From contig CM065879.1 in the NCBI GenBank assembly GCA_033439255.1, positions 3,850,501 through 3,914,500 on the forward strand: a stretch of 64,000 nt of DNA, in the 5' to 3' direction. Below are positions 1 to 64,000 of this stretch, in pieces. A program made the translations under genes and the position numbers. The stretch's first letter is position 1, and each line of letters starts with the position of its first letter. Source of the stretch: Hericium rajendrae. Its lineage: Eukaryota > Basidiomycota > Agaricomycetes > Russulales > Hericiaceae. Below the pieces are notes generated by a model that made no database searches, had not been told where the DNA came from, and saw only the letters and a program-made list of their open reading frames with translations.

Positions 1-443
1 AACCTGGGGTAGCGTGGGGTTTGATGTGGGGTTTTACACATTGCAACGCCCTTTTCGTAATGACCGTCATGGGGTCGGAGTCGAGCACTCCAATTCGTCA
101 GTTGACGCATTGGCTGTGTTGGTAACGGCCGGACCAGCTCTCTGCTTTAAAAAATGCAGCCGGCCGTAGTTGAAGCGCTCGCTACGTGTCGTCTGCCATC
201 TGTTGCTCGACGCTCCCCACGTCGTTCGTCCCAAAACCAGCATTATTTCTCCACCCATCCACTGTTCCAGCGTGAGACCGGTCACCGGCCACCACTTTTA
301 CCACCTCCATATCGCATTAACCATCAATCCCGAATGTATGTCTTTTGGCGCCGTTCATCGATTAGCTGATTTTGACTGTCTTCCAGGATACTGGCGTTTA
401 GCCTTCGTACTATAGCACAAGATCACGTTCTTTGAATTCAAGC
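1..443. other. Upstream region without recognisable gene
   Basis: Only short overlapping open frames with no recognisable domain are present. The stretch next to 444 is presumably the promoter and leader of the F-box gene, but no clear core promoter element stands out. Confidence 0.4.
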
Positions 444-2110
444 ATGCATCGATGCTTGGAAATCCCTGATATCACCCATTTAATCATCCGGCTCCTGCGT
501 CAATCACCGCGGGTCGTTATCATATATTCTTTCGACCATGCGGCAGCCGGCCAAGAGGATAACAGGGCCCTTTTGTCCCTTTCGCTGACATCGAGGTACT
601 TTTGGAGCCATGCCTGGATGCCTTGTGGAGTTGCATGGACTCTGCAAAACCTCTCCTTCATCTGATGGTACCTCCGGAGAAATTGCCTTTGACCGACGAA
701 GCAAGTCCCCCAACCATCATGGTGAGATGGTCGATCTCTTAGAGTGCCCGAAATCGAGACTTACTAGGCTTGCATCTCCCAGAATATTGCTCAGATCATC
801 GATAGGCGTTACAAGAGCCGTGTTAGCTACTACGCCGATCGTATCAGGGGTCTGAGGGTTCGATCTGGTGATATAGACAAAAATTTGGGTCGTGCTCTCG
901 CGACCTGGATGTCAAAACACTCGGACGCACCTCTTCTGCCCAACTTGAACTATCTTCACTGGGAAGATTCTACTCTCGCACTGTATCCTTGCTTGAGAGC
1001 ATTCTGCGGGCCAAGGCTGACCACGCTCAAGTTGACCGTCGAGCCATGGCCGGAGGAATACGAGACACATTTATTCCAGCTCTTCTCATCTCTCCGAGAA
1101 GCCTGTCCATTGTTGACGGCGATAGAAGTCGAAGACGATAATGACGGCATGTTTGAGGGCAGCGGCCAGCAACTGTCTTTGATTCTGTCCGCTTTTCCTT
1201 CTATCACACGCGCAGGGTTTTGGATCGAACCTTCAAGTGACACGATGCTGGCTCTGGCGACGATGCCGAACCTCCACACCGTGATCAACCGTTTATATCC
1301 CACGGAAGACTTAGATTGTATCGAGCCGATCTTGCCAAGCTTGCAGTTTCCCGCGTTGCAAGTCCTGCGCTGGTCAGTGGACAAGTTCAAAGATGCCACC
1401 GCGTTTCTTTCTAGGCTTCAACCCGGCGTCCGCGATCTCCAGGGTTTGGCCATCCGCTGCGACAGTGGGAACTTCGACCCCTCCGAGATCACCACATTTT
1501 TCGATGCTGTACGCGCCACATGCTCTCCGCACACATTGACGTCCTTCTTGCTAGAGGCTGCAGACGATCCCAGAGACAGACTGACATACCGCCAACCCTA
1601 TCGGGAGTCGACCAGAACGCCGGGTCTGCCTCGTCGCTGCTACGACCGCTTCACCGCTTCGACCGCATAGAGGAGTGCAGGATCGCGAAGCTGCCCATGC
1701 TTCTAGACAACCAGCTTATCGAAGACCTCACCAACGCTTGGCCGTTCATCCAGCGCCTGGAGCTGCTGGCCCGACTGCCCGGGGAGTCGAAGATTACGCT
1801 GGCTGCACTGCACACGATCGCGGCACGCTGCCACCGCCTTGAACATTTGGAGGTGGAGATCGGTTCCTGGTCGGACGACGTTCCGGATCCTTCGTATCGT
1901 TTTGTCCGCAGCGACAAGAGGAACAAGACTAGGGTCGTCGAGATCCACTACAACAACCTCGACGGCCTGAACGCTGAGCGCGAGGGCCGCCACGTCGTAT
2001 GGACCGAGATGGTACGGAGCATCTTCCCGTATGCCGAGATTAAGCTCTCTTGTCTGCCTCACTGGCCCGTGCGCAACGTGAGCGAGGAGATTCTTATGGA
2101 TTTGGTTTGA
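444..2110 (+). CDS. F-box/LRR-like protein, frame broken twice
   Basis: Paralogue of three intact genes in this window (32833, 44649 minus, 46824 minus). The ATG at 444 opens with the family start MHRCL followed by an F-box-like helix pair (IPDITHLII then LLSLSLTS). An intron fits 722-782 (GTGAGA...CCCAG), the same place as in the paralogues. Exon 2 runs to 2110 and carries leucine-rich-repeat-like segments. F-box proteins normally join SKP1 in SCF ubiquitin ligases, with the repeat part choosing the substrate; here that role is inferred from the fold only. The frame slips by one missing base near 600-604 (T run) and again near 1621-1624 (G run); adding one base at each restores alignment with the 44.6-kb paralogue through to the C terminus. 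It is either a recently broken gene or an intact gene with consensus errors. Confidence 0.75.
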
Positions 2111-2628
2111 CGTCAGGTGTGTGTCCAGCCTATGTATCCCCGAAACAAAGGTTGGAGGGTCTCGCATTGCTAACTGCCCGATGTCGATGTCTTGAAGGAA
2201 GCTGGAAATTTATATCGCGCGTCGAGGGCTTCCGATTGGTATAGGCCTTTTAGACGGATAGAAACACGATAAGTCAAATTGGACATTTGATATTTCTTTT
2301 GGATCGGACACTGCTCGGGCACTGTGGAACCTGTTGAATAGTCTCTTGATAGTACATGTTTGCGTAAATGCAGCGCAAGAATTCTGCTGGCCTACTGCGA
2401 ACCCCTACTAGGTATGGCGCCCGTCCACAAGCGCGCTCGACTTTCGATCGGGTGTATAATGCACCCTTGACGCTGCGTCCTCGCCCCTGTAGCGGTGACA
2501 AGGAAGGAAGGAAGGAAAAGAAGGAAGGAAGTGTCCCGCACCATACATCGAGAGTTCGACATCTAAGACAGCGCCGGCCGCCTGCTTACTCACCGCAGTC
2601 ACAGTCGCAGTCGCAGACTTTCCGTTTC
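2111..2628. other. Intergenic region with GGAA repeats
   Basis: No gene seen. It holds a GGAA-type purine microsatellite at about 2500-2530, a TATA-like GTATAAT near 2453, and a short CAGTCG repeat just before the downstream gene. Promoter and leader of the protease-like gene are expected here. Confidence 0.4.
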
Positions 2629-4589
2629 ATGTCTCGACGCTTGCATTCCAGACCGGAGGACAAGTCGTTCACAAGTCAGTCCTTTAGCATTTTGCTTTTT
2701 CCCGTACTTACCTTCTCGTTTTTCCTCTCACCCAGCCAGCTTCCGTTTACGAGTCAGCCCTCTAGCTTTTGCTATCTTCTTGTACTCACCTTTTTCGTTT
2801 TTGCTTTTTCGTTCCAGTGACTTCCAAAGACGAAATAGAGTTCTTCAGCGATTGCATTGTCATCGCTGAGCAAAACAGCGCCGGATCTCCTCTCTCTCCC
2901 GCCACCATCGCGGTTGCCGACCTCAATCTCGGGAAGGACCTCGTAGACATTCTCCCTCATTCGCCCGTAGACGAGGTCCACTCCGACTACTATGGCCTCC
3001 CCTCCAACCCTATCTCCATCTACCACACGGGAGACCCCTGGCCGCTGCCCACCGGCCCCCAGGCCCAGCGCATCCCGAAGGAGGCTAGACCCGTCTGCAT
3101 CCACGCAATCGCACCCGTGTGGCATAAGCTAGGTCAACAGATCTCCCAGTACTTCGATTCCGTTGACCTCAAGTGGACGAGCATTGACCCTGTCCGCTTC
3201 GCCCAAGTCGGAAAGGAACCTGGTCCCCTTTTCCTTTGGGTGGGCGTGATGCCCAGGACTCTCTCCCGTGACCGTGCTAAGGTCGCGGCCATGCGCTGCA
3301 AGGAAATCCTCGCGGAGTATGAGGTCAACGGTGTCGAGATTGCATTCCGCGAGTCGGTCTTCAGCCGGTCCGCCGGACCGCAGCTCCTCAACTACGTGCC
3401 CTCCGTTGTCCCAGCAGCCGACGTACACAGCCCATTCACTCCCGCACTCGGTCTCCAGATCGCTCCCAAGGCCTTCCCTTACTCCGAAGGCACTGCTTGT
3501 CTCTACCTCCGCGAAGGCGGCGAGCGCGATCGGGTCCTTCTCCTTACGGCCCGCCATGTTGTTCTCCCGCCGAGCGAATATCCTAACGACCTCTACCACC
3601 GCAAGACTAACAGCTCGCCTCGTCGCAGGGTCATCCACCCCGGCAGCAAGGCCTACCAGAATGCTCTCGAGTCCATCATGGTCAAGATTGGGTACGAGGC
3701 TCTCATGATCGACCACTACAACGACGAAATTGAGGGTCTGGGGGAGGAGGTCGAGGGCGAGGACGCCACGATAGCTGATGTGCGGAAGGCGTTTAACGTC
3801 AAGTTGGCGGAGGCCGAGAAGTCGAAGGCGAGCGTGAACGAGTTCCACGGTAATATCACCAGGTTCTGGAGCGCAGAGAGCCAGCGCATCCTGGGACACG
3901 TCCTCTACGCCCCTCCGATTTCCGTCGGTACCGGCGACAAACGATTCACGGAGGACTGGGCTCTCGTTGAGCTCAACAGCGGGAAGATCGACTGGAACGC
4001 TTTCCGGGGCAACGTTATTCATCTCGGTACGCTTCGATCTATTTCACTAAGGTCGTCTAGTCTAAGTGTTATATCCAGGAACCAAATTTACGCCCGCCGC
4101 ATTCATGTTGAAGATGCACCCTCACACCGAGTCCCGCACCAACTTCAAATATCCGCGTGGCGGCCTTATGCAGCTTCAAGGCATCGTCAAGGAAGACGAG
4201 CTGCGCCGCCCGACCATGCTCGACGCGAACGGCGAAGAGTGTCTCATAGTCGTCAAGAACGGCACCGCCACCGGTGTCACCATCGGTCGCGCGACCGGCA
4301 TCGAATCCTTCGTCCGTGATTATAACGAGGACGGCATTCACTCGACGTCCATGGAGATCGCCATCTACCCATACAGCCACATGGACGGCGCTTTCTCCGC
4401 CCCGGGGATTCTGGGTCTGTCATCGGTGACGCCAATAGTCGCATCGTCGGCATGGTCATCGGCGGTACCGGCCAGACCGACTCTACCGACGTTACCTATG
4501 CATCGCCATACTACTTCGTTGAGGAGTGTATCAAGAAGGCCTTCCCCAACTCCCACCTCTTCCCGACCCCGCTTCGCCATGAGTCATGA
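2629..4589 (+). CDS. Trypsin-like serine protease-like protein, frame broken at the catalytic serine
   Basis: The body (2818-4027, 4080-4589) reads as a protein of about 590 residues with a chymotrypsin-fold triad: His in TARHVV (codon 3555), Asp in DWALVEL (codon 3954) and Ser in GDSGS (codon 4410). The intron 4028-4079 is clear. A first exon 2629-2674 joined over intron 2675-2817 gives an in-frame ATG, but this start is uncertain; the intron holds two similar pyrimidine-rich halves. Frame slips by one missing base in the GGGG run at 4404-4407, immediately before the Asp codon of GDSGS. With one added G the reading continues into a good C terminus ending at 4589; as written, the enzyme would lose its nucleophile. 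No signal peptide is seen, so an intracellular protease or protease-like regulator is likely. The substrate is unknown. Confidence 0.7.
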
Positions 4590-4697
4590 CTCGCTTCCAC
4601 ATGACTTCCTTATACGACTCGCTTTCTAAGTTGTCACAGTCGCTCTTGCTCTCGCATTTGTTTTTGTTCTGCTCACAAATGTACGCTACGCTTGTAT

Positions 4698-4710
4698 ATC
4701 AATAATAATA
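4698..4710. repeat. LINE target-site duplication, left copy
   Basis: ATCAATAATAATA here is repeated at 28986-28998, directly behind the LINE poly-A tail. The 13-bp length is typical of target-primed reverse transcription. The site lies about 110 bp past the protease stop codon, in its likely 3' untranslated region. Confidence 0.9.
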
Positions 4711-4872
4711 AATGCCTGTTATCCCTGCTCCCCCACCCTTACCACCTCACGATACACGCCCGACCATCTCTCCTTCTCCTCCCTCGTCCCCTCCTCTTCG
4801 TTTTCCGTCTTCGCCCATCCCCACTCCGCCTCAGGGTCCTTTCCGCTGGTCCGATGAACCTCAGTCCTCCCA

Positions 4873-6974
4873 ATGAACGATACAACTCCTCCTCCTAGTA
4901 ACAGACAAATTCGTATACTCCAAGCTAATTTAGACACATCCATGGTTGCCCAACAATCCCTCATCAACTCTGATATTCACTTACATTACGATATCATCGC
5001 GTTACAAGAACCTTACGTTGACCCATACCTTAATACTCGCGCCACGTTCAAGTGGCGTACGTTTTACCCACCTAGTCACCGCACCTCCGGCGCTCCCACT
5101 TCCCGCTCCCTCCTCCTGATTAATACGGCTCTCGACACTAACTGTTACTCCCCGCTTTCGGACATCGATCATCCAGACGTCACAGCGGTCCGATGCTGGG
5201 GCGACTTTGGGTACCTCACGATCTTCAATATCTATAACGATGGCAGCCACGATGACACCCTGTCGTTCCTGGATGACTACATGCGACGCCCGGCATACGA
5301 ACCCCCTCTCACAGCAGGACAGAGCTCATATACTGTATGGGTTGGAGACTTCAATCGACACCATCCCGCGTGGGACAATCCGCGAGATGTCCGTTACTTC
5401 ACGCCTCGGAACATCGAGGCGGCGGACTACCTCCAGGACACCTGCAGCTCGCTCGGGCTCGAAATGATACTCCCGGCGGGTATCCCGACTCATCGCCACA
5501 AAGTCACGAAACTGTGGTCTCGTTTGGACAATGTTTTTGCATCTGAGGAGGCGAAGGATCTGTTCACGGTCTGTGACACAGTTCCCGAACTCATGATTGC
5601 TGATCACCTTCCGATCCGAAGCATCATCGATATCCCTCTCCCGCAGGTTGAGCAGCAGATGCACCCGAACTACCGTGGGGCAGACTGGGAATCCTTCACC
5701 AACAAATTGAAGGAAGAGCTGGGCAACATCCGTGCACCGGAAGTCCTGCGCACACCATCGGAGTATGATCGTGCGTGTGCCGTTCTCACATCCACTCTGC
5801 AGCGTACCATCAGCGTGGCCATTCCGCTGTCCAAGCCCTGCCCACATAGCAAGCGATGGTGGAACGCAGACCTCAGTGCCATCAGAAAGGAGCGAAACAA
5901 GCTGAGTAGAACTTCTCACCGCCTGCGAGACGTACCTCACCATCCAAGTCACGAGCAGCTCAAAGCAACAAATGCGCGATACGGTAAAGCCATCCGTGAT
6001 GCCAAAACGCAGTATTGGGAAGAATGGCTCGAAGAGGTGGAAGGCACAGACGTCTGGACAGCGAACCGCTTCCTCACCGAACCGTCCATGGATGGTGGGA
6101 AGACTCGCATACCGACGCTGCAGCGGGCGCAACCCGATGGCTCTACGCGTGCAGTCAATTCAAACGAGGAGAAAAGTCACTATCTGGCGAGTTCCTTCTT
6201 TCCGCCACCCCCCGCTGTCTCCTCTGTGCCTCCCGATGTCGACTATCCTGAGCCCCTAGACAATCCGAAGCCATTCACGCGTGCTCAGATCAAGGGCCAG
6301 CTTGCCAAGCTAAGTCCTTACAAAGCACCAGGCCCCGACGGCATTCCTAATGTCGTCCTTATGCGCAGTGCAGAGCATATTGTGAACCACCTCTACTACA
6401 TCTATGAAGCCTCACTCCGGCTGAACACGTACTATGGGCCTTGGCAAGAGTTCGTCACAGTCGTACTGCGCAAGCCAGGAAAGCCGCGATACGATCTGCC
6501 AAAGGCCTACCGGCCTATCGCTTTGCTGAACACCCTTGGCAAGGTCCTGTCTGCCCTCGTAGCAGAGCAGATCACATTTCTCGGCGAGAAACATGGCCTG
6601 CTTCCATCCACGCATTTCGGCGGACGCCCGGGTCGTACGACCACGGATGCCATGCACCTGCTGGTTCAAACCGTACGAGATGCGTGGCGGCAGCACAAGG
6701 TCGTATCCGCACTGTTCCTTGACATTGAAGGTGCATTCCCAAATGCAGTCACTGACCGTCTCCTTCATAATCTCCGGAAGAGGCGGATCCCCGATGTCTA
6801 TACCGAGTTCATAGGCCGTATGCTACGTGGCCGCAGCACGCGGCTCCGGTTCGATGATTTTCTTTCCGATGCCATAGCGATCACTAATGGTATAGGGCAA
6901 GGAGACCCTTTGTCCATGATTCTTTACCTTTATTATAATGCTGACCTCCTAGACATTCCTCCCGCCCGGTCCAT
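4873..6974 (+). CDS. LINE ORF part 1: APE endonuclease and first half of reverse transcriptase
   Basis: The ATG at 4873 opens a frame with RILQANL and DIIALQEPY, the start of an exonuclease/endonuclease/phosphatase domain, followed by WVGDFNRHHPAWD and ending near SRLDNVF...ADHLPI. A linker leads to the reverse transcriptase: KAPGPDGIPN, YRPIALLN, LFLDIEGAF (motif A) and GQGDPLS (motif B). The codon begun by AT at 6973-6974 is completed by the G at 19385, because the Plavaka-type element starts at 6975. Beyond 6974 the frame runs on into transposon DNA until 7095, which is not real LINE protein. No frameshift or stop is seen in this part. Confidence 0.9.
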
Positions 6975-6987
6975 CTGGAAAAAGTGT
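6975..6987 (+). repeat. Terminal inverted repeat, left end of Plavaka-type element
   Basis: CTGGAAAAAGTGT, exact complement of 19370-19382. The flanking AT makes the match 15 bp if counted. Confidence 0.9.
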
Positions 6988-7191
6988 TTTTTGATTGATA
7001 GCCATGGCTACATTACGTTTCATTACAGAACTGGCACCGGTGTTACTGATAGATTGCCGGTGGGGTATAATAGCCGGTGTTCTGATATTGATTAACGCCC
7101 ATTGTTACGTGTGGTAGCGAGCTTTCTACTATAGCATCTGTAGCGCAGCCTCCAACGAAAGGAAGAAACATGAAATATATTCAAAATTAAG

Positions 7192-10100
7192 CTACCAAAT
7201 TGTCTGATATGCATACATGCTTGCCCAATTATTAACATAGAATGAATGCGCCTGATCCAAGACCTTTTCCGAAGCCCAGGATCTGTCAACCTTCTCCGCA
7301 AAATGTGGGATAAGTTGACAAGATTGTCGAATTTGAGATAACGGTACAATACTTCCCTCTCGTTTCGCTGTTGTGGACACGCTGTACATCATGTGGTTTT
7401 TGTTTGCAGTGGGCTGAAAGGGGGTATACCACTCCACATAAGCCAATTCCTCTTTGGTCCATGACGGCGTAAAGTGGGCGACCTTCTCTGGAAGCTTGAA
7501 GATTACACGAACACGTCCGACACGAGTCCCTAAATAGTCCTATGAATTAGAAAGGTGAGATTAAGGTGAGATTAAAAGGTACCTTCAACACCTGTAGACT
7601 CTGCGCCAGCTGAATACAGTCCAATAATGGTGTCAAATCGAGCTGCCTGTTTACGCGTCGCAGGCTGCGCTTTTACTGTCTCTCGTTCACGATCAGGTGA
7701 AGTCATGACATCTGAGTGTCCAAGCTCTGTACGGGTGAATTTGAAGCTGCGGTATAAGGCAAGATCCGTAAAGGGGAGTGCGCCATCTTGAATTTGCCTG
7801 CGTTTGGCCTTTTCCATGGTAGGAAGAAAATTGTTGATATAGCGCTTGAGAGCTAGGGTGAAACCAGGAGCGTCATGTTCCTTCTCGATAGACAATATGG
7901 GAACCTTGGGAAATGGGGGTCGTTTGGCAACCTGAATGGATGGTGTCGTTTTCAAAGGAGGTGTAGTACAAGGTGTTGTCGTAGCTCCCTCTCGCTGAAG
8001 AAAGGTATCAAACATGGCCACTTTTTCCCGACGAGTGAGCCATTGCGCCATCTGCGGTCGCTCGTCTCGGTGGTTTGAAGCGCGCCATGCCTCCTTAGCA
8101 AAGTCAATGTGAAAGCGTTCAAACATTTCAGTATTGTAGTTATCCGTCGTTCCAAACAGACGGATAGACTCTGTATAGTGAACCAATGAATGAAGTTTAG
8201 GAATATTGAAGTGCTTTCGTATGCCGAGATTTTTCAAGACCTGCCTGTTCTTGAAGAAGTCATCTAATGCCTTCTCCAGATAGCCAAGCGTTGTATCATC
8301 ATGAGTAGGATACTGGGCGATATAGATGAAATCTAAAAGGGCACGAAAAGCGACCAGAAGACCGGAAGGGACTCTCCCAACCAAACAAGCAAGGAGAATC
8401 TTTGCCATGTTCTTGCGCTCTGTTCCGGATATTTGAGAAAGAGCGGAGAGACCATTTTTGAAGTGCCGTACACCAAATGCAGGAGGGAGACGGCGGATGC
8501 GTTCATCAAGTTCCTCGCTAGTCAACAGCTTTCCGCACCATTTGACGACGTACTTGAAAACGCCCTGATGGAGCTGATGCAAAATGTCAGGGGTGATGGA
8601 CCTGTAGATGTCCGTGTGCGGAAAGCCCTCCCAGAAAGGGTGTTCTATGCCTGCCACGCTTTGATCTAAACATGCTTCGCTAAAAGCAGATCTTGACTTT
8701 GTGTTCGCCTTCGAGAGTTTGATGATGTCCAGCGTCTCCTTGTGGCTACGTTTGGTACCTGGCTTGCGAGATTCCAACGCCTTGGGTCTGCATTTAGGGC
8801 AGTCACCGTATTTGGTGCAGGCCACGAGGCACTGCTCTGGGTAATCTGCCACGTATGCTGCAAGAATGGGGTGGATCTTGCGTATTTTTCCGTCACCGCA
8901 AGTGATAGAAATTCCTTTTCTTCCAGCTTCCTTCAATGGCTGGAGAATTAACCGCATGGAATCATGGAAAAGAATCTGAGCGCGGGCCTTGCGCTCAGCC
9001 TTGGTGATACCAGCCTTCCTGATTTTAGCAACTGAGAGATAGCCTATGAGAATGCAAGCTTGCTGAGATGGTCGGCGTCGTATTGATCGTGGAATGTTGC
9101 CCAGCGTGAGGTATACAGGATAGGACGTCTTATTGCCGGTGAACTGGGTAAGCTGTGTTTTGTCGCTGGCAATAATGACCGGCGCAATGCAATGTCCTTC
9201 GGGTATTAGATTCTATAGATGACGAACTGTGAGCAAGCTTCAAGGAAGGAGCAATTAAGCTAGTAACACACCTGAACAGCGCTCCACCATTTACCGGTCC
9301 ACATTTCTTGGTAAATCCTTGTCTTCCGATTCTTATCGGCGAATACTTTGGATGGTCGGTAGACGATATGTTGCGCATGGGTTGGGTTGCCCAAGAGAGC
9401 TTGTATTGCGTCCAAAGGATTTCTGTACTGAACGAAATGCTCCTCATCGAGCCTGTCTGGGAATACGAACGTCTTGGTGAGCCAGTCAGCACGGGCTGGG
9501 ATGGAGTCGACAATATTCAAAAGTTCCCGCGTATTGTGGTACTGGATACCGAGACGTTCTACCGTCTGCAAGATAGATCAGCCCCATTGGGAAGTACAAC
9601 CGTGGAAAGATTGAACGTACCCCAGGGATGGCCAGGAATCGGTCGAACGTGTTGTGACCTATATTTTCTTGAACAGCCCACTTCGCAACCCTCCAGTCCA
9701 TCTCAGATCGAAAAGGAGCCCAGTTTTGGATCTTTTCTGCATCTCCTACTTCGAGATGCTTGCTGCGCATGAGCTGAAAGAACTGACGCCAACTTGCGTC
9801 TAGGGTGGCATCCTCTCCGAACTCCCGCGCTGCAGTGGGATGGATATCTTCTACGCGCAGATCTTCATCGTCATCAAGAGATAAAGCATTCACAGTAGGC
9901 AGCACACGGCGAGAAGCTGAGGCCATAGTAGAAGGTCCCGGATCTCCTCCACCTGCAGACTCAGGCACCGCAGAAGAATCTGGTCGCGAAAGAGGTAAAA
10001 ATCTGTAGAAATCTTCATTAAAGGCTCTCAGTACTTGTGCGGGGTCATCGGAAATGTCCTCATCCTCATCGTCATCAGATCCCACTTCATCCCTCTCTGG

Positions 10101-10304
10101 CGTGCGCAAAAGGGTCTCTGGGATATCCCATTCTGTCTGCCAGACCTCCCTCTTCTTCCCCATGTTGTATTCCTTGCAAGATTTTGAGGTGCGTTGATGG
10201 TAGTAAAGGCCCGTTACCGTGTCGAACCCGCCTCCACAATTTCCGCACCGCAGATCGGTCGCGATGGCGGACCCATCGAGGGAAAGTCGGCGACGTTTGC
10301 CCAT
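7192..10304 (-). CDS. Plavaka-type transposase
   Basis: Four exons on the minus strand fit without a frameshift: 10304-9621, 9565-9272, 9212-7583 and 7529-7192, with GT-AG introns of 53-59 bp, giving about 981 residues. The N terminus has a Cys/His finger (CGNCGG, H, C near residues 20-45) and then an acidic linker. The middle has Plavaka family landmarks: NPLDAIQALLG, TGKWWSAVQ, ASDKTQ with NKTSYPVYLTLGNIP, GDCPKC, and TPDILHQLHQGVFK. The likely catalytic acidic residues are Asp in ASDKTQ, Asp in TPDILHQ and Glu in NTEMFERFH, an RNase H-like triad inferred from family pattern. The last exon holds the usual C-terminal AYVEWYTPF block. It should cut and join the element's ends. The reading is complete, so the gene may still be functional. 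The last acceptor (7530) was chosen to keep frame. Confidence 0.85.
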
Positions 10305-10393
10305 TAACTAATACCATATTAGTCCCCCCCATTAACACGTTAACATGGACAACAGGAACTTACCTCAACAAAGTATACTGCGATAATGAGGGA

Positions 10394-10433
10394 GCGTGGA
10401 AATTGTTTGGCTACACCCAAACAATTCCCACGC
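10394..10433. repeat. Hairpin upstream of the transposase gene
   Basis: Arms 10394-10410 and 10417-10433 pair over 17 bp with one mismatch (A at 10400 where G would pair) around a 6-base loop. The arm core GTGGAAATTGTTTGG resembles the arm of the palindrome at 13230-13277 (GTGGGAAACGTTTGGCTG), suggesting a shared element-specific site. Confidence 0.75.
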
Positions 10434-10908
10434 ACAGAAAAGCGGTGTCCCAATGAGTTCGTAAGTGCAAAAGCATAAAAATTGTTCCAGGAGCACTCAC
10501 CGGTGAAGGCACCCAAACTCAATAGGACGGACAGGACGGGGTGAAGGTCGTTGGGGGGAAAGCCAAACGATACTGGCATGGGACCTGCATGCACGGCATC
10601 TGCACGCACGGTGCCTTCAACATGTGGCACATGATAATCTAGAATTCTAAGAAGGGAAACAGTCAGCATAAGTAATATGGCAAACGTCACTTACCACAGA
10701 ACAGCCGTAAGTTGTGCCCTTGAGTCCAGCATGCACTTGGGGGTTCATTTCTGCCCAGAACTGCATTCCTTGACCGTTCTGATTGGCTCCCTGCCACAGC
10801 ACAATGCTATAACTGTCATAAGATGGTGACGCTGCCGTGGAGGAGCGACGATGAGGGCAAGACCATCTGCAATGCGTACTTACGAGCGTTTACAGCATTG
10901 AATGCGCG

Positions 10909-11038
10909 CAAGTCGTGAGGTGTTAGACGCGCTTCCAGCGGGCCGCACGTTCCGTGCATTTTTGTTACCCATATTTAGGCAACAAAAACGCACGGAACGC
11001 GCGGCCCGCTGGAAGCGCGTCTAACGCCTCGCGACTTG
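10909..11038. repeat. Large palindrome with 61-bp arms
   Basis: Arms 10909-10969 and 10978-11038 pair with five mismatches around an 8-base AT-rich loop. All five differences are transitions, and in four of them one arm has CG where the other has TG or CA. It sits about 150 bp upstream of the Ulp1-like start. It could be a transposase or regulator binding site, or a transcribed hairpin. Confidence 0.85.
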
Positions 11039-11188
11039 GGCATGTTCGACTTCAAGCAACGTCTCATTCTCCCTCCACCGTTCTTCCTCAACGCCAAACC
11101 GTAAGTCAATCATTTTTTATCTTCAAAAAGGTGACTCACATTCTTGCACATTCCATGCAATGCATTTTTAGAGCTGGTAGAACATACT

Positions 11189-13110
11189 ATGGCCACTTCG
11201 AGCCGTTCTCGAACGTCGAAGGGCTCTCGGTCAGAGTCAAGGCGCGGTGTCCCGTACACGGCAGAGGAGCGGGCCAGGATGGATGCGAGGAATGCGAAGG
11301 TCAAAAAGTGAGTACCACATCCTCTCTCAGCTGACACAAATAGCTTACCTTTCTTTGCCGTTGCCGTTCGTTAGGGACAAGCAGGCGGCGAAGTGGGCTG
11401 ATGGCTCCATCTTCGTCGTCTCAACGTCCGAGGCTATAGCAGCACACGCCCGACGACTTGAGACAACCACTCATATGCGGGTTCGTCTATCTCGCCCCCG
11501 CGCCCCGTCCCTCATGGCAGTTTCCCATACCCTGCTTTCGTCTCAGCACGGACCACCTCCCAACATCCTCCTTTCTCCCTCTGTCGCTTCGCAAGTTCTG
11601 AAATTTTTCGATGCGTTCCTCGAGTGGCTCGACTCGGCTGAGCTACAATGGCTGTGGGCCTGCGCCGATCTCGACAACGGCGTTGTCTCTGAGCAGCGCA
11701 CCATTCACAACCAGGTCTTAACCCTGCTGCAAGATGGAACAGAAGCCAGCTATGCGCTCGTTCTCGCCCTCCAAACCAGCTACCAGGAGGCCGTTGTCCT
11801 TGGCTTAAGCCATCTCGGCAGCTTTGAGGCCCGACTGTCTCAGTTGAAGATGGGGAATGAGCAAAGGGCCCTACTGCGCACGGTTGGCAGCCGCTTTAGG
11901 GATGTGGTATTTGGTTTGAAGATGTGGAGTATGGGCGTGCGGGTCGTGCTTATCGATTGGAGAGATGCAGGAGGTATCAACGTACAGAACGTTCTGCGCC
12001 AGGTACGTTGCCTTTGTCCTTTACTTTGCTTTAGCTAACAGCAAGCCCTTTTTTTGGGTCTGGAAGACTGTGAAAGGACAAGTCGTCGACGGTAATTTCA
12101 TTGTGGAAGTGCATAGCGTTCTCGATGGAAAAGTTTGCACCGACGACTGTAAGGTCGCCGATGTCGAACGACTCCGTCCAGGGCAGATGCTCAACCACGC
12201 TGTCATTAATTACTTTGCTTACAAGTGGAGCCACAAATACCGTGACAGCATTGTGCTGCGTACAGAGTTCATGAGTCTCCGGTTTCCTGTCTTGCCCCCT
12301 CCTAATCCCGCTCTCATCTTTAAGTACCGGGGATTGCAGGTAAGTGAAGTCAGTTTGCTCTGGGTGTACGGTGCCTGACGTACATCCATTGAACAGGTTG
12401 TGTCTAGGTCCGGCATCATTCCGTGGAAACGAATACTCATTCCGGTGCACCTCCCGTCGCAAACACATTGGGTAGCAGCTGCAATCGATTTTGAACGTCT
12501 TCGCATCGATGTGTACGACAGCCTACCTGGTGTGCGCGAGGCAAACAAGGGCCTGAAGTTGGAACAACAGGCCCATTGGCCCATCGTTGCTCGTCTCAAG
12601 TCCTTCGTCAACCACCTGTTTCACGCGCTCGGAAGATATCATGGTATTCGCATCTCTAACTATTGGCCTACATGGGTACTACGCCCCCATGCATCTGTAC
12701 GTATCGTGTACGCACAGCAATTCTTTGCTGACGTGCTTCTGTAATTTCACAGTGTCCCACCCAATCCAACGCTGTTGATTGCGGTGTTTTCGCCCTGTTG
12801 ACCATGTTCCATCTGCTCCACGGCGGCCTTCAATCGCGGAGCGTCCCTGCCGAGTTTGCTTTCACCTTTGACAGGCCGCGCGCTGGACGGCGTTCGACTT
12901 CTCCTGATGGAGGAGCTGATTCAGGACAGGGAGGAGGGCCGGAGCTTTCAAGGTGGACAGCAGGTCGACATCACGCAGATGGAGGCCGCTATCGTGGATG
13001 GCTGGGACGATTCGGACGTCGAGCTGCTGGAGATGACGGACGGGGACGGCGGGGACGGCAGGAGCGAGAGCGGGAGCGGGAGCGAGTCTGCTGTTGAGGT
13101 TGTGGGGTAG
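11189..13110 (+). CDS. Ulp1-like cysteine protease (C48 fold), transposon cargo
   Basis: Exons 11189-11307, 11375-12002, 12046-12339, 12397-12696 and 12753-13110 join through GT-AG introns. The C-terminal half carries a Ulp1 catalytic pattern in order: His in THWVAAAIDF (codon 12466), Asp in VYDSLPG (codon 12517), Gln in PTQSN (codon 12762) and Cys in DCGVF (codon 12780). Ulp1 enzymes cut SUMO or related tags at nuclear sites. Such proteases are common companions of CACTA/Plavaka-class transposons, where their target is not settled. The N-terminal 350 residues are not recognised. The intron 12003-12045 is short and its acceptor uncertain. Near 12850 the better C-terminal reading (acidic, ending at 13110) lies in another frame, so an unseen splice or base error is likely there. 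Confidence 0.75.
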
Positions 13111-13229
13111 GTGCCGGTGCGTCAGTACGGCCCCCCTCCCTTTGTATTAGACTTGGCCTGAGATAGACTTCTTCAATCACATGTGTTTTGAACCTGATTA
13201 TTTAGAAAACGCGAAACTGAGGAACTTTT

Positions 13230-13277
13230 GGGGCCGCGGGAAACGTTTGGCTGCAGCCAAACGTTTCCCACGGCCCC
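13230..13277. repeat. Palindrome between the Ulp1-like and Tet-like genes
   Basis: Arms 13230-13253 and 13254-13277 are complementary with one mismatch (C at 13237 facing A at 13270, again a CG/CA difference) and no loop. It lies 130 bp before the Tet-like start codon and shares its arm core with the hairpin at 10394. Confidence 0.8.
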
Positions 13278-13406
13278 CGCGTAACGCCCGTCGCATCGCG
13301 TCGTCTCGCGTCGCCTAGCCAGCAGCCTTGAACGTGCTTCCACATCCCGCACGCCCCGCACGCCCTCTGCTCATCTACGCACTCCCCGCGCCTGGCCTCT
13401 ACCTCG

Positions 13407-16316
13407 ATGAACGCCGTCCCGATTCCCTCGGACGTGCTGCAAGACGTGTTGCGGGCTCTTACGCGCCTTGAGGCCGTAGAGTCGCGGGCTTCGGAACATT
13501 CGAGCAGCGGTACGTCGCGGCTCCTTCTGCAACTCACCCGTCTGGCCCAGGAAAGCCGTGCGTGCGGCTCTCCTTGCTCCGACAACCGCGTCACCCGCCC
13601 TACAGAGGCTGATCCCGCCCGCCCACATACGCCGCCGTCAGGCCAGCACGCGCTCTCCCCCTTCAACTCTCCGAGCCCGCTCACGCCGCCCCCACGCACA
13701 CCTCCGTTCAACCTGCACGACCTGAGGGACTCGAGCGAGCCCGATTCTGATGGGGAACCGGAGATTGAAGGGGACGGGCAGCCGCGGTTGGGTGAGGGCG
13801 GCGCGGGTGGAGGAGGTGGTGGAGGTGAGGGCGGCCCCGACGTCCAGCACCTCTGGCACGATGGCTGCCGTCGAGGGGGAATTCCGGTTTGGGTCATCAA
13901 CAACGACCCAGCCTGGGTCGTGACCAGAGACGCGCGGGGCTTTATCGCCATGCTCGGCGCGTGGGGCCACGTCGGTATTGGCGTGCGTCGGCCGCGGAAG
14001 GGAGCTTCTTCGTCTGGGCGTCGTCTGACGCGCTGGATTTTAGCAGACTGAAGCAATGGGCGCAAGATGTTCGCATGGAGTTGGAAGGGGGGAGAGGCAG
14101 CCACGCTGGGGGGGTTCCAGGCAGCCCTGCGAGATTGCTGGTTGATCACCAGCAGGCAAGTCGGGGTCAGCTTTGCCACCATGGTAAGCTTCATGACCCT
14201 TGTGGTGAGAGTTGAGAAGTGAGTACCTAGGTCCTGGTTGAGCACATACGCTAAGCTCTTGTTTAGCCTCCAGAAGCAAAACCGGCTGCCCGACAAGCTC
14301 GCATTTTGGAGACGTTTCGTGGAAGCCGAATCGGATTTGCCTGTCACCTATAGTACTTTCCTTGAATGGCACAGCAAGGGCAGCAAATATGCTGCAATTG
14401 CATCTGGAGGTGAGTTGTTATTTTGTTCGCGTGGCATTTTCAGCGTCCACTGTCGCAGTGGCTCATTCAATTTCAGGATCTATCTACGCCCTGGTACTGA
14501 TAGCGGGCCTCAAGCTACGGGACAAGCTCCATCATATTCAGGACCTGAGCCCCAACATCATGACCAATCTGCTGCGTGTTCCGCCGCCGGGCACGCACGA
14601 CATCGGAGTGGTGGTCCGCACAAAAATCATTCCGGCGGTGGCATATCTCAGCCGGATCCTTCCCATGAGCCTTGCGGGTCTGTTCTCACCAGAGGACCTG
14701 CTACCCTGGAACGTTCCCCCCTCCATGGACTGCTTTAATTTGCAGTTCTCTGACGGGTTTTTTGAGATTATACCTTTTAAGTGCGTCTTATCTCCGTTTC
14801 CGTTTTCCTTTATTCTTGGCTAATTCAATTTTCAGTAATTTTCGCCCCTTGTCTCGTGATAAAGAGGCATGGGCGCCTTGCTCGGCCAACGTACCCTGGG
14901 CATCGACATCGTTTCTCACCTTACAGGAGGTTGTGCGACGTCAATCAGGGATCTCTCATTTTCCCTCCTCGTCCGGCCTGTTCTTACCGACACCAGAGCC
15001 TTCCAACCCTTCCACGCCATCTGCGTCCTTTCTTGATATTTCTGAGGACGACAGGGTTCCCATGGACTTAGATCCTTCAGGTCCAGCCCTAATCATTTCA
15101 ACCGGATACCAGCACCGTCACCCGCAAAATGTGGCAACATCTGCAGCTGTGGATCATGAGGAGAACTACCAGTGGACGGAGATGCAGCGAACACTTGCTG
15201 CAGCATGTCTAGAACACCCGGCGACGTCAGTTGAGGACCTATCCTCCAAGGTTGGTAGGCTGTTTGGCTTAAATATGATTCATTCTGATTTTGTTTTTCG
15301 AAGCTGGGTATGCACTACGTAGGTGGGATCCGACGAGATCCCACTTCCTATGTGGCTTTCTCCACGAACATTATTGAGTGCATACTTTTGTAGCCACTTT
15401 ATATATCTCTCCTGTCTTTCTGATATATTTTTACAGGGATAACGTTCGAATCCAGAATGACGACGGAAGCCTCATGGCTTTCATTTGTACATCTCTACCC
15501 TCCCATATCCGCGACAATTTGCACTCTGGTCTTAGGGCCTGTGTTGGGGAGATCCTGTACAGTCGGGACTCCAGTGCTGAGGGAGAGGCGTTGAAGTTCG
15601 GCACCTACCATTTTTCGTGGTATAATCGACATGCGACCAAGGTACACCTTTGTGATACCCTGCTTTTTTCCTTAATATTTTCTTAATGACTTTAACAGGG
15701 CACGAACGCCCCTCCTGGTGTCCAACCTCTGTATTTGTCTAGGGATGGCACATCTCGAACGAATCGCACGCAGATGACGGCCTATCCCTCCACGGACATG
15801 CAGAAGTACGCTACTACTTTGGAAAAGATGGAGGTAATATTCCAAGAGCTTTTTCAATGGATCGAGGCAAAGGTATGCACATTTGTGCGCGGATAAAATT
15901 GTGGTTGCTAACAGCTCCTATTGTAGCTTCTTGATTGTTTGCCGTGGGAGTACATGCAGCTGTCTGTGTCCTCAAAGGACCTCCCAGGCAATGCGCAATC
16001 AATTGTACGCCCCTTCGTAGGCTTTGTCATCAACATCAACGTCGCCACGAAGGGCCATCGAGATGACAAGGACGAATCTCACTGTCTTGTCTTACCTATT
16101 GGTGCATTTACCGGTGGCGCTCTAGTGTTCTATGAGCAGGGCGTGGTGATTGAAGCTCATCACGGTGATATTGTTGTTTTTAATTCCAAGGATACCACTC
16201 ACTTAAACCTCCATTATTGTGGCGAGCGAGCGTCCTTCGTCTTTCACACAGATGCTGCTATGGCAGAGTGGACAAGGAATCGCAATGGTTGGGACGACAA
16301 CAGAACATTTTTTTGA
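13407..16316 (+). CDS. Tet/JBP-like 2-oxoglutarate Fe(II) dioxygenase, transposon cargo
   Basis: Supported exons: 13407 to about 13980, about 14054-14218, 14267-14409, 14477-14780, 14836 to about 15318, 15437-15641, 15699-15872, 15927-16316. The catalytic core is in the last exons: metal-binding HxD in GHRDDKDE (codons 16056 and 16062), the GG turn in FTGGALVF, the distal His in TTHLNL (codon 16200) and the 2-oxoglutarate Arg in GERASFVFHTD (codon 16227). This is the Tet-like oxygenase pattern of agaricomycetes; relatives oxidise 5-methylcytosine or thymine in DNA, so a role in removing methylation from the element is the natural guess. The N-terminal part is rich in Pro, Ser and Gly and unrecognised. 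Around 13980-14055 the join is unresolved: frame 0 meets a stop at 14049 and either an intron or a missing base is needed. Confidence 0.75.
15323..15344. repeat. Perfect short hairpin in an intron of the Tet-like gene
   Basis: GTGGGATC (15323-15330) and GATCCCAC (15337-15344) form an 8-bp stem with a 6-base loop, just inside the inferred 118-bp intron starting at 15319. The GTGGGA start recalls the other palindromes of the element. Confidence 0.6.
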
Positions 16317-16564
16317 TACATAATTTCACTCTTTACTTACCGTACTCGTACTCAATATCTCTTAATCCAACAGCTTTTTGTTTGTGCAAGTGAAATTTCT
16401 AGAGTGTGCTAGCGTGTGCGAACCAGCAGGGAGTGGCAAAACATTTCTCACCCTTCTCTAAGCGAGGACGGAGACAGGATACCGCGTAACCAAGCGCCGC
16501 TTCATCTTCGTCCAAGCCACGTAGCATCCGTCTTCCTCCTCACCGCTCCCCTACTCCTTCCTCT

Positions 16565-18878
16565 ATGGCTAGCACCAGGTCCAAAACAAAGGGTATCCAG
16601 TCCAAGCCTGTTTCTGCACCAACCACCAGGGCTAAGAACCCAGTGCCCGCATCAGGGAAGAACGCGGCAAAGGTGAGTGACCTACTCGTACAGTTTTGAG
16701 ATAATAAAAGCTTACCATTTGTATCATATCGTATGCAAGGACAAGACCAAGAAGAGCGCGGCTGCTGCTGCTGCTGCCGTCAAGGCAGCAGCTATAGCCA
16801 AGAAAGCTGGAAACAAGAGAGAACGTGATGAGGTGTCTGACAATGAGGAGCCTGTCCCCACGCCAACAAAGCCCAAGCCCAGGCCGGTCAAGAAGAAGAA
16901 GACTCAGGCAGAGCTGGCGGAGGAGGAGCGCGGTAGGTTCCGATTTACCATCGCCAGACGGTACTGACGTCGATCTAACCCAATTTTCTTATTCCACATT
17001 GAAACGATCAGAGCTAGCAGCACGCACCATGGATCTCGTCCATGCCGAAGCCAATAACGACGGCGATGACGATTCCAACCAGGATGAGGAGAACAACGCA
17101 GACAGCGACGTTGGTGTAGAAGATGGCCTCCGCACTGACTGCCATGGGGGTCTAGATGATGAGGAGAAGGCGTTAGGGGATGACCTGGATGACGGCGGTG
17201 AAGACGACGAAGACAGTGAGTTTATACTTTGAACGTTTAACTTGAGATTGACTGACCGTGTTTTTAGGCTCAAACTGTGAAGACGAATCTGATCGTCCGG
17301 TACAAGAGGACAGCGACGAGTCAGTGGTCGATGTAGAGGAGAGAGACGAAATTGAACATGGAGAGAAGGTGTCAGGCGCTAAGAGCAGTGATCAAGTGCC
17401 AAAGAAGGCTAACGTTAAGGGACGTAAAGGACCCTTCAGCGGCGCAAAGGTATGTCCTTATGAAGGCTATAGACTGTTTTTATTACTCATTGTTCATCAT
17501 TTGTCGTTGAAGCTTATGGCTGTTGCCGAAGAGCTTTCTGCCAAAAGTGGTCGGTAAGTCTTTTTATCAAGAGCGTGTTTCTTTTGATGAGATATTTCTT
17601 CGTAATAGGAAGAAGTGCGGAACCTCAGGTGTACAATTGCAAGCTGCATCAGACGTTGCGCCAGATATAGCAGCATTGTTGGGCGGCATACCTCTACGAC
17701 CCGGGTCCTGGCCTCTACCCCAAATAGAGCGCGTCTTTGGCGATCTAGCAGGACAGATCAGTGCCATGGGCCGCCGCTTTATACGCGTAATGGTTTGTAC
17801 TGAAGATGCTTTTCCCATGTCCACGCAGTCCAAGGATAAAGCCTTACGGACAGCCCTGAAAAGGGCTACAGCAACCAGCGCACTGTTGCAGCCTGAGTAC
17901 GACAAATTGTGCAAGGCCATGGCCAGTGATGCCAGTCCTGCGCTACAGCTGGAATTTGACAAAGTAACGTCTTACGTCAGTACTTCAACTTCGTACTTCA
18001 ACTTCTACATGACATGTCCGCTAGCTAATATATATATATATTACAGATATGGACTGGTGTTGCGCAAGTACGTGGTCAGATCAAGATGCAGGCTGTCGAA
18101 GCTTGCAACAATTATTTTGGGCTGGAGAAGCTACGCGCTACTGCTGGTGCAGACACTGTGAAGGACGTGGTAACGTGGCTGTTGTCTGGTCCCACTCCGG
18201 TCTTCACCTTTGGAGACATAGACGTAGAGGTATGTGTATATTGTGACCGATAATATGTGCTAATCTGTGTGCTATTTTAGGCAAAGACTTACAATGAGGA
18301 GAAGGCGCTGAAACTTCCAGTGGTCGTCACGGTTATAGCAAAACAGTGGTACGGTAAGAAAGGCGACGGAAACCGTTCACTGTTTGCAAAAAACTATCAA
18401 GAGTTCAATATTCCTCTGTTGGCTGTGGTTTTTACAGCAGTACGTGTCATATTTTCTGTGAGATATTTGACTGAGATATGACCAGATTGAAAACGCAATT
18501 GTTGAGTATCAAGAAGGATATAAAAAGGAGATAGAATTCAGTGATACCCTGTTTTACAGCAGGTACGTCGTTCGTGTTTACCAGCCTTGTTGTACTGATT
18601 TGATTTACTTGATATTAGGTACATATACTACCAGGATCTATTCTCAGATTTAAAAGAGCAGATGCCTGTATATTGGAAGCGAAAGGTTGTGGGTAAATTA
18701 CGAGAGGATGTCCTGTAAGTTCTTCTTCCGACGTCTGTTCATCTACTCAATTATTCTTTCTTCTAGGACAAGCGTCGGGAGGATTTGTAACAATAAAGTT
18801 TATGATTCCAAAGCAGGGGCGGGGCTAAATTTTGCGGCTCTCGAAGCAAAAGCTATTGCTGAAAGCAGGGATCAATAG
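16565..18878 (+). CDS. DUF6532-like transposon-associated protein
   Basis: Eleven exons fit in frame: 16565-16672, 16740-16930, 17012-17215, 17268-17449, 17513-17553, 17609-17975, 18047-18229, 18281-18439, 18486-18562, 18619-18714 and 18767-18878. Residues 1-110 are basic with an alanine run and KPKPRPVKKKK, a likely nuclear localisation signal. Residues about 120-230 are strongly acidic. The C-terminal half has WLLSGPTPVFTFG, NIPLLAVVFTAIENAIVEY and FSDTLFYSRYIYYQDL, which match the DUF6532 pattern seen in many basidiomycete proteins of mobile-element context. The function is unknown; a nuclear DNA- or chromatin-associated role is inference from charge and context. No frameshift is seen. Confidence 0.7.
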
Positions 18879-19369
18879 AACACGGCTTCTTTTCGTACTT
18901 AGACATAGACTGCAATATCATGCTGGTGCATCCAGAAGTTTACTTTTAACTATTGAATGATCTATTTCTCAAGATGAACATTCGTACAAGAGCCTCTGAA
19001 CTGGTAACAACAAGATATATCCTATAGCAAGCATTTAATTCCTATACCAATAAAATCTATACTATAACAAGTATCTAATATCTATACCTAGAAGAATAAT
19101 ACTGTCTTACATTATATTAACATGAACAGTACAAGACTTCACATATATATACTATAGATCTACGGTAGCTACAGTAGCTGGACCATATAGCTACAGTAGA
19201 TACCGACATCTACAGACGCTATAGATCACTACAGACTGACTATAGGCTGATACAGACCACTACATGTACTTGTAATAAAGACCCACCTATCAACAGATGC
19301 TACAGAAAATATATAATCTATTACAGCTATTGTAGATCATATTTTCTACTGTAGGCTAAAATAGTACAG
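18879..19369. repeat. AT-rich subterminal region with CTACAG repeats
   Basis: This stretch holds no gene. Between about 19160 and 19360 it has at least five CTACAG motifs plus one CTGTAG, partly as GCTACAGTAG. The left end of the element has one CTGTAG near 7138. Such subterminal repeats usually bind the transposase. Confidence 0.55.
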
Positions 19370-19382
19370 ACACTTTTTCCAG
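19370..19382 (-). repeat. Terminal inverted repeat, right end of Plavaka-type element
   Basis: ACACTTTTTCCAG, exact complement of 6975-6987. The next bases AT (19383-19384) duplicate 6973-6974. Confidence 0.9.
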
Positions 19383-19384
19383 AT

Positions 19385-20571
19385 GTCGCGCACAGAGCGT
19401 GCTATGGCATTTGTCGATGATGGTATTCTCATTGCCATTGGGCCCACGTTCATTGAAACACACCTCACGCTTCATAGCATGATGACACGGGCGGGCGGGG
19501 CCGTTGACTGGTCCGTCGAACACAATTCCAGATTCGAATTCAGCAAATTGGCCCTTATGGACTTCGCTCCCATTGGTAGTCAGAAGGTAGGATTACCTCT
19601 GCAGCTGCCCTCGGTACTGGTCCCGACATCTGCCAGCACAAAATATTTGGGGGTTATGTTCGACTCTCATCTGACCTGGAAAGTGCAGAGCCAATACGCA
19701 GTCAAGAAAGGTACCACCTGGGTACTGGCTCTGCGCCGTCTGGCGCGACCATCTCGTGGCCTCACAGCGCGACACGTGCGCCAGCTTTACATTGCTGTAG
19801 CGATTCCAAAGATGCTTTATGCTCTTGACGTCTGGTGCACGCCAGCGCACCCGTCGCCCACCGGCCATGGCCCTCGACGTGGCTCGATCGGCTTCATCAA
19901 TGCCCTCTCCAAAGTACAGCGCCTTGGGGCCTTAGCAGTAACGGGGGGTCTTCGGACATCTCCACGCGTTGCCTTGGACGCGCATGCACACCTCCTTCCT
20001 ATGGAGTTCCTAGTCAACAAGATTTGCCACCAGGCCGTGTTAAGACTCGTCACTCTCCCACCCCCCCATCCCCTCGCCCCACTCGTTACGAAGTGCGCGA
20101 AGAGATTTGTCCTTCGACACCGCGCGCCAATGCACCACCTCTTTAACATTTTCTCCATTTCCCCTGCTGCATACGAAACCATCCCGCCCGTCTGGCATGA
20201 TCCGGCCATCCAGTTACCTTACACCACTGAAATCACCGCTGACCGACAGGCTGCCATTGATGCAGAAGGTGATTGCACAGACGTCATCTGCGTCTACTCA
20301 GATGGATCGGCGCACAACGGCGGCGTGGGCGCAGCCGCCGTACTGATCCGCGACGGGCGAGCGCAACGAACACTGCGCTACTTCCTTGGCCCAGACTCTG
20401 AACACACGGTGTTCGAGGCAGAGTTAGTGGCTACCCTTCTGGCCATGGAGCTGCTGCGCATGGAGGGCAATGCCTCTAAGGCGACGTCCATTGCCGTAGA
20501 CAACCAGGCGGCCATCCATGCATTACAGTGCACCAAGCCACGGCCAGGCCACCACCTAGCTGCAGCCTTCC
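19385..20571 (+). CDS. LINE ORF part 2: second half of reverse transcriptase and RNase H start
   Basis: Continues the frame left at 6974. It has FVDDGILIA (reverse transcriptase motif C, the catalytic Asp pair), KYLGVMFDSHLTW, and the thumb region YIAVAIPKMLYALDVW. RNase H follows, with VYSDGSAHNGG (first Asp), EAELVATLLAMELL (Glu) and AVDNQAAIHAL (Asp). At 20571 the Gypsy element breaks the RNase H domain before its last His/Asp motif. No stop or frameshift is seen. Confidence 0.9.
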
Positions 20572-20994
20572 TGTCACGGATTGCTCCATTTCTCTCCGCC
20601 TTCTTCTCTGCCATCAAGGCATCGCGTCGGTCATGTGCTCCAGCAGCCCCATCACATGTTCACTTCCTCACATGACCTGGGGCTATCCTTCACCCATGCC
20701 CTTGTTCCCCTTTGGGACATCCTATTGTTCTCCCTCCCATTGTTCTCCTTTTGGCCACCATTGTTCTCACTCTATTGTTCGACCCGTTATGGTGTCCATT
20801 GTTCTTTTCCCATTGTCGTCCCAGTACTTATAGGCTCCCTGTCGCTCGCCTATTTCCCTAGATTGTCCATTTCGTCTGTACCGTACTGTACCTCCAATAC
20901 AGGTCACTGCGCTGCTAGTCGCTCTCTGCTCTCTCGCTCCCATCATCGCTGGTGACTTGGGTGGTTCTCTGCTGTCTACGACCGAGTCTTGACA
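20572..20994 (+). repeat. Gypsy 5' LTR
   Basis: 423 bp, TG...CA ends, same sequence by eye as 27248-27670. The apparent 124-residue ORF inside it is an LTR artefact. Confidence 0.93.
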
Positions 20995-22233
20995 CCTGGA
21001 CAATCTCTCATACACCCGCCTCACCTCCCTACTATCGCCCATCATACCTTTCTTCTTTGAACCCTTCACCGCCGACATCTTCACCGAATCCCGACATCCA
21101 TTCCATCAACCTCATCTCCCCTTTCCCATCGCCAACACCATCGAGGGTAGTGCACTCATCCCCCTCCTCCGCTATTGTGCTGTGAAGCATTGGGAAGCCG
21201 AAGGAGTTTGGTTTCGATTGAGGTCGTGGAAACCACGTGCAGGTGCTATCTCCATTGCCTTATACGTTCGAATTCGAGTTTCCTTTGACGTCGACTTGCA
21301 AGAATTCACGTTCGGTGCCTCGGATATCGCTTACCACTGTCGCCAACCCAACCGAGGATCCCCTGCAAGTATCCTACCATCGACCTCGTTCCCCTTTTGC
21401 ACACTAGGTCTCTTCACCCCCGAACCCTCACCTGAGCCTGTGTGGGCCAGAGAACGCCTCGGCCACCGATTCCTCAGAAACCCGTACTCGGACCCCCTGT
21501 ACCCTCGTGCTCTTGGTCGTCGCCCAGTTGCGGCTGACTTCTTCTAGACCTCACCATTGATCCCACCGACCCCCGTTTCCAGACCACAGAACCATACCCA
21601 CTCGGCGTCTTCGCCTCGCTCGACGAATACTTCATCTACACCCTTTCTGGCATCGTTCGAATAGACTTCGTCACTCCGGACGAGGACGACGACGGTCCCG
21701 CACAGTGGTACTTCGCCGATCGTGACGACCAGGCAGACCTCGAGCTTAACGACTTCGACGTCGCAGCTACAGAACACCGTCGCCAACACCCCGCTACCCC
21801 GCCGCTTCCCACCGTTGCCCTTCCTAGTGCAGATTCTCCCCCTGCTCGCACCACCCCACTTGTTGTTCCCCCAGGTATTACCTTCAACCCGGTAACCAAC
21901 AACTACTACGCATACCGCTCCGACACCAATCGGCTTGTAGTCAGTTGGAGACCCAGCCTCGTAGAAGAAAGTGACCTGTGGTTTTGGCAGGCCAGTACCC
22001 TCTTCTTAACCACTGCAGAACTCGCACTCTCTCAAGCAGTTATAGAGAATCTCGCTCAGCAACAAGCTACCCGCCTCGATACCCTTCGGGCCCCACCACC
22101 ACCACCTGTTTCGACGCCTACCCCAGTACCAGTCCCCTCACCTGCTCCACCCGTTGCCGCTGTTGCATCGACATCCACCGTCAACGTCAACCCAACCATT
22201 GCCACAGCCCCCCCTGTTCAGCCATCCATCGAC
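20995..22233 (+). CDS. Open frame upstream of gag in the Gypsy element, possible gag extension
   Basis: The frame from about 20993 to 21547 is open without an ATG and reads as ordinary protein (for example LIPLLRYCAVKHWEAEG). At its stop (21545-21547) the neighbouring frame opens at 21538 and runs without a stop into gag, including DEYFIYTLSGIVRIDF and a Pro/Thr-rich linker before MSNPEIG. One missing base near 21538-21547 would fuse all of this with gag, adding about 400 residues. Alternatively gag starts at 22234 and this is a leader. The likely primer-binding site lies just after the LTR (CCTGGACAATC at 20995), but the matching tRNA was not identified. Confidence 0.4.
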
Positions 22234-23223
22234 ATGTCCAACCCTGAGATCGGCGTCAAACCTGCTCCCTTTGAGGGAGATCGTTCCAAGTCCAAGGAAT
22301 TCCAGCTGCGTATTCGCTTATTCCTTCGCGCCAACTCCACCCGGTATAAAGATGATACCGCCCAGATCTCCCTCTTCCTCGACCTCTGCCAGGGCCCTAT
22401 CGCCGGCCAGTGGGCCACCCAGCGCGTCGAGGAGATCCTTGAGGATGACGATCTCGTGGCTGCAAAAACATCTCCAGCTCATGTTCCCCGCTACGCCAAC
22501 CTCACCGCCCTTCGAACTCGCTTCAACTTAGACTTCTCTCCCCTTGACGACTCTAAGGATGCCTCCCATGCTATCCAGACCCTCCAGATGGGTACGCGCC
22601 CGGTAGTCGACTACATCACCGAGTTTGAGTCCTTCGCCCCTCGCACCGGCTACAATGACGTGGCCCTGATCGACTGGTTCCTGCATGGCCTCAACAGCGC
22701 CCTGCGCGATGATTGCCAGCGCAGCTACCCCACGCCCACCACCCTGGCTGAGTGGAAGGTGAGGGCCCGTGACAGGAATGCTGCCTACCTCATGCGCACC
22801 CGGTTCCAGAGTCCCCGCCCTACAACTGGGCGCACCCCGGTGAGCACTCGCTCCCCTCAGTCCACATCTACTGGCCGATCCCGCACAGTCGCTGCTACAG
22901 GTGCCCCACTGTCCAAACTCTCAGAGCCTGACCGTGAGCGCCTCAGGCGTGAGGGCGGTTGCTTCCGCTGCCGCCAGAAGGGCCATGGCTTCCGCGACTG
23001 CCCCCTCAATGCCGACTCCAACCCCCGTGCCCCAACCCCTCGTGTCCGAGCGCTAGAAACCGGCTCTGCCCCGGGAGTAGCTCCAGAAGATGCAGCCGCC
23101 GCCCTTGCTGTCCCCGCCATCAACAGGTCCATCGCCGACTTATCGTCGCAGTTGAAGGACTTGAGCGAGGAAGAGAGGGAAGAGGCAAAGGCTGCATTAA
23201 AGGATATGGTTGAGGGTTTTTAA
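22234..23223 (+). CDS. Gypsy gag (capsid and zinc knuckle)
   Basis: 329 residues starting MSNPEIG. The N-terminal two thirds is a retrotransposon capsid domain (PFEGDRSKSKEFQ, MGTRPVVDYITEFE, WFLHGLN). Near residues 245-260 is a CCHC zinc knuckle of form CFRCRQKGHGFRDCP, the nucleic-acid-binding part. The frame ends at TAA 23221 within GGTTTTTAAAG, where the pol frame lies at -1. Either ribosomal frameshifting or one missing T would give a gag-pol fusion. Confidence 0.88.
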   Translation: MSNPEIGVKPAPFEGDRSKSKEFQLRIRLFLRANSTRYKDDTAQISLFLDLCQGPIAGQWATQRVEEILEDDDLVAAKTSPAHVPRYANLTALRTRFNLDFSPLDDSKDASHAIQTLQMGTRPVVDYITEFESFAPRTGYNDVALIDWFLHGLNSALRDDCQRSYPTPTTLAEWKVRARDRNAAYLMRTRFQSPRPTTGRTPVSTRSPQSTSTGRSRTVAATGAPLSKLSEPDRERLRREGGCFRCRQKGHGFRDCPLNADSNPRAPTPRVRALETGSAPGVAPEDAAAALAVPAINRSIADLSSQLKDLSEEEREEAKAALKDMVEGF

Positions 23224-26200
23224 AGCGCCCCCCGGTCACGTCGTCCGTGGGTGGCAAGAAACATTTCTTTGATCCGTCGAATCGCTTCTCTGTACTATCC
23301 GACCCCTGTGAGCAATCGTATCCGTCGTCTTTGCGCATGTCCGCTATCACACCCAACCGTCAGACACCGTCCATTACGCTCCAGGCCAAGATTATCACTG
23401 CCCCGATCAAGAAACAAATCGACGCTGAGGCACTTCTCGATAGTGGTGCAGAAGGCATTATTATGCACCCCGAGTTTGCCAAGAAACACCAGTTCCCCCT
23501 CAAGAAACTCCCTAAACCCTTTCCCGTTCGCAACGTGGACAACTCCGAAAACATCATGGGCTGGGTCCGCTATTCCGTCAACCAGAACATCCGCATTTAC
23601 GCCAAGGACTCGACGTCCTTCCATGAGGAGACAGCTGAGTTCTATCTCGTTGATATTGGCGACTATGACATTATCCTTGGGACCGATTGGTTACAGGAAC
23701 ACAACCCTGAAATTGATTGGGTCTCTCGTCGTGTTGACATGACTCGCTGCCCTCCCTCTTGCACCCTGAATAAGCCCCCGGTCAAAAACCTGTCCACTCG
23801 CTCAGAACGCCGCCAATCAGCCCCTCGTCCACCAGTCCTCAGTACCGCTGCTGTACTGCTCCCCCCACCTTGCCCCCCTCCATTGCTCCCACTGCCCCCG
23901 CCATTTGTTCCTGCCCCACTTCCCAAATACGTGATCCCTGCTCGCCGAGTCCAAGGTGTCCGTCTTCGCCGCATCCACCTGTCCAAAGTCCCTGCACGTC
24001 TGTTTACCGAGGATGATGACCCGCGACCTAACGTCGATGATGACTGGGTTGAAGAGGGTCTTCGCCTAGCTGGTGTTCTCCCTGACTGGGACACACCACC
24101 CCCTCCAGACGACGACCCAGACTACCAACATACCATCCGTATCCGTCGCTCTTTCACCAATGCTCAGAAACTGGCTGAGCGTGTGGCCGCCCATGTTGCG
24201 GAGAAGTCCTTTGCTGAGATGGTTCCCCCTCAGTACCAGGATTTCCAACCCGTCTTCGATGAGGAATCCTCCCATCGCCTTCCTGAACGTCGCCCTTGGG
24301 ATCACGCCATCGACCTGAAAGATGGTTTTGAACCCCGTTCATGCAAGGTCTATCCCATGGCTCCCACTGAGCAGGAGGACCTCGATTCATTCCTTGATGA
24401 CCAGGTCAAAAAAGGCTACATCCGTCCTTCCAAATCCCCTATGGCGAGTCCCTTCTTCTTTATCAAGAAAAAAGATGGAAAACTACGCCCCGTCCAGGAC
24501 TATCGCACCCTCAACAAGGGCACCATCAAGAATGAATATCCCCTGCCCCTCATCTCTGAACTCGTTGACAAGCTCAAGGGTGCCAAAGTCTTCTCCAAGA
24601 TGGATGTTCGTTGGGGTTACAACAACGTTCGCATCAAGGAGGGCGACGAATGGAAAGCCGCCTTCAAAACCAACCGCGGTCTCTTTGAACCCCTGGTGAT
24701 GTTTTTGGTCTTACAAACTCCCCTGCCACGTTCCAAGGAATGATGAATGAACTTTTCAAGGATCTCATCGACACGGGCAAAGTCGTCATCTACATGGACG
24801 ATATCCTCATTTTCACCGAAACCCTCGAAGAACATCGCGACCTCGTGCGCAAGGTCCTCCAACGCCTCCAGGACAATGACCTCTTCCTCAAACCAGAGAA
24901 GTGCTCTTTCGAGCAGCCCTCCGTTGAGTTCCTCGGTCTCATCGTCTCCCATAACACGCTTGCCATGGACCCCGTCAAGGTTGCAGGCATCGCTGAATGG
25001 CCTGCCCCCCGTAACGTCAAGGACGTCCAGTCCTTTGTTGGCTTTGGCAACTTCTATCGACGCTTCATCCAGGACTTCTCCAAAGTCGCCCGTCCCATGT
25101 TTGACCTTACCAAGAAAGACCATCCTTGGGCCTGGTCTGCTGAATGTCAACATGCCTTTGAGGCTCTTAAAGCTGCGTTCACCTCGTCCCCAGTCCTTAT
25201 CATGCCTGACCCGTCCAAACCCTACTTGGTTGAGGTCGATGCCTCAGACTATGCCACAGGAGGAATCCTATCCCAGCGTGGGGAGGACGAGCAATGGCAC
25301 CCTGTTGCTTACATCTCCAAGGCCTTCACTGCCCCTGAACGCAACTACGACATTTATGACAAGGAACTCCTGGCCATCATCCGTGCCCTCGAAGCCTGGC
25401 GGCACTACCTGGAAGGCTCTCCCCATACTGTGGAGATCTGGACTGACCATAAGAACCTGGAATACTTCAAGTCTGCCCAAAAGCTGAGTCGTCGTCAGGC
25501 TCGCTGGGCTCTCTTCCTCACTCGTTTCGACTTCACCTTGATCCACAAACCTGGTATTCATCACCGGCCAGATGCCATGTCGAGACGACCTGACCATAGA
25601 GAGGGGGTGGACGACGACAACTCAGATCGTGTCCTCCTCGACCCCAAGTACTTCCAGATTCGTGCTACACGTCCAGCTGCTGTCAAGTCCATTGGCAATG
25701 CTGATCTTCGCCAACGCATTCGCAATGCCAAGACCAAGGATATTGAGGTCGTTCAAGCCCTTGACGTGATCCTGAACAACGGTCCTCGCTCCCTCGTCAA
25801 GAACCTCCAAGAATGGAACTACGAGGATGGCCTCATCCTCTTTCGTGGCAAAGTCTACATCCCTGCTGACAAGGACCTTCGGCGAGATATCGTCAAGCTG
25901 CATCACGACACTCCCATGGCTGGTCACCCCGGACGCTACAAGACCTATGAGCTCCTCAGTCGCAACTACTGGTGGCCCGGTATGTCTGTCTTCGTTCGTG
26001 ATTATGTTGATGGCTGTGCTACCTGCCAGGCCACCAAGGTTCAAAATCACCGCCCCCATGTTGAAACAATCCCCAATGCCATCCCTACCCGTCCCTTCCA
26101 AGACATTACCTCGGACTTCATCGTCAAACTCCCAGAATGCCAAGGCTATGACTCCATCAATGTGGTCGTCGACCGTTTTACAAAGCACGTCTCCTTCACT

Positions 26201-27351
26201 CCTTGTAACGAGACCATTACCAGTGATGGCACAGTCGACATCCTTTTTGACAGGATTTATCGGAACTACGGCCTCTGGGAACGCCTCATCTCTGATCGTG
26301 GCCCACAGTACGCAGGCAAAGTCATGCGTGGCGTCTTTGACAAACTTGGTATCAAGTCCTCCCTCAGCACCGCCTATCATCCACAGACCGATGGCGAGTC
26401 AGAACGCGTCAATCAAGAACTCGAGCAATTCCTTCGTACCTTCTGCAACTACCGTCAGGACGATTGGGTCCAATGGCTCCCTTACGCTGAGTTCTCGCAC
26501 AACCACCGTATCCACAGCGCCACTAACCGAGCTCCATTTGAAATGCTCCTCGGCTATATTCCCACTGCCATCCCCACTGTCAACCCCACATCGTCTACAC
26601 CCGCCATCGAGGATCGTTTCCGTCACCTCGAACAACTTCGCACTGAGGTCCAGGCCAGCCTTCAAACAGCTGCTGATCTCATGAAGCGCAACAACCAGGA
26701 CCATATGCATGACACCATCCACTTCCAGGTTGGCGACAAGGTCTGGCTCGATGGCAAGAACATCAAAACCACACGACCCAAAGCTAAGCTTGCTGATCGA
26801 CGCCTGGGACCTTTCGAAATCACTGATGTCCTGGGCCCAGTCTCTTATCGACTGAAGCTACCACCCACCTGGCGTATCCACCCGGTGTTCCACACGTCCC
26901 TGTTGTCCCCTTACAAGGAAACGATGCTCATGGTCCCAACTTCCCTGCACCACCACCTGACCTTGTGGAGGGCGAGGAAGAGTACGAAGTTGAGTCTGTC
27001 CTCGATGCTCGTCTCACTCGGAACAAACGCGGCATTGAATATCTCGTCAAATGGGCAGGCTACCCTGATTCAGAAAATCAGTGGCTTTCACGTACCTCCC
27101 TTTCCAATGCCCATGGTGCAATCACCGACTTCTACACCCGCCATCCGCATGCACTCAAGGCTCCCAATCTTCGTGGACTCATCTACCTCGATCCCGTCCA
27201 TGCTCATCACGCACTCCAGGCGAAAGTGCGTCTTAGAGAGGGGGTGATGTCACGGATTGCTCCATTTCTCTCCGCCTTCTTCTCTGCCATCAAGGCATCG
27301 CGTCGGTCATGTGCTCCAGCAGCCCCATCACATGTTCACTTCCTCACATGA
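23223..27351 (+). CDS. Gypsy pol: protease, reverse transcriptase, RNase H, integrase, chromodomain
   Basis: Read in three frames, each -1 to the previous: 23223-24743, 24740-27247 and 26965-27351. Protease has ALLDSGAEG and ILGTDWL. Reverse transcriptase has KKDGKLRPVQDYR and, after the first break, YMDDILIF. RNase H has DYATGG and IWTDHKNLEYF. Integrase has the HHCC finger (H...GH, CATCQATK) and DDE parts in TSDFIVKLP, DRGPQYAG and ESERVNQELE. The third frame holds a chromodomain (YEVESVLDARL, YLVKWAGYPD), which in this clade guides insertion to histone-marked chromatin. The breaks lie in the T5 run 24702-24706 and near 26931-26935; one added base repairs each. The last frame runs into the 3' LTR. 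The domain set is complete. Confidence 0.85.
27235..27247 (+). promoter_or_regulatory. Polypurine tract of the Gypsy element
   Basis: AGAGAGGGGGTGA directly before the 3' LTR at 27248 is the expected plus-strand primer site. Confidence 0.75.
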
Positions 27352-27670
27352 CCTGGGGCTATCCTTCACCCATGCCCTTGTTCCCCTTTGGGACATCCTA
27401 TTGTTCTCCCTCCCATTGTTCTCCTTTTGGCCACCATTGTTCTCACTCTATTGTTCGACCCGTTATGGTGTCCATTGTTCTTTTCCCATTGTCGTCCCAG
27501 TACTTATAGGCTCCCTGTCGCTCGCCTATTTCCCTAGATTGTCCATTTCGTCTGTACCGTACTGTACCTCCAATACAGGTCACTGCGCTGCTAGTCGCTC
27601 TCTGCTCTCTCGCTCCCATCATCGCTGGTGACTTGGGTGGTTCTCTGCTGTCTACGACCGAGTCTTGACA
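27248..27670 (+). repeat. Gypsy 3' LTR
   Basis: 423 bp, same sequence by eye as 20572-20994, followed by the target duplication CTTCC (27671-27675). Confidence 0.93.
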
Positions 27671-27675
27671 CTTCC

Positions 27676-28343
27676 GACGTGCGGCAACAAATCTACGGGG
27701 CCGTCGTGGGAAGAACTTTAAGCTACGAGTCCGCTGGATAGCAGGTCATGAAGGATGCGAAGGGAACGAATTGGCAGATATTGCAGCAAAAAAGGCCGCA
27801 GAAGGGCGAAGCAGTTTGCGTGCGTCACTCCCCGCATACCTTCACGCGAAGCTACCGTGCAGTGTATCTGCAGAAAAACAGACTAGGATGCAGCTGCTTC
27901 AAGCGCGCTGGGCGACGCGCTGGCAAGGCGATGCCTCTTGTGCGCGACTTCGGTCCCTCGATCCTCAGCTACCCGGGAAGTGCTTCATGACTCTCCTGTC
28001 CAAAGCTGACGCCCTGCGTCGCGCCCATGCTAGTTTACTATTCCAGCTGCGCACCGGGCATGTTCCCCTCAACCACTACCTTCACCGCTTCTCCAACCGA
28101 GCTGACCGCCATACAAAAGAATGCCAGTGGTGCGATTGTGATGATGAAACGGTCTATCATTATCTCCTGGAATGCCCAGAATTTCAACTGGAGCGCGAAG
28201 CCCTCAAAAGGGCGTTGAAGGTCCGCCGCTCACTGAGGATGGACCATCTCCTCACCGGACAGAAGGCGGCGGTGCCGTTGATGCGATACGTTGTATCAAC
28301 GCGGCGCTTCACCGGCTTGAGTACGTTGCCATTCAACTCTTAG
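27676..28343 (+). CDS. LINE ORF part 3: end of RNase H and C-terminal Cys/His motif
   Basis: Continues the frame left at 20571 once the Gypsy element and one CTTCC are removed. It opens with the end of RNase H, RWIAGHEGCEGNELADIAAK (last His and Asp). A C-terminal domain follows with CQWCDCDDETVYHYLLECP, the C-x2-C...H...C finger common at LINE C termini. Stop at 28341-28343. The whole LINE ORF sums to 1318 codons plus stop. Confidence 0.9.
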
Positions 28344-28950
28344 TGCAGTTATACTAGGGTTTTTGTTCGCCTGTCACTCAGATATCTGGGTCCTCCGGTA
28401 CCCACCTCACTCCCGCATCACGGCCTCGTGGAATCGCTTCCACGTCACGACGACGTACGGTGCTGGGCACACCAGCTAGGTCGGGATTGGAAGAGTGTGG
28501 TTAATGGAAGGGTGGGGCTTAGGTGATGCACGTGGGAGATAATGCGAGATGTGGAGGGAACATGGCTATGTACACGAAAAGTGGTAATGCCGCCGTCCGT
28601 CCACCCCTCAATTATCACCCCCGCTCCCGCCTGCTATCCCCTAGCTCAAGCCTGGTGGCCGACTTCAGCGGCCCTCAAACCCCCGGCTTCGCGCACCCAC
28701 CTCCTCCTCCAACCAATTTACTCCTCCTCCACCTAGCTTCCTGTGCCCGGCCTGTTCGTCAGGTCGGTGCTCGCCCCGTGTTCGCGCATGGGGGGGAGCA
28801 ATTGTGTCGCAATCTTACAAGTACAACACAACTCAAGGCAAATGCTCCTCTACTCGAGGTCACTCAACATTTTCGGGCGGGCAGTGGCTTAGGGTAGAGG
28901 AACACAGACATGTAATGCTGCATGGTGCTCCAGCACCGCATAGCAATATG

Positions 28951-28955
<5 letters not shown>
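28344..28955 (+). other. LINE 3' untranslated region
   Basis: 612 bp between the ORF stop and the poly-A run. Short open frames here have no recognisable content. Confidence 0.8.

Positions 28956-28986
<31 letters not shown>
28956..28986 (+). repeat. Poly-A tail of the LINE
   Basis: 31 consecutive A residues, the last of which also begins the right target duplication (28986-28998). A long uninterrupted run suggests a fairly young insertion. Confidence 0.9.
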
Positions 28987-28989
<3 letters not shown>

Positions 28990-28998
28990 ATAATAATA
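28986..28998. repeat. LINE target-site duplication, right copy
   Basis: Repeats 4698-4710. DNA right of it is the continuation of the region behind the protease gene. Confidence 0.9.
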
Positions 28999-29164
28999 TT
29001 TAATAGATAATGCAATAGCCATAGTCCCAGCTTCCGGCCAGCAGATTTTTGCACCATCATCAAGTTTAGTTTAATACAACACCTCCTCAGTCCGCAAGGG
29101 ATTTCGGCAGGGGAAACAAGGCCACATTGTTCCGGACGATCTTGCCAGTAAGTAAATTTACACT

Positions 29165-29290
29165 TCTGTATCACGAGCGGCGCACTGCGAGGAGGCAGGT
29201 GATCAGGAGCATATTTCCCCATGCTAAGGTAATCTATCATGATTTGAGAGCATCATCAAGCGACTAGTCGACCTGTACTTCCATATACTG
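29165..29290 (+). pseudogene. 3' end fragment of an F-box family gene
   Basis: Closely matches the last codons and the downstream flank of the gene ending at 34512 (AGGTGATCAGGAGCATATTTCC, then a TTTGAGAGCATC and CGACCTGTA block). Upstream of it no further gene remains, so it is a truncated relic. Confidence 0.7.
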
Positions 29291-29439
29291 CCCGAAATGT
29301 GGCATAACACGCGAGAACGCGAGTCAGATCGTGCAGGCAAGGAGTCCACGAACCGTTAATTATAAAATCCAAGCCGCCGTGTGAGACAGCTCCGCACTAA
29401 AATATGTACTCACTCCCACACAGTCTATCCAAAACGCGC

Positions 29440-30237
29440 CCTATGCCGCCTCGCCGTCCGCGCCTCCATTCGCGCCGCCCTCGCAGTCCATCCACTCCAT
29501 TGGAATTTCCCTACCTTCGAAACCTTCGCTAGGCAGCGCATACCTTGTCCGATGCCAAACCTTCCTTCGGCGGCTCCGTCTTCCCGGCCGGACCTGTGAA
29601 ATCGAAACATTCGGGATGGACTGCGTCCTCTGCAATCCGCTGAGCTCAATTCCTTCTTCGAGACACTCCGCGAAACCTGCTCAATGCAGAAGCTGTCCTT
29701 GTTCTCGCCCAGGGGTTTCAAATGGGACCTATCGAGGGGCACGACCGTATACGGCCACCTTCATTGATCCTCCATCCCCTCTTCGAATTCAGAAACATTC
29801 AGATTCTTCAGATTTGGTATTCTCCCGTCGAGCTTGACGATGCCTTGTTGGCTGCGGTGTCCACGGCATGGCCGACTTTGCATGTGCTACAATTGTGGTT
29901 ACAAAGGCCACAACTGCGGTCCAAAATTACGCTCACAGGACTGATGACTTATGTCAGGCAGAATCAACATCTTATGTACCTGGCAGTGGACATTGAGTCT
30001 TGGCCGGATGACATGCCAGTGTTGCCGCCTCTGCATCCAGCGCATGGCCTATTCGACACAGAGCCACACAACTCCAAGCCAACGGTCATTATTCACCAGG
30101 CTCTCACCAGTCATTCGAAAATGGACGAGTGCGAGAAACAAAAGGCCACGAGGACACAGGCGCTACGGAGAGTATTCCCAAATGCTAGCGCTGTCGACCA
30201 CGTTGTTATAATTGACCATTGTAACTGTAACGAGTAA
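29440..30237 (+). pseudogene. 5'-truncated F-box/LRR-like paralogue
   Basis: The part 29722-30237 reads as one frame matching the C-terminal third of the 45.2-46.8 kb gene (VSTAWPTLHVLQL, SKITLTGL, ESWPDDM, ALRRVFPNA). Before that, from about 29440, matches to the same protein (LRRLRLPGRTCEIETF, TLRETCSMQKL) jump between frames. The F-box half is absent. Several independent breaks plus truncation make this a genuine pseudogene. Confidence 0.75.
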
Positions 30238-31261
30238 TATCCTCAAACTATCCAGTGTGGGTTAGGATCTGAGCACTGGAGGACAGAAGAACATTTACAT
30301 ACGGACGCGAAAGTCAGGTTCACGAATTCGAACGACCGAGTTGAGACGCACTATGCACAGCGCATGCGACGCGAAAACGGCTCGGGACTAGACGCTGTGC
30401 GTCGCGGGCCGCCACATCGATGTTCGTCAAGGATGATGGGCGCTTACTCGAGCTCGAACGTTCTTGTCGACTCTCTACCCGACTTCTGCCCTCTTGAAAT
30501 CGAACTCCTTGAACTTTCCACGATACAAAAATGTCATACAGGGCATCTAGGTTGCGCACTGGCATTAGAGCCGTGAACATGTAAGTTACTGCGTAGTGCG
30601 GGCCACATTCCTGAAGGAATAACTGGTGACTTGTGAGTCACTCCTGAAACGATGCAGACTCATTCCTTATTCCCAAACCTCTTCGCTTCTCTTTAATAGG
30701 TTGTCGCATTATGATAGCTGCCTTCAAGTTTAAAGACATAGCCAGACTTTCCAGATGAAGCAGCGCTGGTCAAAGCCATAGTGTAACTTATTGTTTGTCC
30801 CCAGCCAACCATACGCTAGACGCATCGCTGCGCCATATTATCAATGGTACCGATGACGGAACATAGCGATTCATGGCTTGTTAAGCCGTATCCAAGTGCC
30901 AGAAGCACAGCGCTAGCATTCGGCATCAGTTATCGCGACATGCTTTTACAATCGCTTGTCCTCGAGGCTACGCACCCGCTGCATTTTTCAGCCTGGCGAC
31001 GTGGGTCGTAGCTTTTCAAGTCTAATATTTCAACGCTCAGGGACAGCGATGACAGGTACTAGGTCTACACAGGTGCGTACCAGCGACATCGTAGCCAAAC
31101 ATGCTACGATCCAATTGTCTAGGATGTTGAGGTATAAAACATCTGTCGAAAGCCTGCATCTGCATCGCAGAATTTTCATTTTTCATTTTTTTAAGTCATA
31201 TAACTTACCCGAAGCCTCCTCAGATCTCTCGTTCTCTCTTCTTTATCATCTCATCCAGTCA
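30238..31261. other. Intergenic region without recognisable gene
   Basis: About 1 kb with only short, unconvincing open frames. The right end is presumably the promoter of the zinc-finger gene (a pyrimidine-rich stretch lies at 31215-31260). Confidence 0.4.
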
Positions 31262-32342
31262 ATGTCCTTCGCAACCTCAGTCCGATGTCAAGGCGCCTAC
31301 AACTTTATGTCTCCGCATTCGGTATGTCTGCACTGAAGCTGGCTTTATCCGTGCTGATTGTCACCCACTTTTCAACTGCAGCCTCTCAGTGGCTCGTCTC
31401 CCGGCAAGGAATACTGGCCTTGCCCCCGCTGCACCAATGTCTATACGTCCATGCGTGAGCGAGCCCTCCACATGAGCGAGCGTCATAGCCACCTGTATCG
31501 GTGTGGCGTGTGCGCATTGCAACGCTGTATCCTCCCGGATTGCACCTTTTGGCTTCGAGGCTCCAAGGGCCCTCACTGCCATGATCATGGGCACGAGGAA
31601 TGCTGTCCCCATATGTTCAGCGACTGTCTGTCTATCTCGTACCCCAGCAGCGGCAAATATCTCCCGAATTCCGAATACGTGGAGGACGTCCGCGCGACAA
31701 ACCGTTGCCAGGATCCTCCAGTCTTCCTCCCCACTCGGTGCATCTCAGAATCGGCATGCGATTCAGCAGACTGGCCCCGACACCTCGGTGTCATTTTCAT
31801 CCCAATCATCTCGGGAGAACACCTTGACATGCTCTGTCGCCCAGCCCCCGCCGGCAGCCCCATCCTCCTGCCGGTCGATGTCTGTGACTTGCTTTACCTC
31901 CGAACATCTGCGCTTTCTTCGGCTTCCCTCTTCATCAACGTCAACTGACACTTCCCGACCTGGCCAGGCCCCCATTGCTGCCGAGAAGATGCTCGCTGAA
32001 GTCATGCATACCGACCTGGTCCCAGACCCCGCCGCTGGCCTTAATGGCTTGAGCAACAGTGCCAACATAGCAAGCTCTGTCATTCACCCCGCCTACATCG
32101 GTTTGCAGACACATGTGCCACCTGCGGATGTCGACTGGTCGCTCACACGTGCGGCGATCGTAATGGAGCTTGGTGCAATCGATAAGGCCGATCTCGATAT
32201 GCTGCTTGGTTCGACTTCGAGGTTTGACATTGATCTTGACCTTCGTGGCGAGGATACTGGCCTTGGCTATGAGGCCTCCGATGTCGGGTATTGGCGTACG
32301 CCCTGGGATGAGGCCATGGATATGGATCTGGGGATTCCCTGA
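31262..32342 (+). CDS. C2H2 zinc-finger protein, model uncertain
   Basis: Exon 1 (31262-31321) starts with ATG in MSFATSV. Intron 31322-31381 is well formed. Exon 2 begins PLSGSSPG and carries one C2H2 finger, CPRCTNVYTSMRERALHMSERH, spacing C-x2-C-x12-H-x4-H, followed by more Cys and His residues. This frame stops at 31946. A second frame, open from about 31503 to 32342, gives a Ser/Pro-rich linker and an acidic tail (EMGAI-like DKADLDML, DEAMDMDLGIP) that looks like the true C terminus. A frame change between about 31600 and 31950 is needed; no good intron was found. A DNA-binding regulator is a reasonable guess, with no target known. Confidence 0.5.
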
Positions 32343-32832
32343 GGTTCATGTCAAGTACCCTCTACATCTGATGCATCAAATCGTCTTTTGCACTCTCAGC
32401 CATTGAACATGTCGCTATTGGATTGTCGATATCGTAGCACCGACCGTGCTGGCAAACCTGGCATCTCATCATCACGTCTTCAGATCTCCGGCTCTTGTGT
32501 TTGCCGTGCTTGAACTTGTGTTTTTACATATACAGTGTGATGCGGCGTGCATTGTTGCGCGTTCCTGGACCAATTGTTGATCATTAACGAATCAGGCTAC
32601 TTTCTTGCGTGTCGCATTGTTCGAAAGAAGTTTGATGGACTGCTTTGACAAGAACAATAGCTAAAAAGAGCATATATAGAGCGTACAATTCTGAACTGAC
32701 TTCCCTCCGCTCATAGCTGAACATCCAGGACTAAGTAGTACAAGGTGAGTATCATCGGTCTGAGCTTTGTTAACTTGAGTTGCTGAACTCGCCGAGCTCT
32801 AGTGAATTATCAGCCGACCACCGTAGCTCAAC
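32343..32832. other. Intergenic region
   Basis: About 490 bp; nothing recognisable. TATATAGAG near 32671 may belong to the promoter of the F-box gene at 32833. Confidence 0.35.
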
Positions 32833-34512
32833 ATGCACCGGTGCTTGCAGACACGCGACGTTGTGCACATAATCACCGACTGCCTGTCGCAGCAACCAAA
32901 CTTCGCCTTCGAGGACCACCAAGGCCTTGAATCTGTGGACAGTAAGGCACTCTTGTCGCTCTCACTGACCTCGAAGTCTTTGCTAGAGCCATGTCTCGAC
33001 GCGTTGTGGAGCTGCATGGTCTCTGCTCGACCTCTGCTCGACCTTATGATACCGCTTGAGAAAAGACCCAGGAACATCTCAGAAGAGAGCGAGGGCGACC
33101 CAGAAGAGCTGGACTGGGACGAGGAACACCCTCCTCCATACCACGAAATTATGGTAAGCTAGTTCATCTAGATCTGCCGCCGGATCTGCCGACCATCTGT
33201 CCCGCAGGACCTTGTTCTCTTCTTGGAGAACGCAGACATGACAAGATTCCACTATTATGCCTCCCGCGTCAAAGGTCTGAAGGTCGTTGGAGACGACATG
33301 GACCTCCTTCTCAGCCGCACACTATCCACTTGGTCCTCAAGACGCACAGAGCCCCTCCTTCGCAACCTACGATATCTCAACTGGCGGAACTCCGACACTC
33401 CGATACTTCCCTGCATAACTCTCTTCGCGGGGCCAAAATTGACGAACCTCAGGCTCCTCACCGCCGCCTGGCGAAGGGACTGCGAAGACTTCCTCTCCAC
33501 CACGCTTTTCTCCCTCCGCCAGGCCTGCCCGCTCCTGGAGAACGTCGAGACCGAGCACATGAACGCGCGCGACCGTGACGTCGCCTGGGTGGACCCGCTC
33601 GTGCTTTCCGCCTTCTCCAATGTCGCGCGGGTCGATATCAGCTGCCAGCCCATCTACGACACCCTCCTGTGCCTCTCGCGCATGCCCAACCTCCACACGC
33701 TGCACGCCGCCTTCGTGCCCTGGACGCCCTTCGCCTGGGGCGCGCCCGCGCCCCTGGCCTTCCCCGCGCTCCGCCACCTGCACTGGGCGGTCTACACTTT
33801 CACCGAAGCGACGACGCTCTTCCACCGCCTTCGCCTCCCCAACAGGCCGCGCGAGCTCGATACGCTAACGCTCCACCGCGACAGCGGCGACTTCCCACCC
33901 GCCGAGCTCTCGCCGTTCCTCGACGCGCTCCGCACGACTTGCGCCCCACACATGCTGACCGCCTTCTCGCTGCGCATCATTGGGCTCACCGAGCAGACGA
34001 CTATCGCGGCGCCCGCCCCCGCGGCCGCGCTCCTACACCCGCTGCTCGCCTTCGCCCGCCTCGAGACGCTCTCGATCGACGACCTGCCCCTCACCTTCGA
34101 CGACGCGTGGCTGGCCGCGCTGGCGCCTGCATGGCCCCGCCTGCGCGTGCTGGTGCTGACGCCACAGCAGTTCGGGGAGTCAAGCATCACGCCTGCAGGG
34201 CTCTGGCCGCTCGCCATGCACAATCCACGTCTCGAGACGCTCAAGGTCCACATCCACGAATGGCCGGACAGCGCCCCGGCCGCTCTTGCGCAGGCGTCGG
34301 CGGACGCCGACACACAGAGGCCGGCGCTGTCTGTCACTATCAATAATGCTTGGCCTGACGAGTCGGCAGGAGGGTGTTGGGATAGCTCGAGGCCCTGGGC
34401 CACGTCCGCATTGCACTACGAGCTACGAGCTGCGAGGATACAGGTGATCAGGAGCATATTTCCCTGTGCGAAGGTCATCTATCAGGATTTGAGAGCATCT
34501 TCAGACGATTAA
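32833..34512 (+). CDS. F-box/LRR-like protein, intact
   Basis: Exons 32833-33153 and 33208-34512, intron 54 bp (GTAAGC...CGCAG), 541 residues. The N terminus has the family start MHRCLQTRDVVHIITDCL and an F-box-like stretch LLSLSLTSKSLLEPCLDALW. Exon 2 starts DLVLFLENADMTRFHYYASRVKGLKV and continues as leucine-rich repeat-like strands up to IRSIFPCAKVIYQDL. It should act as a substrate adaptor of an SCF ubiquitin ligase, inferred from the fold. Intron position and the whole length match the paralogues at 44.6 and 46.8 kb. About 150 bp of 3' flank is also shared, in inverted orientation, with the 45.2-kb gene. The acceptor and frame are unambiguous. Confidence 0.8.
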
Positions 34513-34529
34513 TCGACCTGTATTTCCAT

Positions 34530-34690
34530 ATAGACGAGCTCGTGTATGGACGTCAGATCTAATTCTCTCGATATCATCGTCCAACCATGCTTACCTACGT
34601 ATATGCACGTCTAATCCATGGATTAATAAGTGCTAGAAATTAGCCTGCGAGAGCTTTGACCACTTGCTAGTACGTAGTACTTGCCGGACA
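34530..34690 (+). repeat. Duplicated 3' flank of F-box gene
   Basis: Matches the complement of about 45040-45180 over roughly 150 bp (GACGTCAGATCTAAT, CTCTCGATATCATCGT, AGTGCTAGAAATT, GCCTGCGAGAGCTTTGAC). The duplication that made this paralogue pair thus included non-coding flank. Confidence 0.75.
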
Positions 34691-35561
34691 ATTCGACAAG
34701 TCAGAGACAGGTCCATCAGCGAAAAAGGGAAGTAGCTACTCGTTACTCGTATCGACTCGATACCCTTTTTTTTTGAATCCATATTGTTTTGCAACCGTAG
34801 CACGTTTGCAGTGCTACATATTATCTGAATCCCGTACCTTGTATATGTCACTCGCCTGTCCAGACGTTCAGGTCAAGGTAAGTTGCCGTCAAGTCCGACA
34901 TAAGTACCTGGAGAGATGAGTTCATTATTCATTTAAGAGGCCCAGCGACTCGATCATGACCATGTTCAAATTGTAATTGTGTCCGGGAACATATCAGATG
35001 TACATGTCTTATAAGCATTAGAGTATCAGAAACCTAGCCTGCAAGAGCTCTGCTCGACTCGAAAGTCTTCTTGGCGGGCAGGCGCTACCGACGGGACACC
35101 CGCCGCCGGCACAAAATGCAAAACTGCTTGCCACGCGTGGCGGGCCGGCCATTTTCATTCAGCGGCTGAGGACGATACAAACAGACTACGCCCTCGCCTT
35201 TTACTAGGGCGTACCGTGTGTTGTCCTTACTTCAAGGCTGCTTATCAATCTTTGGAATTAACTCTTCGCGAGTTCGTATTTCTCTTTTTCCTCCTCTATC
35301 CTTTTTTTGAACCTTGGTGAGTGCCGAGCCACAGATCGGATCTTGAGGCAGCTGGGATCCGTCATACCGTTAGTCTCAAGCTTACAATCGATCGGTTGGC
35401 TCATTGTCTGACTTCGACTTATTCTACAGATCTTCTGGGTTCTGGTAGGTCTGCAACGGAGTGGACCAGTCTAGCACATATTCGCGCACCCGTGCATGCG
35501 CATCCGCCCCCGCATCCCGGCACCGAGCCACCTGTACATATCGCGCACGCGCACGCGCACC
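34691..35561. other. Intergenic region and leader of the pseudouridine synthase gene
   Basis: No gene seen. A third short echo of the F-box flank (AGCCTGCAAGAGCTCTG) lies near 35040. A pyrimidine-rich stretch at about 35280-35315 is typical of fungal core promoters. Confidence 0.4.
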
Positions 35562-37182
35562 ATGGCTTCATCGAGCAACACACCTTCACCCGTGCCTAAA
35601 CCCAACACATGCCCATCCCCATACGACTCCTGGACGAAAGAACAGCTCATCGCGCGCCTCGCACAGCTCGAGCCCCGCCCCTCCGCACCCCCACCCCCGA
35701 TCAAGCCCCCGCGCGCGCCCTCGCCCTCCTCCCGGCCGTTCCGCTTCGGTGCGTACCCGCGCCTCAAGATCGCGCTCAAGTTCAGCTATGCCGGCGAGGC
35801 GTACAACGGGCTGGCGTGGCAGAACGGGCCGACGCCGCTCCCGACCGTCGAGGGCGCGCTGTTCGACGTGCTCGCGCACGCGCGGCTCGTCGAGCGCGAG
35901 GCGGGGCTCGAGGGGTGTGGGTGGGAACGGTGCGGGCGGACGGATCGGGGGTGAGTGCTGCGGGGCAGGTTGTTAGTCTCTGGGTGCGCGCGGCGGGGGC
36001 GGGGGCAGGGTCAGGGAAGGACAGCGAGGGCGAGGGCGAGGTGGAGGCTGAGCCGGGAGCGTTGGCGGAGGTGGAAAATGGCGCAGAGGTGCTGGATGGG
36101 TTTGCAGGGCTGAGCTTGGACTCGACTCGCCGTCTGCGTCGCCTGCGGCCGACGCCCCCGAAACCGCTGCGCTACCTCTCGATCCTCAACCGCCTCCTCC
36201 CGCCGACGATCCGCGTGCTCGCGTGGGCGCCCGTCGCGCCTGACTTCTCAGCGCGCTTCAGCTGCCGCGCGCGCCACTACAAGTACTTCTTCCGCGTCCC
36301 GTCCCGCGCCGGCGCGCCCGCGCTCGACGTCGCCGCGATGCAGGACGCGGCGGCGCGCCTGCGCGGCGAGCACGACTTCCGCAACCTCTGCAAGCTCGAC
36401 CCGACGAAGCAGATCACGAACTTCCGCCGGCGCGTCCTGCGCGCGGACATCTCGCGCGTGTCAAGGTCCTCCCCGTCGTTTGAGGGCGCGGAGACGCTCG
36501 CGCTGCCCGAGAGCATCCAGAGCAGCGAGCTGTACGTCTTTGACCTCGTCGGCACCGCGTTCCTGTACCACCAGGTGCGGCACATCATGGCCGTGCTCTT
36601 CCTCGTCGGCACGCGTCTCGAGCACCCGCGCGTCGTGTCCGCGCTGCTGAACGTGGACGGCGCAGACGCGGGCGTCCCCGTCGTCGCGTGCAAGCCGGAG
36701 TACCAGATGGCGGACGCGCTGCCGCTCGTGCTGTGGGACGCGTGGTACAGCGACGATGATGTGCGGTGGCGCACGGACGACGAAAAGGAGACGGCGGCGA
36801 CGGCGCGGGACAGCACGCTTGGCGTGTGGAAGCAGCTCGACGCGCTCTACACGCGCACGCTGATCCGCGGCGCGCTCGATGCGCACTTCCTCGGTGCGGC
36901 CGCGCGGTACCACCGCCCGCCGCGCGAGCCGCTGCCGCTGCGCGACGAGGCGGATGGGACGGATGCGGGGCGGAAGAAGGGCGAGTCGCTCGCGTTAGGA
37001 TGTTGGACGTGCCGCTGGGCGGTGCGATGGTCAAGCGGTCGTCGAAATACGTGCCACTGTTGGAGCGGAAGCGGACGGATCCGGTGGAGGTTGCGAATGA
37101 GCGGTGGAGGTTGGGGCAGGGCAGCCGGCGGGAGGAGAGGCGGCGTAGGCAGGAGGAGGAAGATACGGATGACATTGAGTAG
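35562..37182 (+). CDS. PUS3: tRNA pseudouridine synthase, PUS3/DEG1 type (TruA family)
   Basis: Start ATG 35562 (MASSSNTPSP). The protein of about 540 residues shows TruA family marks: RLKIALKFSYAGEAYNGLAWQ, GRTDRGVSAAGQVVS with the catalytic Asp, YLSILNRLLPPTIRVLAW, FSARFSCRARHYKYFF, FRNLCKLD, FLYHQVRHIMAVLFLVG, and the PUS3-type C terminus SSKYVPLLERKR...NERW. PUS3 makes pseudouridine at positions 38/39 of tRNA anticodon arms. The frame slips by one missing base at the G run 35947-35951, directly after GRTDRG, and again near 36993 (CGCGTTAGG). Since the enzyme is conserved on both sides of each break, consensus error is the likely cause. No intron is needed. A Gly/Glu/Ala-rich insertion sits at about residues 145-185. 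Confidence 0.85.
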
Positions 37183-38029
37183 GTGGGCCGTGTCGAGGTT
37201 TGTTGGTGGACGGGTTGCGGACTAATGTGGTGTAGATTTTAATTTGTAGGATGTACAAAAGTAACTAGGTCATCTACGCGACTTTGAGAAGGCCATAACC
37301 TGGCTGTCCTTCTGGAATAGCGATTCCGCCTCGCTTCATCAACAGCGACGCTGATCAGATGATTGCCATCACCGTGTCATTTCTACCAGAGCCAATGATG
37401 TTCGCTCCAAATCGTCCACACTCTACAGAGCAACAGCCCTGAGAGCCAGCAAGAAAGACCTGAAGACCCCAAGTGCTCCGCCCCCAGACACGATGTGAAC
37501 GGCTTGCTGGAGGCGTTTTGAGTTGAATCGCCGCCCGGAAGCCGATGCGGAGCCGAATGCCGGAGTGGTTGAGGCAGTGTGGCGGGCCGAGTGGCCGGGT
37601 TTGGTCCGTGCGAGGACCGGCGGAGCGGCGATTAAAAAAAGGAGCCGGCGCGTGAAATGTGGTCCCACCTGTTGCACCCACTGCCAGCGACTGAGCCAGC
37701 CAGCCAGCCACCCACCTCGATATCTTAGCTAGGCAGCAGCCCTGCCTGCGACCGTCCCGCGCACCCACCGTCTCACCTCCCTTATTCCACTTTCTCTCCC
37801 TCGTCCCCTGCAATCCCGCGCATACATACATTCTAAAGGTGCGTTCTGCGTCTCTCAGGGGCTTATCGATCGCGCGGCCCGCCGTCGTCGTCGTGCGCTG
37901 TCGTGCGCCTGCAGCGTGCGTGCGCGCGCGCGCGCGCGACGCGTGCGGCGGCGCACAGAGCGTGTCGGGCGGGCCGCGGGGCGCCGTGGGACGTGTCGGG
38001 CAGGACGCTGACTCGCTTTGCACGCGTAG
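37183..38029. other. Intergenic region and NHP6 leader
   Basis: No sense gene. It holds a CCAGC/AGCC microsatellite at about 37690-37715 and a CG dinucleotide tract at 37921-37940. The long minus-strand open frame here (37355-38335) is judged spurious. Confidence 0.45.
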
Positions 38030-38812
38030 ATGCCGAAGGAAGCCACGACGAAGAAGGTGCGTTCGCGTCCCCCTCCCCGCACACCTGCGGGCGCTCATCA
38101 GTGTCTTTTCATGTTTTTGTTTGTCCTGCTGTGCTGGCTGCAATTGTTGGTATATGCGTTTGCGCATCGTTGCCGTTGATGTATGTTCGTGTTGGTTCGT
38201 TGGCTCGTGCGCGCAGACCCGCAAGGCCGCGCCTAAGGCGGAGAAGAGCCGCGGGCGCAAGAAGGACCCTAAGGCACCGAAGCGTGCTCTATCTGCGTAC
38301 ATGTTCTTCAGCCAGGACTGGAGAGAGCGGATCAAGACTGAGAACCCCGAGGCCAGCTTCGGTCAGTGCTTCTCCACCTACCCTCTCCTCCTGCCTAGGC
38401 TGTGCAACTGTCCTGCAGGTATGGCTGTGGATGGAACGCTGACTTGTTTGCATGTCGTTTAGGTGAAGTGGGCAAGCTGCTTGGTGCGAAATGGAAAGAG
38501 CTCGACGAGGATGAGAAGAAGGTATGCATATGTCTCTCCTACTTGTACCCGCATATATACGCGCGCATATGTGGCATTTAGCCTCATATGTGCGCGCGTG
38601 TATGTCAATCGATGCGCAGGCCAATCAGATCGCTGACGACGTATGCTCGTCATTGTCTAGCCCTACGTCGAGCAAGCAGCACGCGACAAGGAGCGCGCCG
38701 AGCAGGAGAAGTCGGAGTACGAAGTAGGTTTCTACCTTGTGCATACATGCTACTCTTCTCACACCTCTTGCAGGGCAAACAGAACGTTGGAGACGAGGAA
38801 GACGAGGAGTAG
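38030..38812 (+). CDS. NHP6: HMG-box chromatin protein, NHP6 homologue
   Basis: Five exons: 38030-38056, 38217-38361, 38463-38521, 38661-38723 and 38774-38812, giving 110 residues. A short basic N tail ([22 protein letters not shown] split over the first exons) is followed by one HMG box: [58 protein letters not shown]. It ends in an acidic tail (EDEE). NHP6 bends DNA without sequence preference and helps FACT and transcription complexes. Length, box and charge pattern match the family. Introns at 38057, 38362, 38522 and 38724 are longer (50-160 bp) than elsewhere. The model has no frame problem. Confidence 0.92.
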
Positions 38813-40005
38813 GCGTGCGGGCGCGGAACGCCCGCATCCTACCCGAGATATGTTTATGCACCCATCCTTGTCCGATAAGCGTCTCTTTTCCATGTATTTC
38901 TGAGTGTCTGTCTATTCGTCTGTCTGTACGCCGATACCGTGTCATGCCATGTACATGTCCTCACCCGCCTCGCTCGCTCGTGTACACCATCTCTTCCAGC
39001 TCACCCGCCTGCGTTTCCTCCCGGTGGTATGATATTGATAGTTATGAGTGGTCTGCGTACGGTAACATAGCCATAACATAAAACAAGCCCTTCCTTCCTT
39101 TTCTCTTCCTTGTCTACTTCCTTCCAGTGTCACATAACTTCGCTTCGTCTCGTTCGAACTCTGTGGTACATATAATATTCGCTTTTGTCTGTGTTCCGAC
39201 GCGGGCCCCGTGGGTGTGTCATGGGCCGACGCTAACTGGCCAGCGCTGCGCGTGTATAGCATAGTGCGCGCAGCGGGCGTCTTGCACTGCACCGGTGGGA
39301 ATATGGATTGTATATTCCGACGGCGTGTCCGCGGCCATGAGAGCGAGATAGTTGGTGCGGTCGGCGCGGTGTTATCTATGGACGCGGAAGACGCGGATCC
39401 ACTTTTTTGTTCTCTCATTTTTTGTCGGTGGAGCTGGTCCATCGTCGTCGATCCCATCCGTGTGTCCTCGTCACCACCATCATCATCGCCGGCGCTGCGT
39501 TACACGTTCAGCTGAGTATATAGAGTCCATCGCGACCATCGTCTACGTTACTCGAGTCCCACCCCGACGCCACAACCCGCACGCGTTCCTCTTTCGTCGC
39601 GTTCAACCGCGAGGCGGTGCTAGCCTCTTTTCTACACCTGCAATAAGTATACACAGCGGCCGCAGCTAGCTCGTCCTAAAGCTGAGCTTCCTATCGAGGT
39701 GCGCCTCTGTGCGATTGCCATCAGCGCACTGATCAGTTGGCTGACCCTGGCACCCTGTAGCCCGTAGACGTCATTTGAGTATCCACCTTTACTTCCACCT
39801 GATCAAATCCGTCCCGCCTTCCCTTCCTTTCGTCCTGCACATACCCACCTCCCACCGACACGCAGATCCCGAAAATCCATCGATCGGTGCGTCCTCCGTT
39901 GTCTCAGTGCTGCGTCGCGCGGCCGACCGACGGTGCTACCGATACAGCCATTTGAATCTACCGCACCACGCCACACTCCACGCATACCCATCTACATAGA
40001 CAGAC
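38813..40005. other. Intergenic region between NHP6 and the oxysterol-binding protein gene
   Basis: About 1.2 kb with the NHP6 3' UTR at the left and the KES1-like leader at the right. It has a CTTCCTTCC-type tract near 39090-39125 and a CATCATCAT stretch near 39475. No ORF with recognisable content. Confidence 0.4.
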
Positions 40006-41782
40006 ATGAGCAACGGATCTCCGCTTCCAAACGGCGAGGAGGGCGGCGTGCGTATTTCCTGTCCTCTACATTGCCCGCCCAGGCGCTGATTTTGTGCCTT
40101 CCATTTCATCTCCCGCGCACTGATTGTTGCCTCCGCTGGTTCGTGTTCGCGCCCCAGGCCGTCCCCAGCGCCCAGCGCGGCACCTGGTCCAACTTCATCA
40201 AATCGTGCGCTCCCTTCTCCCGCACACGTTCCGTCGCTGACCAGACGCGCGCGTTGCAGAATCGCGTCCTTTTCGGGCGACCTCTCCTCGCTCACCGCGC
40301 CGCCGTTCATCCTCTCGCCCGTCTCGCTCACCGAGTTCCCAGGTGCGTCCCGTCTCGCGCCGCGTCGTCCGATTGGGAAGGGATCACGTGCTGACGATCC
40401 GATGCGCAGCGTACTGGTGCGAGCACCCCGAGCTCTTCGCGGCGATCGTGGAGGGAAAGACGCCCGAGGAGCGCGCGCTCGCCGTGCTCAAGTGGTTCAT
40501 TGTCCGTGCCTGCATTTTCCGTTTGTGATTACTGGCGCTGATGGTGCGGGCAGTGCACGCTCAAGGGCCAATATACGTCGCGCAATGAGAGCATGGGCTC
40601 CGAGAAGAAGTACGTCTCCCATCTCATCGCCGCATCGATTTCATTTTTGACTCTGAGTGCGACAGACCGCTGAATCCTGTGCTTGGCGAGTACGTCTGTT
40701 TCTGTTTTTGGGGTCGAAGAGGAATGAAGAGGTGTTGATGCGTGTGCAGGCTATTCTACGGCTTTTGGCCAGACAAGGACGGGCGCGGGCAGACGAATCT
40801 CGTCGTCGAGCAGGTCTCGCACCACCCGCCCATCACGGGATACTACATCACGAACCCGAGCAAGGGCCTCACGCTGCAGGGCCACTCCGCGCAGAAGACC
40901 TCCTTCTCCGGTGCGCACCGCCCCGTACCTTTCCCGCTCTTCCGTCGCTGACGCGCGCGCAGGCGGGAGCATCATCGTGAAGCAGATCGGGCATGCGGTG
41001 CTGGAGGTCGACGTCGGCGGCGAAAAGGAGGAGTACCTGATCACGCTGCCGCGCCTGCGCATCGACGGGCTGTGGTACGGCTCGCCGTACATCGAGCTCA
41101 CCGAGACGTCGTACATCCAGGCGAGCACCGGCTGGCTCGCGACCGTGGACTACAAGGGCAAGGGCTACTTCTCGGGCAAGAGCCACTCGTTCAAGGCGAC
41201 CGTGAGCCCGCCCGGGAGCGGGAACGTCGCGCACACGTTCGAGGGGCAGTGGAACGCGAGCAGCAGGAACGCGCGCACGGGCGCGCCGTTCACGGACGTC
41301 ACGGGGCCGAAGGAGGAGGTCACGGTCGTGCCGGTGGATGCGCAGGGCGAGTGGGAGAGCCGCCGGCTGTGGGCTGCGGTCGCGAAGGGCATCCGCGAGG
41401 GCAACTTTGATGCCGCGAGCGTCGCGAAAGAGCAAGATCGAGGTGCGTGTGCCCCTGCTGGTGCCCCTGCGCGACTGACCGGGTTTGTGTTATAGAATGA
41501 GCAGCGGCAGCGGCGGCGCGACGAGGCGGCCGAGGGGACGACGTGGCAGCTGAAGCACTTCGTGCACGAGGAGAACGACGCCATCTGTGCGTGCGCTGTT
41601 TCTGTCCTTGCCGCCGTGTGCTGATCGTGGCGCATACAGACGAGCGCCTCGGGCGGCTGTTCCGCGCGACGCCGCCGACGGAGGACATGTACGTGTTCCA
41701 GCACAACGCGCCGAAGATCAACGGGATGGACTGCGACGGCGGCGCGAACGGGAACGAGGGCGAGAATGGCGACGCGGCGTAG
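40006..41782 (+). CDS. KES1: Oxysterol-binding protein, KES1/OSH4 type
   Basis: Ten exons: 40006-40047, 40158-40204, 40260-40342, 40410-40501, 40554-40609, 40666-40689, 40750-40910, 40963-41442, 41496-41586 and 41640-41782. The protein starts MSNGSPLPNG, then WSNFIKS, SLTAPPFILSPVSLTEFPAYW, NPVLGE, and the family signature EQVSHHPPI at about residues 130-140, ending DAYERLG-like NDAIYERLGRLF. It lacks PH and ankyrin domains, as in short yeast Osh4/Kes1, which swap sterol for PI4P between membranes. The splice from exon 8 to 9 works only if one base is missing in the AAA run 41427-41429 (giving KSKIE before NEQRQ); otherwise a stop follows at once. All other junctions keep frame. Confidence 0.9.
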
Positions 41783-41939
41783 GGCGCGTTGTTGGATACG
41801 CATGCGTTGTATGAGTGAGTACATATTTTAGTGCGCGGCTGTCTCGCATGGCAGCTTGGATTTTATAATTAATGGTTCGTGGACTCGTTTGTCTGAATAT
41901 GTCCACTCGGGCGTTGCGACCTCGCTATCCAATACGCGT

Positions 41940-42630
41940 GTATGAAAGTGCAGGTCGACTACTCGTCATGAAGAATCTCTCGAATCCTGATAGATGATCT
42001 TGGCATGGGGGAAAATGCCTTTGGTAGTGACAGACAGCGCCGGCCTTTGCGCTTCGGCGCCCGCCGCTGCCTGCGCAGGAGCGGACAAGGCGCTGTCCGG
42101 CCATCCGTGGATGTGGACTTTGAACGTCTCGAGGCGCGGTTCTGCACGGCGAGCGGGCGTGATGCTGGACTCCTCGAGCTGCCACGGCGTCAGTACCAGC
42201 GTCAGCAGGCAGGGCCACGCCGCCGACAGCGCGGCCAGCCACGCGTCGGACGCGAGGGGCAGGTTGTCTATCGACTAGCGTCTCAAGACGGGCGAAGCCG
42301 AGCAGCGCGCGCAGGAGCGACGCGGCGGGGGCGGCGTCCGCGATGGTTGTCTGCTCGTTGAGCCTGATGACGCGCAGCGAGAAAGCGGTCAGCAAATGCG
42401 CAGCTCGTCCGGAGAGCGTCGAGGAATGGCGCGAGCTCCGCGGGCGCGAAGTCTCCGCTGTCGCGGTGGGGCGTTAGCGTTTCGAGCTCCGGCAGCCTGT
42501 TGGGGAGGCGGAGGCGGTAGAGGAATGTCGTGGCTTCGTTGAAGGTGAGTACTGGCCAGTGCAGATAGCTGAGCGCGGGGAAGGCCAAGGGCGGGGCTGC
42601 GCCCCAGGCGAAGAGGGTCAAGGATATAAA
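41940..42630 (-). pseudogene. Truncated F-box family copy
   Basis: Matches the C-terminal half of the gene at 32833-34512: FAWGAAPPLAFPALSYLHW, LYRLRLPN, RDSGDFAPAELAPFLDALRT, LTAFSLRVIRLNEQTTIA and the final RF segment. The F-box half is missing, frames change more than once, and a block before the C terminus is deleted relative to the parent. This is a real relic. Confidence 0.78.
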
Positions 42631-42967
42631 CAGCAAGGATATAAACGGTACTACTTACCGTGTACATACGTCTTGGCGCACTTATCGGGCGGCGCTATTC
42701 CATTGGAGCTTGTGAAGATTTCGAATTCAAATCGCATGTCTACTAAGGAATGAGCAGTTAGCTCATTTACCATGCTTCTCTGAACAATCTAGGGATCCCA
42801 TCTAACAATAACCCTAGCCCGATATGACTTCCCGGCCCTTCGAGTTTTTTCAGTAGAATCTAAGATCTAAGGTCTTGCGATAGTGAACGAACACTGGTTC
42901 AAGACGAGATGTACAGTATCATTAACTTTTGTTTCGGCGATACAGATGCTGGTCACGTACTTGCCTT

Positions 42968-44649
42968 TTAGATCAAATCCATGATAATTCCTTCACTTAG
43001 ATCGCACAGAGGGTTGTGACCCAGACGCTGAGAGAAGTTGACATGAGCATGTGGGAAAAGGCGCTGTACTGATTGAGTCCATGCAGAACGGCGGCAGTCG
43101 CTTTCTGCGTCTCGACCATCGTAATAAACCTCGACGATCCTAGTCTTGTTTCCATTGTCGCTGTGGGTCAGATCACGCGAAGGATGTAGCTCGTTGTCTG
43201 ACATGGAGCTAACTTCTACCGCCAAATATTCGAGGAGATGACAGCGTCGCGCAATGGTCTGTAGCCCGGCCAGTGTAATCTTTGATTCTCCGGGAATGAG
43301 CCTGGCCACCAGCTCTAGGTGCTGCAGAAAGGGCCAAGCTTTAGAGATTTCTTCAGCCAACTGATTGTCCAACACCATGGGTAGCCTTGCGACACTAAAT
43401 TCTTTTATGTGACTGAAGTAGCGGAGGGACCGCAGCAGTACCAGTGAGGAGGCGAGACAAGGGATGTCGGCGGACTCCCGATGGCGCTGCCCATGAGAGA
43501 TTATCTCCTTCGGGTCATCCGTAGCCTCCAAAGACAAGGACGTTAATGTCTGAGGAGAGCACGTCATGTGTATGGCATCGAAGAACTTGATGATATCGGA
43601 TGCGTCGAAATCCCCGCCGTCACAACGAATTGCAATGCCCTGGAGATCGCGAACCCCGGGCCGAAGCCTAGAAAGCAAGGCCATGGCATCCTTGAACTCC
43701 GCCACTGACCAGCGTAGGACTTGCAAGGCGGGAAACTCCAAGCTTGGCATGGCTGGTTCGATCCTGTGCAACTCCTTAGATGGGCAGAGACGATTGATCA
43801 CGGTATGAAGGTTCGGCATCATCGCCAGGAAAGACAACGTGTCGCTGGAAGGTGCAAGCCAAAATCCTGCCCGTGTGATGGTTAGGAATGCGGAAAGTAT
43901 CAAGCATAGCTGTTGCCCGCTGTCCTCAAACACACCGTTATCAAGGTCGTCAACTTCTATGGCCGTTAACAATGGACAGGCCGCTTGGAAAGATGAAAAG
44001 GTCGAATGTACAAGTTCTTCGCACTGCTGCGGCCATGGGTCCACGGTCAATCTGAAGCTGGTCATCTTTGGCCCAGAAAATACCCTCAAGCAAGGATACA
44101 GTTCAAGTGTATTTTCCTCCCAGTGAAGATAGCCCAGGTTGGACAAGAGGGGCGCGTCGTGTGCAGATAGCCAGACGGATAATGCTCGATCCACAGGCTT
44201 GACTATATCGCCATATCTAACTCTCAGTCCTCTGACGCGATCAGCGTAGTAATGAACGCGGCTCTTGTACGCTTTGTCGATGATTTGAGCAAGATTCTGG
44301 AAAACACTAGCGGCATTAATCGCAAGTTCGGGCATTCTGGCAGACCAGAACGTCTCACCATAGCGTCGGGATATGATACTGATGTTGCAGAGTTCGTGTC
44401 TTTCTCTGAAGGTCTCTTGTCAGGAGGCACCATAAGATCAAGGAGAGGTTTTGCCGAGTCCATACAACCCCACAAGGCATCTAAGCATGGTTCCAGGAAG
44501 GATTTCGATGCTAGCGAAAGGGACAGCAGGGTCTTCACGTCGGGTTTATGTGGAAAATAGAGCGCATGTTTGGTAATAGTCTTTGGTGAGAGAGACAAGA
44601 CTTGGATGATCAAATGGACGATCTCTGGAATTTGCAAGCATCGGTGCAT
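42968..44649 (-). CDS. F-box/LRR-like protein, intact
   Basis: Minus strand, exons 44649-44359 and 44296-42968, intron 62 bp (GTGAGA...TCCAG), 539 residues. Start MHRCLQIPEIVHLIIQVL, F-box-like LLSLSLASKSFLEPCLDALWGCM. Exon 2 starts NLAQIIDKAYKSRVHYYADRVRGLRV and carries leucine-rich repeat-like strands, ending GIIMDLI. It is the closest relative of the broken gene at 444-2110: both share NIAQIID/NLAQIID, the EDNDG/DLDNG motif and the same end (ILMDLV/IIMDLI). Likely an SCF substrate adaptor. The frame is clean throughout. Confidence 0.8.
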
Positions 44650-45183
44650 CTCAGACCGAAGGACCGCGTGTAGTTTGACAAGTCCTGCGGTACGGAAGTT
44701 AGCTCCGAATACCAGTACTCTGTGGAAAGGCAGCCAAGATCAGTAAGGTCGATCATGTGCAGAAAAAAGCGACAACCGATAGACATACACAACCGGAACG
44801 TGATCGTAAACTTATAGCCGCGAGGATCACTGGCCTACGAGATACGATTAACAGTGAAAGGTATCGAGAAAAGGCTTTGCGTTCAGTCGAGGCTCGACAC
44901 GGCCTCTGGGAGGCTAAGTAGTGAGAGACGGTGAATGGTGGCAAATTGAAACTATGTATGGCAAACGACAGCGACGCCGCGTCGACGACGCACAGTGAGC
45001 GCTAATCTGTATACGACTCGTCGACTTGTTCGGCAAGCGCGTACTAGCAAAAGTCAAAGCTCTCGCAGGCTAAATTTCTAGCACTTATTGATCCATGGGT
45101 GAGATGTGCATATACGTAGTTAAACATAGCTGTACGATGATATCGAGAGGATTAGATCTGACGTCCGTGCACGAGCTCATCTC
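44650..45183. repeat. Intergenic region including duplicated F-box 3' flank
   Basis: From about 45040 to 45180 it matches 34530-34690 in inverted orientation. The rest shows nothing recognisable; it separates two minus-strand paralogues. Confidence 0.6.
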
Positions 45184-46824
45184 TTACTGGTTCATGAGCT
45201 CATACTTGTAGTGGACATAGGCCATGGGAAAGATCCTCCGTATTAAGTGTGTCCTTGCATCTCTCGAGAACCATAGGTCTACCTCCGAATGGTCCCGAGC
45301 AGCGACAATGTGCCTGATGTCAACGTACAGTACGCAGCGCTGTCTTTCCGTGTCGGCGGGACCATGTGTAGCAGGAAGAAGCAGCATTTCATCTGGCCAG
45401 GAATTAACGTCCACTTCCAGTTCTTCAAGGCGCCGATTTTGTCTGGCAAGAGGCAGGAGACCCCGAGGCGTGATCTTGGACTGCGATGGCACCTGCGCAT
45501 GCACGCGCAGCACGCGCAAACGTGGCCATGCCGTGGAGACCACATCCAGAAATGCGTCATCATACTCGACGGGGACACCCCAAATTGTGAGCGCCTCGAT
45601 GCGGCCGAAGCTGAAGAGGGCACGCAGGAGTGACGAAGCGGCACCGATGGTTGGCTCTCTGTTGTAGCCAACCCAGAGAGCGAGCGACGATAGCGCCTGC
45701 ATCGAGCAGGTTGTGCGGAGGGCGTCGAGAAGAACATCGAGCTCTGAGTTTTCGGGACGAAATGGACCTCTGTCGCGTCTGATTGTCAGCGACTCGAACT
45801 CCCGGGTCCGACCGCCGGTATGCAGGCCACGGAGGAGGGCTGCGGCTTCGCAAAAGTTGTACGCCGCCCATTCTAAGTGTCGCAGGGATGGGAAATCCAG
45901 TGGAGCGGTTATATCCCACGCGGAGGCGTCGCATGGATCTCTTCTCGTCTGTAGGGTCCGGAGGTTGGGCATCTTTGATAGACACATGAGGGTATCACAT
46001 GATGGCTCGAATGAGAACTTCGCGCGAGTGATGTTCGACAGCACGGAATACACCAACGCATGCTGCCACTGGAAGTCCATGAAGTCAGTTTCCCGGTCGT
46101 TCCAATTCTGCTCGACCGCCACGTCCTCCAGGAGTGGACAGGCCTGTCTGAGGGATGAAAATGTGGCGTAAAGGAGTGGACTAGCGTGTTCCGGCCAAGG
46201 CTCAATACGCAGCTCAATGGACGTGACATTCGGCCCGGTAAAGATACCTATGCAAGGCAATGAGGCCAGTTCGTCATCGTACCAGCACAGAAATCGCAAG
46301 TTAGGAAGAAGGGGCTTCGCACGCGTGGAGGACAGACTGGGGAGTGCGCGACTGAGAAGGACGCCTATGTCTTCAGGTTCGACCTTTAACCCTTTAACTC
46401 GAGATGCATAGTAATAGAATCTCGTCATATCTGCGTGGTCCAAGAATTGAACGAGGTCCTGGAGGGCAAATCATGAGCAAATCATCACCCAGCAGAGTGG
46501 AGAAGTTGACTTTACCATGACTTTGTGACATGACGATGTGTAGTTCCCATCCGACTCGTTCTCTTCTGAGTCATTCATACTTCTTTTCTCCAGAGGTATC
46601 AGAATGTCAAGCAGAGGCCGAGCAGACAGCATGCTACCCCAGAGGGCGTCGAGACATGGTTCCAATAAGGACTTCGACGCTAGCGATAGGGATAAGAGAG
46701 CCTGCTTGCTGGTCGCCCATTCCTTGTCTGACTTGGTATATGGGAAATCGACAGAAATCGGCGGTTGCGAAAGGCATCGCCCAATCATGAACACCACGTC
46801 AGATGTTTGCAGGCACCGGTGCAT
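45184..46824 (-). CDS. F-box/LRR-like protein, intact
   Basis: Minus strand, exons 46824-46516 and 46458-45184, intron 57 bp, 527 residues. Start MHRCLQTSDVVFMIGRCL, F-box-like ALLSLSLASKSLLEPCLDALWGSM. Exon 2 starts DLVQFLDHADMTRFYYYASRVKGLKV, nearly as in the 32.8-kb gene, and ends IRRIFPMAYVHYKYEL. Repeat-like segments in between include ACPLLEDVAVE and WPRLRVLRVHA. Likely an SCF ubiquitin ligase adaptor. The relic at 29440-30237 derives from this subtype. No frame problem. Confidence 0.8.
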
Positions 46825-47577
46825 GTTACTTGAGCTGATGCGATAACAGTGGTGATGGCTCCCACAATTTTATCGGCCGTCGAATGTGGTGAAAGTCCAA
46901 GTGGCTGGTTAACAAGAGATCAGCAAATCAAGTCCGGACACATAAAGGAAAGGCACTCACGATCCTGGAGGTATTGACCCGGCAGTGACACCACAGTTGA
47001 AGCTAGAGCATCCTGACTCGGGAAGCATGGCTAACTGGCCGTACTAAGTAGTAGTTACGTACATACGTGACATGTGCGCTTGTAGGAGACTTCTGTAGAC
47101 CACCAAATATTTAGTACACGGTTTACATACTAATGACTTAGCAAAAGGCGTATGATACATAATGCGGAGCTCAGCGTGGTGGCAGACTGATAACGATCAG
47201 CGGGAGCTCCCTGAGGATAGACAGTGCAAGATCTGGAAAAATGACTATGAGGCTAGACGTTATATAACGTTGGACTTCATCAGAACGTCACAATCTGAGT
47301 GAGCGACAGGAGCCTGGACGACAGTAGTGTCGCTGTCGCTGGTTGACTGGAAACGTACGGTGGCAAACGGATGCGTAGCGCGCTACTTAGCTAGCAAGCG
47401 TCACTGCGATTTTGGCAATATTCACGCGGAAGCTCGGCACCCGGTACCTCAAAGAATCAATGGTGTCATTGAGGGCAACTAGACTTCAGTAAAATATTCC
47501 TACACTGTACAATACGGTACACAATGCTAATCACCGATCACTCTGACTTACAGTCTTGTCACTAGATTCTACCCCGT
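46825..47577. other. Intergenic region without recognisable gene
   Basis: About 750 bp between the F-box gene start and the otubain stop. Only short meaningless frames. Confidence 0.4.
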
Positions 47578-49202
47578 CTACAACGACAGCGCCTCCATAC
47601 TCCTCTTGTCCAAGATATCATAATGCCCAGGCCTTCGACACGGTAATCAGTCACAACCCATGCGCGCGGTGGAAAAAGCCGACTCACCTGTAAAGCAGCA
47701 CAAGCGGGTCCTCATTCTCATCCCTCGCATTCCGGAACTCGACAAAATCAACATGTCCATTCTTGTCGCGCCCGTCGAGATAGGCAACTTTTACATTGAT
47801 CTTCAATGCACGTGAGAGCGCCGTCACCTGGACGTGGTCTGATAGACGTATGGTCGTCAGTCAGACGAATAAGACTGGAGGGGATGGGGCACGCACCGGC
47901 CTCCTTGCCAATGGCTTCCACGAATGCCTCACAAAAGTCGCGAGTGGGCACCGGTTCGCCGAGCTCGGGATGGATGAGGAATGGCTCGTATGATTCGGGG
48001 TCCGTCCGGATCTGCGCGGATGTAAGCAGGCGGAGGTAAACCACCACATAGTTCGACACTGTCGTACACTCGCACATAAGCTTCGAGCATGGACGCACAA
48101 ACAAAATGCGTACCTCCAGGATCCTGGAACGCCTCGAGCAGGGCCTCATGCGTAAGCGTCTTTCCTTGTGCGTCTGGCGTCTCAATGCGTCGAATCAGAT
48201 CGATGACAATTTCAAAGAAGTCCTCATAGACCATCTTCTGGAAGCCCGCAGCATCAAGCATGGGTAGCGTAGCCTCAAGCGTTGAGATCGCACTCATGAC
48301 TGCAAGCGGCCTATCGCTCGCGTTCATTATTCGCTCAATGTATGCAAAGGCAAGCGCTGTCAAAAGGTCAGCATGCAGAGTGGGGGAAAAAAGGATATCA
48401 CGAACATCGGTAGAAGCAGTCCCCGTCGCCGCGCGTCCGGCGTATGCCATGGTACCCCTGTTTCTGCAGAAACTCAATTTGCTTCACGAACGACTGGCTT
48501 CCGTGCTCATACTCTGCGCACAGGACGTCCATCGGCGCGACTGACGCAATCAATGGCCTATCCGTCCCCGCTGCTTCATTCAGCAACTCCTGGAGTAGAA
48601 CCGCGATTAGATCTACTTCGCCGCAGCATGAAAACACAGCGGTACGCACTTGATTGAGATCATATAGTTGTGCGGGGGTCAAGGAAGCAAGATCTGGTGT
48701 TTACACGCGTAAGCAGTTCGTCCGGGGCTACGCCACACCGCGCTGCACATAACGTACCGGTGTTCTCGTTCACTTCGACCAACTGTGGTGTAGCATTCTG
48801 ACTCGAGCTCGCCGCGCCTGCATCTCCGAGCTCAGGCAAGTTGCTTGTCTTGTGTCTCGCTGTCAAATGAAATGGCCACAATCCACATACGACGCGTCCG
48901 ACCATTAATCAGCTATCCTATCTGCAGCCCTTTTCAGGAGAAGACTCACGCGCCGGTGGAGGCTCAGAGCTAGTCGACCCGACAGTCTGTTCCATTATCA
49001 CGTCTGAGAGTGCGGAGAGGAAGCCAAGGACGGCAGCGACGTGAGGTGGTGAAAGCGAAGAAGGCAGCACCGACGGAAGCGCGAAGAAGGGATCGATCAC
49101 GTGCAGCTGCTCTGGGTCCCGTGAGCGCGATTGGCGCGACGACGAGGATGAAGCTTCTTGTTGGGCAGCCAACGAAAGGTTCATGAAATCGAAGAAGGAC
49201 AT
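47578..49202 (-). CDS. Otubain-type deubiquitinase (peptidase C65)
   Basis: Eight exons on minus: 49202-48950, 48859-48758, 48693-48650, 48589-48406, 48356-48114, 48058-47897, 47838-47688, 47632-47578; 397 residues in frame. Residues 1-130 are Ser/Pro-rich and not conserved-looking. The otubain fold follows: FLQKQGYHGIRRTRGDGDCFYR with catalytic Asp and Cys, the family core YVVVYLRLLTSAQIR, ELGEPVPTRDFCE, ALSRALKINVKVAYLDG, and PGHYDIL with catalytic His near the end. Otubains remove ubiquitin, often Lys48-linked, and some block E2 enzymes. Introns are 49-90 bp. Three ACGCGT boxes lie 98-127 bp upstream of the ATG. Confidence 0.9.
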
Positions 49203-49283
49203 GCTTAGCAGCCTCGGTGAAGAAGAGGGGTGTTGAGCATCGATATAGAAACGTTTAGCTTAAGTATAGCGTCGAGGGACCTG

Positions 49284-49329
49284 ACGCGCGTCCTGGTTGA
49301 CGCGTCTGGTTGACGCGTCGGGGACGCGT
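49284..49329. promoter_or_regulatory. Cluster of MCB-like ACGCGT boxes before the otubain gene
   Basis: ACGCGT occurs at 49300-49305, 49313-49318 and 49324-49329, with the near match ACGCGC at 49284. Two are part of a tandem TGGTTGACGCGTC. In yeasts ACGCGT is the MBF (Mbp1/Swi6) site that drives G1/S genes; here that role is inferred. Confidence 0.55.
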
Positions 49330-49630
49330 ATGCCTCGCGCTTCGTCATGCTCATTGGCGCACAAAATGCCAAGCAGGCCAAACAGGTAAAGCATGTGTTC
49401 AGGTGGCTTCGCTACCGCGGACAGCTATCAGGGTAATGCACCCAACCCAAGCTGTGCATCGGTTCAAGGACTACGCACTATTCGACCTCATAGGATACCA
49501 TAGCACAGATCAACTGTCATAAGTTATCGATAAATAGACACTAGAATACATCTACTAGTCATGACCATCAGCCGCACGCTTTAAAGACCAAAGACGTAAA
49601 CATACACAGCTGTCGGTGAGATATGAAGAG
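49330..49630. other. Rest of the intergenic region upstream of the otubain gene
   Basis: No gene or clear motif beyond the ACGCGT cluster. The right part is the 3' UTR of the SNF2 gene. Confidence 0.35.
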
Positions 49631-52600
49631 CTATGGCTTGTTCATCTTCGTCCTATGTTCATCCAACTTCGCCAGAAGCTCAGTCTGTTCCTCCATGGAT
49701 TTCTTTACACTATTCAGTCGTCAGTTAGGCAAGAGGGAATGAAAGCAGAGAAATGTAGCACTGACAAGTTTGACGCAAACTCGCTCAGGTCGCTCGGACT
49801 CTGTATCATCCCCAGATCAAGCAGAGCCATCTGTCGCTGCGCCAACCTATCCCGAGTCTAGGTCAGCCTTTTAGTCGGAGCGTTTTGAAAGGAATCTCAC
49901 TTAGATCTGGAATTGGGTGGCTCTTTATGATGCTTCCTCTTCGGAGGCCAGCCAGGCTTTGGCAGCTTGTCCGCAGTCTCCTTCTGCTCCTTTGCTTTCT
50001 TCGCTTGTTGGCGCTTCTCCTATACAGGTATCATTCCATGAAGAAGTACGTAGGCTCGGATATATCGCTATTCTTACCTTGATGACGGTCTTGATCCTTG
50101 CCTCTTCAATATGGCTAGGAGCCAGAATGTCGTCATTACGGTGGCTGTACTTGACACCATGGTTGTTCAGTATCGAGGAGACGTCGTTCTCGTTGAGTTC
50201 AGGTACGGCTTCATATACTGATCAGCTTCGCATCAACCCTGGCAGAGGGTCAAAACATACTGTCGTCGAGAAGCAAGGCGCCGAGACCTTTGAGCTCCTC
50301 CTGTGATACGTCATGAGCTGGTTCGAAAGAGAGGAGGAGAATGATATTTACATCTTCTTTGGTCTCCTTCGCCTCCGCTTCATATACCCAGTCTTCGGCA
50401 GCACCGCTCTTCTTCCGGGGCTTCTTAGCCTTGATAGCGTCCATGTGCGCAAGAGCCCAGTCCAGGTTGACCATATTAGCTCGTTCGATCTGCACAATAC
50501 CATACAGATAAGCAAATGGACTAAGAACTAAGAAAATTCGACGCACAGCCATCTTCGTTGTGGACGTATTCTCGTGCAGTTTGAAGATATTCTGCAAGCC
50601 GAACAGCTCGCCCTGGCGCGATTTGTCGCCCGATACGCCAGAGAAGTATCTGCACACCAGGTCAGTACATTTACGTCGAGGCGACTAACAAGCTACCCAC
50701 CGTGTCTGAACGCTCGCCTCATATCCAATGGCCATCTGCTGTTGCTTGTACACCTGCCGTGCGTAGATCAACTCTTCGATAGATCCTGCGCCGAGTAGGC
50801 GATACACCGATACGTCGCGGGTCTGTCCGAATCTGTACGCTCGATCCATGGCCTGAAGATCGTGCGCGGGATCTGATGGGAAATTAGATGAGTCTCAGGT
50901 CTTCCGCGCTACTAGATAGTGGGAGCACTTACTCCAGTTAGGATCTGGCGCAGTAGAGAAATATGTCATTACGCCGGTGGGACAAAGACACCATAGAGCA
51001 ACCTACCAAATACGACGACTTTGTTGGCGCCAGTCAAGTTCAAACCGGTCCCACCGGCTAGTGTGGAAATCAGGAATATGAACACGTCGGGGTCGGCATG
51101 GAACTTGTCGATTAATGGCATGCCTGAGGTCGCAAATCAGTAGCAAGCAGTGAAGGGACTTAAGGGAAAGCAACTCACGATCGGACTGCTTTGTAGAGCC
51201 GTCTAGCTTCACAAATCCGTAGTCTACGGTACATTCTCAGCATTAGGCACTGGATATTCTCTCATTATATGAGTAATGGACTCACTCTGTGTGTCCAGAT
51301 GAAATTCTAGCATCTCGAGGAGTTTGACCGACTTGGTGAAGATCAGGACTTTATTCGACGGGTCCTTCCGCCATTCTCGCAGTAGAGTCTCTAGGACCTG
51401 AGGTTACGATGAGCGCAGAGAAAATGGTGCGCAGCTGTGTACGAACCATCCATTTGCCACAGAACCTGGGCAGGAGCATAGCAGGACCGTATTTCGGCAC
51501 GTTGTCGTCGGGGAACGCTATTTTGCATAGCTCGCGATTCCGCAGGGTCTGAAGGCGACGTCAATACTGTCATTGGCTGGTGACCCTGATATTTCAGGAC
51601 ATACCTGATCAGGGGTATCCGTCGGTGCTAGAGACTGTGAATAACGATTACACGACGAGAGGGTAGACCCTACCAGGCAAAATCAAGGCTAGATGATTTG
51701 AGATCTTGATGAGGGTAGACATGTACTTGAACAAATCCCCGGCTTTGAACTTGTGACAGCATTCTTTTCGCCTTCGTGCGGTCAGTACTAGGTCAGTATC
51801 CATATCGACAAAATGGAGGGGAAATTGATCACATACTTCTTTCTGGATCCACAATCACATCGTTCCTCTTTGCGAACCATGTTCTGAACAGCATCCGTGC
51901 CCAAGATCCGCTTGTATACTTCGGTCTGCTTGGGTGTCAAAGGACAGAACACAATCTCATCCGTCTTTTTGGGCAGCTGGTCCTTGATGATGTCCTTGGT
52001 TCTGTATCGAAGGCGTCCATCTGAACAAGGCCATGCCTCGGATAGTTAAATGACGCACCTGCGAAGGAAGAATTTCGGCAACAGCTTATCCCTCAATCTC
52101 TGCGCTACAGCCTTCACGTCTCCGGTCAGCAATCGTGCAGTGCGAATAAATGCAGCACTTACAGTGGCGCGGATTCTCTCCTCCTCCTTACTGCCTTTCG
52201 CCTGCCCTGCCATCAACGGATCCATAACACACTTCTTCCACTGCGAGATAGTTCCCACAGATCCGGGATTCGCCCAGTCGAGCAGCGTCCAGAGCTCAAG
52301 GTACGAATTCTGTATCGCTGTACCGGTCAAGGCGAAGCGGATCGGGCCCGTCCGAGGCTGAGCTGATGTGCCCGAAGGAGATGATTGCGCTTCGGTCAGC
52401 TGGGAGATGTGCTGGGGTATGGGATGGTCCTCCGGCCAGGCGAAAGACGAGAATGCCAGGGTCGACTTCGAGCGGGGGTTCTTGAGCCGGTGGGCTTCGT
52501 CGATGATGAGGACTGTCCAAGGTAGCGAGTCTAAGAGCGCGATCGAGCGACGAGCAGTTTCAAAGGAGGTGACGACTGCGATGTTTCATGTCAGCGTGTT

Positions 52601-54398
52601 ACGCCGCGGACAACCATGGGAAACCTACCGACGTCCAAGCGTCCCATCCTGAAGTCATTAAGGACATCTTCGCGTTCACTGCGCGGCCCTATATACAATC
52701 CAACTTCAAAATAACCCCACTGCATAGAAAATTCAGAACTCGGAGTGCTGGAGGAACAAGTCACACAAACCTTCACGAACTCCCTCGCCCACACGCCAAC
52801 CACGGAACTCGGCACCACGATAAGAGCAGTAGGCCATTTCGCATCTGGTGGTGGAAGCTTCCTATGCTGCTTCCAATCCATCCCATCCTGCAGCTTCGAC
52901 ACGTATTTCCTCCGCCTGTCGATATCAGCCCTCGTGCCAGACTTATGCATCAGAGCAGACAAGAACGATATGACCTGGATGGTCTTTCCCAAACCCATAT
53001 CATCGCCCAGGACGGCACCACGGTTTTGCGCATAGCGCTCGAAGAAGAATCTGACACCCTCGCGTTGATATTCGCGGAGGTGTTTGTTGAGGGAAGGAGG
53101 GACAGTGATATGGAGCTTGGGATCGAGGACCAATGCATCTTTCGGGTCGTCTATTGCAGATGAGATGAAAAAGCTCTGGGTTCCCGAGCGAAGCTGACGA
53201 TTGGACACATGTGAGTCGCTATGATAGACGTAAATCATGGAGAAGATTACAATTTGCGAGGCCTCTTCGCATTCTGATTCTGGTTCCGTTTCCGATTCTG
53301 TTCCATCATGATTCATTGTACCAGAGACTTTGGAGGCAAGTAGATGTCAACGACAGAGTCAGCGGAAAGCGTAAAGACTATACACACCCTTCTTCCCTGG
53401 CCAACTTGTCGTACGTTCGAAGGCCCCAGAGGTACCATCTCATCGTCACTCTCGGGTTCGGTCTCGGATTCAGTCTCGGTAGCAGAGCCGTCCACTGCTT
53501 CTGCCTTCTTGGTGCCGGGTTGCTTCGGTGGTGATGGAGGAGGCAAATCTCCGTCACTCTCAGGTTCTGCGCGCATATAGTGAGTATCCTCTCGGAAGAA
53601 CGGACAAATCGCTAGTCGCACCAGTTACACTGTCATCTACGTTGACCTCATCGTTAGTATGCGGCTGAGGTGCAGGCTGCCTGTTTCGGGAGGGCTGGCG
53701 GGATCTGGCGGGACTTCGAGAGCGACCTCGAGCACTCTCACTGTCATATTCCTCTTCGTCCTCTTCATCTTCGTCTTCGTCTTCGTCCTCGTCTTCCTCG
53801 TCCTCGGGCAGCTTCTCATCTCCAGCTTGATTCTCCTCGTCATCTAACGCTGCAAGATCAAGCCCCAGGCTTTCGTCTAGGGCTCGTAATCAGAAAAGAC
53901 CGAGTACATATTGGTTGAGATGCGCACCGAAGAACTCCAACAGAGGATTCCCTGAGACAGTCCCATGGCTCCGCTTCGCCTCTATGGCAGACAATTAGAA
54001 TTTAGGCCAGAAAATGAGAATAAGATCGAATAAGGTACGCACTCTTTCTCGGAGCACCGACTCCTATCCTGTCCAAAACATCACTCCTTCTAGACCTCTT
54101 TTTCGGATTGGTGCGAGAGCCCTTCGGACTCGAGTCGGTGGGCCGACCTCTCCCCCTCTTAGGCTTCTCATAGACGTATGCGCCAGGGGCAAAGTCAGAG
54201 TCCGAATCATTATCTATAGATAACTATGTCAGCTATCATCAAATCTCGCGGTAGTTGAGACTCACCGAGAGGTGCCGGGATGGACTTCAAGCACTCTACA
54301 ATAGAAGACATGAAATTCAACTTCCTCGAGTCAAAAGTGGACCCCGACGTACTCTGGGTATCAAATTTAGTTCTAATTGCCGATTTTCCCGTCGCCAT
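49631..54398 (-). CDS. SNF2-family helicase, ERCC6L2-like
   Basis: Many-exon minus-strand gene. ATG at 54398 ([12 protein letters not shown]), first exon to 54266, stop at 49633-49631 after KMNKP. The N-terminal third is low complexity with an acidic tract (53730-53835) and Ser/Glu repeats. The ATPase has [17 protein letters not shown], the Walker [10 protein letters not shown] (about 53015-53040), [13 protein letters not shown], the DEAH box [12 protein letters not shown] (about 52480-52515) and [14 protein letters not shown]. The second lobe has [45 protein letters not shown] and [18 protein letters not shown]. After it comes [24 protein letters not shown], the block that marks ERCC6L2/Rad26-like members rather than INO80 or ISWI types. 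Role: ATP-driven DNA translocation, probably in repair or transcription-linked processes. Individual splice sites in the N-terminal part were not all checked. Confidence 0.8.
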
Positions 54399-54704
54399 AA
54401 TCGTTTGCAGACAAGCGAACAAAACGGTGAACGCGACGCGGAGGAAGGAACGGAGGAGGACAAGCACCTGCTTGAGACGCGACGGCAGATCATGCCTACA
54501 CGTGACCGCCGCTGTCACTGGTGTGACAGGTCCGCTTGTCCTCTCTCCGTTCGTTCCAGCTCCGGTCGAGGTGAGTGCGCGTGTTTCAGCAGTTGCACGG
54601 TATCTCTGAACAACGTTTTCTCGATATGGTGCAGGATTTACCTACTTTTCACGCTTGCGCAGGGCGAGACTTCGGGTCTTGCTACAGGAGCGCATAACAC
54701 CAAA
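54399..54704. promoter_or_regulatory. Divergent promoter of the SNF2-like and SMARCD-like genes
   Basis: 306 bp separate the two start codons, which face away from each other. Both promoters must overlap here. No TATA box seen. Confidence 0.65.
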
Positions 54705-56387
54705 ATGAATCCACCGATGAATCCGCCAATGAATCCGGCTATGCAGCCAGATGGACCGAAGCCTGTCAAGTGCGTGTGCACATATGAATGCTTTCTTCTC
54801 TCATTTGGACATCGTTTTGATACTGTGATCATGCAGGAAACGCAAGTTCATGGACCGCACTATCCCGAACACAATTACCACCGACTCCGCGTTCGCGGTC
54901 GACTCCCAAATGTACCAGGATCTCCTCGACATGGAGAAGAAGCTCGACTGGACGATGATGCGGAAGAAGGCAGAAGTGCAGGATGCATTGGGGCGGAGTG
55001 CGACCGTGCGTCCGCTCTTCACTCTTTAGTTACCAGCGGCACTTATGGATATACAGACAACGCGAACGCTGCGACTGTTTGTGTCGCATACTGTGTCCGG
55101 CCAAGCATGGCAGACCGGACAGCCTGACGCATCGTCAGAGACTCCGAATCTAGAGACGGGACAAGGCATTCCTGCGTGGCAGCTCAAGATCGAAGGACGG
55201 TTGCTGGAGGTGCGTCGTCTACGTTTACGGAGTTGTCGCAACCTCTGAACATGCTTGCTTCATCGCAGCCTGCGAATCAGCGTTCACGCGATAAGAACCC
55301 GCCGCGTCAATTCTCCTCGTTTGTCAAATCTATGGTCGTAGAGCTGGAGCGGGATCCGGTTTTGTACCCCGACGGCAACATTATTGAGGTGCGTTTATGA
55401 TTACATAATGTATTCATCCCATACCGAGTTTCCTTGTATAACAGTGGCATCGATCACCTACACAACCTGTTCTCGATGGCTTTACTGTCCGACGGACGGG
55501 TGATACGTCGACGAAAGTGCGAATAATCTTGCACCTAGAACATCACCCAGAACAATACAAAGTGCATCCAGAGCTTGGTAATTGTTTCACAGTATTCATG
55601 GAGACTGCCTGATTTTGAATGCGCGTGATATGTAGGCAATATACTAGGGATCAAGGAGGAAAGCAGAGCAGGCGTCATTCAGACGCTATGGAACTATATC
55701 AAAATTAACGGCTTGCAAGACAAAGTGGACAGAAAACGAATTCATGCCGACGCAGCACTGCGACCCGTACGTATTCGAAGAAGAGATCTACTGACCTGTT
55801 GCTAATATGCCATCATCGTGTAACGCAGATATTCGGCGGGGACGTGGTCCCATTTCCCTTACTCCCTGAGCTCATTAATCGTTATTTGATGCCGGCAGAT
55901 CCTATCATTATTCACTATAACATAAATCCTTCTGTCTCACCTCCCGAGCGGCCATCAGCATGGGACGTAGAGATCAAGATGGAGGATCTGGGGCTGAAGA
56001 CGAGAATGTCGAGCGTGACCGTCGGTGCTGCACGCGAGACAGGACGCGAAATGGCCAGGTTAGATGACGAGGTTCGTGCTCGCATTTCTCGTAACAAAAC
56101 GCGGGCCCTGACTCGCTGTGTAGATCTCGACTCTACTGCAGTCGCTGCATTCATCCGCCCTCAAGCGCCAGTTCCTGAAGTCCTTCGCCGACAACCCGTC
56201 CGCGTTCATACACACGTTCCTGGAATCCCAATCGCGTGATCTCGAGACGCTCCTTGGAAGCGGACCGAGCGACGGCGCCCACATGCGCAGGGAAGATCTG
56301 CAGCGCAGCGAGTACTTCCGCATGCCGTGGGTGGAGGAGGCAGTCGCTGTTTGGGAGGGCATGAGGCTGGCCAGCCGTTTGCAGTAG
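54705..56387 (+). CDS. SWI/SNF-RSC subunit, SMARCD/SNF12/RSC6 type
   Basis: Eight exons: 54705-54769, 54837-55005, 55057-55209, 55269-55388, 55445-55577, 55636-55766, 55829-56071, 56124-56387; 425 residues, in frame throughout. It starts MNPPMNPPMNPAMQP. Family landmarks: RTIPNTITTDSAFAVDSQMYQDLLDMEKKLDWTMMRKK near the start, LRLFVSHTVSGQ, WQLKIEGRLLE, SFVKSMVVELERD, then a SWIB-like domain (LGIKEESRAGVIQTLWNYIKINGLQDK, HADAALRPIFGGDVVPFPLLPELINRYL). It ends with a helical tail. The protein is a structural subunit linking transcription factors to the remodelling ATPase. It shares its promoter with the SNF2-like gene. Confidence 0.9.
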
Positions 56388-56869
56388 ATCCGTTTCTTCT
56401 TGCACCCTCTACCCTTTTGTCTGTAGCTCATCTAGTTGTAAGTTATGTCTCCGTAATGCCCGAGTCTATCACGGTGCCTCCTGTCAAGGCAATTGTTGAG
56501 ACAAAGCAACTATTGAGAAAAGCGCCGCCGGTCTTACGCTGCGGTAACCGTGACTACCTCATTGAATAGTGCGGTCGAGCCCAAGTCGAGCCTCACTGAA
56601 TGGGAATCGGACTGTCCGAGTCTTTTGGATGAGGGTGCTGTTCTATGCGCGGCACGGTGCAAAACAATTACGGTTGCATAAAAACGTGAATGTGCTTACG
56701 GAGGGCGACCACCGCGACGGCGCCGGCGTCTGCCGTAAGAGCACTTTATTACTTTGAGCAGCAAATGGTCCGACCAGGGCCGACCTCATATCACAGCTTG
56801 CTCAGGCCACGGCCTCTCTCTTTTTACCTTCATCACTTCTAGACAGTTCTTTCTTAGGTATAGGTTCTC
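56388..56869. other. Intergenic region
   Basis: About 480 bp with 3' UTR of the SMARCD-like gene and promoter of the BAR-SH3 gene. Nothing else recognised. Confidence 0.35.
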
Positions 56870-59412
56870 ATGGCTGGCAAACGAGTGAGTATTCAGTCCA
56901 GTTCTATGCTTAGGACTGTTCTGATGGTACTACCCCGGATATCCAGCTTGGCAGATTGCGTCAGGTTCGTGACACACCGCGTTGGCAGCCTTGCAGAATG
57001 ACTGACACCCTTCGTCGCGCGTACAGTGGGCGGGAGAGGTCATCTCTTCGGAGAAGAAGAGCGAGGTGACCGAAGAGGCGCGCGAACTCGAGCAGGATAT
57101 CGAGAATAGACGCATTGGTATTCACCGGTGAGCAGTCTTGCTTGCATATTTTATGACAAGCTGAGCCTCATGCGTCGACCGTCGCATTCTTCTTCTCTGT
57201 GTCGACGTTCTGTAGACTTCATCTTGCTGCTGAGCAGTTCCACCGTAATCTATCTAAGAAGAAGCACACGGAGGCCCTAGAAGACCCGGAGAAATTCCTT
57301 CCCAGAGATGTCATGGGTGTTGTCATGCTCACGCACGGCGAAGAATTCGGGGAGGACTCTGCATTTGGTGCGTGGCGGTTTACGTGTAACGCTGCATGCG
57401 AGTTTGACGTACTTCGCCACCAGGGACATGTCTTGTCGCGCTCGGCCGTGCGCATTGTAAGATAGCGACATCGCAAGAGGCATTCGCTCTTACGTTCAAG
57501 GACTCCTTCCTTGACCCTTTGGAACGCTTCGAGGCCGAGATCAAGGACTATGAAGTCGAGCGGAAGAAGTTAGAGACGCGAAGGTGTGCATCTTTACTGT
57601 ATGATGGACAACCTATTGACGTTATACAGGCTCAACTATGATGCTGCACTCACCAAGATGGAGAAGAATAAGAATAGCAAGAAAGAGAAGGATCGACTTG
57701 AGGCAGAGGATGAGCTGGCCAAGGCGAAGTCGCGCTAGTAAGATTTCACGCTCGCCATTTTTATCATCACATCAACTCGCTCTATTCTATTTCAAAGTGA
57801 AGAGACAGCAGAGGACGTCCGTGCACGGATGCATGCCATACAGGAAAATGAGAAGGCCCAGCATCGTGATCTCAAAGAGTTTGTGGATCTCGAAGTTAAC
57901 TTCGCCGAACAATACCTCGAGGCACTCAGAGAGGTCCAGGCGAACTGGCTGAATGGGTATGCTCGTCAACTGACTTTTTCTAAGCCGTCTAACGCAATGA
58001 TGTGATTTCTCTGCTAGTGGTAACGGTGGTTCAGACTCCCGCCGTCCCTTAGGCCCTATGCACCACTTCCAGAACGCTGACAGTGATGGATCAGGCAACC
58101 GCTACGGCAGCACGCGTTCGCAGAAGTCCATCGCGAGCACGACCTCTGGGGTGAAACGGCCCCAATCTCGTCAAGCGGCCTCCCGGCCTCCCTCCCGCCA
58201 GAAGGTCCTCGCTCCTCTGCCCCCTCTGATTCCGAATCTTCTGGTGACAATGACGAGGAGGAAGACGAGGAGGAAGAACAAGCAGTTCGGTCTCGTCGGC
58301 CATCCTTCCGCTCTAGGGCTGGATCTACTTCGACTTCTCGACCTCCTTCTCGACCTCCATCCCGTCCGTCGTCGAGAACCGGTCGGAAGCGCTCGGATAG
58401 CCAGACCACAACCGGCAGCGCAGTGGAGAAGGAGAAGAATCGCAAGAGTATCGTAAATGGATGGACGAGCTGGCGAAGCAAGAAGAGCCGCGATCGTGAT
58501 CTCTTCTCCACTCTGAAAGACGATGAAGATGACGGCGACGAGCCTTCGTCGGTGTCGCATTCGCATTCTGTCAGCTCGCTCTCGCTCCAGTCCATCATTT
58601 CCAAGGCCAATCCGATGTCCAAATCTGAGAACTCATCGCCCACCCCACCAAGCCACGTTCCAAAATGGCTATCTAACGGCAACGCGCAGCAGAAGAAACT
58701 GGTGCGGGCACTGTACGATTTCTCCGGCTCTGCGGATGAGCTGTCATTCCGATCGGGCGACGAGATCGTCGTAGTCAACGAGGTACTCGACGAATGGTGG
58801 ATGGGTGAGATTGGCGGGAGAAAGGGCCTCTTCCCCACCAGCTACACAGAAGTGGTCTCCGGCACGTTTTCCCCGTCCAGCTCGCCCAGCAAACAGCCTC
58901 GACCCCATGCCCCGCCTCGCCGCTCCACCACGCCGTCCGGCCCGCTTCCAGCACTCATCCTCAACGGCTCCTCGTCCGCCGACACGAGCAAGCAAACGCC
59001 CGTCGGAGACGCGGACACGGACGTAGAGCACCCCTTCGGCGACGCGTTCGCCGCGCCGCCCAGCGCGCGCAGCTTCGCAGGCTTCGACACGGACAGCGTC
59101 ACGAGCGCGCACGACGATGACTCGGAGCACGAGGGCGCCGCGCTTATGCCCTCCCGCGACGCGGAGGAGGACGCGCGCTGGGAGGTCCCGAAGGCCCCGC
59201 GCGAGCCGCCCGTGCTGCCCACGCGCCGGCCCGCCGAGCGCAAGGCGGCGCCGCCCCCGCCCGCGCCGCGCCGCGCGACGGTCGGCGCGAGCGGCGTGCG
59301 CTACGTGCCTGCGGTGCGGGATGGCGAGACGGGCGACTGCACGAACTTCCAGCAGAACCCGTTTAAGGCGACGGGGATGTGTGTGAACTGCTTCCGGATG
59401 CACATTGCTTGA
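56870..59412 (+). CDS. BAR and SH3 domain protein (membrane curvature, endocytosis)
   Basis: Exons 56870-56884, 56947-56964, 57027-57127, 57216-57367, 57466-57583, 57630-57737, 57798-57956 and 58018-59412. Residues 1-230 form a BAR domain of long charged helices (WAGEVISSEKKSEVTEE, LHLAAEQFHRNLSKKKHTE, RFEAEIKDYEVERKKLETRR, VDLEVNFAEQYLEALREVQ). A long Ser/Arg/Glu-rich linker follows. The SH3 domain is at 58700-58860: ALYDFSGSADELSFRSGDE, EWWMGEIGGRKGLFPTSYTE. The C terminus has a Cys motif CTNFQQNPFKATGMCVNCFRMH. Such proteins bend membranes and recruit actin regulators at endocytic sites. In the last exon the linker changes frame by one missing base near 58197-58200 (CCC read as CC), after which GDNDEEEDEEEE and the SH3 domain read on. 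The SH3-bearing frame is open from there to the stop. Confidence 0.85.
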
Positions 59413-60040
59413 TTTCGGGGAGGTTGTCTATTTGCTTGTTGATCGAGTATATTAGGCTTGTGGACGCTCGCGCGCGTGGGTGATAATGCGTGGTTGCATG
59501 CTATGGTACTATATTGTTGCGCTTGGGTTTGATGTATAGATAGGTGGACACTCATAGCGTCCTGGTGAATCTCGTGCCTCAGCAGAAGACCCTTCTACTA
59601 CTAGTCTCCTGAAGGGACGACCCCTTCGCACATACTGTACCCTTTCGACCATTTCTCGCGTCACATGTCACAGCCCTCTGGCCAGCGCGAAATTCGTAGG
59701 TTTGTCACCAGTCACAAACAGGATGTGCGAAATTTTCCTTCGTTTCAAAAATGTCCGAAATTCCCTCAAATGGTCTGAAATTGCTTTGTGGCAGTCATTT
59801 ACTGCCCCAGGCAGCACGGAGGCTTCCACTGACCTCCGAGAATGGCCTCAACATGATTTGGGCCTGTGGAAGCCCAGATTTGGCCTATCTGGCCACATTT
59901 CTGCTCGAATTTGGGCATGGTCCAATGGTGCCAACTTTCTTTGTGCAACTCGAGACAGGTGCGCGGACCCTCGCAGGGTGGGTTATTTGCACCAGTGCGC
60001 GCAAGGTACATGCCAGCGCGAAATTGTTGTATATCACTGG
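59413..60040. other. Gene-free stretch bounded by a 14-bp direct repeat
   Basis: GCCAGCGCGAAATT occurs at 59681-59694 and 60012-60025, enclosing about 320 bp without a recognisable ORF. Left of it is the 3' UTR of the BAR-SH3 gene. It could be a small repeat unit or a solo relic of a mobile element. Confidence 0.4.
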
Positions 60041-62280
60041 GTGCAGATTTTAATAACTGGTGATGAGATACTGAGAAATTATCAAATACAAAGTATTACA
60101 TTTCTTTTGATAACTGGCACCACAATATCAAAAAAACAACAGAAACTTCTTTTCAATAGTTAGAGCTTAACTATGAAATGAAAAGTTTGACTTTGATTCT
60201 CATAGTATCACAATATCAACACAATATTGAGCTCAATATATTGCACTGGCCTATGAAAGAGCTTTTTTAAATACTTTTTACAATTGCTTTACAACTTCAA
60301 CATCATTTTTTTCTTAATAACAAATACAATGCTATACTAATACTAGGGCTAGATTATGATTAACAATATTACATATATCATTTTGATACATATCATATAA
60401 CTGGACATGAAAATTTAAAATAATCTTCAGCTATCATATTTGTACCTTTTCAATGTTTTCTCAATATCTGAATATCAAGTATAACAAAAATCTTGAAAAA
60501 ATCTTTTAAACAAGCTATAAGAAGAATGTTGAAGATATTATAGTATAAATAAGACAATATTAAAATGAAAGTTGAAACATCATTTTAATACTGGTGACTA
60601 GTTATGAAGATAAAATTTTGAATTTTATACAAATTTCTAAGACAAAGTATCAGCATGAAATTGAAAACATATTATGATGTTATTAAAAACAAATGAAAAC
60701 TATATAAAGAAGAAATAAAAAGACATTCTAAGTATTATTAAAAATAAATTGAAAGATTAACAGAAGAATATTGATATTTGCAACTTTACAGAATTATCTT
60801 CTGCAATTCTGTAGTGCTAAACTATATAATTTGATTACATTATATTTTACAATGCTATATTATATTGCAGTGCTACAAGATACACTATGGCAGTGCTATA
60901 TTATGTAGTACAAAAATGCTGTATCATACAGTGCTACAGTTGTACAGTAATTCAATGTGCAATAATACATAATTATTATCTTACAATACTGCATCATACA
61001 GTCCTGCAATGTTAAATTGTACAGTCTTATAGTGCTGCTTTATGCAGTGCTGCTGTGCCACTTTGTGCAGTCCTGCACTGCCACTTTGTGCAGTCCCGCA
61101 CTGCCACTTTGCGCAGTCCTGTACTGCTGCTTTGTGCAGTCCTGCACTCCTGCTTTGCGCAGTCCTGCAGTCCTGCACTGCAGCTTTGCACAGTCCTGCA
61201 CTGCCACTTTGCACAGTCTCGCAGTCCTGCACTGCAGCTTTGCGCAGTCTTGCACTGCAGCTTTGTGCAGTCCTGCACTGCTGCTTTGCACAGTCTCGCA
61301 GTCCTGCACTACCACTTTGTGCAGTCCTGCACTGCAGCTTTGTGCAGTCCTGCAGTGCAGCCTTGTACAGTTCTGCACTGTAGCTTTGCCCAGTCTTGTA
61401 CTGCAGCTTTGTGCAGTCCTACACTGTCACTTTGTGCAGTCCTGCAGTCCTGCACTGCAGCTTTGTGCAGTCCTGCAGTGCCACTTTGTGCAGTCCTGCA
61501 CTGTCACTTCATCTGAGAAAAGGACCAGTGATATATGGCACTATATAGTCTACATAGCTCTGATAGGGCCATAGGAGTCCTCTTTTCTACATAGCTACTC
61601 CATAGTAGTGAGGTAATCTATATAGAGCTATCATATCTATCATAGCTACCATAGCATAGAGTACAAGCTATCATAGCTATCATAGCTGCTATTACATATA
61701 ATGGCTATCATAGCTATGTCAGCTATGTGATATATCTCTGTTATCATATCATATCTAGCTAGTAAGGCTGCTATCTACTCTATATCACCTCTGTTTTGTA
61801 TGCTACTTAACAGTGCTAAAAATTTATTCAAATATAAAAATATATTATAAATTTCAGACTTGTTGCATCTAAAACATTCAAAACCTCGAAAATTTGAAAG
61901 CATTATATTATAAACAATATTAAATTACAATACATTTAGTACAAAGCTACAAGCATCACTACACATCTATGATACACTATTAAGACTAACACTCCAAAAT
62001 AAGATAATAAAATATACAATGATAAGATAAGACAAGATTCAAAGATAAGATAAGATAAAACTTAAAAGTGAAAGATAGATAAAAGATAAGATAAGACTTA
62101 CTTCATAGATAAGAAAAAGCGAAGATAATCTAAAGACAAAGTCAACAAATTAGTATAGAAGATACAGATATAGAAAAAAACATAAGACTTACTTAAGATA
62201 ATAAAAGCGAAAATGTAAGAGTCTACAAAGAACAGTAAGGTTAGTAAACATTGAAACAATACAGCAACAGCATAACAACT
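60041..62280. other. AT-rich, gene-poor island
   Basis: Composition switches sharply from GC-rich coding DNA to strongly AT-rich DNA. No ORF of meaning was seen. It contains the minisatellite at 61040-61510, a CTATCATAGCTATCATAG-type repeat at about 61630-61740 and AAGATAAGATAAGA-type repeats at about 61990-62110. It may be decayed mobile-element or heterochromatic DNA. Confidence 0.6.
61040..61510. repeat. Minisatellite, 23-bp unit
   Basis: About 18 units built from GTGCAGTCCTGC followed by ACTGCAGCTTT, with point variants. Several units are 31 bp because CAGTCCTG (or CAGTCTCG) is doubled inside. It is open in several frames on both strands, which explains long Cys-rich ORFs there that are not genes. 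Confidence 0.9.
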
Positions 62281-62984
62281 TACCGAACATCAGAAAGTCG
62301 AAGCAGGAGAAGAGAGAGCGACGAAATACAGGAGATGGTAGTGGTAGGGAAGAGAGAGAGGAAGCGCGTCGTGCATGTCTTATATAGACGTGGCGATCGG
62401 AGCGTCAAATGTACCTTGGCGAGGCCGGGCCGGGCATTGCCGGGCATCGTGCCAGAGGCTGGCCGTTAGATTCCACTAAGTGGATTTCGATACCTCCGAG
62501 TGTGTTGTACAGTAGCTACACAGATAGCTCATTCATTGTATCTCAATTGATATGCTGTATCTTCTCGTCTTTTTTGTGAATTATATCGATTTTATTTGAT
62601 TTGTTAGAGTCGAAACCGCCAGACGCGACAGTACTGGCTGTTGTGGCTGAAAGTCGTCGCGCGACTTGTGCTTGCAATACTCCCTCTATCTCCCCCTCCA
62701 TCTTCCCCTTCTTCGCTGCTCTCTCCATACACGCGGCATCCTCAACACTCGGGAGGGGATTATTTGATGGGTTGAGGCTAACGGGTAAGTAAAAAGCACT
62801 CTATCATTCGTTTCTCATACTAACACAGCGAGTATCGCTCGTTCACCAAGCGATACTCGTGCTCTCGTTCTTGCAACCGCGCGTACCACGCCCCCATCCC
62901 CTTCGACACCCCGCGTCCACGTCCACTAGCCCGCTGCGGCCCCGCCCTTCCGACAACGTTGTCCGCGCCCGCGTTGTCGTGCCT

Positions 62985-63000
62985 CGTTGCCGTGGCAACG
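62985..63000. promoter_or_regulatory. RFX-type (X-box) palindrome
   Basis: CGTTGCCGTGGCAACG fits the RFX consensus of two half sites GTTGCC and GGCAAC with a 2-base spacer. A second copy with the same flanks lies at 63315-63330. Confidence 0.5.
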
Positions 63001-63314
63001 GGGCGCGACACGTCTTTCGTCCGGCCTCCCGCGACCTCCGCATCCCTTCAACGACCCCCTGCGCACCCTCAAACAGGTCCATGCGGACTCACCACCGCCG
63101 TGCATCAACACCTCCGCATCGTCAGCGACGCGCTCGCGGCCACGACACGTAGCTGCGCGTGCACAGCCATGCACTCAGCTCCCGCGTGCAAGGGCATGGC
63201 CATGCACGCCCGTGACGTGGCCATGGTGGCCCCGACTGCGCACGTACGCTCCACTCACGAGTCCGCCATGGCCATTTCCCCGATATCGTCAACGCCGCCG
63301 TCGCTGTCACACCT

Positions 63315-63330
63315 CGTTGCCGTGGCAACG
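63315..63330. promoter_or_regulatory. RFX-type (X-box) palindrome, second copy
   Basis: CGTTGCCGTGGCAACG, extended to CCTCGTTGCC...GGCAACGAGG. The flank GGCGCGAC on the right is shared with the first copy, so both may belong to one repeated unit. Confidence 0.5.
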
Positions 63331-64000
63331 AGGCGCGACTATACGCCGTTTGCCCGCCCGTCGGCGTCCCTCACTCGCCCATAGCAACTCCACGTGCTCA
63401 AAGCAACCCCACGCCCTCAACAAGTTCGGATATGGCCCCGGATTATCAAGCCTACACACCAGTACACCCGCGACGTCGACAACATGCTCGCGGCCACACA
63501 CGCGGACTGCGTCCCAACGCGTACGCGCACTCCCTCACGCGAGCGCGTGGGATTGAACATGTCCGGTGAGTGCGTGCACGGCGACACATGGGACGCAAGC
63601 CCGTGTAAAGGCCCCGACTGCGCGCGCACGTCCCGGACGGCGAAGATACGGCCATGCCAGCGCGTACGCGCAGCGCGCAACGATGCACGGCCTGCGAGCG
63701 CGCGCACGGCGCTGCACGGCCCACATGGTGGTGCGCGGCGTGCGCAAGACCACATCAGCGTGCGCATCCCTCGCACGCCCGACAGCGTGCATAAGTAGGC
63801 AGCGCGCATGTCTCGGACGACATGCGCACGGGCATGCAGCGCGCACCTGCCCTCGCACGCCTCAGACGGTGCGGGGCCACCCTTGCCCGCCATCTCACGT
63901 TCGTCGACAGCCTGTATGTCACAGTGCTGTCACAGGGGCTTTTATTTACTAGTTAGTGCTAGATTTCGTAGCCTCGTAGCCTGTAGTACTCTACACCTTA

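Follow-up and report, generated by a model that had tools for sequence, protein, structure and literature searches.

A Plavaka-group transposon of Hericium rajendrae with linked genes for a TET-like oxygenase, an Ulp1-like protease and a DUF6532 protein

TET-bearing PlavakaB transposons are known from Agaricus bisporus and Gymnopus confluens (Kojima 2025, PMC12730594). They combine a Plavaka transposase, 5′-CATCA..TGATG-like termini, a target site duplication (TSD) of 2–3 bp and an internal TET/JBP-type oxygenase, which belongs to the PE type with HxE as its hallmark. The words Ulp1, C48 and DUF6532 are absent from the main text of that paper. An association between Plavaka and TET was implied earlier for Serpula, Fomitopsis and Trametes by Iyer et al. 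2014, as cited in PMC12730594, and TET-bearing Plavaka was not found in species of these genera by Kojima (PMC12730594). Transposon-borne TET-like oxygenases of Agaricomycetes are also represented by TET-bearing Kyakuja (KDZ) elements and CcTET. Proteases of the Ulp1 family reside on Mutator elements or form the C-terminal domain of Ginger1 transposase, according to PMC2836005.

The element described here resembles TET-bearing PlavakaB in its transposase, ends, TSD and internal oxygenase, and differs in the type of the oxygenase. It shares with Kyakuja a TET-like oxygenase and with Mutator and Ginger an Ulp1-family protease, but has another transposase than Kyakuja, and the protease is a separate gene within a Plavaka element. 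The Plavaka–TET association, earlier implied and reported as confirmed in two Agaricales species only, is thereby extended to complete, bounded elements whose ends and TSDs are defined, and which carry another type of oxygenase together with two additional linked genes.

We analyzed a 64,000-nucleotide stretch of H. rajendrae DNA, hereafter the window. Comparison of terminal repeats delimited an element of 12,414 bp at positions 6972–19385, with perfect 16-bp terminal inverted repeats (TIRs) at 6972–6987 on the forward strand (CATCTGGAAAAAGTGT) and at 19370–19385 on the reverse strand. A first-pass annotation had placed sharp ends at 6975 and 19382; the bounded element was retained, and its true ends lie 3 bp further out on each side. 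Comparison of the flanks identified a TC TSD, with one copy at 6970–6971 and the other at 19386–19387.

The insertion site is inside a forward-strand LINE ORF, an endonuclease-reverse transcriptase by reading, whose 5′ part (4858–6971) and 3′ part (19386–20675) border the element. When the flanks were rejoined minus one TC, the LINE frame was open for 1133 codons, and control joins dropping 0, 1, 3 and 4 bases gave 736, 715, 735 and 714 codons. Thus, removal of the element together with one TC restores the LINE frame. A LINE paralogue (C7:3087870–3088109) matched the joined empty site along the full 240 bases, with 75% identity and no net insertion.

A count across the genome (46.8 Mb) that allowed up to one mismatch gave 67 TIR sites, 30 forward and 37 reverse, and 1 and 0 sites for the reversed-pattern control. 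The right terminal region (19167–19385, forward strand) is common to at least 20 other places in the genome among the matches listed. The termini read CATCTGG..CCAGATG, one base per end off the published CATCA..TGATG consensus, and some related elements carry CATCAGG at one end. A subterminal CTACAG motif was not significant, as 98 of 300 shuffles equalled its top 6-mer count. The sequence thus shows a Plavaka-group DNA transposon of the cut-and-paste kind, with PlavakaB-like ends and a 2-bp target duplication, which moves as one 12.4-kb unit with genes for a transposase, an Ulp1-like protease, a TET-like oxygenase and a DUF6532 protein. In profile searches, as the first-pass annotation had suggested, each of these four proteins matched its expected family, namely Plavaka, Peptidase_C48, Tet_JBP and DUF6532.

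The transposase gene occupies 7192–10304 on the reverse strand. Its four exons (9621–10304, 9272–9565, 7583–9212 and 7192–7529) give an open frame of 981 aa, in line with the four-exon reading made at first pass, and the spliced product matched the Plavaka profile (PF18759) over positions 1–325 of 325 (377 bits, E = 1e-112). Identity as a KDZ transposon was rejected, since the transposase matched Plavaka only and the oxygenase exon and the nearest KDZ among the matches listed are about 154 kb apart. A large palindrome (10898–11049) separates the transposase gene from the divergently oriented protease gene.

The protease gene, Ulp1/SENP-like and of the cysteine type, lies at 11189–13110 on the forward strand (exons 11189–11307, 11375–12002, 12067–12339, 12397–12696 and 12753–13110). 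The spliced protein scored 40 bits against Peptidase_C48 (cut-off 20.7, E = 5e-10). A complete His-Asp-Gln-Cys set had been proposed, and all four residues were recovered: His and Asp line up with SENP1 in an alignment, and Gln and Cys were read in CPTQSN..DCG. A protein search with the protease, in which 8000 candidates were scored, gave no match at E = 1e-3. Another palindrome, at 13227–13280, stands between the protease and oxygenase genes and recurs at the same place in the C9 copy.

The DUF6532 gene (16565–18878, forward strand) comprises 11 exons and encodes 569 aa in an open frame. The spliced protein matched the DUF6532 profile at E = 2.4e-27, which bears out its listing as the fourth gene, and its N-terminal half is acidic and Lys-rich by reading.

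The oxygenase gene extends over 13407–16316 on the forward strand, with exons at about 13407–14218 (the end at 14218 is approximate and was read by eye), 14267–14409, 14477–14780 and 14836–15250, a putative small exon, and 15438–15641, 15699–15872 and 15927–16316. The spliced domain scored 37.5 bits against Tet_JBP (PF12851; curated cut-off 34.9, E = 1.8e-9), and a single exon alone scored 31.5 bits, below the cut-off. The expected HxD (GHRDDKD, codons at 16056–16064), distal His (THLN) and Arg (GERAS) were all read in the window copy. HxD was present in 15 of 16 alignable rows: the window and 14 of the 15 homologues whose alignment covers the site, the remaining one having HCN. Another seven homologues are truncated or misaligned at this point. 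The PE type was rejected, as the window has HRD and none of the 16 rows has HxE. The window copy has frame breaks at two G-rich sites in the N-terminal part of the oxygenase (near 14.0–14.1 kb), and another in the protease tail, near 12.88 kb and past the catalytic core. Sister copies on C4 and C2 are open at these places, and the breaks may be assembly errors or real damage.

Three full-length copies were found, near-identical where sampled and all with 2-bp TSDs (TC, CA and CA). Transposase, oxygenase and DUF6532 genes occur together, with the protease, at six loci of three diverged families. At these loci Plavaka lies 7.05–7.67 kb and DUF6532 1.9–5.0 kb from Tet_JBP; Peptidase_C48 was found at 3.5–3.9 kb in five, and the protease of the sixth (C2) was detected by a protein search. 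Absence of the cargo genes from other copies was thus ruled out. The C9 and C14 copies are about 30% diverged from the window in transposase DNA; the C14 transposase slice is not open, and no left TIR was detected for the C9 copy when 3 mismatches were allowed.

We compared the window with the C9 copy over aligned codons. The pN values were 0.105 for the oxygenase domain, 0.216 for the transposase, 0.277 for the protease and about 0.26 for the DUF6532 protein; among the stretches compared, the oxygenase domain changed most slowly and the N-terminal part of the oxygenase fastest (pN 0.337). The pN/pS ratios were 0.15–0.47, with dS near saturation, and the compared C9 codons contain no stops. 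These values indicate that all four genes are under purifying selection between the two families, the oxygenase domain most, and the conservation supports the three extra genes as a selected, long-kept cassette, not hitch-hikers. The full four-gene set, which the first-pass annotation had advanced as an inference, is in this respect a stable unit. That the extra genes are passengers between the ends, without function for the element, is very improbable: TET gene transfer among transposons has been termed passive (PMC12730594) and the cargo of the window copy is frame-broken, but the same gene order is kept in three diverged families, gene models from three genera place oxygenase and DUF6532 side by side, and in all cargo genes amino-acid changes are fewer than silent ones. 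In Serpula and Suillus the models run the oxygenase into DUF6532, and in Hericium the two form one model by reading.

CpG decay was examined in further copies. CpG sites of the window had changed to TpG or CpA at 41% in C18, 32% in C5 and 17% in C7, and the same change at other C/G sites amounted to 12.5%, 9% and 6.6%, respectively. In the full C9 copy, CpG transitions reached 17% versus 13.5% at other C/G sites. The strong decay in broken copies suggests that methylation is a plausible target for the element's oxygenase, and DNA methylation appears to erode these copies. Five DNA_methylase-family hits were obtained in the genome (best E = 8.4e-10), among which DNA and tRNA methyltransferases are not separated.

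The CpG observed/expected ratio of transposase DNA was 0.80–0.90 in all three TET-bearing lineages and 0.16–0.66 in 17 of 19 sampled TET-less loci. It is quite possible, if somewhat less probable than its opposite, that the high CpG of TET-bearing copies reflects youth and lineage, and that methylation of the element is hardly affected by the oxygenase. CpG is retained at two TET-less Plavaka loci (0.92 and 1.15) and in two gene-less short elements that share the element's ends (1.07 and 0.98) and would be protected in trans at best; of the 17 low-CpG loci, 15 fall into one clade when aligned; and the C14 oxygenase slice has a ratio of only 0.63. CpG is also lost in sampled sister copies. Over 2,988 sampled bases the window and its C4 sister differ by six substitutions, all CpG transitions and five of them losses in the sister, and 14 of 16 mismatches between the C9 and C4:347–359k copies are CpG transitions. 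Young copies are therefore not fully protected. Youth alone, however, does not give high CpG, as several low-CpG TET-less loci are 96–100% alike with open slices, and C9 and C14, despite their divergence, still have ratios of 0.86–0.90. Of the proposed self-protecting unit, the stable cargo set is supported and a methylation target is plausible. Self-protection in its simple form is opposed by the CpG losses of young copies, by the TET-less and gene-less elements that keep CpG, and by the lack of a matching Asp at the position that CcTET needs for 5mC.

The substrate of the oxygenase was considered by comparison with known TET proteins. The oxygenase gave no hit to PDB sequences up to E = 10, and a PDB profile search with its alignment gave only three, chance-like hits. 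A profile built from four Tet_JBP stretches of the KDZ side, three of them within 6 kb of KDZ and one (L049) not, matched CcTET in PDB at 9e-28. Identity with the AG type (CcTET-like) was accordingly rejected for the element's oxygenase, whereas other Tet_JBP stretches of the genome match CcTET. An oxygenase that is needed but acts elsewhere, on 6mA, thymine, RNA or protein, or by leaving a lasting mark such as hydroxymethylcytosine, is unlikely, though it deserves some weight. The protein is far from any solved TET in sequence; the position of CcTET Asp337, reported as essential for 5mC (PMC12730594), falls on Cys by counting; and constraint is a sign of use, not of substrate. A 6mA activity of CcTET and another product of CMD1 are reported in PMC12730594, which also allows for further activities in distant types. 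On the other hand, HxD, His and Arg align with KDZ-linked oxygenases in a profile comparison, and the CpG-biased decay of the element's own broken copies points to 5mC as the available mark.

We lean slightly towards a cassette-bearing Plavaka in which host CpG methylation would be countered by the oxygenase. The host would methylate CpGs of the element, and the oxygenase would oxidise 5-methylcytosine on its DNA, so that genes stay readable and ends usable. The protease could strip SUMO-type marks off the transposase or silencing proteins, and the DUF6532 protein may be an accessory DNA- or transposase-binding factor. The oxygenase might in this way help the element escape DNA methylation, and the transposon may be one that alters the very epigenetic mark directed at it: no stretch compared changes more slowly than the oxygenase domain, and broken copies show the mark from which they probably suffered. 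Alternatively, the oxygenase and protease would serve transposition itself, through modified-end binding, transposase turnover or repair, and not escape from silencing. Such roles have been proposed for transposon Ulp1 and OTU proteases (PMC2836005). Of 81 merged Plavaka positions, a count that takes in fragments and broken copies, only 6 have Tet_JBP within 10 kb, and recent copies are among the rest; the chemistry can thus do without the oxygenase, and we regard this alternative as improbable.

That association of TET with Plavaka-type transposons is known had been stated at first pass, and the elements described by Kojima (2025, PMC12730594) agree with this. Of the 46 Tet_JBP hits in the genome, at least 36 have a KDZ hit, among the KDZ matches listed, no more than 6 kb away. 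The closest homologues are in Hericium and Dentipellis, a pattern that may stem from the history of the transposon no less than from the host. Homologues of this oxygenase occur in Serpula and Fomitopsis, so the present element may be an instance of the association implied by Iyer et al. 2014, as cited by Kojima. A broader view, which we offer tentatively and consider rather doubtful, is that a previously uncatalogued HxD TET-like type spread with the Plavaka cassette in Russulales, Boletales and other Agaricomycetes (the link there being assumed), and that it is one of two opposite strategies towards CpG methylation, normal CpG with an eraser versus the CpG-shedding of most TET-less Plavaka in this genome.

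Two short elements, of 3.5 kb on C1 and 4.0 kb on C10, share only the ends, and their repetitive ORFs contain no gene recognised by reading; they were taken as non-autonomous relatives. No TSD was seen for the C1 element, and the C10 element is flanked by a TSD of 3 bp (CGT).

The element in the window is a genuine Plavaka transposon, complete and present in several copies, and carries a conserved cassette of four genes, encoding a transposase, an Ulp1-like protease, a TET-like oxygenase and a DUF6532 protein. The first-pass annotation had proposed a bounded transposon at 6975–19382. The boundedness was upheld, and perfect 16-bp terminal inverted repeats (TIRs; CATCTGGAAAAAGTGT) shifted the true ends to 6972 and 19385. 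The TIR, with one mismatch or fewer, occurred at 67 places in the 46.8-Mb genome of 19 contigs, and the reversed pattern, used as a control in the same genome, at one place. The insertion target was the ORF of a LINE in the window. Removal of the element and one of the two flanking TC dinucleotides left the LINE frame open over 1133 codons. When 0, 1, 3 or 4 bases were dropped instead, it ran into a stop at codon 714–736; a drop of 5 bases, which keeps the same frame with one codon fewer, left it open to 1132. The joined 240 bases aligned end to end (75%) with a paralogous LINE at C7:3087870–3088109, with a net insert of zero. Beside the LINE, the ORFs at 21538–27247 resembled a Gypsy-type LTR retrotransposon by reading only.

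Exact TIRs at both ends were found in three full-length copies, the window copy (12,414 bp) and sisters on contigs C4 (C4:1119862–1132277) and C2 (C2:25000–37414). Relative to the window copy, the C4 sister had six substitutions and short indels over about 3.0 kb compared, and the C2 sister three substitutions and short indels over 1.2 kb. Both sisters were found by family searches; the DNA search, which skipped very common words, listed neither them nor the window copy. All three were flanked by 2-bp duplications (TC in the window, CA in both sisters). The flanks of a 4.0-kb gene-less element on C10 were CGT|CGT, and no duplication was seen at the flanks of a 3.5-kb gene-less element on C1. 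In a diverged copy at C9:546.6–559.9k, all four gene regions were matched in the same order at 65–72% identity; its right TIR had three mismatches, and a search for its left TIR found none. The region C4:347.4–359.2k was 99.8% identical to this copy across 11.8 kb. The gene set was also kept at C14:65–75k, with a weak DUF6532 match (23.7 bits). Thus, the predicted presence of the cargo in other copies was observed both in full-length copies with the same ends and in diverged ones. C18 held the right half only, and C7 and C5 held pieces of the left half. One further oxygenase relative, at C8:1583k, lay about 3 kb from a protease relative; two others, at C7:392k and C2:2234k, had no Plavaka within 15 kb among the matches listed.

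The introns of the gene models were all GT-AG and 46–83 bases long. The spliced proteins matched the Pfam families that the first-pass annotation had assigned to them, namely Plavaka (1e-112), Peptidase_C48 (5e-10), Tet_JBP (1.8e-9; 37.5 bits, cut-off 34.9) and DUF6532 (2.4e-27). A single oxygenase exon scored 31.5 bits, below the Tet_JBP cut-off. The reading frame of the window copy is broken at two points in the oxygenase N-terminal part and at one point behind the core of the protease. At these sites, in the stretches compared, the two sisters were open, and every modelled downstream exon of the C4 sister oxygenase was open. The catalytic His of the protease was lost in the C2 sister, and the matched transposase frames were shorter in the C4 (419 aa) and C2 (462 + 181 aa) sisters than in the window (546 aa). 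Therefore, we claim no copy as open in all four genes. Large palindromes were present at 10898–11049, 13227–13280 and 10394–10433, in the transposase–protease and protease–oxygenase spacers. The C9 copy has the palindrome at 13227–13280 (half-site GTGGGAAACGTTTGG) at the corresponding position too, and gene-less short elements sharing the ends of the element contain similar ones.

Selection was compared between the window and C9 copies using aligned codons only, and the C9 codons contained no stops. The pN of the oxygenase was 0.105 in the domain, 0.197 in the middle part and 0.337 in the N-terminal part; that of the transposase was 0.216, of the protease 0.277 and of DUF6532 0.257–0.263. As dS was near saturation, we relied only on this ranking and on the clear deficit of amino-acid changes (pN/pS, 0.15 to 0.47).

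Among the 46 Tet_JBP matches in the genome, at least 36 lay within 6 kb of a Kyakuja (KDZ) transposon match, six lay 7.05–7.67 kb from Plavaka and 1.9–5.0 kb from DUF6532, and four showed neither pattern among the matches listed. Peptidase_C48 was located at 3.5–3.9 kb in five of the six Plavaka-linked loci; in the sixth (C2), the protease was detected by protein search. Nine of 15 DUF6532 loci lay within 10 kb of Plavaka, a proximity covering 3.1% of the genome, and four of these nine had no Tet_JBP match nearby. DUF6532 was seen 3.6–10.1 kb from Plavaka, without nearby Tet_JBP, at C7:2179.6–2180.1k, C1:623k, C11:39k, C12:1351k and C12:1983k, and may be a more general partner of Plavaka than the oxygenase is. 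The two best Tet_JBP matches of the genome, C1:1699412–1705935 and C12:2182408–2201909, had Peptidase_C48 6.1 and 19.5 kb away and no KDZ or Plavaka within 50 kb among the matches listed; they possibly represent another TET–protease element. A multicopy relative of the protease, distantly similar to it in the N-terminal part, was located away from Plavaka (C1:4282k, C12:2050k, C6:2127k and C5:1410k/1552k/1625k) and is perhaps carried by another mobile element.

Twenty-two oxygenase homologues were found in other fungi among 8000 candidates scored. From the genus names, we take them to belong to Russulales, Boletales, Polyporales, Agaricales and other orders. DUF6532 was contained in two of these gene models, from Serpula and Suillus. 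In a Hericium gene model, the oxygenase continued, by reading, into a stretch like the N-terminal part of the DUF6532 protein encoded in the window. The oxygenase alignment had 23 rows, seven of which were cut short or misaligned at the motif; of the 16 with letters at the site, 15 had HxD, one had HCN and none had HxE. Used as a profile, four other Tet_JBP stretches of the genome (three KDZ-linked) matched the TET enzyme CcTET at 9e-28, whereas the window oxygenase had no match in PDB. Profile comparison of the window oxygenase with those four stretches gave 80.6% probability, with HxD, His and Arg aligned.

TET-carrying PlavakaB elements with CATCA..TGATG ends and 2–3 bp TSDs are described from A. 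bisporus and Gymnopus in Kojima 2025 (PMC12730594). There, Plavaka is named among carriers of the HxE (PE) type oxygenase, unlike the HxD of the window element, and Serpula, Fomitopsis and Trametes are reported to have yielded no TET-carrying Plavaka, despite the implication of an earlier paper. Ulp1 proteases are known from other transposons (PMC2836005). In the literature searched, mostly as search listings and with few subscription papers, DUF6532 appeared in a single paper, as an item in a list, and this four-gene set was not found described; no Zisupton with Ulp1 was found there. The element is a variant of the already known Plavaka–TET kind.

The cassette had been proposed as a self-protecting unit. 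Its conservation at six loci stood, and self-demethylation by the putative TET-like oxygenase is plausible only. The CpG observed/expected ratio of the window element was 0.90 and that of the C9 copy 0.85. The remainder of the window (21–64 kb) had 1.05, and the broken pieces had 0.63 (C7), 0.42–0.47 (C5) and 0.15 (C18). Window CpG sites were TpG/CpA in C18 at 41%, versus 12.5% at other C/G sites, and the reverse comparison gave 12.7% versus 6.8%. The HxD of C18 was also gone (HHN). For the full C9 copy, the rates at window CpG sites and at other C/G sites were almost equal (17% versus 13.5%). Five DNA_methylase matches were found in the genome (best E 8.4e-10), which may be DNA or tRNA enzymes. 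The ratio of transposase DNA was 0.80–0.90 in all three TET-carrying lineages (window, C9 and C14) and 0.16–0.66 in 17 of 19 sampled TET-less loci (no Tet_JBP match within 15 kb; eight best Plavaka matches and eleven hand-picked, mostly with open frames), the other two having 0.92 and 1.15. Fifteen of the 17 low-CpG loci align as one clade, and the low-CpG locus on C8 may be a decayed TET-carrying element. The C14 oxygenase slice had a ratio of 0.63. Full or private protection of the element is disfavoured, because the differences of the sisters from the window copy were mostly CpG transitions (six of six substitutions in the C4 pieces, two of three in C2) and the gene-less C10 and C1 elements keep CpG (1.07 and 0.98). 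Three TET-less Plavaka pairs, L057/L063 (C13, C11), L007/L056 (C7, C4) and L058/L064 (C9, C5), were 97–100% alike, with ratios of 0.25–0.42; all members except L007 were open over the slices compared, and these are apparently young elements that are already CpG-poor.
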